NCBI GenBank assembly: GCA_004764695.1
Contig: SMSO01000033.1
Span: 1,131,001 to 1,195,000, forward strand
Direction: 5' to 3'
Length of the DNA: 64,000 bases
From: Schizochytrium sp. TIO01
Lineage: Eukaryota; Sar; Bigyra; Thraustochytrida; Thraustochytriidae
The notes beneath the pieces were generated by a model, which did not search any database, was not told where the DNA came from, and was given only the letters and a program-made list of their open reading frames with translations. Positions 1 to 64,000 of the stretch are shown here, one piece after another (positions within the stretch are counted from its first letter, which is position 1; each line of letters opens with the position of its first letter). Both the position numbers and the translations under genes were made by a program.

Positions 1-660
1 GCAAATAACACACTCTTGCGAGGCCTCCTCAACACCGCCTCCAAACATTGTCTTCAGCCGATACATCTTACCCTCCTGCGACGTTACTGACTGTTCTTTC
101 TCTTCCAAGTTGGTATCTAGCTGCGTAGACTGCGACTTGGCCCAACTCGCTTCACTGTCCTGTTCTAATCTTATCACAATCCCTGCTGCCAGCGCTTCTT
201 GACACGGAACTCGAATTGAGATAGTCTGCTCTCCAAGGCTTACGGGGAAGCACACCTCGGAGCCTTCCGCACCTGCAACGAAGAAGGGTTCCGTATAAAT
301 TGTCTCCGGTGCGAATATCACTACTGCGCGCCCCTGTACGTCTGCACGTACTTTAAACTCGAGCGTGTTGAGGCTGTCGAACTCTCCCAGAACCTTTGCG
401 GAACCGGGCACCATCGCAATACCAACTCTCATTCCACCGGCGCGACGGAGTTCAGGACCTGCACGGATGATGCTTTCTCCATGCGCGGTGAATACAGAGG
501 TTGAAACCATCCGGTGGTGCTGGCGAGCCGCTGCGGCTTGCTGTGCTGCCTCCACATCTGCCCAGCTGCGCACGGCGCCGACAGTAGCATGGCTTTCGAT
601 GGCGGTGGATGTTGATGCCTCAGAGGGCCATGAGACTACTCCACTCAAGGTGTTGCCCAT
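1..660 (-). CDS. MGRN1/RNF157/LOG2-like RING E3 ubiquitin ligase, N-terminal part (cut by window edge)
   Basis: Reading the minus strand from an ATG at 658-660 gives 220 open codons that run off the left edge. The protein begins MGNTLSG, a good N-myristoylation context (Gly2, Ser6), as in plant LOG2/LUL ligases. Residues about 60-170 look like the beta-rich domain that precedes the RING in the MGRN1 family; it includes FKVRADVQGRAVVIFAPE and FPVSLGEQTISIRVP. The last residues are E-C-V-I-C (216-220), matching the first zinc pair of the family's C3HC4 RING (CVVC/CVIC), so the RING itself lies beyond the window. The family are E3 ligases acting on membrane cargo and receptors. The gene is divergent from the coiled-coil gene on the plus strand, with about 1 kb between starts. 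The family call rests on architecture and the final CVIC and is fairly secure; the substrate is unknown. Confidence 0.72.
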   Translation of the reverse strand, partial: MGNTLSGVVSWPSEASTSTAIESHATVGAVRSWADVEAAQQAAAARQHHRMVSTSVFTAHGESIIRAGPELRRAGGMRVGIAMVPGSAKVLGEFDSLNTLEFKVRADVQGRAVVIFAPETIYTEPFFVAGAEGSEVCFPVSLGEQTISIRVPCQEALAAGIVIRLEQDSEASWAKSQSTQLDTNLEEKEQSVTSQEGKMYRLKTMFGGGVEEASQECVIC

Positions 661-1642
661 AGGATTCACGAAGAGTGCGTCGAGAAGAAATGCGTCTCAA
701 GGCCATGCAGAGGAATCTCCTCGCGACCAGATCTCCAAGCACCGCTCTCGTTTTGATTTTGCTTTTCAACTATAAGAGGGTACCTACCCACTATAGTTTT
801 CCGAAGTACTTTTCTGCTTATCCTCTATGACTCATAGTAAGGGAGTAAACAACCCATAGGATTACTCCCGATAAAGTGGTTGATAGGATCTTAGAAAGTT
901 CTATACCCGCAATGTTGAAAGGGTGTGCACGAAGGCCACCATAGGTATATATACTTAAGGTTAGGCCTATGAATATGAGTGAACTGAGAGGTCCGTTTCG
1001 CGGCGCGGAGGGATACAGGAGGCTGAAGAAGATGAAGGGTTGTTGACGAGTAATATAAGGGGTCCTCGAGAAATGTTTGTTGTTGAGATCTTTGATTTCG
1101 AATTCTTTCTACCACCTTTGTAATAACGATTTCATTTAGGTATTGGCAATGAAAAATAACCAAGTCAAAGACATAGATATTATATAAAGGTTAACTTTGA
1201 AGAAAACCACGAGAACGTGAAAGAAAATACGCTCGAGCTTGTTAATTTTTTCTGCTGATTATTAAAAGCTATAATATTCACAAAATTTTCATGAACTGGG
1301 GCATTTTAAAAAAAAATCCAAGGGTTGTTCTTGTAATAGTAGGTATGTGAAACTTGGAAAGTGATTTTTTTTTATTCTTTAGAGGATAGATGACAAGGGC
1401 GCTCTTGGAAAAATATTGTAAATATTGTTTGCTGCACAAAAGACAAAAACTAGGTATCGAATTCATTGAAAAAAGTCGGAAGGAAGAAAAAAGAAAGAGA
1501 CTACCAATGGTGCTTAAATGAGGGAGATATACACATGGTTGTGAAAAGCACGGAGATTGAGACATCAAGGAAATATTAATCGCTTGGTCGGTTGCATAAA
1601 GAAATCACTGTCTGCGCTTGCAATTATTTGTTGGAGGCAAAG
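661..1642. other. Divergent intergenic region
   Basis: About 980 bp between two divergent starts, so it should hold both promoters. It is AT-rich with short A and T runs. No convincing ORF, tRNA or repeat array is visible. Confidence 0.5.
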
Positions 1643-2578
1643 ATGCAAGCACAACATGACAATAGAACTGGCGCTCAAGGGCATTGCCAACTTGAGAATT
1701 CTGAGCTAGCCAAGCTGGTTATTCGAAACAAGATATTAAGAAAGCGTTGCAAACACGCTGCCAGGCAACTCGACAAACTTGTACAAGAGGCAGAGCACCA
1801 CGCAGTACGTGATGAAATTGCTATTGCACAAAACAAGAAAGACGCCAATTTTTACGGAGACGATTTTGATGAGGTTGAAGGGAAAAACACGCTACGTAAA
1901 CTCGAAGCACAAGAAGCTAGCCTTTTCAAACTAGTGTCAGCAGAGCAACGAGGACATCATTTATTGCTAAGTCGAAGTGAGCAGCTAGCAGAAAGCCAAG
2001 TCCAAAAGGATGGCGAAAGACTCTACGCACAAAAGATAGACCTTGAGCTGCGTATAAAGTTTCTGCAACAAGAAAACCAAAGCATAAGAATCGTGGTGGA
2101 ACAGCAAAAGCAAGCACTCCAAATTGAAGTGCAGCAAAATGAACCAATACGAAAGAAGGAAGAGAGCATTCGCCAGGAAATACTAGAAACTAAAAAAAAG
2201 ATGAAAGAGGCAGCTCTACAACTTCCTACGTACTCTTCTACGAAAACAGCAATACGCAAACATGAAAACATGATGGTTGTCCACTGTGAAAATGACAGTC
2301 TAGTTAAATCTATTAAATTTCATCAGGCGCGCGCGGCTGAGCTTATTCCCTCAAAGAGTCGTCCTAGTCCACGGCATTGTATTCAAGAAAAGATGGCCTC
2401 CCGCATATGTGCACAGCTTCACCAGCGATGCGATCAGTTACAGAAAGACCATGCATATCGTATGCAAAAAATATACCAACGTTACATACACATGAAAGAG
2501 CTCGAGGAAAACTTGCGAGTACTTCGAAGCGGGCTCTCAGCTCCGCCAGGTGCTTCAGAATTAGTTGAAACTGTTTAA
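1643..2578 (+). CDS. Coiled-coil protein of unknown function
   Basis: A 311-residue open frame from the first in-frame ATG at 1643. The frame is open upstream to a stop at 1577 but holds no earlier ATG. The sequence is rich in Gln, Glu, Lys, Arg and Leu with heptad-like spacing over roughly residues 20-200 and again about 250-300, so it is probably a long alpha-helical coiled coil. There is no signal peptide, membrane segment or catalytic motif. A short break with PTYSSTK near residue 197 separates the helical blocks. Such proteins are often cytoskeletal, ciliary or centrosomal, but nothing here identifies the role. It converges with the carrier gene downstream and is followed by AT-rich 3' sequence. 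Expression is likely, given length and composition, but unproven. Confidence 0.7.
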   Translation: MQAQHDNRTGAQGHCQLENSELAKLVIRNKILRKRCKHAARQLDKLVQEAEHHAVRDEIAIAQNKKDANFYGDDFDEVEGKNTLRKLEAQEASLFKLVSAEQRGHHLLLSRSEQLAESQVQKDGERLYAQKIDLELRIKFLQQENQSIRIVVEQQKQALQIEVQQNEPIRKKEESIRQEILETKKKMKEAALQLPTYSSTKTAIRKHENMMVVHCENDSLVKSIKFHQARAAELIPSKSRPSPRHCIQEKMASRICAQLHQRCDQLQKDHAYRMQKIYQRYIHMKELEENLRVLRSGLSAPPGASELVETV

Positions 2579-3133
2579 TAGTATATTGTACATATTATTT
2601 AGAAATATGTAAAAAAAGAGAGGAGGTTAAATTTTGCGTTGCTGCTTCTCGTGTAGCGTTGTCCATCGGAATATCGACATATACTTTCATTCTTTAATTT
2701 TTTGTTGATAATTTTTCTTCGAACATTCCAACCCTGCAGGATTGTCAACTTGGAAGCGCTCTCAAAGTTCTTCTGATATTGTGACCAACGGCGTAAGACT
2801 ATGTGTAAGTTCTTATATGTATACTGATATTTGGATATTATATGAACTGTCTACAAACAAATAAACAACCTAACTAACGAACGAACGAACGAACAATCAA
2901 TTTTACTTAGTAAGTGTAAAGTCAGTCTTGCCTATGTGAGTGTTTTGCACAATGTGGTCAGCACCTTAAGTGCTATTTTGTTCGAGCGCGGTGTCCATTA
3001 CAATCTAGAAGAGACTTTCTTTAGACACACACAAAAAAAAGAGTGAAGGAGATTCAAAACAGGACATTTGGTCATTGATTTGGATATGAGAGTATTAGGC
3101 GTAAATTGTATTGAATGGATGCCTCGCTCACCT
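2579..3133. other. Convergent 3' spacer
   Basis: About 550 bp between the 3' ends of two converging genes, AT-rich, presumably both 3' UTRs. It holds a short (AACG)n tract around 2874-2893. No gene seen. Confidence 0.5.
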
Positions 3134-4836
3134 TCAGTCGCGAGACTGACTTTCTAGCATTTCTAAGATGGTGTGATCGCGACACAGCTTACGGAACTCC
3201 ATAAAATCAATCACCTCCACATGGCTACGGTTTGTGTCTAGGACCTCATCCACCTCATACTCCATGAAACCCAATTTCACTAAGGCTTCACGCAATGCAA
3301 TTGTAGGGATTTCCTTATCGTGGCCATTACCATAAAGGTTTACAAGTCTGTCATAAACACGGTCAATGCGTTCTTCCTCAGCCTTTGGGAGCCTTGATGA
3401 CATTCTGCGTGTCAAGGTAGATGCAAGTGGTGTCTCGATATCTTCATGATCATCATTGACAGGTCTCAAGGGTGCTGCAGAAAGGTGTTGCACTTGATCT
3501 ATTTGTGCACCAGATGCTTTACGCCAAGCCGTGCGCAAGGGCATGTCAGTATTTTTCAAGAGGGAAGCGATAAAGTCATAGCACGCAAATTCAATACCCG
3601 TTTGCGGGGCAGCGCGTGATGCGTTGGCAAGGAGGCCTTTGTAAAATCCTCGGGCGCCTCCAGATGCGTAGATCTTGCGGATACAATCCGATGTATTCGC
3701 ATAAAGTCGTTGCTGCCCGAGAGCGCCAGAAACTTGCATATGGCGGCGAACAGTGTCTATTGGATAGCTAAAGATTGTGAGAGGATTGCTGCAGTCGAGC
3801 CAAGCATGACCTTACCGAGTGGATGTGAGAAGAAGGGATCTCCTTGTGTCATATCCTTAAGGGTATCGTAAGTAGATAAGCTGATGGCAAGATAAGGCAT
3901 GATACCGCACAGGGAAATACCGAGGCCTTTGTACATTCCGGCAATGCCTTCCTTTTCAATAGTCGACTGCATCAAGTGCACCATGCCATTATACCTCGAT
4001 GAAGTATCAGCACTGAGACGCGTCCGTGCTAAATCTAGCGGGTATACCGGAATAATGGTGGATACTCCCGAAAGCGCACCACAAAACATTTTGCGTAAGA
4101 ATTTCTCGCGGCCTTTGTATTCTGCCTCGCCTTCAGGGAAGGCCAACTTTTTATAGGTGTCAAACGTCGTAAACTTGATGGCAGAATTCGGGATAATGCG
4201 CAACACATTGACGCCATTTCCTCGCCAGTACGCAAGGACACCTTGCTCACGGCCAATACGGGTTAGACAGTCCCATATTCCCTTATATTTGAGCGCCTCA
4301 GGAACTTTAGAAACAGCCTGTACTTGCAAGACGACCTTGACGCGCTCTAAAGGGGCCGTCAAGGTCCTGCTGATAGCACCTGCACCTCCACCGGCAATAA
4401 GCTTGCGAACGACCTGGTCCTCTCGCGAATTGGGTGACTTTGAGGGACTTGAAGAAGAACCGGGAGATGGCGAAGATGAAGATCCCTGATTTGAGCCTGA
4501 ACTGCTGCTTTGTGACGAGATTTGTTCAGATGGTGTTGGCAAGGCCTGCAATACTGAAGGTGAAGTCGCCTGAGATGGTGCAAATACCCATGGCAATGAA
4601 TTCTCCTTTTTAGAGACCTGAATCGAAGATGATGTCGGTGATGTCGGTGCTGGGGCCTTTGCAGATGCCGCCCACACGCCCGGCAGGCCCTCTACGTGCT
4701 GATGGTGCTCCATTCGCAGGAAAGTTATATTGCGGTTATGGACTTGGAGACCGTCCAGTTGGATCTGGGTGCTCCACGCTACACCAGAGTTCTCAGACGC
4801 CTGGGCAGCCCGCGATGGGCTACAGGTGCTGGCCAT
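3134..4836 (-). CDS. Mitochondrial carrier (SLC25), SCaMC/CoA-carrier-like, with apparent -1 nt frameshift and EF-hand-like tail
   Basis: Two minus-strand frames, 3757-4836 (359 aa from ATG at 4834-4836) and 3134-3739, together encode one carrier. The first holds a Ser/Pro-rich N-terminal extension of about 135 residues, then carrier repeat 1 (GGGAGAISRTLTAPLERVK) and repeat 2 (YPLDLARTRL). It enters repeat 3 and stops at 3757-3759. The third signature, YPIDTVRR, is read in the other frame at about 3743-3766, so one base appears to be missing near 3767-3775. After repeat 3 come about 90 residues (VYDRLVNLYG... EVDEVLD... DFMEFRKLCRD) resembling a calmodulin-type EF-hand pair that lacks the usual acidic Ca2+ ligands. 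Repeat 1 resembles ATP-Mg/Pi and CoA carriers (SLC25A24/42/16). The protein should sit in the inner mitochondrial membrane. The frameshift could be a homopolymer sequencing error in the TTT run, or a real lesion. Confidence 0.8.
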
Positions 4837-4920
4837 GCGGAGTCTGCGATGAGCGTTATTGCGAGTCTGCGCCTCGATTTCTGTCTACTACTCCTACTTC
4901 TTGTTTTCCGATGTTGGCAT

Positions 4921-4985
4921 CATCTCTTTTCTTTTTCTTTTCTTTTCCTTTCTTTTCTTTTTCCAATTTCTTTTCCAATTTCTTT
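4921..4985. repeat. TTTTC-rich pyrimidine tract
   Basis: About 65 bp of nearly pure T/C with repeated CTTTT units, about 85 bp upstream of the carrier start, in its likely promoter or 5' UTR. Confidence 0.7.
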
Positions 4986-6140
4986 GTTCAAACTACTTCC
5001 TGCTAGTACTGTGCTTAGGGTATCACTACCTACTACCCTGTACTTTTGCAACTTGAAGATATAATTTCAAAAACATTAACTTGAAGTATATATTGCTTGC
5101 TGTACAAAGTGCTAGCGATGCATATGCCCCATAATCGTCGCCTTTGGAGCTTCTTGCACCCATAATTAGATATAACTGCTGAAGGAGCTGCCAGATTGCT
5201 GACCTTTTTCTGAAAGCGAATTTGCTTTATGCGTTCGCTTGGTGTCTAAGTCGTGAAAAATAGAAGATGTGGCAATGTCGAAAAGTCCTTATTATACCGA
5301 TTTTTTCTTGCTTAAAAATAAATATGAATAAAAGCAAGTGATGTAATCTCTCTTTCTGTGCGCAGTAAGATAGGAAAAAGGACGTGAGAAAAAGACAAGA
5401 AAACAAACTTTCATACGAGAAAAGAATACAGAGTATTACATCCCCGAAGTCTTGGTCCTCCACGAACATTGAGCAACGCTATGATCCAGCATTGCAAGTT
5501 CTCAACAACGAGAATTCGCGTGAGTAAGGGGCGAACAATCGATAGATGGTGTAGGTATAGGTATCTGTGATGGTATTCTTCGTTCAATGGAATGACCACA
5601 TTGGTAGATACAGCATCAATTTACTTTTTATGAAAACTTGTTTACTTGAATAATCAAAGCTTGAGTAAAGCCAAGAGTCTCTGCGAACGAGACGATGACT
5701 CTGAGCATGCTATACGTGAGAGTTCCTTGGGCATATCATGGGTGTATAAAAGCAGACGCTAAGGATATTGGGCATCATGGAAGTGGCGTACCTTTTATGT
5801 GGGCTAAGCTCAGGATGGGGAGGGAAGCTCAGAACTTCGTCAGAAGCAGTGGGACAGCGTGAGAGTTTATTTATTTATTTACTTAATTATTTTATTTTAC
5901 TTAATTATTAGAAGAAAAATATATATAAAAATAGATGACTACAATTATAAGTATGAATAGATAGAAAAGAGGGTTTTCTTTGAACACATTTTATCTATGA
6001 CTTTAGATAAGAACAAAGAGTCTTTTGCCAGCTTCAAAGTTTGCTCATCTTTCTTCTGGTCCTCTCATTCCCTCATTTATCTCCTCTTTGTTGGGAGAGA
6101 CGCCTACTAGGTACTACTCCGTCAGTATGTTTAATCAGTC

Positions 6141-6192
6141 AATGAATGAATGAATGAATGAATGAATGAATGAATGAATGAATGAATGAATG

Positions 6193-6252
<60 letters not shown>
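6141..6252. repeat. Compound microsatellite (AATG)13(AATC)15
   Basis: Thirteen perfect AATG units (6141-6192) are followed without a break by fifteen perfect AATC units (6193-6252), with AGTC after them. The two motifs differ by one base, so one array probably arose by a point change in the other and then spread. Confidence 0.95.
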
Positions 6253-6253
<1 letters not shown>

Positions 6254-6628
6254 GTCAACTTTGGCAAGAAAAAGGACTTAATTTTTTTTAAATTAAAAAA
6301 TATCAAAAAAGCAATCATGATAAGAGAAGAGAGAAAGAGAGAAGTTAACTTATAGTAAACGCCTGAAAGCGGCGTGCTTTTGCGCCTTTCTAGCTGCAAA
6401 ATGAAGCTCGGATACCTATCTCGTCCATGGGCGAGTGGGTCAGTGAGTGCGTTGTCTTCGTGGGCGCCTTCAAAGAGGCCAGCTGGCTAGCTATGATATT
6501 TGCAGGTCATGGCCTGCAAAACGAGGTGTAGTTTCTTTGGTCATTTTTGATGGAGCAAGCGCCACCTAATTTCTGTCTATGTACTCTCTCTAGAGATGGC
6601 TACGTTTTCCGCGGATAATCAATAATGC

Positions 6629-6701
6629 GTGAGTGAGCAGAGAATGAGTGAATCAGCGAATGAGCGAATGAGCGAGTGAGTGAGTGAGTGAGTGAGTGAG
6701 T
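6629..6701. repeat. Imperfect (GAGT)n/(GAAT)n array
   Basis: Interrupted GAGT and GAAT tetranucleotides become a pure GAGT run at about 6673-6701. Confidence 0.8.
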
Positions 6702-7011
6702 ATTACGAGCACTGCACACAAGCATCTCGAAAAGGGAATGCAGTGCTCATGGATGAGGCACGTAGGGGTACGAGTTTTCTAGCGATGGTAGGATGGTGCT
6801 CGAGCTGTGTACGGACTTGCAAATCATAGTCGCTTTTATTTCTTTTCAATGCCTCTGTCATAAATATATTCATACTACATATCTCTCTAGCTAGACAGCA
6901 GTGGGTAGGTAGTTGTTTGTAACCTGAATCATGAAATGTATGTATGCAATGATGTAGTAAGTACGTACTGGTGTCTAATTCACCCATTCCCCGTGGGCTT
7001 CGTGAGAATGG

Positions 7012-7041
7012 ATAAATAATAAATAAATAAATAAATAAATT
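7012..7041. repeat. (AAAT)n tract
   Basis: About seven AAAT units in an AT-rich stretch. Confidence 0.8.
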
Positions 7042-7277
7042 AATAATTAATTAAATAATTAAAATTTTATACGCAGTGTACGTACCATGCATCTTTTGGG
7101 GGTTCCCTGAGATTTGGTTCGACGTTGCCTCACTCTCTCGCGGATGCTCCCTCCTTCGAGATCAGGCCACAGCAGATTAAATGCTGTGCAACAGCATCGC
7201 AGAAAAAAAAGAAAAAAGAAAAAAACAAGCTAAGCGAGCGCTCTCGTCTAGCAGATATTAGAGTTCTGGTTAGGAGG

Positions 7278-7278
<1 letters not shown>

Positions 7279-7309
<31 letters not shown>

Positions 7310-7310
7310 A
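7279..7310. repeat. (AGC)n trinucleotide tract
   Basis: About ten AGC units with one AGT interruption. No gene is supported across it. Confidence 0.8.
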
Positions 7311-7565
7311 CTATAAAGTTGCCACGATGCTCGAAATTGCTTCTCCATTAGCTCTAAGCTCGGTCATGTGAAGCTGCTTATGCATAACTCAAGAAATCAT
7401 AGGCCAACGAATGTTCGAGCTGCATTCTCGAAATGCAAGGCAGCTTGCAAATCCCTCAACTCTGCGTAACGCCCTCAAAATAGTTCGAGGTAGAAAGGAA
7501 GGACATCGTTGAAACACTAACCTTACGTGGAGGCCTTCCTCCTCCTCCGCGCCCTCCTGCACACG

Positions 7566-7604
7566 GTGAGTGAGTGCGTGAGTGAGTGGGTGAGTGAGTG
7601 AGTG
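7566..7604. repeat. (GAGT)n array
   Basis: GAGT units with single-base interruptions; the second GAGT array in the same spacer. Confidence 0.8.
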
Positions 7605-9368
7605 CCTCGCTTCGCAACAAGCAAGTCAGCTCGTCGGTCATCGAGAGACCATTCCAGTCGATTCATCCATTGCAGGCAGAAGGCACGCAACTGCGAAAAC
7701 TAGTTCACGGGGTTATTCGAAGGCCCATGTCCTGCTTCCATTCCAGCTGCTAGCCATCATCATCTCAAGAAATAGTCGATACCTAAGCGAATGATTGATG
7801 CCTGAAGAGCTACTGAGGAGGTACGTACGAAGAAAAGGAGAAGAACAGGTTACGCATGGGAATATGAGGTTCTCTGGTTCAGGAACTCGGGAGAGCAAAG
7901 AACCACGAGATCGTAGGGAGCGTGCAGAGGGCTTGGAGAAATAGGACAGAGAACAAGCTCGGAATATTGGGGAAGATACAATGCCTTGGGACAGGTCCGA
8001 GTTGAGAACCATGAGCAGCAAATCGCAAGTGTAGTTTGCACGCACCTGTCAGCCTTGAAAGCAAAAGTACTTCGGGCCGAACATAATATGTTGACGGTCA
8101 GACTTCATCTCAAGGTGCCATGTGTGGGCAGGAAAAATAGCACGGATCAATGTCGAGATTGTGCAATGAACGTGACCTGGTGAATTGACGGGAACCCATC
8201 TACTTACGTTGACTGAGCTACGCTGACATCATCTCTAGAGGTCATGATATTGTAAAGGCTGAAATGGGCTAAATTGTGTCGCTAAAAGCGCGCGCTGGGG
8301 ATTGACGAAGACACTCGAGACTGAGAACTGAAGTGGGACCTTGGAAAATCAAGGAAGGACATTGCCCTATACGATGGCTTAGACCAATAGATAACTATTG
8401 CTTCGCAGCGTTCAGTAAGCTTGTAATGCCATGCAAAAGTTTTGGTGCTTCGAAATCAAAGTCAAGGGGACCGTAGCAGAGAGCAGAAGTCACGATGGAG
8501 ACCCTCAAAACAAACCTGTTTCTCATCTTCCACAGAAGGGGCTAGCACAAACCCCATCGAATAAACTCAGACGAATTTATGACTAGCTCATGGAGGATAT
8601 ACGCAAAGTGAGACCATGGTTCCTTGGGCTAGAAAAGCCAACCTGAGGAACAATTGAATGCTGAGTAAACCACCCAGAAAGGTCTTTCCTTACAAGCCCT
8701 CTCATTAGCAAAGATTTTCATTTGGCTTGATGATATTATATGCAGAATGGGAGACAACCTTCGCTGTATTTGCTTATAATAAATTGTGTAATAGATAGCA
8801 AGTGCTGCCCGGACCAAGAAATGAAGTACTGCTCTCAAGTTTTCAAGCCACTTCAGAATATAAAATTGCTATAATTCCCTTTGAGTATGTACTAATTCCT
8901 CTAAGACTACATAGATTGCCGAGTATGACTTGAAGTATAACTACCCTATTAATAGTAGCTAAGGAAGAATAAGCGAATTATTCTATGTTTATCCACTACC
9001 GCAACAAACGCTCTCGCCACAAACACCAGGGCTTCAGGCATAGCTGTAGAGCCCAAGCGCTTGCCTGCTGTGTTGTGGGTTGCGGCACAAGAAAGCTGAA
9101 GGAACTTCTTCTCCTTGTTGCACGCTGGAGAGGCTCTTCGTGTGGAGGACTTTCCCATTTTGTTATCTTCTTGTCTGCATATTTGGGGGTGAAGGTCGTC
9201 TAAAGCAAAAGGGTTGTTGGTCATTCTGCGCATCGAAACCTTCGTGGCAGCAGTAAACCAAGAAAGCCCCGTAGTCAGCTGACAACTGTTTGAGACAGGC
9301 AATACTTCCGAAGTCTAAGATAAGCAGGTGTACCTGAACGCAGGCAGAATCCACAAGAGCGGGCTACA

Positions 9369-12300
9369 ATGAGCCATGCTAAGGGGTTTGGATTCAAACC
9401 ACAACCCGTTGCAGATGTCATAGACCTCACAGATGATGATCCACCTGATGATGTTTCAAAACCATCCCAAACTATACTTTCGCAACCACAAAGCTCGAAA
9501 TCAGGATCTACATCTTCATATTTCCAAACATCCCAACAGAAACCAGTAGAGATACAACCATCTGTATCATCCTTTAAGCCAACTCAGGAAAAACGAGCTA
9601 TTGCGCCGTCAACAACATCGTCTACATCAGCAACTTCAAGGGGGTCCACTTCTATTGGTACAACCCAACAAAAGACCTATTCGACTCTGCGCGCTGCTGC
9701 CTTTGCAGATGATGTTGATGCCTTGCTCTCAGATTTGCCTCCTTTAGAAAACAGCCTAAAACCGAAGGGACACTCCATCACTGCCGCTTTCGGGAAATCA
9801 AGCTCGAAAACAACTCAAGGACCTGCCCGCCCTCATCATCATCCAGCTCCACCACCTAAACCAGCTCCACCACCTAAACCAGCTCCACCACCTAAACCAG
9901 CTCCACCACCTAAACCAGCTCCACCACCTAAACCAGCTCCACCACCTAAACCAGCCCCACCACCTAAACCAAGTGTTCCGTCTAAACTAGTTTCTTCGCC
10001 TACTTCGAGGCCTCCGCCTGAAGTGCAACCACCCACGCTGGAAGTTCTCCCACCCAAGAGATTAGCACCATCGACAATGGCCACTCCTCGAGCTCATCCG
10101 CCAATTATCGCACGGCCGAAGTCGCCGATCGAATCTACTTCTGCTCCAACATCTGTCTCGCAAATCCCCTCAGAGTCAACGTCTTCAAATATTCATAAGA
10201 TTAAGGATGTGGAATCTGCCGTGCAACCGCCAGTACCTGCAGGTATCTCTGTCAGCTCCCCAACTACACAATCGTCATCAGTATCAACTGCTGTGCAACC
10301 CAAGGTCCCCAACAGCAAGCCGGCGCCATCGTCACTTTCTCTGAAACAGGAAGTCGCCCGCAAACTCCTGGATAGTCGAAACAAAGCTGCAAAGCAGCCG
10401 CCTGTTGCTGTTGCGTCTAAGCCACGCAGATCGAACCACACCAGACCCGCATCATTGATGCCAATTCTGAATTCGAGTTCATCAGACCAGGATCTTTCGT
10501 CATTCATTACACATCGAGACCCTAGCAAACCCGCATCGAGCTCTAAATCTTCGAAAGGTGGAGAAGACTCGGCATCAACAGACAATGATGCGAAGAAACC
10601 AGGTTTTAAACGGCCCAAAGTTCGCCGTATGCAGAGTACTGGAGATTCGTCACGATGGATGTCTGTCAAGGTACCTGGTTTTCTTGAAACATTCCTGCAA
10701 TGGGATTTTACCTCTATTGATCGTGAGTTCAACTCATCAAAATCTCCGACTTCTTCGTCTTCACAACGCCAGAAGCACTCAAAGCATGCACGCCGTGATA
10801 AAACAGAAGTAGAGGACCCTTTCGCGCGCCCCTCTTCAAGCTCACGTTCATCAAATACAATAGGCTTTGCGGGCTCGACTACTAAAGGGCAAAACAAAAG
10901 GCAAGCTTCTTCATCACCTCCTCGAGATTCTAAGCGTGGGCAAGTAAGTAGCAAGACAAATAGCAATGGGGGGCTGATCAGCGTAAGCACTAGTTCTCTT
11001 CGTGATGTTCCTCTAAAGTTCTATTCTTCACAAGAGTATGCAGAGGTTTTCCTTCCGCTCGTACTAGAGGAAGCCCTCGAAGAAGCACGCACATGTCTCC
11101 GGCGAGGTCGCATTGCAGAGCAGCGCTGTCCATGGAGCGCCGAAATTTTGCCCACCAAAAAACTTCAATATGGCTCATCTGGTTCATCTTCCTCGTCTGC
11201 GACTGCACAATCAAGTACGAATGATGATTTTTTCACTAAGTCAACGTCTTTGAGCTTGAAGCCAGTTATGTTGCGGTTCGCCTTGCAGACCTACAAATGT
11301 CAGTCCAAGGCTGAGGTTGTGCAGCATGAAAAGGAGTTTGCACGTTTGCCAAGGTATGATTTGGCACGCGTGGCTGAGCGAGACTATATGAAGAGTCACG
11401 GAATTCGAAAGTTTGGTATCATGGCGCCGAGCACGATCACACAAGGTGATGTAATTGTTTTCTCCTCGTCAAAGGATTATTACGATAAGAAAGGTGTCCG
11501 TTCTTCAAGCCTTGCACCAACTTCTGCTCTCGGTGTCGTGCATGGTTCTTCGCGGATAAGTTTTACGAGACTGCCACATAACAAAGATCCTACAGGATGC
11601 TCTTACGAGATCGAATGTTTTGTGCCTGTGACCCTTCTGTCTAAGGCAACTCTACCTAGATTTGTCTATGGTTGGCGTGTTTCAAATTGTATCACCTCAT
11701 GGCGCGAGTACGACGCTGTGGCCCAAGTTGTTGGAGTAAACGGGGCTAAATACCCCTTGCTAGAGACCCTTCTAGATGGTAGGGGACAAGGTCTTTTGAA
11801 CCAGAACAGCAGCTCTGGTAGCAACAACAACTGCTTGAATGATGAACCGGAAGATAATATATCCGTGCCTGGTGCAGACGAGAAACTCTTACAATATCTT
11901 AGAGAGTCTTATAATGCCAGTCAGTTTAAGGCTATTCTTAAAGCTGCGGCGAAAACAAGGGGCTTTACACTTATTCAGGGTCCTCCTGGTACCGGTAAAA
12001 CTCATACTTTGCTTGGTATCATGAACCTTTTGCACGTTAGTGTTTTCCAGCGGTTTTATGATAGTCAATTGCTTAGCCCAAACCTTGATGTGGAGGGTAG
12101 TTCCACCCCATCACCTCCTGCTAATAGTAGCAGTAGCAACAATCCGAATACAATGTCCGAAATGGATCGTCTTATGCAGATGCCTCATATCCTTGTCACT
12201 GCTCCATCAAACACTGCTGTGGATGGTATGGTTAGTAAGATTCTTTCAAGTCAGTTTCGAGATGGACACGGCAATCAGTACATGCCTGCGATGGTTCGAA

Positions 12301-13739
12301 TTGGTAAGCTTGGGGAGGGAAGTAAAGAAACTGCGGCTATCACACTTGATGCTCAAGTGGAGGTTCTTGTCAAGCGGCTTAGCTCAAACCCTTTGCAAAC
12401 TTTAAATGAGAAAATCCAGGCTCTCGAAGCACATGAGCGGGTTCTTATGCAGGAAACGATGGAGCTTCGGCATCGTGCTGAGTCTATGGCCAAACAGATC
12501 CGGACATTTAAAACTGCTAGCCTTAAGCACTTGGCGTGGATGGATGAAAAGTCCAAAACGGTTGCCATGGATCAAATTTTGGAGGAACGTCATAATGAAG
12601 CTATTCGCATGGATCAACTGCCTGGAATGGAAAAGCAGTATAAACACTATGCTGCTACTTTTCATCAGAATCGTGAGAAACTACAAGCCTGTAGACTTGA
12701 ACTCACCCGATGCCGCATCATTAACTCTTCCCCTTCGCAGTCTGCCATGCGTGCAAAACTTCGAGACTCAGTTCTCGAGCAATCGCAAATCTTTTTTGTG
12801 ACTTTAAGTTCAAGTGCTTTACGACAGATCCAGGAACTCCGTACGCGGTATCGTTTTGAGGTCGTGGTTGTCGATGAAGCAGCACAAGCCACAGAGCCGA
12901 GCGTCCTCATTCCTTTGCAGCATCATGTTGACCATTGTGTACTGGTCGGTGATCCTAAGCAGCTACCTGCCACAGTAATTTCCGACGCTGCTGCAAATCA
13001 TTTTCTTCAGCAAAGTCTTTTTGAACGACTCCAAAATGCTGGGCACCCTAGTTACCTACTAGATACGCAGTATCGTTGCCACCCTCTCATTTCAGCCTTT
13101 CCTTCTCAAGAGTTCTATGAGGGTCGTTTGAAGGATGGGGAGAATGTCCAGGGTGACCAGAAACCTTATGAGATTCCTGGAGTGTCGCGATTCTCGGTTT
13201 TTATGCCTTTGACATTTCTCAATGTGCCAGGAGGTCGCGAGTCCCGTGGTGAGAACTCATTTAGTAATCAGCAAGAAGCAACCCTTGCTCTGAACTTGTA
13301 TGAGACTCTTCGGTTTGTTCTAAGAAAGGATGGGCTGACAGACGATGTAGGCATTGGTATTATCACACCCTATCGCGAACAATTTGACCTTTTGCGTCAC
13401 AAATTTAAAGACTATCGTAAGGACCCACTCCTGCAACTGAACACCGTGGATGGTTTCCAAGGACGGGAATTTGATGTCATTATTCTATCTTGTGTCCGAG
13501 CGGGTGAAATTAACCCCTATTCATACAACGGACGCTCAAAACGCCCGAGTATTGGTTTTGTAAAGGATGCTCGTCGCCTCAATGTGGCCGTAACCCGTGC
13601 AAAGTATGTGTTGATTGTGATAGGCCAAGAACACTCCCTGCGCTCTTCGACTTTATGGTCTCGCTTTCTTGATCATGTTCATACGACTGGATCGTATCGT
13701 AATGTGACAGATGTCCATGAAGATTTACTTCACTTGTAG
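9369..13739 (+). CDS. Sen1/senataxin-like superfamily 1B RNA/DNA helicase
   Basis: A 1456-residue uninterrupted frame from ATG 9369. The C-terminal half carries the SF1 helicase motifs in order: Walker A QGPPGTGKT (870-878), DEAAQATEP (from 1169), GDPKQLPATV (from 1194), QYRCHP (from 1234), VDGFQGREFD (from 1360) and NVAVTRAK (from 1405). A helical insertion of about 100 residues (around 1010-1110) between motifs Ia and II fits the Sen1 'prong'. Sen1/SETX helicases unwind RNA:DNA hybrids and act in transcription termination and genome stability in the nucleus. The N-terminal 600 residues are low-complexity Ser/Pro/Thr. VIDLTDDD (about residues 17-24) matches a SUMO-interacting motif with an acidic tail. 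PAPPPK is repeated seven times from about residue 159. Sen1 is preferred over UPF1 because no Cys/His-rich zinc domain is seen. IGHMBP2/SMUBP2-like members remain possible. Confidence 0.88.
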   Translation: MSHAKGFGFKPQPVADVIDLTDDDPPDDVSKPSQTILSQPQSSKSGSTSSYFQTSQQKPVEIQPSVSSFKPTQEKRAIAPSTTSSTSATSRGSTSIGTTQQKTYSTLRAAAFADDVDALLSDLPPLENSLKPKGHSITAAFGKSSSKTTQGPARPHHHPAPPPKPAPPPKPAPPPKPAPPPKPAPPPKPAPPPKPAPPPKPSVPSKLVSSPTSRPPPEVQPPTLEVLPPKRLAPSTMATPRAHPPIIARPKSPIESTSAPTSVSQIPSESTSSNIHKIKDVESAVQPPVPAGISVSSPTTQSSSVSTAVQPKVPNSKPAPSSLSLKQEVARKLLDSRNKAAKQPPVAVASKPRRSNHTRPASLMPILNSSSSDQDLSSFITHRDPSKPASSSKSSKGGEDSASTDNDAKKPGFKRPKVRRMQSTGDSSRWMSVKVPGFLETFLQWDFTSIDREFNSSKSPTSSSSQRQKHSKHARRDKTEVEDPFARPSSSSRSSNTIGFAGSTTKGQNKRQASSSPPRDSKRGQVSSKTNSNGGLISVSTSSLRDVPLKFYSSQEYAEVFLPLVLEEALEEARTCLRRGRIAEQRCPWSAEILPTKKLQYGSSGSSSSSATAQSSTNDDFFTKSTSLSLKPVMLRFALQTYKCQSKAEVVQHEKEFARLPRYDLARVAERDYMKSHGIRKFGIMAPSTITQGDVIVFSSSKDYYDKKGVRSSSLAPTSALGVVHGSSRISFTRLPHNKDPTGCSYEIECFVPVTLLSKATLPRFVYGWRVSNCITSWREYDAVAQVVGVNGAKYPLLETLLDGRGQGLLNQNSSSGSNNNCLNDEPEDNISVPGADEKLLQYLRESYNASQFKAILKAAAKTRGFTLIQGPPGTGKTHTLLGIMNLLHVSVFQRFYDSQLLSPNLDVEGSSTPSPPANSSSSNNPNTMSEMDRLMQMPHILVTAPSNTAVDGMVSKILSSQFRDGHGNQYMPAMVRIGKLGEGSKETAAITLDAQVEVLVKRLSSNPLQTLNEKIQALEAHERVLMQETMELRHRAESMAKQIRTFKTASLKHLAWMDEKSKTVAMDQILEERHNEAIRMDQLPGMEKQYKHYAATFHQNREKLQACRLELTRCRIINSSPSQSAMRAKLRDSVLEQSQIFFVTLSSSALRQIQELRTRYRFEVVVVDEAAQATEPSVLIPLQHHVDHCVLVGDPKQLPATVISDAAANHFLQQSLFERLQNAGHPSYLLDTQYRCHPLISAFPSQEFYEGRLKDGENVQGDQKPYEIPGVSRFSVFMPLTFLNVPGGRESRGENSFSNQQEATLALNLYETLRFVLRKDGLTDDVGIGIITPYREQFDLLRHKFKDYRKDPLLQLNTVDGFQGREFDVIILSCVRAGEINPYSYNGRSKRPSIGFVKDARRLNVAVTRAKYVLIVIGQEHSLRSSTLWSRFLDHVHTTGSYRNVTDVHEDLLHL
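9843..9968 (+). repeat. In-frame 18-bp minisatellite, seven copies (PAPPPK)
   Basis: Seven tandem copies of an 18-bp unit are identical except for one synonymous T-to-C change in the last copy. They encode PAPPPK repeats in the disordered N-terminal half of the helicase. Near-identity at the DNA level points to recent expansion. Confidence 0.95.
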
Positions 13740-14407
13740 AGACCCCGAGAGTACACTAGATAGACAATTTCAAATACTTTTTAAATTTTCTTCCTTTCCT
13801 ACAATTTATGACTCGGCAGCGAGTGCTAAATATCTACTTCCATTCAGGGTAGCTTGGCACGCTGCAGGTGAGACCCCTTTGCATCACTATAAGTTTTGTC
13901 ATTTGTATGAAGACACAGGGAAAATATGGTATGGAACTATTCGCGTACTCTGTAAGCATATTTTAATTTTAACATAGCATGACTGTAGACTTACTTATAA
14001 CCAGCTTTCTATAAGTCATATTAATTACTAACAAATTCACCTGAGGTAGCAAGTTGTGATGGTATACTAGCAGAGTTCATTCTGACTTTATTTTCTGCTT
14101 AACATGAAAGGTCATTAAAGAAAAATGTTATCATAGAATATAGAAAATTTTTAGCTTGTTTATTAAGATAAAAACCATGTATACTAGGGTGAATTATAAG
14201 ACAGCTCCTTGAAAGCTATCTCTGTTAGTCAGAAATTAAGTCATTCGGTCCATCATAGTACTAATCTAGTATGCGAAGAAATGCGGACAAGGAAAGTAAG
14301 TGCAAACAATCGCCTACTTTCCGTCACCAACATAAGACGTAGCCCTTCAACCACGTGTAAATTGTTTAAGATCTTGCGATACAATAAGTGGGCATTTAGA
14401 ACCCAGC
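13740..14407. other. Convergent 3' spacer
   Basis: About 670 bp between the 3' ends of the helicase and kinesin genes, AT-rich, presumably 3' UTRs and terminators. No gene or repeat array seen. Confidence 0.5.
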
Positions 14408-17400
14408 TTAGTATTTATCACGCCGCATGCGACCAACCATACGGCTTACGAGACCCCGGCTACCATCGGCAGCACCTTCAACTTTGTGTTTGGAATTTGC
14501 AAGCAAGGAAGCAAAGGATTTGCTGCTATTCCCATGAGCATGGGCGTTGTTGGCATGACTAGGCGACTCCCAATCTTTGAAGTTGGTGTGGTGGTGATAA
14601 GGACGGTCGGCACGGGCCTGGTTTGTGGAACGTTGGTTCTCCTGCTCACGAGTTTCCTCTCGAGTATTCAAACTCCTGGCACTCTTTTTCTCACGAGCAA
14701 GATTTGTCTCCTCAGCAGAACTACGGCGACGTTCTTTAGGAGGATTTGAGGAAGATTTAGCAGAAGTCCATGTATCATCGAAAGATAGTACAGGTCCAGC
14801 AGGGCGAAGACCGCTTGAAGCGGTAGTCTTGTAAGGAGTCGAGGTAGTAGAAGCAGGGGAACTTACAGAATTTTCATCCGAGCTTCCTGTCTTCTGACGT
14901 CTGGCTCTAAGGGGAAGTAGAGGCGAAGGGATGTGCTTGAAGCGGTTCGATTTGGAAGCCGCCGATGTAGGTGTAGTATGGCCATCGTACGCCGGGGCTA
15001 CTTGCTTGGCAGCTTGGAGTTGCTCCCTTAGTTGTTCAAGCTCGGTACGAAGGGTGTCAATCTGACGCTCCGCATCAGCTTCACCAACCTGGGCGTCCTT
15101 GGCAAGCTGAGTCGCAGACTCAAGTTGCTTGATAGTTTTCTCGTGCAGTGCACGCTCCTCTGTAAGTTCTTCCTTGTAACGTTTGATGGCATCAAGTTGA
15201 TCGACAACGATGCGGTCAAGACGCTCGAAAGATTTTCGGTGAGACTCTAAGCTCTTACGGCGTGCTCCAGCCACTGCAGCTGCCTCTGCGGCAGGTTTAC
15301 TATTGTCAATATCGGCGTTAGGACTATCTTTTGCAAGCAAAAGCTCCTTAAGCTGTTCAATTTCCCGACTCTGCAGTTGCAGTTCCGCAGAGTGAAGCTT
15401 GCGCATCCTCTCCATTTCCTCTTCGCATTCATTGATGTTTTGAACTAGTGCCTCGATATCACCCAAGCTGTACACGTTGCTCTTCCCTCCCTCCATCATA
15501 CGATTGCGGAGGTTCTTAAGAAGCATCTCAGATTTGTTATCACTGATTTGCTTGGCAGCATCAACGCGGCTGCGGAAAACAGCTTCCATCTCCTCCAAGC
15601 GCTGTGCCATCTCTTGAGCAACTTCCTCACGAATTTCAGTTTCCATCGTAACGCATTTGAGACGTGCATCTGCTAGCTCATGAATGAGTGCGTGGACAAC
15701 AGGGTGTTCCTCTAAGGAGACATTCATGGCCATGTCATCATCAGTATCATAATATTCGTCGGGATATGGAATGGCCTGGCGCTGCTCTTTGCGAGAGCCA
15801 GTTCGTCTGTGACCTGGCGTGCCATTGTTGTTGTGGTTGCTTGGAGTCATCATTGCGTTTGCGCCACGCTGGTTACCACGAATGCGCCTTCCATCAATAT
15901 CATACTGGGCACCACCGCTTTTGCGACGTGTGAATGCCTTGCGAGCAACCTTTACATTTTTTACAAGTGCGCCGTACTTCAGCGCATGTGCTGTTTCATC
16001 GTAATCTTCTGGCCTGGCGCTGGCATTGACAATCATTGCGACTCCTCCGCAATTAGATCCAACGAAGCAATCCCTGAAAAGGAGGGTCAGCTTACTCTCA
16101 CGAAATGGAACCATTTTCTCCCGCTTGTTTAAACGCTTCTGTTTTTGATTCAAACGCAAGGTGTCGAGGCATCGCATAAGGTTCATCAAGGAACAGTTAA
16201 TGTTGGATGCCTCGCGCTGTCTTGCTCGAGAGGAGTTTGTACGCTTACCTCGCTCGGATCCGGCAAGATCAACAATGTAAAGTCGAGCGGGCTTGCTACT
16301 TCTAGCTGCTCGGCCCTTCTGCTCGACAGTCACGACGAAGACCGAATGGCTACGGCTAGATTGCAAGTTGCATTCTGTTTCATGTGTTTCCCGTGCTTCA
16401 CGACCTCGAATAAGAATGTCAAGACCTTCTGCGCAAGAGTAGATTGGCGTGGACTTGAGACCTTCCACCTCGACACCTTCGTCACGAAGCTTGATCTTCA
16501 GACGCTCCTTTGCAAGATAGTGGGCTTTGGCAGGTGCTTGCAGATCATGTACTTGCTCATTGTAGATTTGCAGATAAGACACCTCGACCTTTGGAAGGTA
16601 TTCCTCTGGATCATCAAAACCGTAAAGTTGCACCTTCTTCTCAAGCTGATCAAAAACTGATTGAAGTGTTCGTGGGATGATACCTGGGTTCTCCTCGCAG
16701 CCCTCCACAGTGTATGTTTTACCTGCATTAGTCACACCATATGCAAAGAGGAGGCCGTCTTTGCCTTCTTCAATAAGTGTTTCTACGAGGGGTAACGTTG
16801 TGGCTTCAAAGAGTTCTGATTGAGTGGTAGGCTTATCGAAGATCCGTGTGAATTTATATTTGCCACCAGTCTCGCGATTCTTGAAGGATTGACTTTCTTC
16901 AGGTGCAACAGTATCTACGGTCATTTCATCTACAACTTGCAGTGTGTCATCCTCAGCACGAGTAAAAATTAACTCGGAGCGTTCATCGGAACGGTGTTCG
17001 TGAGGGCGAAGTCTTAAATAAACCTTGACCATGTCACCATCAACCACATCGTCGGTTTCAGGATACGCCTGATTGAATTTAGGAGGGGGTGTGTACGGGA
17101 GCTCATCGCGATACATGGTGTCAGATTCCGAGCCTGAAGCAGAGCGTGGCTCACGCTCCGGAGTTGCAGGATTGATCATTGCTGCCTTTGAAGCTTGATG
17201 CAAGTTTTCTCCAGTTGACACAGTCTTTGACTTTGTTGGTTTGTTGTTGTTGCTGTTGTTTTCACCGCTGCTACTGCCGTCAGAGCTACTTTTTCGGCTC
17301 CCTGAGCTTGTGGACGCGCTACTGCTGCAGGTCCCTGAGTTGGTGTCAGAGCTGAGGCTGCTTGATGCAGAAGAAGCTGTTCCTGGTCTCTTTCGCGAAG

Positions 17401-17779
17401 TTTGCGGCTTGTTTAATTGCGGACGACCTTGGTGTGCTGATTTTCCAGGGTAGGTTGCGTGTTGCAAATTCCTGCTTCTTGGTGTCTGCGAGCTTGGAAT
17501 ACGATTTCCACTCGAGACAGAACTCGTGTGAAACTTCGACGCGGATTTCGCTCTGGAGATTGACGTGGGCGGCTTGGATGCCGTCGCAGGTCTCACAGCT
17601 GAAGAGCCCTCAACGCCTCCACAGGGCTGTGAAAAAGTGGTCTCGAGATTATCTTTCGAGCTCCCAGCCTGCGGTGCAAAGTCTCTCCCGGTGGCCGCTA
17701 GCGATGGAGGCGCCTCGAGATCCAAGGCTCCTCCGTGCCTGTGCTGCTGCTGCGCGAAACTCCGAGTTTGCTGCGCCAT
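14408..17779 (-). CDS. Kinesin motor protein, kinesin-6 (KIF20/KIF23)-like
   Basis: 1123 residues from the ATG at 17777-17779. The frame is open further upstream but without an ATG. An N-terminal extension of about 250 residues is Ser/Asn/Lys-rich and probably disordered. The motor spans about 251-607: VKVYLRLRP (from 251), P-loop GVTNAGKT (348-355), switch I NLQSSRSHS (about 470), switch II VDLAGSERG (about 500) and FRESKLTLLF. The P-loop form GVTNAGKT and the MIVNASARPEDYDETAHALKYG ending resemble kinesin-6 motors (GxTNSGKT; YDETLxVLKFSA). The rest is coiled coil (about 665-930) and a basic Ser/Arg-rich tail. Kinesin-6 members are plus-end motors of the central spindle and cytokinesis; that role is inferred here. 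The N-terminal position of the motor fits. Subfamily is less certain than family. Confidence 0.88.
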   Translation of the reverse strand: MAQQTRSFAQQQHRHGGALDLEAPPSLAATGRDFAPQAGSSKDNLETTFSQPCGGVEGSSAVRPATASKPPTSISRAKSASKFHTSSVSSGNRIPSSQTPRSRNLQHATYPGKSAHQGRPQLNKPQTSRKRPGTASSASSSLSSDTNSGTCSSSASTSSGSRKSSSDGSSSGENNSNNNKPTKSKTVSTGENLHQASKAAMINPATPEREPRSASGSESDTMYRDELPYTPPPKFNQAYPETDDVVDGDMVKVYLRLRPHEHRSDERSELIFTRAEDDTLQVVDEMTVDTVAPEESQSFKNRETGGKYKFTRIFDKPTTQSELFEATTLPLVETLIEEGKDGLLFAYGVTNAGKTYTVEGCEENPGIIPRTLQSVFDQLEKKVQLYGFDDPEEYLPKVEVSYLQIYNEQVHDLQAPAKAHYLAKERLKIKLRDEGVEVEGLKSTPIYSCAEGLDILIRGREARETHETECNLQSSRSHSVFVVTVEQKGRAARSSKPARLYIVDLAGSERGKRTNSSRARQREASNINCSLMNLMRCLDTLRLNQKQKRLNKREKMVPFRESKLTLLFRDCFVGSNCGGVAMIVNASARPEDYDETAHALKYGALVKNVKVARKAFTRRKSGGAQYDIDGRRIRGNQRGANAMMTPSNHNNNGTPGHRRTGSRKEQRQAIPYPDEYYDTDDDMAMNVSLEEHPVVHALIHELADARLKCVTMETEIREEVAQEMAQRLEEMEAVFRSRVDAAKQISDNKSEMLLKNLRNRMMEGGKSNVYSLGDIEALVQNINECEEEMERMRKLHSAELQLQSREIEQLKELLLAKDSPNADIDNSKPAAEAAAVAGARRKSLESHRKSFERLDRIVVDQLDAIKRYKEELTEERALHEKTIKQLESATQLAKDAQVGEADAERQIDTLRTELEQLREQLQAAKQVAPAYDGHTTPTSAASKSNRFKHIPSPLLPLRARRQKTGSSDENSVSSPASTTSTPYKTTASSGLRPAGPVLSFDDTWTSAKSSSNPPKERRRSSAEETNLAREKKSARSLNTREETREQENQRSTNQARADRPYHHHTNFKDWESPSHANNAHAHGNSSKSFASLLANSKHKVEGAADGSRGLVSRMVGRMRRDKY

Positions 17780-20256
17780 GCCGACACTCGTGGGCCGAGC
17801 AGAATTCTTGTAGGCCCGAAACCGTCTCCAGCGCACACCAACCGAGCGAGAACACTGTCTGTGACTGCTTTCCTTGTCTAAGCGCCGCTTTTGATTGTTG
17901 GTATTGGCCCAGTGGAACTATGGATGCACTATTTGAGGTGTTGGAGTGCTCAATTTGTAAAGTTAACGCTGTAATGAAAACTATGGAGAATGAAAACAAA
18001 AACAAAAACAAAAATACGAAAGGGAAGGGGCGCAGTTGAATTCGCACAGCCAGTGTCGCGAAACGATTTTACACGATGAAACCAAAATCAGCTTTGAGTT
18101 CTTTCCTTGTTGTTGATCGACAAGCCCTCAGGATTGGTTGGGTATTCCGCAATGAGTGAAGAGCGCGAAAGCGGTTTGAGAGATTTTAGGTCGTGACGGA
18201 TAGAAGTCGAACCAGCTTTCAGTTCATGACACAGTCCTTGAATATACTACTCTGCTTCTCTCGCTTCGGCTGCTACCTTGACACTTGCAAGAGTCTAGAA
18301 GATGAGCTAGGCGCCTTTTGATTGGATGTTATTGAATGTTTGCTCAAGATGGTTGAATAATACGCGTAAAAGGTTATATATTTACAGAAGAATTTACGCA
18401 GATGGGTTTTTGTTGAGGATGAGAGTCGGGTCGCTGCAAGCTCGGGAAATGTAGCGGTGCGAGAGTCGGCGCTTTTGACGAGATCGGCGGGGGTTTCTTT
18501 GATTTATTCTTTCTCCTGAGAACGAGCAGAGGTTTCATCTCCTTCGTAGGAACTTAGCTCCATCGTTACATTTTTTTAATTTTTTTTACTACTTCTATTC
18601 CTACAAATAACATCACAGTCACGACCCAAACATGTGAATAAAAGGAATGGCAGGCGAGCTTGTAGATACACCACTGCCTTAATAAACCACCATGTGGGTA
18701 TGCTGCTAGCTCATCTCCTTTGTTTTGCATCAAGCTATTGCTTGCTATTCCTATGTCTCAGTAAACAATCCATTCAATGACTTCTTTCTCTTTACGGGTT
18801 AAAAGAAATTCTTCAACTTGAAAATGAAGGCTCGCTTTACTTACAGCTATCTATATATCTGCAGGCTTTACATTGTTGAAGCGAGGGCTCGTCGCCTCTA
18901 GTGGTTTCCTGAGAACGTCCAGGGGTTTCGTCATTTGTGAGCCTGCAGCTTGTTGGTTACCCATCTTCCTCTCGTACTAAAGGGCTTCATTCTAAAGAAA
19001 GCAAGTGTGGCGCAAACTTTGCAGAGAACCGTTTCTTCTTTGCAGAACCCATTTTGCTGGTTCGAATTTCTTTCTCTAAAAAACAGAATCAGGGCTCCTT
19101 CTTCTCGGAAAGGCGACTTAGGCTCTCGGCCTCCGCTCATTATGGGTCGGATGGAACTTTTGTTACGCAGACAGGACTTTAAGTTTGATGAGAGACTGAT
19201 GATCAGTGAAGGTGAACGCATAGTATTGGACAGCTTGTCTGCTCGGAGTTGGCGCGATGATGCCAATGGGGTAGAGATTTTCTTTATCGATAATGAAAAA
19301 GTGGAATGGCTTCTTTACCTCTGAGTAGGTGGTAGGTACCAACGAGTACCGATTAGTTGTTTTCTGACAATAGTAGTTCTTTCACATCTTCGACATTCGC
19401 ATGTAGTATGTCGTCTCTGTGCTTTTAAAATAAAATGTAATAATGAATTGCTTTGGCTTCAGTTTTCGCTCAAGCTAATAAATCTGATGCGAACTGATGA
19501 TTTTTGCAGTACATGTACTGTTGCGATAATCGTTCTCTAAATTTCATTGTTAACTGAGCTCTCATTGCGCGATTTCAAGGCACTATCGCGTCATATGTCA
19601 TCGTGCATAATCATCAAATGCATGATCGGCCACCACCGTCGATCGCTACTCCGTTGCTTAGTTTATGGCATCAACGAATTGAGTTTGGTGTTACTGCTTT
19701 TCAAAAAAAGGTTATATTTTGATTTTATTCTATTAATATAATATAAGAGGAGATTGTGAAAATAAAAATAAAAAATCACACAAAAAACAGAAAAAACCAC
19801 GAATGTTGCTGACGCTCGTGCTGTGTATCGGTATGTTTCTGAAACAACTAAGTTCTAGTATGCTTGCTGTCCCCTGCAACTCGGTGCTGTTCGAGGTAAC
19901 TGCATGATTCAGTTAACAGCTAATTCCTCTATCCAGACAAGTTTTGGTGCCTATCATGAAACTACCGATAACAAGTGTGGAAATTGCTGTATCCTCATGC
20001 TGAAATTGAATAGGGCGGGAAAATGGCCCCAGGGCAAATAGGTTGCTGAAGCATCAACTAGTACTGAAAGCCAACGAGTTGTACAAGATAATAACCAGAA
20101 AGACATTCACGTTTTTAAATCTTTCTTTTCTTCTTCTTTGTTAAAAAAAGGGGAGAGAAATAAAAAAACACTCTGCGCCGGACAGTAAATATACGAGAGC
20201 ATGCATTTTTCTCAGAAATGTGAACAAGTACGATGACCATCATATCCACCATCATA
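17780..20256. other. Intergenic region, no gene recognised
   Basis: About 2.5 kb between the kinesin 5' end and the VPS39-like 3' end. It should contain the kinesin promoter and the VPS39 3' UTR. Small open frames exist on both strands, but none has a motif. At 18966-18978 the minus strand reads AGTACGAGAGGAA, the sarcin-ricin-loop consensus of large-subunit rRNA, without other rRNA signatures nearby (see findings). Confidence 0.45.
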
Positions 20257-23200
20257 CTATTTGCCAGGTGTTTCAGCTGATCCAAGGCAAGCTTGGTGAA
20301 CCACCGATCGTAAATTTGGGTCCACAGCAAAGGGCTCAGTCAGAATCTTCTTAGCGCAAATACGGCATTGGGTATCTTGTGTAATAGAGAAATTGCGCTT
20401 TTGACGACGGGAAAGCTGATACAAAGTTTTGATGTTCTGTGCTACACAAAGATTCTTTTCCACGCGAAGCTGCGACAATTTCTGCACATTGGCTCGGAAA
20501 ATAACTGCCAAATAACCTTGCAAATCACTGAGCCGCATGTCTGCAGGGAGTTTAGAAGTCACAAGGCCAGGGTCAATGACGCTTCCGTATTTTTCAAGAA
20601 TAGACAGTGACTCTGCTCGATACTTACTGGCAAGTTCTGGCTCGAAATAAAGACACACAAGTTCTAAAAACGGATTGCTAGCCTTTCCTGGTTGCAAATG
20701 TTGGTTTGATGCTAACATCTTCGAGCCTGGGCTTGAGGTACTAGCACCTCGTATTGGACTCGGGGTTCGAGATATGGGTGATGATGATAAGGCGAAGTCT
20801 GCCATAGTCGCTGATTTCAGCCCCTGTTGACGCGGTTCTGGGACATTTAATGTGCTAGCTGCATTGTCTTGCTCCCGCTCCTGTTGTTGCTGTAACTGAA
20901 ACCAAAGCTGCTGGCGAGCATAATGTTTTACGCAGTATGCCTCAGCAGCCTTAGGGTCATCTAAGTCCTTAATTAAAACTGCCAACGCAGTATTGTGCCA
21001 GCCACACTTTGAGTATAATTCAACCCTTTCTGGAAGCATGGCATCGTTTAGGTCATTTTGTTGCTGTTCAAGTTGCCTCGCTATTAAATCAGCTTGAAAT
21101 GTCGTTCTGTGATGTGTTCCGGGCTCTTCCACGCGAAGAGTCAAAGTTTCTGGTCTATCGATGAAATCAAAAAAGTTTTCACGGTTTTCCTCGCGGAGAG
21201 ACGCTGGACATTTCTCAAGAACACGTATGAATTCCTGAGCTGTCTGCAGATCAAAAGCGCGAGCTGATGGGTCCATGGACTCATCTGCTGAAAGCTTTTG
21301 TAAATATGTGAGACAAAGTCTGCTCCGCGGTGATGTGTCATACTTACATAATTGATCAAGAACAGTTTCTGAATCAAGATTACCTTGACTATCTTGAGTT
21401 GGTTCTGTGAAAATTTGCACAGCAGACTCTGGATCGCGTTCAAGAACCCATGGCGCAAATGACCAAACAAGTTGAGGATCTTCGTGATGAGCACGAAGAA
21501 AATTGATGGTTTCAGCAACACCATCTATTCCTGATTCTGCATACTTTCCCTTGCCAATATCAGCCCAGATTTCAAGTGCTTCACGTCGATGAGATGGTGA
21601 GGACCCCAATAAAAGAGCGGCTGCATGATATTGTTCCTTATCCAGGAGCGCGTGTGCACAGGTATCCACCTCAAGTGAATTGGGAGAAGCGCAAAGTTTA
21701 TGTAAGGCCTGAACGTCGCCTTCACTGTGCGGAGGATCAACGAATAACCGAAACAAAGCAAAGTCTACAAACGCAGCAATTTCCGAGTCCGCAATACCTT
21801 TCGATCGCTGGGATTTTAAGTATTCCTTGAAAGTTGTTAGCAATTCATCCTTTGTATTTTCTGTGCGGTTTTCGACCCGGAGCAACATTGGGTACGCATG
21901 AATATCCTCATCGTCCAAATCATCTTGTGAGCTAGAAATGTCGAAATTAGTCCTTCGTAGACGCTTAGGATTATACTTTTCAACGTAGGGAGGTTGAAGA
22001 CCTGGAAATTGAGCAATCAGCTCTCGCAGGTCGAGCTTTGCAAAACCAAATTGTTGAAAAGCTTTTGCGAAACGGCCTCTCCGCAACATTGCAAGCGCTG
22101 CTTCAAGGTGGAAATGCGCAATGAGGTCACTGCGAGTAGAGTGGTCTGGAGAGTTAATAAGGTCGGGAAGGAGAGTGTCGTGGGTTGAAATTTGACGTGC
22201 AAGACGACGAAGTGTTGTCTGTGTATGTGCTCGACTTGATCCTTTATGTGCTTCCTCAATAGGGTTCAGCACTCGTTCAGAGTAAATCCGAAAAGCTCCA
22301 GATACATCATCCATATCAAAGAACTCTTCCATCCGCCGTCTTAACGAAACGGTCCCAAGGTTAAGAACTGCATTCGACGTAAGGAGAAATACTCCACCGC
22401 CCGCAGTGAGGTTTTCTAGGATTGGCTCGGAAGCATCAGTTTCAATATCTTGGCCAGCTGCAGATTGGGTTGCTTGGGCATTCCAAGGAGCAGGCGCGAC
22501 CAATGCAATTGCAGGAGTTTCAAGAACTGAAAATTCAGAAACAAGGCCCTGCGGGTCAGTTGAGTGTACCTGAATTTGGCGGCCATCATCGTGTAGAGAA
22601 ACTGCAAAATCTAAAGTACAGACAGTGCGTAGTGGTGGTGTTGACCAGACAATTGTACTACCACTGGGTTGTCCTGAAGAATCAATAACAATGCCTAATC
22701 CATCTACGATCATTAAAAAACGGCCTTGACTTAGGGCGCTGACATTGGACCCTCGGATGAGATGAGCATAATTAGGTGTCATTGATATTGTACCTGAGAA
22801 CCGCTTAGGTCTACCGGGAGTCCCAGGGCTTGCAGTGAGTATGTTCCCGCTAGAGGGCTCTGCCACTGAGGCCCCCAAATTCCCTACTCCGCCAGGAGAC
22901 GATGTCGCCATTCCACTTGAATTTGTTGCTGCTGCTGCTGCTGTTGCTGCGAAGCCAAATCCAGAGCGCCGCTTCCGTCGTCGATCGTTTGGAAACTCAT
23001 GAACTTTGAGCATTCGTCCAGAAGGGACATCAATTAACATTATTTGGTCCTCAAGAGCTACACAGATCTTGTGAAGAGACCAAGCTGCATCCAACGCAGG
23101 ACTTGGGATGTTAAGCACTTTCCACGGTTCATATTTCTCACCTGCCCATCGAAACAGGTGCGCTTTATGCGATGTAAAGACGCAAATACTAAAGTTTGGT

Positions 23201-23532
23201 ACTGCAGATTCATTCTGCACAAGGCCTAGTACCTCGCCGCGTACGCTTGGCTTAGCATTCGGACGCTGACACAGACGCTGTGCATCGATGCTTTCAACTA
23301 TACCATTGGAGAGTGCTAATAAAAGACCGATTTCGCCGAGAGCCAGCAATTGTACAATAGGTTTTCCGCCTGGAATTGTGTAACTCTGCTGTTGGCCATT
23401 GAAAATAAGGCAGACGCGGCCGTCATCTGTACCTATGTATATTTGATCGTAAAAGCTAGCGAGACACCTGGCTTCCGGCGGTACACCGCCATCTTGAGGT
23501 CCGAGACCTCGTGCTGCGGTAGTGCTTAGCAT
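20257..23532 (-). CDS. VPS39-like (Vam6) HOPS/CORVET-type vacuolar sorting protein
   Basis: 1091 residues from ATG at 23530-23532. The N-terminal third looks like a citron-homology (CNH) beta-propeller: IYIGTDDGRVCLIF, LGEIGLLLALSNGIVESID, then segments ending near AVLNLGTVSLRRRMEEFF. The middle is alpha-helical clathrin-heavy-chain-type repeat. It includes INFLRAHHEDPQLVWSFAPW followed by VLERDPESAVQIFTE, which matches the VPS39/TGFBRAP1 family pattern. The C-terminus has CRICAKKI... VVHQACLG, the short zinc-binding end typical of VPS39 family members. The length exceeds animal VPS39 (about 880) because of Ser-rich insertions. Family members tether endosomes or vacuoles with Rab7 and join VPS11/16/18/33. 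VPS39 is favoured over the related VPS3/TGFBRAP1, but the two are hard to separate by eye. Confidence 0.82.
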   Translation of the reverse strand: MLSTTAARGLGPQDGGVPPEARCLASFYDQIYIGTDDGRVCLIFNGQQQSYTIPGGKPIVQLLALGEIGLLLALSNGIVESIDAQRLCQRPNAKPSVRGEVLGLVQNESAVPNFSICVFTSHKAHLFRWAGEKYEPWKVLNIPSPALDAAWSLHKICVALEDQIMLIDVPSGRMLKVHEFPNDRRRKRRSGFGFAATAAAAATNSSGMATSSPGGVGNLGASVAEPSSGNILTASPGTPGRPKRFSGTISMTPNYAHLIRGSNVSALSQGRFLMIVDGLGIVIDSSGQPSGSTIVWSTPPLRTVCTLDFAVSLHDDGRQIQVHSTDPQGLVSEFSVLETPAIALVAPAPWNAQATQSAAGQDIETDASEPILENLTAGGGVFLLTSNAVLNLGTVSLRRRMEEFFDMDDVSGAFRIYSERVLNPIEEAHKGSSRAHTQTTLRRLARQISTHDTLLPDLINSPDHSTRSDLIAHFHLEAALAMLRRGRFAKAFQQFGFAKLDLRELIAQFPGLQPPYVEKYNPKRLRRTNFDISSSQDDLDDEDIHAYPMLLRVENRTENTKDELLTTFKEYLKSQRSKGIADSEIAAFVDFALFRLFVDPPHSEGDVQALHKLCASPNSLEVDTCAHALLDKEQYHAAALLLGSSPSHRREALEIWADIGKGKYAESGIDGVAETINFLRAHHEDPQLVWSFAPWVLERDPESAVQIFTEPTQDSQGNLDSETVLDQLCKYDTSPRSRLCLTYLQKLSADESMDPSARAFDLQTAQEFIRVLEKCPASLREENRENFFDFIDRPETLTLRVEEPGTHHRTTFQADLIARQLEQQQNDLNDAMLPERVELYSKCGWHNTALAVLIKDLDDPKAAEAYCVKHYARQQLWFQLQQQQEREQDNAASTLNVPEPRQQGLKSATMADFALSSSPISRTPSPIRGASTSSPGSKMLASNQHLQPGKASNPFLELVCLYFEPELASKYRAESLSILEKYGSVIDPGLVTSKLPADMRLSDLQGYLAVIFRANVQKLSQLRVEKNLCVAQNIKTLYQLSRRQKRNFSITQDTQCRICAKKILTEPFAVDPNLRSVVHQACLGSAETPGK

Positions 23533-26414
23533 TTCTTTAGAAGTCGGCTTTCATGCAGTAGAGCTTTGTGGCTTTTTCTCTTCACAGAGCTCGCAATCTG
23601 GGCTTTGAAACGTAGTAGATAGAAGGAGCGAAGCTAGCAAGCTATTGATGATGAGCTGAGCTGACTTGTATCCTTGTTGCTCAAACGTAGACTATGCAGA
23701 AAACAAGATTTTCTGGGTCTCGACAAAGATCCTCGACAGTTATCCTTGTATGCTCGTTGTGCCAGTCTCTAGCATTCGTCTGCAGGATGGAATCACAGGC
23801 GAGAAGTTGTTTGATGAGCAAAGATACCGACTAGGTATGAGCTTTCATGCTATTAGGCCTCATTAGTAATTTATCATAAGGGATTCATTATATAATCTAC
23901 TAGTACTTAGCTATAAACTATCCTGGTACGCTCCAAGATGGATAGAGATAACAAGTCACAGTGACAGTCGAAACAGGTGACTGACATGCCTTTCCTTGGA
24001 GACTGACCAATGAGTACCAACGCAGCAATTATCTATTGCAAGGTATGCTGCTTGTAGTGTCTTGTTGATCTTCATTCTGTAAAATGAAGGGTACTTTTAA
24101 CGAATATGCGCAAAATTTCCATATTCAAACCAAAAGGCGATAAAAGCTCAGATTGAAAAAAACCAATCTCTGCGAATGCTGTCTATTCAGTCACATATGC
24201 AGGGTGGGTTTAAAATCATTTAGTGGGAACCCGTGATAGTGTGGAAAGGAGGTTGCTAAAGATTTATCAAATTTTTAGACCTTGAAGTCATGGGATCAAA
24301 ACACGAAATGGAGATACCTGCGCATCACTATGCTAGATAAATAGATTGGGAAACACCTTGCGAAATATCGAAAGAGCTTGTGCTTGTTAAAGCAAAAACT
24401 GACTTCGCACTAAGAAACTGACTTCGCATCAAGAAACTGTCTAAGTAACCAGTCATATTCCTCCAGAGCATGTTGGCGTCTCCAAACACCTTGCTGGTGA
24501 TTACCTATTACTGTTAAGATTGAGAATATGGCAGTCGCCAATAAGTAAAGATACCTCATTCACGATGAATTCAAAATATAAAGTTAAATTGTGGCATCGA
24601 CCTTGAAGAGCTAAACTTATGTCTTTCAGAAGACATGCACTTAATATCAAGAGTGACAACTCTGTCTGCCATTTTTATTCTTTCGAAGGTCTTGGTTGAT
24701 CTTCTGCAAAATATTCATATATCATTTTTTCAACTAGAATCGATGCTGACTTTACACATAACCTAGCATCTTGTTAAAATTAAACATTGAGATAATTGGC
24801 AGCACCAGAGTGCAGGGACTTATAAAAACTTTGACACAGATTACTTAACTGTTGCAGTACTTCATAATCTAGAAACTATGCCATCCTTTATAGAAATGGT
24901 TAAACTTAAGTTAAAAGAAATACTAAATAACCGTTTTCTACTTGAATGCATTTCACTACTTGTGACACTACCAATTGAATGACGAAGCAGCACATATCCC
25001 TCCTTATTCAAAGAATAGGAGGTCTGGCAATATTGATGTACTTTAAACTTGAATACAGGACCATGTTTTAGCATTAATTTACCAGGTGCATGATAATTTC
25101 TAAATCCCTGAGTATACATTGCGCTGTTAAATATCCTCTTAGCTTTTCAATTGGACTACAGTACAAGATTTGTTGTATGGTACCAGAATCCCGAATGGTT
25201 TTCTGCCCTGACATAGTAGGATGGCTTTAATCATATCGTATCTCGCTTGACAAGTCTAGTTTTTTTGCTGTTGTTTTGAGAATCGGTCAAGTGTATATGT
25301 GCCCATGAGGTCAGGTGAGGGTCAGTAAGCAGTGCGTCGCGTCATTGATCAAAGTCGCGCATGGTGGTTGCCATCAAATGGTACAATGCACACGTATTTG
25401 CTGCGAAACATGCCTACTCTCACAAGTCAAGCTACTTTATGAAAGTTTATCCTTGTTTATTTCAAGTTCGTTGGCCGACGATAAGGGGCCTTCGTCGATT
25501 CCAACGCATTACACTGTTCCAAAGACGAGTGTTCTCGGTGTTCAAGCCAGTAAAACGAACAGGCGAAGTTTCCCAGACTAAGCACCTCTACCTAGCTAGA
25601 GTTCAACCTAAAGTCACATCGTAGGCACAGATTAAATAAACCCCATTTACAATTTTATTTGTGTTTTTCTTTCCTTTTATGCCTATTTTTTTCTGGTTAC
25701 AGACGAAACTTGCAGCAGCAGAAGAAGATTATGATCGCTTGAGCAGAGTGCCGCCTTTTAAAAGCAGACTCTCACGAAGTCCTTTGAGGCTTCAGAAAGA
25801 CACAGTGCATACAGTCAATTTCGGAAAAAGATTGTGCCATGAACTCCTCTGTTCCTACCTAACACTACCTAGGTTGTTCAAGCCCGAGTCTGAGCAGCAC
25901 CCGACAAGAATACCTACTGTATAATAGTTTGTTGAGGTTCAAGAGGGACAAAGTTCGAGGATTCGGCACTCTCACTACTCATAGGTAATACGTTGAGTTC
26001 GCTTAGCTTGGGTAAAAAGCATCGTCATTACTGATGATTCGGGGTATAGGCGGAATTGGCAGTATCAGCAGAATTGAATCTAGTGCACCGGATCCATCGT
26101 AGCGAAGAAGATTCTTTTTAGGAGTGCATCTTCAAAGCCTGGCTGAGTAATAGAAGAACTATTCCTCTGCAGATAGATGTCTATCAATTCGCTCTGGAGC
26201 ATCGAATCTTGAAGTCTGCTGGAGCTTTTCTGACTAGGGTTGCGATCTTTCGTGCCAACCAGGAATCTTTGTCTTAGTTCACCTGCTATGCTTCGCCTCT
26301 GAGTTGATTGCCTCGTCCAGGCCTGCGAGATACTGAGATGCAATTGATGAACCCATCATTGAAGTCGGCGTGTGGTAGTACACTAGGTGTAGCTCATTCC
26401 CTGCGTAGATTTCA

Positions 26415-26450
<36 letters not shown>

Positions 26451-26451
26451 G
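26415..26451. repeat. (ACG)n trinucleotide tract
   Basis: About twelve ACG units with one GGC interruption near the start. Confidence 0.85.
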
Positions 26452-27897
26452 GCTCATGGTTCGTAATCAACAGCCGATCTTAAAGTATGAATCTTGCACA
26501 AGGTTATGTTCCCCCCGCGGCCCTGGATTAGAGGCGAGTCTCTGGAGATGGTGGAGAAATCTTATTGTGCTGTTCTCTGAGTAATGCATAGGTAGTATGT
26601 GTTCTTTATCCTATAGAGCCTGTTATTGGTCTACGTGTTTAATACCTGGAAAATCTAAATGGTCCACAGATACAGTCCGTTGTTTGCGTACGAATCTCTT
26701 CAGCAAGGGACTCTCCAGGATCTGCGAAGGTCTGGTTGAAGATCGAGATCACTTTCTTGCCTTGGGCGTACCAGCTTCCTAAGTAGAAGTCTATTGTTTC
26801 TTTCTTCGGAGACAGCAACGGCCACGGTCCATGTCTACGATGGTCATAATCGCTGAATCGCCTAGGTAGGTTGTATTTTCAATGCGAATAAAACGTTATA
26901 ACAAAAACATATCTTCAAAGGTAAAAAAATAGCTATCAAAAAAATGAAAATTAGCATCAAAGACCCATCATCATATGTATGCATATACACATATAAATAT
27001 ATATAGTTATTTTTTTATTTTTTTTGTAAGGTTTCAAAGGTTATAAGTTGAAGTTAAAATTAGACAGTGGGACTTCGATCCCCAGTGCCCCAGCGGTTGC
27101 CTGTTTTTTCCCTTAAGGCTCCACCATGAAAGTTTCTTGAAAGCTCTGGCAAGCGCGTCTTCCGTTGCTCCGGCCGACCTAAACTCATTCTCTAAAGTGG
27201 GAAACGAAACTCATCAACATAAAGTATCGAGTAACCAGGTACCTTTTACATTCGATGTCCGAACCTTGTTGTAGGTAGTAGACAATTACAGCTTGGGGTC
27301 ATGTTATCCGCATATCATGCGAGAAGAAGTCCCTCTCATTGTTCTTCACTACGCCTCCTTTGGGTCCAAAGCCAAGATCATACATCTCCTGACCACTTCA
27401 TCGACTTCATGTCCAGTTCCCAGTTCAACTTACAATGCTCATCGCGATCATCATGAAGCGGGCCTGCCCTGCTCCGGGTTACGTGCCTCGGGACTCTGTC
27501 TGAGTCTTCGCATCGATCGCTTTCGGAGATGGATAGATGTTGCCTATGAAGTTTCGCTGGCAAGCTCAAGCCTACTTGCTACCGCTCGAAGTTACCTGCT
27601 TCTGCACTCGGTCATCCAACCCCCGCCTGGCTCTAGAGGTGACGGCCCGAAACCTCCTTCGCCTCGTTTCTCGCCCCACAAGCCCAACCAGAGCTTAGGG
27701 CCGAGCGACGACGACGTCCTCGATACTCCATCGAGCTTGGACCCGCTCATGATTGGGCGCGTTCACAAGCGCGCTCTCTCATTGGGGTACTAGCTAGTTA
27801 TAGAAGGCAGAACTGAGAGTCATCCCATTTACTTCACAGTCGCGCACATCAAAGAACTCCAAAGTCTGAGTCAGACGGAGCCAACGTTTCAGCAGTC

Positions 27898-27982
27898 TCT
27901 CACTCACTCACTCACTCACTCCCTCACTCAGCCAGATCAATCAATCCATCAATCCATCAATCAATCAGTCAGTCAATCAATG
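27898..27982. repeat. Compound (ACTC)n - (AATC/CATC)n tract
   Basis: A run of ACTC units passes into AATC, CATC and AGTC units, an imperfect compound tetranucleotide array. Confidence 0.8.
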
Positions 27983-28135
27983 TCATGGCTTGTCACCATC
28001 CTCCAAGAGCTTCGAGGTTTCCCTAGTTCCTGCACAGGCAGAAACAGCCTAAAAATCTCTCGTTTTCGACGAATCTCTCTCTTTTACCTCCCTACATAAT
28101 CATGACAGACAGATTCATGACAGATTAACTATGAT

Positions 28136-28193
28136 GTAATATAATATGATATAATATAATATAAAAGTACCTGCCATGTATGTATGTATGTAT
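28136..28193. repeat. (ATAAT)n and (ATGT)n tracts
   Basis: An AT-only pentanucleotide-like run (about 28136-28165) is followed after a short gap by four ATGT units (about 28177-28193). Confidence 0.7.
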
Positions 28194-28400
28194 CTATACT
28201 TCTGACTGTTCTCACAATTGATCGGTCGATCGCGCGATTCTAAAAACATTTGTTTTTAAAAGGTAGTGCCTTAGCTCCTCCTAACCAGGTACCTAGCTAG
28301 GCAGGCAGGGATTGCACCACAGGCAGCGGATTCCCCCCGGTCCGCTATTATCGAATGCGCGACATCGTTACTCCTTCCTCTCCACACACTTTGGAGGCGA

Positions 28401-28476
28401 GAATGAAGAAAGAAAGAAAGAAAGAAAGAAATGAATGAATGAAGAAATGAAGAAATGAAGAAATGAAGAAATGAAG
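28401..28476. repeat. (GAAA)n passing into (GAAATGAA)n
   Basis: Pure GAAA units (about 28406-28431) change to ATGA and then to repeated AGAAATGA units, a purine-rich compound array. Confidence 0.85.
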
Positions 28477-29424
28477 AGGGACGAAGCACTGACTGCATCC
28501 CCTTGAGCAGCACTCGGTCAAGACTATCATGACTTCAAGGGCCAACTTGGGAATGAGCTCGAGCTTTTTTGGGCATGTCTTTGGGGCTTTCTCATAGCGT
28601 TTCAGGCGCATGACTTACCTTCATAAGCTGCTGGGAGTCGAATCGAACGAAACCAACTAACTGCCTTTGCTGCGAGTTCCACATCTCCTTCTAATTCATA
28701 GGACTCGAATATTAGTGAATAGGTACTTCTTCTCCGGTGAAGTTCTCGTCTATTCGAAAGTGAGACCTCATTACGTCATACATTGTGGCAACAGGTTGAA
28801 GACATATAGATAAATATATGTCCTCTAGGCCTGCATACTTACACATGATACACAAGCTCCTACTACTCCTTCCATCCGTTTCTAACCAGAAACTTGTCTC
28901 CGTACATTGCTGCTCAGCTCCTCGCAACCCTCTTTGGGGACTTGCTTGCTTCGGCAGGCTTCAATTGGGTCCAAGACTTCATCCTTTTTTTCTCAGTAAA
29001 GGTGGCGATTTTCGAGGACAGTTGTGCAGATGAAAAGCAGGTGTGTGATGAAAGGAAAATGAAGCAACCCGACATATGATGGACTGACTGCCTGCCTCAA
29101 TCTGATTCTTTTGCTGCCCTCGAACTCTCAGTGATCTGGTCACCTTCTATATCGCTCGCCATGGATGCAGGCAGGTGAGTTTGATTTGGTCGAAGACTGT
29201 ACAATGATTGAACTCCGCAATACTCGCCGCGAAGTCTCGATTGAAAAGCGACGGCTTCGAAGTTTAAGAAGCAGATCGATAGACACGAAGAGCACACAAA
29301 GAAATGTTGAGCCTTTTAAAATGTCAAGATTATCGTGTCAGGCTTCAGCTGGAATCTTCAGCTCAGCTGATCTTTAAAAAGAGACTTCGCGACTTAGCTC
29401 AATCGTAGAAAACAAAAGCAGGCC

Positions 29425-29530
29425 ACAGTCAAAGTCGAAGTCAAAGTCAAAATCAAAGTCAAAGTCAAAGCCAAAGCCAAAGCCAAAGTCAAAGTCAACG
29501 TCAGAGTTAAAGTCAAAGTCAAATCAAAGA
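29425..29530. repeat. Degenerate hexanucleotide array (AAAGTC)n
   Basis: About 17 units of AAAGTC with variants AAAGCC, AAAATC, AACGTC and GAAGTC. Three AAAGCC variants stand together in the middle, showing that a mutated unit was itself duplicated. Confidence 0.9.
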
Positions 29531-30430
29531 CATTAAATGAAACGCGCACTTTTCGAGCTAACTAAGCCTATCTGCAGTATTATCTAAAGAAAGGAGACGG
29601 CTGCGACGGCGCCCCTTGTTCGCGCAAGCATCCCAACTCAAGGATATCCTGGGCTTCGTACCGCCACCGCGTGCCGCAAAGGCCCCGATTATAGTACCCA
29701 TCCTCAATTAAGTACCTTCGAAGGCTGGTATTTGGGACCTCCAGCAAAAAAGAGTGGCAGAAAGAAAGAGGAGAAAAGAGAAGAAAAGAAAGAGCACACC
29801 GCGTGCCGTGTGCATGCGAACCTGTGCCGAGGCCCTTTGTTCTGTGCAATAAGCTCGCCACTCGCTCAAGAAGATGGGTGCAGAAGACGAAACGCAACAC
29901 AACGCAACGCGACGGAGGCCATAGCATAGTACGCTCAGGCCCCGAGCTCTGCTCTTTTCTGCTCGGATGCCACGACGGTTGGCTCCGCTCAGGCACGTGA
30001 GGCGGAGTAATGCTTATGAAGGAGAGGAGATGTAGCACAGAGGTTAAAGCAACAAAATAAATTGAAAATTAATAGAAAGAAATCAAAGAAAACGAAGTAA
30101 AATACCCAGGTCCGGTAGGAGACCCTAGCAGCTAGCTAGCTGGCGAGAGAAAGTAATCAAAGAGAATTGGAAACTTGAACTGCATTGAAAGCTTTGAAGA
30201 GCGGGAAGGAAATAAGCAATGGAAAGAAAGGCCAGCGTGTCCCTCCTTCTTGAAGTTCTTGCCGGTATTCTGGTCTCTTGAGCAGGTCGCCAGATGGAGA
30301 ATGGGCTCAGAGAACTTATTGGCACCATCGAAAAGATTCAGGAGGCGGCTTGCTTGCAAACTCACCTTCCGAGGCTCCGTCGTATCTAGCGAGCTCGCCA
30401 GAATCTTCAAGATTCGCAGCTTTTATCGCA

Positions 30431-30456
30431 TCTTCTTCTTCTTCTTCTTCTTCTTC
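30431..30456. repeat. (TTC)n tract
   Basis: About nine pure TTC units. Confidence 0.85.
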
Positions 30457-30751
30457 GGCTCTCGCTCTTCATATATAATAAGTCTGGTAGGTAACGCGTA
30501 GGTAACTCCTAACATGGTACCTTAGACCTTTCAAGGGCCTCGGCCCATGTCCAGACTTGTATTATTTTGTCTTTTACAATTATGAAGTTACCCGTATGTG
30601 GGCATAAGTGATTGGTATGGGAGGCGGCACGGGGATAAGGGACAGCGTGTGTCCAAGTTAAAAGAAATTGGAGGGAAGAAAGAAAAGAGAAATGGGTAGC
30701 AGTTAGTAATAGTTGCATAGGGATAGAGGTGATGATGATATTATGAACGTC

Positions 30752-30755
30752 ATAG
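30752..30755. repeat. Target-site duplication ATAG, left copy
   Basis: The four bases next to the left terminal inverted repeat are ATAG, matched exactly by ATAG right after the other end at 35245-35248. Confidence 0.85.
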
Positions 30756-30794
30756 CCCTGGCTATTTTTCGGGACGTATTACGTCCCGAAAAAT
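30756..30794. repeat. Left terminal inverted repeat plus subterminal palindrome
   Basis: The 9-bp terminal repeat (30756-30764) runs into a perfect inverted repeat at 30764-30794, with 15-bp arms around a single central T. This is a likely transposase-binding site. Confidence 0.9.
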
Positions 30795-31267
30795 CGGATA
30801 AACTTTAATTTTCCCGGTAGAGTATTTAAGGACTTATTACGTCCCGAAAAATATGTACCTACTTGAGTCATTGATCAATTCAACAGTCTAGCTCTGTTCG
30901 GGATGAAACTCGTTTAGTTTACCCTCCCCGACCTCACCTGTCCATATGTTATCATGTTCTCATGATTCTCCGATTGATAGTTGAGTTTAGGACCAAACAA
31001 TGACATTCTCAGTGGCGGTTAGGTGGTGGTTAGGTTAACAGGTATTTGACACATGGTCGTTAGGTTCTCCCACGGTACCTGTTCTACCAGACAATTAATA
31101 CTGATAAACATCAATAATATCTTGCGCCAGCATGTAGTGCCAGCAGTACCAACAAAAGTACATCATACCTTACTTCATCGTCCACTTGCTAGTCTACTTG
31201 GGATCTATCAGCACTTCCCTCAGCGAAGAGGTCCATTGGCGCTTGAGTTTAACGTCAGCTGTGTGTC

Positions 31268-34200
31268 ATGTCTCTAGATGACGTCGAGAATGACAAGGAC
31301 TCAATCTACATTTCCTCTGATGAGTCTTCTTCTGATGAAGACGAGAACGATCTCTATGAGTGTTCATCGGCAAGTACTCCTGGCCATGAAAACTGGACCT
31401 TTCAATCTTACTCCACTGAAGGCGCAAAGTACCACAGCAACCTATCTGGGTCTCAACTTGGCATGAACGCAGTCCAACTCAAGTACAATTGCTCAAGCGA
31501 ATTAATGCTCCCCAAGGTTCAACAAGAAAGTTCGGAGATTACTAAAAGGATTCGAAAGGTTCTTCGTGTTGACAATAACTACAAATTTACCAGGCTTGAT
31601 AGTTTCAAGATTTGTTTGCCGCCAGGCTGGGTGATTGCAGTTAAGGAATGGTTGAATAGTCTTAGCTCAAACGCATCTCCGCCATTTTCTATCACGGATC
31701 AAGATTTCCGTGCCTACCTTCTCGTTGAAATTTCTCTGCGAGTTGCAGGAAAGTCGTTCTCGGAGTGTCTTGAGGACCCACCAGGTCATTGGAATCTAGC
31801 CCATACGGTATCCTATTCAAAAGTTCGAAAGGCAATGAGCCTGGACAAGTCCAATCGGGCAACAAAAGGGTCACGCGAGGCTAGAGTATGCTCCTCAAGT
31901 CCGATCATCCATGAAATGGGAGGTGCTGCTCAGCGCCATTGGGTGAAGATGTTCTTTGTCCCTAAAACCACTTGGATCGATCTTGATGACGACAAGCTTC
32001 CCTATGGTTCTCCTCAGTGGGAGAATTTTGGAATTCGTACCATTCCAACGAAAACAAAAAAACAGAAACCCGTGATACATCTTGTGTGCTCTGTGGGTAC
32101 AGGTCTGCTCCTAGTACCACGGTTAGAGACTTCCCACTCACCTGTTCATAAAATTGTAAGCAAGGCAATAGATTTTCTGAATGAGGGGGAGTCAGGAGAA
32201 AGCCCTGATGCGTCTGTGTCTTCAGAGCTTCGTGTATTCATTGATCGTGGTTATCTGGCATTATCGAAACCTCAGGATATGGATCGTGCAACAAACATAA
32301 CTCAAATTCTTCAGTCAAAGGGAGTCAAATTTCTTGGAACTTGTCGCAAGACCTCGTCATTCCCGTTTATAGATGTTGAAGGACCAGTTCCTGCTACGCC
32401 TGTGAGGGGAAGTCAAACTATCATTAACAGGAATGGCCGTCGAAGCACCTACACCGCTCAAAGATACCAGAATGGCGATTTTGTTGCTGCGATGATGATG
32501 CGTCACGGTGCGGGAAAGCATAGAGTTGCACAACTCATCACGAACGACCGTTGTTTGGCTGACCAAGTTTGGAGTTACGAAGTACTTCCTGCTGGAGTAG
32601 ATTGGAACTCACCAGGTGGTGTAAAGCGCGTTCCACATGCTGAGATTGAGATAGAGCCGTGTGACATGAGTACATATAAGATGAAGGCACAAGCTAATCA
32701 TAAAATTAACCTTGTGAACGCCAATATCTTCTCAATGACAATTTCCCAAAGAACACCTGACTGGTTTATGGCTCGGCAATTTAGAATTACAAGCACCGGT
32801 GCTTTTACCTGTATCAACTTTAAAAATGCTCCATTCGTTCATTCGGATGAGCTTATGGCCTTACACCACGATGTGAAATCGTTCGCTTGTCTTGACCCGC
32901 AACGAATTATCTCATTATTCCCCCGTCCTAATAAGCGTTCTTCTTATTCATCTGAAGGAGCTCAGAAGCAATATAAAAGGAAGCGTCAAGGGGAGGGTCT
33001 TATTCTTGAATATACATACTGGATGCAACGTATGAACAAAAATGAGCTTATCCAAAAGTTACTTTCTTTGGATGTAGGTGCAAAGACTGATGGCAAAAAG
33101 ATCGAACTAGCCAAGCGGATCGTAGACATCCTATCAAGAACTATAGATCATGAAACGGTCTCAAACGGAGAACTATCTTCCTTACAGGAAGACATACACC
33201 CTCAGCATGCATCTCAGGAGTCCACTACTCAAGACCTGCTGGAAATGAGTGACAGTAGTGACATTGGGGACAGCTTTCCCTTGCACAATTCTGAAACGAT
33301 TGATGATAACCATACATGCACTTTCGAGGAACGCCAGAAATCATTTCTTAGAACAATCACACCAAGTTGGTTTATGAAGCCTATTCAAAATGGGTTTTCG
33401 AATCATAAAAACCCACTGGCTTTGGGGATTGAAAATGAGGCAGACGTGGCGAAAGATCTTTCCAGATGGGTTAAGAAAGCAAGTTCCAATAAATTCTGTA
33501 TTCTCCAGCTACGCAAATATGGTCTGATTATTAATCGGGAAGTCCAATTTGTAGCAGACTCACCCGACGGTGCAGCTGTTCTTTTGAGGAATACAGAGCT
33601 AGAAGGAAACAATTTTGTTATAGATGATGTATTTGCCTTAGAAATCAAAACAAGTACAAATGCCAAAACTATAGATGAGTTAAAGTCTCGAGTTGCTGGT
33701 CAGAGTGCGTGGCACGAATGCAAATGTGGAACAAGTGAGTTCGAGTCGTTAGTCCCAAATCCGTCGTTTCGAACTCAGTGTATCCATCATGCAGCTACTT
33801 TAGATGTCCCTTACACCCTCCTTATATATGCCACAACTGAGGAAATCATGCAAGGAGTGCTAATCAAAGTCTCATGTGCCCAGCGCCAGTCATGGCGTGA
33901 GTATTTCAAAGCGTTGAGTGATGAATACATGGGCTTTGCTTATGGCAATCAACTTGGTAGGTTTCCTCGTTTTGCACCAGACCAATCACCAGACTGGGGT
34001 TATGCTGTGGATTTACACAGTGCCGAACTCGCTTTGCAGCTTTGGCGGAGGCATAGTGACGACGTGCTGGTCAACGGAACCCCACCGCCTTGCAAACGCC
34101 TACTGCCTTTGACTGTTAGTGTCTGGAATAAGATGATGGGCGGAGTTGATATCACTAGAAAAACTATCAATGGAGCGAGCATTCGTACTTCAAAGCTGAC

Positions 34201-34783
34201 TCCTAATGCTTTGGTTTGTTTAACATTCATTGACTATATTTTATACAACTCGTTTCGAGCGTATCAGCTCCTCTCAATGGAGCATCGGAACCTCACATCG
34301 AAGTGTAAAACAATTACGGAATGGTCAATGCTACGCAAAAATCTGTGCTGCTATAGAGGCTATCTAAGTAGTCTCGCAGAAGAAATTAGGGTTGTCTCAA
34401 TGGAATCCCTTTACCCATTTGACAATACTTGTTCCATGTCTGACATAGAATTCTGCTGGAGAGCAACTGATAACACCATTTCGCCTACTTCTACAGCCTC
34501 GCTAGAATCGCCGCAACAGTATCAATACAGTAAGTCACGACTCCCAGAACTTCTACAAACTCGTTTAGTTGGACAGCATGAATGCGTGGGCAAGTTCAAG
34601 AAGAGGGGAGCCTGCATTATGTGTTGTGTTGATTGCGAACGGGGATCGGCGCCAGACCATCCATATCGTAATCCACGGAAGACCACTCGATGGTGCCAAA
34701 CTTGCAATGCTTACATTTGTAAGCATTGCAATATCAAATTTCATAGCGAGGAGCAAATTACGATTCCTCATTTCCATACATAA
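31268..34783 (+). CDS. piggyBac-like transposase with inserted SAP and YqaJ-type exonuclease domains
   Basis: 1171 residues from ATG 31268. An acidic, Ser-rich N-terminus (residues 1-45) precedes the DDE_Tnp_1_7-like core. Catalytic aspartates are inferred at D238 (WIDLDDDKLPYG), D326 (FIDRGYLALSK, followed by GVKFLGTCRK) and D961 (NKMMGGVDITRK). In piggyBac itself the last two are about 100 residues apart; here they are 635 apart. The extra segment begins near residue 495 with RTPDWFMARQFRITSTGAF, a YqaJ-type opening. It then has a SAP-like helix pair at about 589-625 (NELIQKLLSLDVGAKTDGKK). The nuclease block follows: GIENEADVAKDL (about 720), SPDGAA (about 765), ALEIKTS (E792, K794) and QCIHHAATLD, the lambda-exonuclease/YqaJ PD-(D/E)XK pattern. 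The C-terminus carries a Cys-rich finger with CxxC pairs and His (CIMCCVDC... CQTC... CKHC), usual for piggyBac. Function inferred: cut-and-paste transposition with an accessory nuclease activity. Confidence 0.9.
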   Translation: MSLDDVENDKDSIYISSDESSSDEDENDLYECSSASTPGHENWTFQSYSTEGAKYHSNLSGSQLGMNAVQLKYNCSSELMLPKVQQESSEITKRIRKVLRVDNNYKFTRLDSFKICLPPGWVIAVKEWLNSLSSNASPPFSITDQDFRAYLLVEISLRVAGKSFSECLEDPPGHWNLAHTVSYSKVRKAMSLDKSNRATKGSREARVCSSSPIIHEMGGAAQRHWVKMFFVPKTTWIDLDDDKLPYGSPQWENFGIRTIPTKTKKQKPVIHLVCSVGTGLLLVPRLETSHSPVHKIVSKAIDFLNEGESGESPDASVSSELRVFIDRGYLALSKPQDMDRATNITQILQSKGVKFLGTCRKTSSFPFIDVEGPVPATPVRGSQTIINRNGRRSTYTAQRYQNGDFVAAMMMRHGAGKHRVAQLITNDRCLADQVWSYEVLPAGVDWNSPGGVKRVPHAEIEIEPCDMSTYKMKAQANHKINLVNANIFSMTISQRTPDWFMARQFRITSTGAFTCINFKNAPFVHSDELMALHHDVKSFACLDPQRIISLFPRPNKRSSYSSEGAQKQYKRKRQGEGLILEYTYWMQRMNKNELIQKLLSLDVGAKTDGKKIELAKRIVDILSRTIDHETVSNGELSSLQEDIHPQHASQESTTQDLLEMSDSSDIGDSFPLHNSETIDDNHTCTFEERQKSFLRTITPSWFMKPIQNGFSNHKNPLALGIENEADVAKDLSRWVKKASSNKFCILQLRKYGLIINREVQFVADSPDGAAVLLRNTELEGNNFVIDDVFALEIKTSTNAKTIDELKSRVAGQSAWHECKCGTSEFESLVPNPSFRTQCIHHAATLDVPYTLLIYATTEEIMQGVLIKVSCAQRQSWREYFKALSDEYMGFAYGNQLGRFPRFAPDQSPDWGYAVDLHSAELALQLWRRHSDDVLVNGTPPPCKRLLPLTVSVWNKMMGGVDITRKTINGASIRTSKLTPNALVCLTFIDYILYNSFRAYQLLSMEHRNLTSKCKTITEWSMLRKNLCCYRGYLSSLAEEIRVVSMESLYPFDNTCSMSDIEFCWRATDNTISPTSTASLESPQQYQYSKSRLPELLQTRLVGQHECVGKFKKRGACIMCCVDCERGSAPDHPYRNPRKTTRWCQTCNAYICKHCNIKFHSEEQITIPHFHT
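34702..34731. repeat. Perfect hairpin inside the zinc-finger coding region
   Basis: Two exact 13-base arms (34702-34714 and 34719-34731, TTGCAATGCTTAC and its complement) flank ATTT. They lie in codons for the C-terminal CxxC pairs. Confidence 0.9.
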
Positions 34784-34976
34784 AAATTATCCACACAAAA
34801 AATTAATATTACATTTAGCTTATATAAAATCTTCATTTATCGCGAAATCTTCATCTTTAGATGTTTCTCCGACTTGAGCAACGCAAAAATAAACTACTAT
34901 TGTTTATATTAACTAAACTATTAAACTAACCAAAATACCCAAACTCTTATACGTTTTCGCTAATGCAAAGTTCAGT

Positions 34977-35031
34977 TTTTCAGGACGTATTACGTCCTGA
35001 AAATCTAAAGGCCTATTTGCCCTATTAGGCC
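34977..35031. repeat. Right subterminal palindromes of the transposon
   Basis: A 13+1+13 palindrome (34977-35003) carries the same ACGTATTACGT core as the left end, with CAGG/CCTG in place of CGGG/CCCG. A second, shorter inverted repeat (GGCCTA 35010-35015, TAGGCC 35026-35031) follows. Confidence 0.85.
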
Positions 35032-35235
35032 GTTTTATCGAGGTTGTGAGCCAATTTTTGGACGAGTAGCGTGAGCTCAATACGCTTGCTTCTGCAAAGA
35101 AATCGTGCTCAGTTTAGGGAAACAGTTGTTTCAACATGATCATACAATCAAATTTACGATTTTAGATCTTTACAGGGTTTTCTGGCGATTTTAGTCAAAA
35201 ATATTTTGCGGACATAATTCGGGACATTTTGAATT

Positions 35236-35244
35236 TAGCCAGGG
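35236..35244. repeat. Right terminal inverted repeat
   Basis: TAGCCAGGG is the exact complement of the left end CCCTGGCTA. A GGGACA element lies about ten bases inside (35221-35226). Confidence 0.88.
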
Positions 35245-35248
35245 ATAG
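35245..35248. repeat. Target-site duplication ATAG, right copy
   Basis: Matches the left copy at 30752-30755. Confidence 0.85.
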
Positions 35249-35771
35249 AGTTTTTTTGTTTTTTTTTTAAAGGTCAGTAATGAGAAAGAAAGCACAGCGA
35301 CAAGAAAGAAGGCAATACTCCAACTAATCGCTCGACTCGCCAGCTCGACGCGACAGCGCTTTCCGACCGCCTCGAGGGAGGTCGTCGCGAGGTCTGCTGT
35401 TTGGCAGAGAGGATCTGATTCTCTCCAATCCCGATATCGACTTGAACAGCCGCGTCCTCAGGGACCGTAGCTGTACTCGTTGCCACCGCTGCTGTGGCGG
35501 TGCCGCTCTTCGTTAACCATCTCGTCAGCTGATTAGCGCGAGATTCCTATAGTTCTGCATATATAGGTGGCTAGTTATATTTGAAGAAGAAGGGCAGCAC
35601 GTCCTCGTACTTCTTCGTCCCTGCATCCAAACCTTGCTCGTGTTTCTTACCTAGGTTCACGGAGTAATCATATATATATCTAGCAGATATCTCTCAAGCC
35701 AGCCGTTGTTATAGACAGACGTTTGACACATCCTTCATATATTTCATTAATTCGCTAGAAGCCCAAGCAAA
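35249..35771. other. Spacer between transposon and glycosyltransferase gene
   Basis: About 520 bp holding the probable glycosyltransferase promoter. TA-rich boxes occur at about 35559-35566 and 35669-35680. The transposon landed about 525 bp upstream of the start codon, so it may affect this promoter. No gene seen. Confidence 0.4.
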
Positions 35772-37166
35772 ATGGCACCCAATCATGCAAGCTCAGGCCC
35801 TTCGGCAGGTGCCCAGGTGATCACAGGTCCTCGAGTTGAAGAGCATCTGGAGAATGTTCGTCCTCGAGCACGAATTCTGATTATTTCACCAGTTTTCCCA
35901 CCTCAAGTAGCAGTGGGTGGAGGTGTGGCAGTGACGGTAGGTGCCTTGACAGATAAGCTCATTCACCGCGGATGTGTTGTCAAGGTTCTATCTCCAAGGC
36001 TCTTCAATGTAGACTTCGGCACATCTAGTCTGTACAAGTCCTTTCCGGTCCAGTTCCCAACGGTGTTCAACCTGCGACTGTTCTACCGCGAGATCAAGGC
36101 CGCAGATGTCATCGTGTGTCCTGATAACACTGTCATGCCATTCCTCCTCTACTTTAGCCACTTACATGGCACCCCTCTCGTATTTAACCTGCACACTAAT
36201 GTGCGCAAGCTCTTAGAGATGACTGGACCCTTTGGTCGCTACGTGTCAGCCCCAATCTGTGATGGTTTCATCCGATCCTGCTCCAATATGACTGCTCGCA
36301 CATTTACAACCTCTCCAAGCTACCGGGATGTGCTGCAAAAGCGTGGATACCGTGTAGACGCTGTGTTTTCCCCGCGTATTAAGCTGGCGATTTTTGAGGT
36401 TGAAGACTCCCAACGCGAAATTGACGAGGCTCGCAAGTTCCTTAGCAAGGGTAACACCAATATGACCTTGCTCATCTACGTCGGTCGCTTCTCGCATGAG
36501 AAGCGCATCGAGCTTCTGGCAAAGGCTAAGCCGGAGGAATGCGTTCTCGCTATCGTTGGTGATGGCCCTGGTGAGGCTGGTGATGATGTGGAGCGTCTTC
36601 ACGACCCCGCAAACCATGTTTACGTCTTCCGCGGTATGCAAGGACAAGCGCGCCTGCGTGTATTTTACAAGGCCTCTGACTTCCTCGTGTCAGCAAGCAA
36701 CTTTGAGACGCTTGGTATGACTGTGGCTGAAGCAAACCTTTGTGACACACCGGCGATCTGCGAACGTGCTACCGGCTTTGATACTCAAATTGTGCATGGT
36801 GAGAACGGCTTTCTCATCCACTTTGACGATTCCAAGCAGGCCAAGGCTGATATTCGCTATGCTATGAAACACAAACCTACTCGTAAAATGATTCGTGCCC
36901 TTATTTCTGGTGACCAGCGATGGGACAGCGACCTTCCGAATCTCGAGGATCTTGTGCTTGATGTAGTTGATGTTGGCGATGATAAATCTCGCTGGGGCTC
37001 CGGTCCAATCTCTCTCTGGCTGATGACCCCCGCCATTATCATCTTCTACATCATGTTCTGGATTGTAGGCTTTCCTTTCAACCAGGTTACTAACTTTGCT
37101 GACCGTAAGAACATTGGTCCGGCCGTGTTTAACTCCAAGCGTCTAGCACCAAAGGCATCCTGCTGA
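35772..37166 (+). CDS. GT4-family glycosyltransferase, SQD2-like, with C-terminal membrane segment
   Basis: 464 residues from ATG 35772. The N-terminal GT-B half shows ILIISPVFPPQVAVGGGVAV (about 34-53), the glycine-rich acceptor-side loop of GT4 enzymes. The C-terminal half starts LLIYVGRFSHEKRIELL (about 233) and has VGDGPGEAGD, FRGMQGQ and the E-X7-E motif FETLGMTVAEA (E312, E320), which binds the donor sugar nucleotide. Overall order resembles SQD2 (sulfoquinovosyltransferase) and related lipid glycosyltransferases. A hydrophobic stretch at about 416-436 (WLMTPAIIIFYIMFWIVGF) near the C-terminus would anchor the enzyme, with the catalytic part probably cytosolic. The acceptor is not known; glycolipid synthesis is the best guess. 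Family certain, substrate not. Confidence 0.83.
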   Translation: MAPNHASSGPSAGAQVITGPRVEEHLENVRPRARILIISPVFPPQVAVGGGVAVTVGALTDKLIHRGCVVKVLSPRLFNVDFGTSSLYKSFPVQFPTVFNLRLFYREIKAADVIVCPDNTVMPFLLYFSHLHGTPLVFNLHTNVRKLLEMTGPFGRYVSAPICDGFIRSCSNMTARTFTTSPSYRDVLQKRGYRVDAVFSPRIKLAIFEVEDSQREIDEARKFLSKGNTNMTLLIYVGRFSHEKRIELLAKAKPEECVLAIVGDGPGEAGDDVERLHDPANHVYVFRGMQGQARLRVFYKASDFLVSASNFETLGMTVAEANLCDTPAICERATGFDTQIVHGENGFLIHFDDSKQAKADIRYAMKHKPTRKMIRALISGDQRWDSDLPNLEDLVLDVVDVGDDKSRWGSGPISLWLMTPAIIIFYIMFWIVGFPFNQVTNFADRKNIGPAVFNSKRLAPKASC

Positions 37167-47849
<10,683 letters not shown>

Positions 47850-48540
47850 CCCTCAGGTTACTGATCTACTTTTGTATCCCTGTACATCTTCAAACCTACC
47901 CTCCTTCGCCAGCGAATTTGCGCAGTCCATCTCTCGCACAAACTGAGCACACCGGTACCTACCCTAGCGCCCCTTAGCTGCGCCATACGAAGATACCAAT
48001 CCATGGTACCTGAGACGTGACTAGCGCTATGCCTAAGGCCAGCTAGAACCTCGGGAAGAACCGGGGGAGGATGGCACGGTATTGCGCGGAGGGTCACGAC
48101 GGTGGAAACCAGCATCAACGAGGGTGTAATGAGTTCGAACGAAGTGCGTGCAATGTCGTCGCGATGGCTTTAGGTCGTACTGGGCGCTTTCTCTTGAGCA
48201 CTTGGGCTGCGCCAGTTCAAGCGTGGCCACACAGGGGTGGAGGTCGCAGGCGCGGTAGTGCGTGCGTACAATGCTCAAGGATCGCACGGAAGAGGGTGTG
48301 CGCCGCGGATTCGGTTGCGTAACGAACTAACTAACGGCCTGGAGCTAGGTCTATATGGCCATAGCCCGCCTCGCAGGGCAGGGCTAAGGCCGGATCAGTT
48401 TCTACTGCAGCAGAGGCCACGGTCTCGCCTCAGGGAGCAGCCTGTAAAGAGAGAAGTCCTGGCAGCAGGCCAGGATGGTACGGGAGGAGCTGGCTTGGCA
48501 CAGCGCGGGGAAGGCGGAGATTTTGGTTGACTGGCACAAG
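47850..48540. other. GC-rich island of unknown nature
   Basis: Roughly 690 bp of strikingly GC-rich, CpG-containing sequence with sharp borders inside an AT-rich region. Small frames occur on both strands, for example 48071-48322 (+, 83 codons from ATG). They overlap in different frames and show no known motif. It could be a structured non-coding RNA gene, a regulatory island, or a decayed or transferred gene. None can be chosen from sequence alone. Confidence 0.4.
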
Positions 48541-51500
48541 CACATACGCGTTCTGTCTGCTCGTCGTAATGGAGATCTATAAAGCGTTTTCCAGGAGAAA
48601 GAAAGCGAGTTCTTCGGAAAGGTTTTGGGGTTGTTCACTTATCTAATTGTTTTTATTTAAATTAAATTAAAAATTTGAAGATATGATTATAATTTTAGAA
48701 AAAGGGGAAAAAAAAAGAAAGAAAAAGTACCAGTCAGCTTCTACAAAATTAGAAGAAAGATGAAGCAAAACACATCGTTATGACGTCAAGAAGTAATCTG
48801 ATGTTGCATGTGCCCGTTGATTCTTTCAAGCTCACGCGGAATTCATGGAACGCCTACGAGCAAGAGAGAACTCCTAGGTTATCTTTGATAGGTTCTTGCG
48901 CATGAGGAACAGATTGGGACGCTTGCATTCGAATAGATTCGGCTTCACAATGAACGGAAAAGCGCGGTATTTGTTCTTTTTCAAAAAGTTAGAGCTTTGC
49001 AGTACAAGATGGTTGTGAACGTGCAATCACATTAGTTATATAACTGTATATGATCTCAGTTTGGTTCGATACGCAGCATCGAAAGCGTTGCAAAGGTGCT
49101 TTTTATTTATTTATTAATAAAAATAAAAAGACAAAGAAAAATACAAAGCGTCCAAAACAAAAGATTTTGCTAAATTTTTGCGCCTTCAGAAAGCTATAAA
49201 CGCGTTATCAAAGTTGTCTTTTTCTTTAATATTGTTTTTGTTAAATTAAAAAAGTTATTTTTTTAAATTTTAAAACACATATGCTAATAGTGAGAGATAA
49301 GACATTAAAGTGTCTTTTAAGGGCTAATTATTACAACATGCCAAAAACGTTTTTCAATTCATTAAAAATGACAAAAATCTAAACGAATAGTATAATATTT
49401 GTACTCCCCTGTGTTTATTATTTCTATGACTTATTTTTTAACGTGCCGTACCAATGGAGGCTGATGTCTGTGGGTTAATTTCTGTTCTTTTCTTTTTTCT
49501 CTTGATCTGAAAGGCGATGCTGATATCAGGCAGCATTATTCATTGCCTCTATTGAGTGGCCAGAAAATTTTATGAAATACTAAGTAATTGAAGCGTAGAA
49601 AAGACTTTAAAGTTAGGAGTCTCAACTCACTGAGCGGTGCACACTGTGCATGGCGCATGGCGTGCCAACTGAATTGAATGGCAGTGGTTGGTGCGGTCTC
49701 TGACGTGAAGGAACAACGCCGCAGGAGCATATGAGTAAACTAGTTTACTTCACGGGCTTCTTTTCTGTGGGACCTAATATTGGGAGATAGGTACTATACT
49801 TGAGGCGATAAGGTTGACCAACAGGACGCGTCAGAAAGCATTCCCCTTGACACCAAGCAAACATGTTGCTAGAAAGGACCTGGGCATAGCAACTGAAAAA
49901 GTAAGCCCCCTTCTTTTGACAGCATCATCTGGTTCTGGGGTATGTTTTGTGGAGAGTTAATGATGATGATGATGATGCTCTGCTCTCATTAGCTGCTCCA
50001 TCATGTTTTCAATTGAGGGAAAAACACATATGCCACTGGCTAGAAGTAAGGAAAACGAAATGATAGGTCTATCTCGTGAGTTGCAAGCGGCGTGACTTAG
50101 GACTATTACTTTTAGTAAAATTATGACTTATGGGGACAGCTATCCATCTACTGAAGGTCTGTCTGTTCTGCTATGTCTTAATATCTCGAACGGAAGACAT
50201 ATAATCATCGACAGCCCTACGCTGCAATGTGGAAGAAACGCTCAGAAGTCGGTACTTCAAAGAGAGCGAGAGGTGAGATGTTTCCATTTTTGTGCCATTA
50301 GATTTTTTTGGTATACCGAAAAATGCAAATACGAAAAATATTATCTGTCAGCTAACATTAAAGCGGTAGGGCACACAGCCTCGAACGGCCCAACGCTGTA
50401 TACAGAGTTGAGGGATCCGCTATAAACCTCGGAGGTTGTCAAGGCTTCAAATATAAAAAATAATATCTGATTTTACTAAACAGGCTCACATACATAAAAG
50501 AATATTTGAAGTTATAATTATATATATATAATTGTTTTTTTTTGTTTATTTTAAGTCGATTAAAAACCTTTTCTACATAATTATTTGTTGTATGATGCCG
50601 AAAAGATCGGCATTCAATCTTGTTTAGAAAGAATAACACCTTTCCGTCTATAATGTTTCAAGTGGAAGGGGATAGGGTTGTGGCTTTTGTTTTTTTAATC
50701 GTATATTTTCGAAGTTTTTATTTGAGTAAAAGCGTGTATCTTCTTCCTGGTTAGATCGAAGCAAAGGGGCAATGAGGAGTCAGACTTTGGCAACGTAGTG
50801 AATTAGTTCGGGGCTGACTTTATTTATAAAAGTGATTTGTTTACATTTTATTGCATTGCTCAACGATATTTATTTTGCGAAATTCTAACATTACCCTTCT
50901 AGAATGCATGGAAGCCTTCACAACATCAATTCGAAATTTCAACGCATCGTTTTTTTGAGGAGTTCATGTCTAAAATAATGTACTCATCAAAGTATTTCTA
51001 CCTACAATTTTATTTACCTGACAGTAGCTGATGTATTGTTAAACTGCTGTAATTAAAACCATAGCAAGAAAGCTATATTAAATGTTTGCACAACTCAACT
51101 TGTGTATTCCGATTTTATCTTTTTTCAAACATTCACTGGCTCCTCACTAAAATGGAATTAGAGAAACACTTGCTTGAATAAAATTTCCAAGATGAAGTAT
51201 AAAGTGAGGATATTAATATATTTTAAATGTAGAATATCTTCATCTTGTCCCTAGCAACTCTACACATACAATATATCTTTTTACTTTGATTTTTGCACTT
51301 AAATTGGATGTGTCCCTACGTATAGTCGGCCATTCACCATTAGAGTTATGAGTAATATGTCTAGGAGGCTTCTCCTTGTCAATGGCTATATATGTTTTGT
51401 TTGAAAAGACAGAAATCGTCAATGTGGCTTATGCTTCCGATGTGCTCCGAATCTAAAGTTTTTACCTCCCAGCTAATCGATTAAAACCTTCATGCTTATT

Positions 51501-54500
51501 TCTTTATTATTTAATACCAAACTCCATTTCAACGATTATGAAGTAGAGTCCTTACGCTGGACTTTGAATTTTTAATCAATATCAAACCCTCTCTAACACC
51601 AGCCGGCATAAAGATATTACCCATGGGTCAGTAAAACCACATGTGCAAAATCAGGATTAGGGCCCTGACTTACAAAATCAAGAATGCGTGCTCAATATTG
51701 AACAACAGTTTGATGAAAATTCAACATATTCGAAGCCTTGTAAATGACAGTGACTTGCTCAATCAAGGCAAAGTTTATGCTTGTGTTTATTCTTTGCTTT
51801 ATAAAAACATGACAGGAAAAGAATGCAGTAATAAATAACCGTACTCGACCATCATAATTAAAGTTTTACGTTAAAGTTAGTATTTTACAGATGAAATAAA
51901 TGCTTCAGGCAACGACATATAATCAATGTATTCACAAGCAAGGTTGAAGCGTCCCTTGGTTTTGTTGTTTCAATATATAAGCTTTCATTTATTTTTTCAC
52001 ACAGAAACTCTGGACTGTAGATATTAGGTAGGCTAGTTCAGAGTAATTTTACTCCTTTCATTTTACATCTGTTTATAAGATGAGCTTCTAATTATATCTG
52101 TTGAGACATTCTATGGCGCAATTGCCGAGTGCAAAGAACAGCTGTTCCAGATATTTGATTATCTACAGAATAAGGTACCGTTGTTGAGAAGTTTGGAGTC
52201 AACCAGGAAGGCAGGAAGACTGTGTTAGCAAAAACTCTCTCATTTCGAAGAAAGAATTCATCTGAAACCGTGTATTTAATTATACCTTTCCTCTGGTTTA
52301 AATTTACTAAGACGGTTCGAGTAGGCTCTAGCATTTGGCCCGACTTTCGACTGAAAGGAGTCATCCGCAAGCTTGTCGGTTTGTTTTTTGTACTTTCTGA
52401 CAAAGTCAAATCGTTTATGAGATTGACGTGGCGGAGCATCGTCGTGACAATAATTAATGAAAGCCTTGAAACGCTTGAATAATCTAGTGGTCTGTCAATC
52501 TTTAGGAACTTGAACTAGCCTCTGAGCCGGTGATTAATAGCTAATTTCCGATGAATTTTAAACTTTCGCAGTACGTGTAGTTGCACTTGCTTGACCACCT
52601 CCGACATTTGGAAAAATAGAGAGGCAGATCACTCTACACTGAAGTCGCAAACGCACGTTGAAGACTAGAAACCTTACACAACAATCCATGCGAACACACC
52701 TTTCTACTATTCAACCACTGAAGCTACCCACGGGAACCTTTTTAATTTCTTTAACTAACTTAGTAACTATTTGTAATTCTCATCTTCTTTCTTTCTTGTT
52801 TTCTTTTGTTTCATACCTATTTTGTGGTTAGTACCTTGAAATATGTTGTATCAAGTCACATCTGCAGTTTGATCATACTATAATGTGATTGCAAGTTCCA
52901 CACGAAAGCTTGGCGTGTGACGAAGCCACGAGCCACCGCAAGGTTTTGTTTTTTTATCCAGAGCACTTTTTCCACTTACTCCCTTTCTGAAATATCATTA
53001 TCATAAACTTTCAATATTTGAAAGTTTTTTCTTTTCTTTTTTAGTCGAAGAAATAGTTTTAGAAAAGAAGAAAAAAGCAGAGGGAAGAGCAATCTAACAA
53101 TCTAATAAAACTTCATTCCATCGAACCAGCGAGTCAGCACCTACTGTTTTTCTTTTTCCTTCCTGCACTGAGCTGGTCTGCATTCGGCCCCCGATCTTTT
53201 CAAGCCTTGCGCCTTGCCTCCGATTCTGCTGTGGGCCCTGGTCAAATGCTCGTTCGACTCGAATTGAGTGCTTGCCAACCGATCTATAGACATCACTTCG
53301 AGTCGGTATTGGGCGATAGAAACTTCGGAATCCAAGTTGCTGAGACATCCTGGCAGACCAAAAACGGAAAGCAGAAGGCGTCCCATAGTTTTCTTGATGC
53401 CCTAAATCAATAGGTTTAGTAGAACAAGCAAGTAGTTTCGACTGGTCTCTTTTTTTAATGCGGAAAGAGAAGACTCATAGACCCCAAATAGTTCACGTCT
53501 ACTCTTGAGATATATCTAATGCATATATTGATTTGCCACTTTTCATTTGTTGGTTTTGTCTTCTACAGATGCATTGCAATTGTATTTCCATCAACAAACA
53601 AACTGTAATTCGAAATAATCTGAAGTTGGCCAAAACACACCACAGAGTCTAACAACAAGTAAACAAACAGACCTTCAGACAACTTCAAATTAGAGATATT
53701 ATGACTGTTACAGGATGTGATAACCCCATTGTGTTGATTCTCAGGGACGCTTTGGCGCCCGCACATGGATGCCCACACATGCACTAGAAATGTGGAGTAC
53801 ACTATTTGATCGTGTGAAATAGACTCAGAAACTTTATCTGCTAGTACTTCTGAAGTAATATATTTTAGAAGAAAATTGAAGAAAATTAACTATTTTTTGG
53901 TTGTTAAAGTTTATTGTTTATTCGTGTATTTAAGGTATATTTCAAGGAAATACAGTAATAAATGATTTTATAAGTGTATTTAAAAGAAAAAACAATTTTA
54001 CTTTCTTCCGAATTTTGATGTGCATATGGTTGGGCAGCAGTCACTTCCTTTCATTTGAAAAAAGGATAGAAGGTAACTAAGCCTACTTTGGAGAAACTGT
54101 TCGATTCACGTCGTTTTGGTCACATGACGCTAGGACCCTTCTACGCTTCACAAATGCCTTTTCAGCTGTAATATGACTATGGCCGAAGACAGATGATGCA
54201 TCATAGTATAATAGTGCTAAAAAAGTAAATAGGAGTTGAGAATACCAACCTACCTCTAGCTAGTGGCGACAGGAAGCAATTTCGAAGCTAAATAGGTTTT
54301 TAACAGAGCGTGTAGTGAAATAGTTGAAGCCAACGAACAGCAGTAAACTCTGTCAACGAAGTGGTATCAAGGATGAGTTCGCAGAGTCTGTAGATTGATG
54401 ATGATGATGATAATCCTGTTGGTGCAACGTTGCCGTCGATAGCTATAGAGATTACTTGCACTAAGACTCGGAGGTCTCAAACTTGCAGCTTCTGCAGGGC

Positions 54501-56517
54501 CGTGCGATGCGAAGCCTTCGAGTCAAACCTTTGCGTAGAGACTAGCTTCCTGGCAAGCAGCCTTGAATCTCCAAACAAGACCGACCTGGCCTATCGAAAA
54601 GCAATTTAACACGCTAAAATGCTTTCCCAATGCAAACCTGATGTGCCGCACTAGACCTGTTCGGCAACTAAAAATTACTATTTATCTATTTCCGAAACAG
54701 AACCAGGCTTAATAGAGCTGGTTAGTTTGGCTGGTGACATTTTTACACCATTCCCTATGTTGTTCACGATAGCTTCTGAGCAGGGGAACCTCAAGACTCA
54801 TCGTAGTGCAATTGTCAAGTTTCTTTTGGTCCCGATCTTCACCCACCCTTAGAGACTGGCACACTGGAAGTGAATTTGTTTAATGAGGGAGAAAGCTCAG
54901 CTATAGATGGCGAGAGGTAGAGAGGAGAAGGCTTAAGCGAGTCGACTCTGCATGGACTCTGCATTCCTAACTATGCCCTTGCACAAACCAAACGGCTTCG
55001 AAAAGGTTCAAGTCAGAGTGAGAGAATATGATCATGCTCACAGTTTCAATCAGATTCCAAGTTCGTGATTTGCGCATGGACTGCCACTTCGATGGCGATT
55101 TCTGGTAGAATCGGAACGACAAAGCTCAAATGGAAGCACACTTTCCTAAACACTCGCCCCGAGATTTGCCAGGTTTTGATGATTCCATCACAAGATAAAT
55201 ATATGAGACGGATATGATCTAGAACTCCACAACTCGGTTGTAAACTGATTGATAGGACGCACTATGTGACATGTATATATTCAATGGTACAGTAATCCAA
55301 CCCATTATATGGTCGCAAAAACTCAGACGAAGACGTCAGAAGAGATAAAATTGCAAGTGAATGATGGGAAATTATCGCATTGTTGAAAACATCCCTATCC
55401 GAATATCCTGTCAAAACCAAGTCGTACGTTTTTATGGTTGAGTGGTTTATCTCCTAGATGCAAGAAAGCTGTTTGGTTGCGCACTACTTTATTTAGGTCG
55501 GCAGCAAAAGTATGCGTATAATGTACAGGAAGTGGTGCATTGGAACTGGGAGGCTCAACCTTGCACTGTATCTTACGAAACTGCTGGTCTCTCGAAAAAG
55601 TTTGGAGATAGGCTAATACTAAGCAAAGCCTTGAGGGTCTATCATTGATGTTTTCAAGCAGTAAGTATCTAGCTGCCATTTTGCCTGCTACCATGAGCAC
55701 TTTTAAACCACCATGAGAACCCACCACTGTTTGAAAGTTCTATGATAATCATCACGTGAGTGACTGGGTAATGATGCAGCGGGGAGCTTGACCATTAAAA
55801 GAGAGCACCAATAGTTGTTCGAAGATGCCAGCTAGAGTGCTCATGTCTTGCGGGGACCTATAACTTGACGCCCTCATACGGCGCCATAGGATGTCGTATG
55901 GAGACAGTTGACCCGATGAACTACCTGTTAGAACTATCATTAGACAGCACTTTATTTTCCATTTCACTTTTCTCTTCATTTCCTTCTTACTCAACTGAGG
56001 TAGTAACTAAACGGATGCTCTCGTTTTTTGTATAGTACGTAGTACCTTTTTTAATTTTTTTTTGGATAAAAAGAGAGGCTTTAAATAAAAACCTTTAAAA
56101 TAAATTTAAACAGTGACTTTCCAAAACAACTGCCAGATAATGCTAATATGTTTGCGTTGCTGTCTTGAGATAAGGCTTCAGAGAGTGACAGAAGGGGGGG
56201 GGGGGTGGCGAAAGGTGAAAGTAAGTTCTAGTGTAGTTTACCTTGCAACATTTGGTTCTCATAATTTAAATCACTCAATTCACGGATAATTCAAAATGAT
56301 CGTGTATTCTCAAAACCTTCATTCTTTTAAAACACTTTACTCTTTTTCCTTTACCCTAATGTCTAAAACTTCGTTCAAAATGTCATACTTACTCAAGAAA
56401 GAATATGTAGATTTATGTGTTAAGTAGAGTATTTCTCTTCTTATATTTTTTTTAATTAAAAAAAATGTATACTTGCTGGGTCAACTGAATGGCATCCGCG
56501 AGGTAGTCGTAGCAATC
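48541..56517. other. AT-rich gene-poor region, right part
   Basis: About 8 kb of AT-rich sequence with only short, motif-free frames. It has a 12-base G run (56194-56205) and several A/T runs. No RNA gene was recognised. Confidence 0.5.
56194..56205. repeat. Poly-G tract (12 G)
   Basis: A single run of twelve G in AT-rich sequence. Confidence 0.9.
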
Positions 56518-56787
56518 ATGGCTGTGGCTCAGATTGCATATGGGTCCGAACTTTGTTATCCAGAACCCCTCGGCTCTGTCTACACTTTTGAAGGAAAGTT
56601 TGTACCATCGAAACAAAAGCACTCACGGGTTGTGGTGGAGAAGTCTACTCGCAAAACAGTCTCACCAGTCAAAATCAACTCCTCAGAATCTTCTAGCTTG
56701 GTAGGACTTCGAGCTAAAACAATCGGTCATATGCTCGCAAAAGCAATCGAGAACTTTGCGGACGAGGTAGATCTCTCAATCGGTTAA
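56518..56787 (+). CDS. Small hypothetical ORF or terminal exon
   Basis: 89 codons from the ATG at 56518 to a TAA. The frame is open upstream to about 56450 but without an ATG. Base composition jumps from very AT-rich flanks to near the level of the recognised genes exactly over this frame and drops again at its stop. Codon use looks like the neighbouring real genes (mixed third positions, many G-starting codons). It begins MAVAQIAYGSELCYPEP and ends ENFADEVDLSIG; no family is recognised and there is no signal peptide. It may be a short gene, the last exon of a spliced gene, or a surviving piece of a decayed gene. The evidence is compositional only. Confidence 0.4.
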   Translation: MAVAQIAYGSELCYPEPLGSVYTFEGKFVPSKQKHSRVVVEKSTRKTVSPVKINSSESSSLVGLRAKTIGHMLAKAIENFADEVDLSIG

Positions 56788-57399
56788 TGTAAAAGAAACT
56801 GTCTTCAAAACAGGCGCTTTATTTATTCTTCTCTTTTTTCCCTTTTCAAAAGCTAATTTTGAAGATGCATGAAAATAATGTTGAGTTTAAATGATTAGCT
56901 ATAATGTGTATTATGCATTAACAATATGTTTAAAGCTATTTACTTCTTTTCTTTTCTTTTCTTTTCTTCTTTTCTTATTGAATGTCGTAAGAATAATTTA
57001 CAAGAGTTGAAAAAAATTTACTACTAACTTCTCTTGTTAATCCATTCTTCCTTTTGATGAGATATTGTAAAGCCAATCTTGGTTGCATGTCTTTACTCAG
57101 ATGCATGCATGAGGCGGACCCTTATCTGTGGCACTATATTTCGATTATCAAACAAATCCCCAATCACCAAACACCTAACAGCCAGTTTGAGATCAAATCG
57201 GTTTATAGTTTGCTTTTTTCAGCATTAACTTCTGGCCCTCCTTCATATCCTTCGCTCTCTTCATTTAACTCAGAAAACTGTAAGTAAGAAATTGAAAGAA
57301 AGGCTATCAATCATTACTTGACCAGGAAAGAAAGAACAGCGGAAAAGAACAAAGACAAGAAAGCCAAACTTAGAAACAGAGCAAATACACCTCACCAAT
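56788..57399. other. AT-rich spacer
   Basis: About 600 bp with a CTTTT pyrimidine tract (about 56944-56976) and no gene seen. Confidence 0.5.
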
Positions 57400-59614
57400 A
57401 AGGCAGCAGCAGTTCTATTTTTGCTACCCTCTCTACCCCTTCCTTCGCCCGAGTCGCGACGGCGCAGCACGGAGGCTTGCGCAGTTGTTGTCTTGGGAGT
57501 GGAACCGGGTCAATTTGAGGAGGGCACAGGGCGGGGCTCGCCTCGAAGTACAAGTTGTTTAATTAACTCGTTCGTTCGTCCATCCATCCCTCTCCTCGCT
57601 CCATCCATCCCTGCGTACTCACCTGCTTTCATTCTTGTGCCGAGACGCGCTGGCGCACAGACCACCACTCGTTACAAAGCCGTAGAGGAAGACGTGCAGT
57701 GCCAGTTTCTGCGAGGACACAACACATAGACCTGCAGCTGCAGCGCGGCTCGCCTGAACTAGTAGGTCATCCCTTCGCCCATCTCTCCCGTCATCTCTGC
57801 TCTCTACTCTCTGCGAGCTGAAAGGTACGACAGCAGAAGGTTTCTACGCGATAGCAAGTGAAAGCTTTGTCGCAAGAGGGAGAAGGTCTTCGTCTTGGTC
57901 AAACTTGTCGAAGATATTTGCCTTGCAGCACCACTAGCTTTTGGTCGTTCATACACTAAACATTGCATAGTACTACCCTTTACACGTGAACCTCTGGAGT
58001 GCCGCCAACACGAAACCGCGCCGGGCAGTAAAGTCATCTCGTTTCAAAGATCATCAAAGAGTTTGAGGTATTGCAGGAAACAACTCTCAGCCCTTTAGTT
58101 GTCATCGTTTGTCTCTAACTTCGTAGATCTTTTGAACTTGGCTGATTTGCGGCGACTTCAAGAATACCAGCAACGTACGAAGAGCTGAATAGAGCGCCTT
58201 CGAAATCCTACTCCTGCAAAGTCTGCTACGCAAACAATCTCAGCAGGAAATCTCTGTTTTTTTTGTGTTTTTTGCGAAGACGCTGAAAACGCTAGTCTAC
58301 GTGGGACACAGAGACAGACCTCTTTCTTGCCAGCTCTTCTCCCTTTGGAGAAAAGGTTCAAGACAGCGAACAAAGTCCTCTCGTGCTGTTCTGTCTTCTT
58401 GATCATTGTTCCTTAAGCTTCGATATACACTCAGACTATCGACCAAGCTTCATCACACAACTCGACTTTCCTGTACTCAATAAGTTGTGATTTCGAGGCA
58501 CGATCGGAAAACTGAAAAGAATCCTCACCACTTGTTGACTTCATCTCAGCAAGGACGACCATTACTATCGTATCTGAACATCCTCTTACAGCACATCGGG
58601 CACTTATCAAGCGGAAGTCCTTTTGAAAGAGCGAGGCGTCTTCCACAGAGAGCAGTGCAAGCCGAAGCATAGGAACGGATCGTGGCATCACAGAAAAGGT
58701 TGAACTTGCGTGTGCGAGATTTGCGGCCGTGCATTTTCTGTGCACGCTCGTCCTCTCTCTCTTTTCATCTTTTCTGCTTTCTTTTCTTTCTCGTTCTTTT
58801 CCCTCTTTCTTTTCCATTTTCTGTCTTTTTTTTTTTAACCTTTGGTCTTTCACCTCATAAGAGGGGAAGTAAATAACTAAGTAAAAAAAGAAAACAAGAA
58901 AGAGGGTCAGCAAACCTCAATCCTGCAAGCCCAAGAAGCGGAGAAGCAGCGTGTGCGCGTGACTATTGCTGCTGATTGCTTTGTTGCTGGTTTCTGCGAA
59001 GGGTTATCTGGGCGCAGTCAATAGAGGTGAGCTGTAGCTGTTGTGTAATTTGTCGGTGAGTACCTCGGGTCGGGGATACGATAGGCCGAGAAGTAGGGCT
59101 CGTTAGAAGAAGTGATAAGAAAAAGGCCTGGTTGCTCACGAGTAGTGCATTTGCTTGTTTTCGGCGGTACATTGAAAGAACGACCTGAAAGGGGCGAAAA
59201 GTCATTCTGTGGTGTTAAAAGGGCTGCGTGCTAGTGTTCTTTGCCTTATCGGTTTCTTCAGAGAATATAGTTTGGTGCATAGTTGGAGATACTCGTATCT
59301 CTGTGCGACCCTGTTCTAGGTCACACGTACATTTGACACATTATAGATTTGGTGTTTGGTGAACTAAACTCAGGCGCAACAAAACCAGCCAGATCAAATC
59401 GGGAATACCTTCATAAACCTTTTCGCTCGGAATTTTGCGAGAGCTAACCTAAATCACGACCCACTGCTCGATACACGTTCGAGCTGGGCATAATTTGCAG
59501 GGAAGCAGCAGGCGCACATGTCCGCATCCGCCGTGATGGAACCTCGCGAAGTAGGGTCCAACTGGGCAGCAAGCAATAAATCCGGCATTCAAGAAAGCAG
59601 TAGCAACGGAAACA
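57400..59614. other. Promoter and long 5' region of the Q-rich gene
   Basis: About 2.2 kb, noticeably richer in GC than the region to its left, with no convincing ORF over it. It includes CATC-type repeats (about 57580-57615) and a C/T-rich tract (about 58750-58840). It probably holds the promoter and a long leader of the downstream gene. A 44-codon ATG-started frame at 59518-59652 overlaps the start of that gene in another frame. Confidence 0.4.
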
Positions 59615-59652
59615 ATGGCTCTGGCCTCTGGCAATGTAAGCGGGCAAAATAG
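59518..59652 (+). other. Overlapping upstream ORF (44 codons)
   Basis: An ATG at 59518 opens a 44-codon frame ending TAG at 59650-59652. It overlaps the first 38 bases of the main gene in another frame. It could reduce translation of the main frame. Alternatively it could be a first coding exon, because CAATGTAAGC at about 59632-59641 contains a donor-like GTAAGC. Confidence 0.35.
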
Positions 59653-61483
59653 CAACGCTTCCATGGGCCAGAAGCGTGGTCGGGAATGGGAAACTTCTCA
59701 AGACTATCAGAGAAAACTATCGCGTTCTACTCCCTCGGGGCAGTCAAACCCACCGCCTTCGCTTCCTTCGCTCGGGGGCCTTACCAATCAACAGCTAGCC
59801 GCTCTGGTGAGTAATAATGCTAATAGCAACAATAGCAACGGTGGGGGTATAAACCAACAGCAGACTCGCGCACTCCTAGAGCTTATTCAAGGGTCGTCCT
59901 CCATCAATCAAAATCCTCTTTCACAGGGATGGAGTCAATTGCTTGGCGGCGGAGCCTCAAGCAGCTCCAACACCTCGGCACAGAGCCAGAGCAACCCCTC
60001 TAGTATATTATCAAACAACTTTAGCTCGTCCTTCTCTGGCCAACAGATTGACCAGCAAAGTCTGCTCGTCATGAATGCACTTTTAGAGCAACAAAAACAT
60101 CACCAGCAACAGCAGCAGAAACAAGCATTGTCCCAGCTACTTCCCGGGTGGTCAAGCGATCTTGCGCAGTATCTTGTGAAACAAGAGGACCAACCAAGAC
60201 AAATGTTTGATCGAGATCCTCAAGACATTGCTCGGGATCTGGTTCAAGCTGACCTTCTTTTAAAGCATCAGAATGACCTGCGGAACTACCTTCTTCACCA
60301 CCAGCAGCAGCAGCAGCTCAGGCCAAATGAGTCTTTCTATCGCCAACAGCCACCACAACAGGATCATCAACAACTTCTCAATATCCTCGAACTGCAACGT
60401 CAGCTGCGCAATATCAACGAGGCTTCTGCATCGCAGTCGTCATCTCTTTATAATCAGGGTGCACTTGCTTCTCAGCAAGACCTTTCCAATCTGCTTAAAA
60501 TGTTTCTTCCAAATGGAGCAGTAGGCCCTTCAATGGATTCTATTTCGAGCCTGTTGTCGAATTCCGACGCTGCTATTGCTGCAGCCGCGGCTGCAGCAAA
60601 TATGGGTTTAGACAAGGATGGTAAAGGTGGAGCTCAGCTTAATAGTTTCCATCATCACTTAGCGCAGCAGCAGGGATTACCCACTCAAGGCGCTTCTCTT
60701 AATGCAGTCCAAGACCCTGTGATGTCTTCAATTATTGGCGCGGTCAGCGGGGAGTTCACCTCAAAGTTTAGCAAAAGATATCAACGGAATAACAAACGTG
60801 GCGGTTTGAAAAACCTCCGCTGTTTTCCTAGTTGCAGTGAGACTCATAAGGATCGTGGCTTCTGCGGTGGATCCGTTCTTGCCCAGTTACAGACTTCACT
60901 ATCGCCAAACATTCTCCGTGAAGCCGTCTGCTTTGTGAGGTTTGCCCGCTATGGTGATAGTGCGCTTGAGGATGGTTCACTTGATGACGGCGGTGACCCC
61001 TCGGTCTCTCCTCGCCTTACACATATGGCACAACAAGCTGTACGCCGAGGTGATATTCTGCCTCAATCTAAAATCTTTCAGCTGCAACGAACCAAAGCAA
61101 ATCGAACCAAACCATGGATCACTGGAGATCTCGTCCAGGCGCCACGCGCAAGCACACAAAACGGTCAGACTATCCAAACTGCAACTTTTGAATTCAACCG
61201 AATGCGCTGGGGATGGCACTATGGCTGGGTTTCGAACAAACATGCTTGCGACAGTGAACATATTCTTGAAGCACTTGTGTTCTTGCCATACCCGAACCCT
61301 ACACCTAATGCTTATGCATCTAGCATGTCTCAATCAGAGCCAAGATACATCTGTGTTGCAACCTTCTCTTCGCCTTCTTTTGTCCTCTTCTGTCGACGCA
61401 GGAAGGATCGTTTTCTCGAGTTTGAGGCTGATGAAAACGATGGAACTTCTCGTGCAACCCCTGAAAACGAAGAAGACAACTAG
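59615..61483 (+). CDS. Gln-rich putative nuclear regulator with unrecognised conserved-looking C-terminal domain
   Basis: 622 residues from ATG 59615. Residues 1-370 are low-complexity, rich in Gln, Ser and Asn with several Q and H runs (KHHQQQQQKQ, HHQQQQQL) and an Ala run. This is typical of transcriptional activators or coregulators. From about residue 385 the composition becomes that of a folded domain: KRGGLKNLRCFPSC, HKDRGFCGGSV, REAVCFVRFARYGD, RRGDILPQSKIFQLQRTK, then RWGWHYGWVSNKH, DSEHILEALVF and ICVATFSSPSFVLFCRRRK. Several Cys and His and many aromatics suggest a compact beta-rich fold, perhaps DNA-binding. The end is acidic. I do not recognise the family. A STAT-like or CudA-like core is one guess to test, without support from sequence I can see. 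Regulation may involve the overlapping upstream ORF. Confidence 0.72.
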   Translation: MALASGNVSGQNSNASMGQKRGREWETSQDYQRKLSRSTPSGQSNPPPSLPSLGGLTNQQLAALVSNNANSNNSNGGGINQQQTRALLELIQGSSSINQNPLSQGWSQLLGGGASSSSNTSAQSQSNPSSILSNNFSSSFSGQQIDQQSLLVMNALLEQQKHHQQQQQKQALSQLLPGWSSDLAQYLVKQEDQPRQMFDRDPQDIARDLVQADLLLKHQNDLRNYLLHHQQQQQLRPNESFYRQQPPQQDHQQLLNILELQRQLRNINEASASQSSSLYNQGALASQQDLSNLLKMFLPNGAVGPSMDSISSLLSNSDAAIAAAAAAANMGLDKDGKGGAQLNSFHHHLAQQQGLPTQGASLNAVQDPVMSSIIGAVSGEFTSKFSKRYQRNNKRGGLKNLRCFPSCSETHKDRGFCGGSVLAQLQTSLSPNILREAVCFVRFARYGDSALEDGSLDDGGDPSVSPRLTHMAQQAVRRGDILPQSKIFQLQRTKANRTKPWITGDLVQAPRASTQNGQTIQTATFEFNRMRWGWHYGWVSNKHACDSEHILEALVFLPYPNPTPNAYASSMSQSEPRYICVATFSSPSFVLFCRRRKDRFLEFEADENDGTSRATPENEEDN

Positions 61484-61947
61484 TAGAGGAAACGAGAAAG
61501 TCTGCTTTAAGTAACCTTATTGCGGTTTACTTGACATCATCACGAGACTCTCCCTCATTAATTCTTTGTGTTTCTTTTCATTCGATAATGTGGATTAATT
61601 CTCAAAACTTTTTGTCTTTTTATAAAACTAAGATCACCGAAGCTCTTATTCTCAGATTCTGACAGTTGGCGGGCTCTGGTCCGACGCAATAGAAAGCACA
61701 TCTCCAGCCAATTAGGTAAAGAAGAATGATGAACATGTTTTATTAACTTGCAAAAGAGTCGGTTTTTCTTGGCAGTATCCGAAAGGCTGTTTCTCTCTCT
61801 ATATGTGCAATAATCGAGATTCTATCAAATGAGACACAAATAACAGAAATAAAAAGATCTTTGTTTTGTATTCAAACATACAAATTATATGTGCTTGATT
61901 TCGCATAGAACTATTCTTTTGCACAAGTCTCTATGAAAATGTCTAAA
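61484..61947. other. Convergent 3' spacer
   Basis: About 460 bp between the stop codons of the Q-rich gene and the VPS13-like gene, AT-rich, presumably 3' UTRs. No gene seen. Confidence 0.5.
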
Positions 61948-64000
61948 TTAAAACCATTGAAGGACCCCAAGGCAGTGCAAAATGTAAACAAAGAGCCAGA
62001 AAAAGTTCACTCCGGGAATACACATGATACACAAATGAATGGAATGGTTGATTTGAAATTGAGAGCGGGCATTGGCTTCAATCGCTTCTGGTGTCAGCCC
62101 CCCAAATGTCTTATCAAACACATTGATCACGAAGGCGTCTTGCTCCGCACCTCGAGGATGCATGTCTGCTGCATCTTTGAAGTGGAGGTTGCTTGTTGAG
62201 CTAAAGTCGATTCCTGAGCGACGGTTATCCCGTAAGTCAATTGCAGATCCTGTACGGTGCGATTGCGTTTCCAGATCATCCTCAAACACAGAGCGTGAAG
62301 ACAATCGAAAATTTTCTAAGCTCACTGGCTGTGGGCTTTCCTCAGTGTAATCAAAGGGAGGACTCATTAAGGACAGGGTGGTTCCATCTCGATGTAAAGT
62401 CTGATTTGTAGCATTGCGATGCAGAGTCTGATTCGTGGCATTGCGATGCAGAGTTTGTTCTGTTTCGTTCCGATGCAGAGTCTGATTCGTTGCATCTCGA
62501 TGTAGCATGTAGTCTCCAGTATCATTCATGTGCGATGTGGTATCTTCATCATCTCGGGGAGAGTTATCATCAATACGAATCAGAATTCGCCTACCCCTTT
62601 CTACATCTACGCTAACGATAGGCTCGTACAAGCCAAGTTCATTGAACGTGCGTGGTCGCCGAATGGGGTATACTGGAACGTGAAGAGGGTCAAAGAACTC
62701 GACGCCCTGCTGTGATGCTTCCAAAGCAGAAGTCAAGAGCCTTAAAGGCTTACCTAGATGACGCACAGGTCGTGTACCCTCAAAAATTGTAGCAATAGAA
62801 CCAGTGACTCGGCCCATAAACTCCAACGGAGCTGCAACAGAAGTACACATCAGACTTCCGACGCAATCTCCAAGAGAAGCTGTAGCCATTTCCAGGCCTT
62901 GATCACGGAATGTAACTACTGGCTGAGTACTCAAACGAGCCATCGAATTCACAACACGTTCAATCAAATGCTGCGGATTGCCCAGAATCTCCAACGCTGC
63001 AATGCCCTTCCAAGACTGTTTTGACAGCATGAAAGCGTACCGCGTGCCTAGCTGGCGCGCTAACTTGAGAGGGTCTGCATATAATGCTGTCTCATGAACA
63101 TCATTACAATGAATCACTACATCGCTCCACTTACCAAAGCCAGCAATCAAACCCTTGAAAGGCGCGATTGCTGGGCGCTGATACTGAGTAATAAAGTCTG
63201 TCTCACCGAATTTGAAGAAGAAGGACAATGTGATTTTGATAGGGTAAATGTGCAACTCACGAACGTAAACTAAAACATAACTACTCATGATCTTCTCCAT
63301 CTCAGTCGCAATGTCGGCAGTTTGTAAAGAATGCCCCGCAAAAAACCGATGCACTGGTTCGGTGTAGACTGCCCCGCCATCTGTACTGTCCATTAGCACA
63401 GCAGTTTCGCCAGAATCCATCTTCTCAACGAACTCATACGATGTCGTACGTTTACCTTCGAAAGTACCATTGATCGAGTCTCGCGCACGCTGCACGACTT
63501 CATCAATCTCTTCTTGTCTAGTCACCACCTCCTTCGTAACATTTAGACAAGCATCAAGAAACTTTTCGTCAATTCGGACCTCCATACTCTGCAGAATAAG
63601 CTGTACAGTATCTACGATCAATGTTTGGCCGCCAGTCAAGCTTACTTTAAGGTAGAGCTCTAGAAATGAAACATCATCTAGCTCAGGAACAATGCACACT
63701 CGGTGTTGCACGAGAGGTTGATTGTTATCAACCTGCAAACTTCGCACGCGCATTGTAGCCTCGATCTGACCACTCTCCCCAACATGCATGCCAAGGTCTA
63801 GACCGCTGATACGACCGTAAAGATCTTCGCGTTGTCGCGCGCTGTTAATAAGAGACACGCCAAATCCCTCTAAGCGAACACGCAGCATGCGCGGAATCGC
63901 AAGATCTCGCGTATTCATGTTTGATAAGAGATATATTTCGTACCGAATTTGCACCCCTTGATGACCAGCTGCAACATTCGACTCTAAAGAAGTCCAGTCA
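61948..64000 (-). CDS. VPS13-like bridge lipid-transfer protein, C-terminal part (cut by window edge)
   Basis: An open minus-strand frame enters from the right edge and ends at 61948-61950, giving about 684 residues. No start codon is needed within the window because the frame stays open to 64000. Features of the VPS13 C-terminal region: DVSFLELYLKVSLTGGQTLI and the long helix after it; VYVRELHIYPIKITLSFFFKFG, matching the VPS13 'LxIxPIKIxLSF' strand; then the ATG2-C/DH-like region ALEILGNPQHLIERVVNSMA and GRVTGSIATIFEGTRPVRHLG. VPS13 proteins move lipids in bulk at membrane contact sites. Beyond the usual domains there is a tandem repeat (TLHRN units) and a polar stretch. The protein ends in a hydrophobic segment of about 28 residues. 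A VPS13 paralogue is more likely than ATG2. Confidence 0.8.
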   Translation of the reverse strand, partial: DWTSLESNVAAGHQGVQIRYEIYLLSNMNTRDLAIPRMLRVRLEGFGVSLINSARQREDLYGRISGLDLGMHVGESGQIEATMRVRSLQVDNNQPLVQHRVCIVPELDDVSFLELYLKVSLTGGQTLIVDTVQLILQSMEVRIDEKFLDACLNVTKEVVTRQEEIDEVVQRARDSINGTFEGKRTTSYEFVEKMDSGETAVLMDSTDGGAVYTEPVHRFFAGHSLQTADIATEMEKIMSSYVLVYVRELHIYPIKITLSFFFKFGETDFITQYQRPAIAPFKGLIAGFGKWSDVVIHCNDVHETALYADPLKLARQLGTRYAFMLSKQSWKGIAALEILGNPQHLIERVVNSMARLSTQPVVTFRDQGLEMATASLGDCVGSLMCTSVAAPLEFMGRVTGSIATIFEGTRPVRHLGKPLRLLTSALEASQQGVEFFDPLHVPVYPIRRPRTFNELGLYEPIVSVDVERGRRILIRIDDNSPRDDEDTTSHMNDTGDYMLHRDATNQTLHRNETEQTLHRNATNQTLHRNATNQTLHRDGTTLSLMSPPFDYTEESPQPVSLENFRLSSRSVFEDDLETQSHRTGSAIDLRDNRRSGIDFSSTSNLHFKDAADMHPRGAEQDAFVINVFDKTFGGLTPEAIEANARSQFQINHSIHLCIMCIPGVNFFWLFVYILHCLGVLQWF
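62391..62515 (-). repeat. In-frame 27-bp minisatellite (NATNQTLHR)
   Basis: Between four and five tandem copies of a 27-bp unit encode NATNQTLHR and variants (NETEQTLHR, HRDATNQTLHR) in the VPS13-like gene. Each unit creates an N-x-T sequon, which is irrelevant if the region is cytosolic. Confidence 0.9.

Follow-up and report, generated by a model that had tools for sequence, protein, structure and literature searches.

A recently mobile piggyBac-type transposon with a putative YqaJ/lambda-exonuclease-type domain nested in its transposase core

The window analysed here is a stretch of 64,000 nucleotides from Schizochytrium sp. TIO01 with a G+C content of 34-50% (2-kb steps), in which Pfam recognises host genes for an AAA_11/AAA_12 helicase (9324-13739, + strand), a kinesin (14408-17917, - strand), a Vps39-like protein (20257-23550, - strand) and a GT4 glycosyltransferase (35772-37166, + strand). 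It also holds a transposon in which a single ORF of at least 150 aa is found; the features of this element and of its protein (P0001, the window protein) are as follows.

30752-30755, left copy of the target site duplication ATAG (second copy at 35245-35248)
30756-35244, + strand, whole transposon of 4489 bp with ends CCCTGGCTA...TAGCCAGGG, delimited by comparison of 7 complete copies
30762-30796, left subterminal palindrome CTATTTTTCGGGACGTATTACGTCCCGAAAAATCG from the palindrome listing, bp 7-41 of the element
30825-30853, imperfect further copy of the repeat unit on the left side, around bp 70-98, not itself listed as a palindrome
31268-34783, + strand, transposase-nuclease ORF of 1171 aa, uninterrupted and with no intron needed (ORF list and translation)
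31913-32599, + strand, transposase core part 1, residues ~216-444, with D240 (31985-31987) and D326 (32243-32245), placed by motif and not significant by profile
32600-34057, + strand, insertion between the second and third catalytic Asp (D2 and D3), residues ~445-930, borders approximate (comparison by eye with piggyBac 268-488 and piggyBat, and hhalign)
32732-32803, + strand, N-terminal YqaJ motif QRTPDWFMARQFRITST with W499 and R503, a separate hhalign segment (E 0.022, probability 2%)
33020-33127, + strand, weak SAP-like helix pair, residues 585-620 (Pfam SAP, E 0.038)
33323-33952, + strand, nuclease core of the YqaJ/lambda-exonuclease type, residues 686-895, with E724, D767, E792, K794 and Q837 (profiles and motif positions)
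34058-34297, + strand, transposase core part 2, residues 931-1010, with GGVD961 (hhalign to piggyBac/piggyBat)
34595-34762, + strand, C-terminal cysteine-rich domain, residues 1110-1165 (invariant Cys/His, weak Pfam finger matches)
34974-35006, subterminal palindrome AGTTTTTCAGGACGTATTACGTCCTGAAAATCT of the right end, 239-271 bp in from the tip
35245-35248, right copy of the target site duplication ATAG, pairing with 30752-30755

The element has moved recently, as seen from seven base-identical copies at different sites with their own target site duplications and from one exact empty site. A protein search of the source genome (64.06 Mb, 37 contigs), in which locus counts are lower bounds, returned at least 7 loci that match the window protein at 100% over its full length, and 7/7 complete copies are identical in every base across 4489 bp. 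The flanking DNA differs among them and each has its own 4-bp duplication (ATAT, TTAT, TTAA, CTAA, TTAT, ATAG for the window copy, and TTAG). That the surroundings differ in all seven cases and that a matching duplication accompanies each copy rules out an assembly duplication in place of transposition. The joined flanks of the copy on contig C17 match contig C30 over the full 300 bases at 99%, with a single TTAT and an exact junction, and over about 380 bases the two places show 4 mismatches plus a gap of 4 bases within a short repeat, off the junction. Of the C17 and window copies, the only ones tried, the window copy gave no empty site in the assembly with its joined flanks. The 39-kb contig C17 is likely an alternative haplotype (or paralogue) of this place at the end of C30, so that one of the two would carry the insertion and the other lack it, and the C30 site may be an allele that never carried the element, in which case it is uninformative on repair after excision. 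An eighth copy (L019) has 97.5% DNA identity, a frame broken near residue 1040 and damaged ends, and in a degraded copy (L018) the match jumps from residue 357 to residue 985, an internal deletion of the insert and D3.

A blind scan for inverted tips beside equal 4-bp duplications around paralogous genes revealed a second mobile family (L009 and L010), with tips CCCTGGATA and the duplications CTAA and CTAG. Both families have 4-bp duplications and short terminal inverted repeats that start with CCC (CCCTGGCTA in family 1, CCCTGGATA in family 2), and the centre of the duplication is TA in 9/9 insertions of the two families. TTAA is found in 1/9, and the strict TTAA duplication of the piggyBac superfamily is thus characteristic of neither mobile family. 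For the canonical piggyBac enzyme TA is the minimum and TTAA the optimum target, and its relatives in ciliates make cuts with 4-base 5' overhangs (PMC3731211, in part). The left palindromes of the two families are near-perfect and lie at the same place (bp 7-41 versus bp 11-35), with unrelated sequence; in family 2 another lies at bp 75-97, and its right end has only a short one. Palindromes of piggyBac itself are asymmetrically placed and bound by the C-terminal domains (PMC11707139, in part). A further near-perfect palindrome of 30 bp lies at 34702-34731 of the window, inside the part that codes for the zinc finger.

The original prediction read the protein as a piggyBac-type transposase with a split D-D-D core, and D326 and D961 are indeed where it placed them, 635 residues apart. 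By profile comparison (hhalign), the piggyBac assignment held for the D3 segment, whereas the D1-D2 half was assigned by its motifs, no tool confirming it as RNase H. The D3 segment matches two piggyBac profiles at E 5.7e-4 and 1.5e-3, with 0/150 shuffles as high in each case, and, of 74 windows taken along the protein, it is the one that matches best. Against the same two profiles the D1-D2 segment gives no significant match (25/150 and 18/150 shuffles as high, or 62/150 and 11/150 when typed fragments were added to the profiles). Its first motif, D240-x-x-x-L-P-Y, resembles the first-Asp motif D-E-x-x-V-P-W of piggyBat (also piggyBac). The best local match of a two-sequence profile of the piggyBac N-part falls just after D326, the expected place, with a chance-level score, and that of a five-sequence profile falls elsewhere, in the nuclease. 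None of the 5 members of the protein family matches PF13843 (DDE_Tnp_1_7) at E up to 1. The window protein, whole or in pieces, gave neither YqaJ nor piggyBac in Pfam, no PDB match and nothing useful in PHROGs, and a PDB profile search with alignment A1 gave only three ribosomal chance matches. The C-terminal Cys/His pattern is invariant in the 5 members; the closest Pfam entries for this finger are zf-Tnp_2 in L012 (E 9.1e-4) and B-box types in L011 (E 8.9e-4) and the window protein (E 0.0087), all below their cut-offs.

Like piggyBac and piggyBat, the element has CCCT tips (here CCCTGG), 4-bp duplications that include TTAA, a D-D-D triad with GGVD at the third Asp, a C-terminal zinc-binding domain and near-end palindromes that are asymmetrically placed. 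It differs in its nTAn duplications, in the 635 residues between D2 and D3 where piggyBac has about 100, in the nuclease within the core, in having no PF13843 match and in its ORF of 1171 aa, compared to 500-725 aa in beetle piggyBac elements, among which CCCT is the commonest tip (PMC12732532, in part). Taken together, the tips, the nTAn targets, the near-end palindromes, the D...D...D pattern and the C-terminal zinc finger, along with the D3 match, point to an element of the piggyBac type. The N-half that is not significant against piggyBac, the nTAn duplications with TTAA in only 1/9 and the absence of PF13843 matches from all members would also fit another TA-targeting DDE group with 4-bp duplications, such as Kolobok. 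We consider such an origin quite improbable, given the D3 match to piggyBac, the zf-Tnp_2 similarity in L012 and the CCC...GGG termini, with the commonest beetle piggyBac tip, where Kolobok has 5'-RR...YY-3' (PMC9587614, PMC12732532, both in part). Kolobok itself was rejected on the published description of its termini (PMC9587614, in part).

A domain of the YqaJ/lambda-exonuclease type lies between D2 and D3 in this one protein of a mobile element, in agreement with what had been predicted from its motifs: RTPDWFMAR from residue 495, SPDG with D767, LEIK with E792 and K794, and QCIHH from Q837 are all present. A profile of the insert from four paralogues was compared by hhalign with a profile of 14 phage YqaJ-family proteins and the host's own YqaJ, and residues 685-915 matched with E 1.7e-5 (probability 78%), compared to E 4.8e-5 (68%) when the insert was taken as a whole. 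The W...R...T motif came up as a second, separate segment in the right order, individually weak at E 0.022 and probability 2%. The observed match scored 40.4, the reversed profile 14.0, and 300 column shuffles averaged 13.4 (s.d. 2.5) and peaked at 27.3; a chance motif is ruled out for the nuclease, since 0/300 shuffles reach the observed score. Single whole proteins score at or near chance against YqaJ, the best being the window protein (25.0) and L009 (25.3), on the N-terminal motif. In Pfam, YqaJ was the sole match of the L009 nuclease piece at E up to 10 (E 0.013, 16.3 bits versus a cut-off of 22), and the nuclease pieces of the window protein and L009 as a whole had no match; the L009 piece had no match in the PDB and one chance match in phages. 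The order of motifs (W..R..T(A/S), G...E, SPDG, (L)EIK, Q, and a C-terminal strand and helix) is shared with lambda exonuclease, YqaJ and LHK exonuclease. Those are free-standing phage enzymes, whereas the domain described here sits within a transposase and is split by a linker of some 150 residues. We take R503, E724, D767, E792, K794 and Q837 to be the lambda-exonuclease catalytic set, in which R503 is presumably the arginine that binds the 5' phosphate.

Structure prediction had been suggested as a check that could refute the nested fold; it was run and was not decisive, both models being of low confidence. AlphaFold gave residues 690-905 a mean pLDDT of 40 without homologues, and the fold search with this model returned noise, with no nuclease of the PD-(D/E)XK fold in the best 50 of 153 matches. 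With 20 phage YqaJ rows added, the mean pLDDT was 43.7 and lambda exonuclease chains ranked 1, 2, 4 and 5 in the fold search, at E 0.10-0.28, which is not significant. Human EXO5 ranked 3 and a Cas4-family nuclease 7, all these nucleases lying at E 0.10-0.32 and interspersed with unrelated chains of comparable E. The homologue rows bias this second model, and the alignment used for it (A3) misplaces the Q helix; alignments A2 and A4 were left unused for models because the Q helix is misplaced in them. The structure results are compatible with a fold of the lambda-exonuclease type and agree with it without deciding the matter.

The SAP motif of the original prediction fared less well. Pfam SAP matches the window protein marginally (E 0.038, 16 residues), ranks below a phage coat-protein match (E 0.018) and has no match in L009, L011 and L012, the three paralogues scanned; we do not build on it. 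The linker (residues 531-685) is the least conserved part of the protein, with 26% identity to L009.

The window protein and L009 share about 40% identity overall, with 47% in the nuclease and 47% and 58% in the two core parts. This distribution, set against the 26% of the linker, speaks against the idea that the insert is a parasite within a parasite, for example an in-frame intron or an intein, which would be taken out ahead of any transposase activity. Such an insert would account for a large interruption of a conserved core and for two genes of the genome whose full-length PF13843 match fits within 1200 bases and lacks it. However, the insert is in frame in the window protein, L009, L011, L012 and L013 (with the linker shortened in L013), and we regard its removal as very improbable. 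The two genes just mentioned are among 3 other genes that match PF13843, 2/3 of which match the whole of this profile within 1200 bases and hence have no such insert; these genes (L045, L046 and L047) score above the Pfam piggyBac cut-off, and the D-D-D triad looks incomplete by eye in at least L045 and L046.

All six active-site positions are kept in both the window protein and L009, and the L010 pieces have the same motifs as L009 by eye. Three further paralogues each lack the full set: L011 is without R503, E792 and K794, L012 without R503, E724 (Asp there), E792 and K794, and L013 without E724, D767, K794 and Q837. For these three, the blind terminal-repeat scan found only short chance pairs and no transposon ends, so that loss of the set goes with the absence of recognisable ends (2 families versus 3 genes). 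All three have long open frames, and no second intact copy of any of them is among the genome matches listed. L012 keeps all three Asp of the triad, L011 is without the first and third and L013 without the second and third. With D-D-D kept and degenerate nuclease positions, L012 suggests that the transposase and nuclease activities can separate. L012 (G000:C30:1537627-1541517), a 1296-aa frame with D-D-D, a degenerate nuclease and no ends found, is possibly a domesticated paralogue, and domestication is likewise possible for L011 and L013. Between the window protein and a 98% copy there are 2 synonymous and 4 non-synonymous differences in the nuclease (15 and 28 across 1042 codons), numbers too small to reveal selection acting on this domain.

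The insert persists in three paralogues although their nuclease positions are broken, which could mean that the domain is mainly structural, holding target or donor DNA like the insertion domains of Hermes or the P element, with catalysis dispensable; the insertion domain of the P element is GTP-binding and contacts DNA (PMC7776569, in part). We think this unlikely, as both families that have moved keep all six positions, while the three paralogues have no detectable ends and two of them have also lost residues of the triad.

As a whole, the evidence is best explained, in our judgment and with moderate confidence, by a recently mobile, autonomous piggyBac-type transposon that encodes transposase and nuclease in one protein, with the nested nuclease proposed to resect the donor ends. 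The transposase core would cut at nTAn with a 4-nt stagger, and the C-terminal zinc finger would bind the subterminal palindromes. The PD-(D/E)XK nuclease would sit in the insertion-domain interval of the DDE fold, ahead of the third Asp, and, held by the cut, it could resect the donor flank at the break by degrading its 5' strands, for which the lambda-type 5'-phosphate arginine is kept. A resected flank would favour repair from the sister chromatid, by which the donor copy would be restored. The left and right overhangs derive from the same duplicated 4 bp and can anneal whatever their sequence, so nTAn alone does not require a trimming nuclease, and the likeliest benefit of the nuclease is then that it resects the donor break and so promotes a repair that restores the copy. 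The function of the domain is probably 5'-end resection. A bolder version, in which both nucleases work, one lying inside the catalytic domain of the other, and in which self-excision followed at once by flank resection would steer the host to repair from the sister chromatid and turn cut-and-paste into a mode that gains copies, is one that we can offer only tentatively.

TnsA of Tn7 is a PD-(D/E)XK partner of a DDE transposase, and the nested nuclease might, in the manner of TnsA, cut the transposon end on its non-transferred (5') strand and so replace or help the hairpin step of piggyBac. The PD-(D/E)XK residues are intact in both mobile families, but the lambda-type R503 and the N-terminal W...R...T(A/S) motif are what we take to be exonuclease features, and to our knowledge piggyBac needs no second nuclease; the role is in our opinion an unlikely one. 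The position ahead of D3 speaks for it, being near the transposon tip by analogy with piggyBat, in which a hairpin directly after the insertion domain contacts the tip (PMC11707139, in part).

Insertion domains of RNase H transposases lie between beta5 and alpha4 (PMC7776569, in part), and the nuclease, judged by sequence, would occupy the same fold position as these known insertion domains. Part of the literature was searched in this respect, and no transposase with a nuclease at the insertion-domain position was found described there. P elements make target site duplications of 8 bp. Their transposase also has an enzymatic-type domain at this place of the RNase H fold, which is GTP-binding and not a nuclease (PMC7776569, in part). 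KolobokP is likewise a DDD/E transposon with an extra nuclease, which is of a different kind (His-Me finger) and part of a composite-like element structure (PMC9587614, in part). ISL2EU elements (PHIS superfamily) are, like the window element, cut-and-paste DNA transposons that encode a YqaJ exonuclease domain, but in autonomous candidates this is mostly a separate ORF beside a transposase with DDE, HTH and THAP, and the duplications are AT, of 2 bp (PMC4482050, in part). The window element has 4-bp duplications and one ORF of at least 150 aa, and neither its protein nor the family members match THAP in Pfam at E up to 1.

Literature searches, with Repbase and most subscription papers outside their scope, found no piggyBac-YqaJ fusion, as judged by titles and the openings of abstracts, and no SAP-YqaJ combination, and only unrelated work for piggyBac with an exonuclease domain and for Aurantiochytrium with piggyBac. 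Pattern-based scans found no homologues of the whole protein in viral contigs or prokaryotic genomes, the same type of scan in viral contigs also finding none for the host's stand-alone YqaJ or for piggyBac. A nuclease nested in a piggyBac-type core appears to be new in this comparison, which covered that part of the literature, viral contigs and prokaryotic genomes.

If the nuclease is active, excision and end resection would be coupled in one polypeptide. Such an element would test how DNA transposons gain copies and would be a starting point for transposases that target nTAn in genome engineering. The architecture could also connect the separate YqaJ ORF of ISL2EU with a location beside the active site of a transposase. 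The host genome has a stand-alone YqaJ gene (L048, G000:C36:4088765-4089157, - strand) of 407 aa from the first ATG, with E 4.4e-22 to PF09588, and this gene could belong to an ISL2EU-type element.
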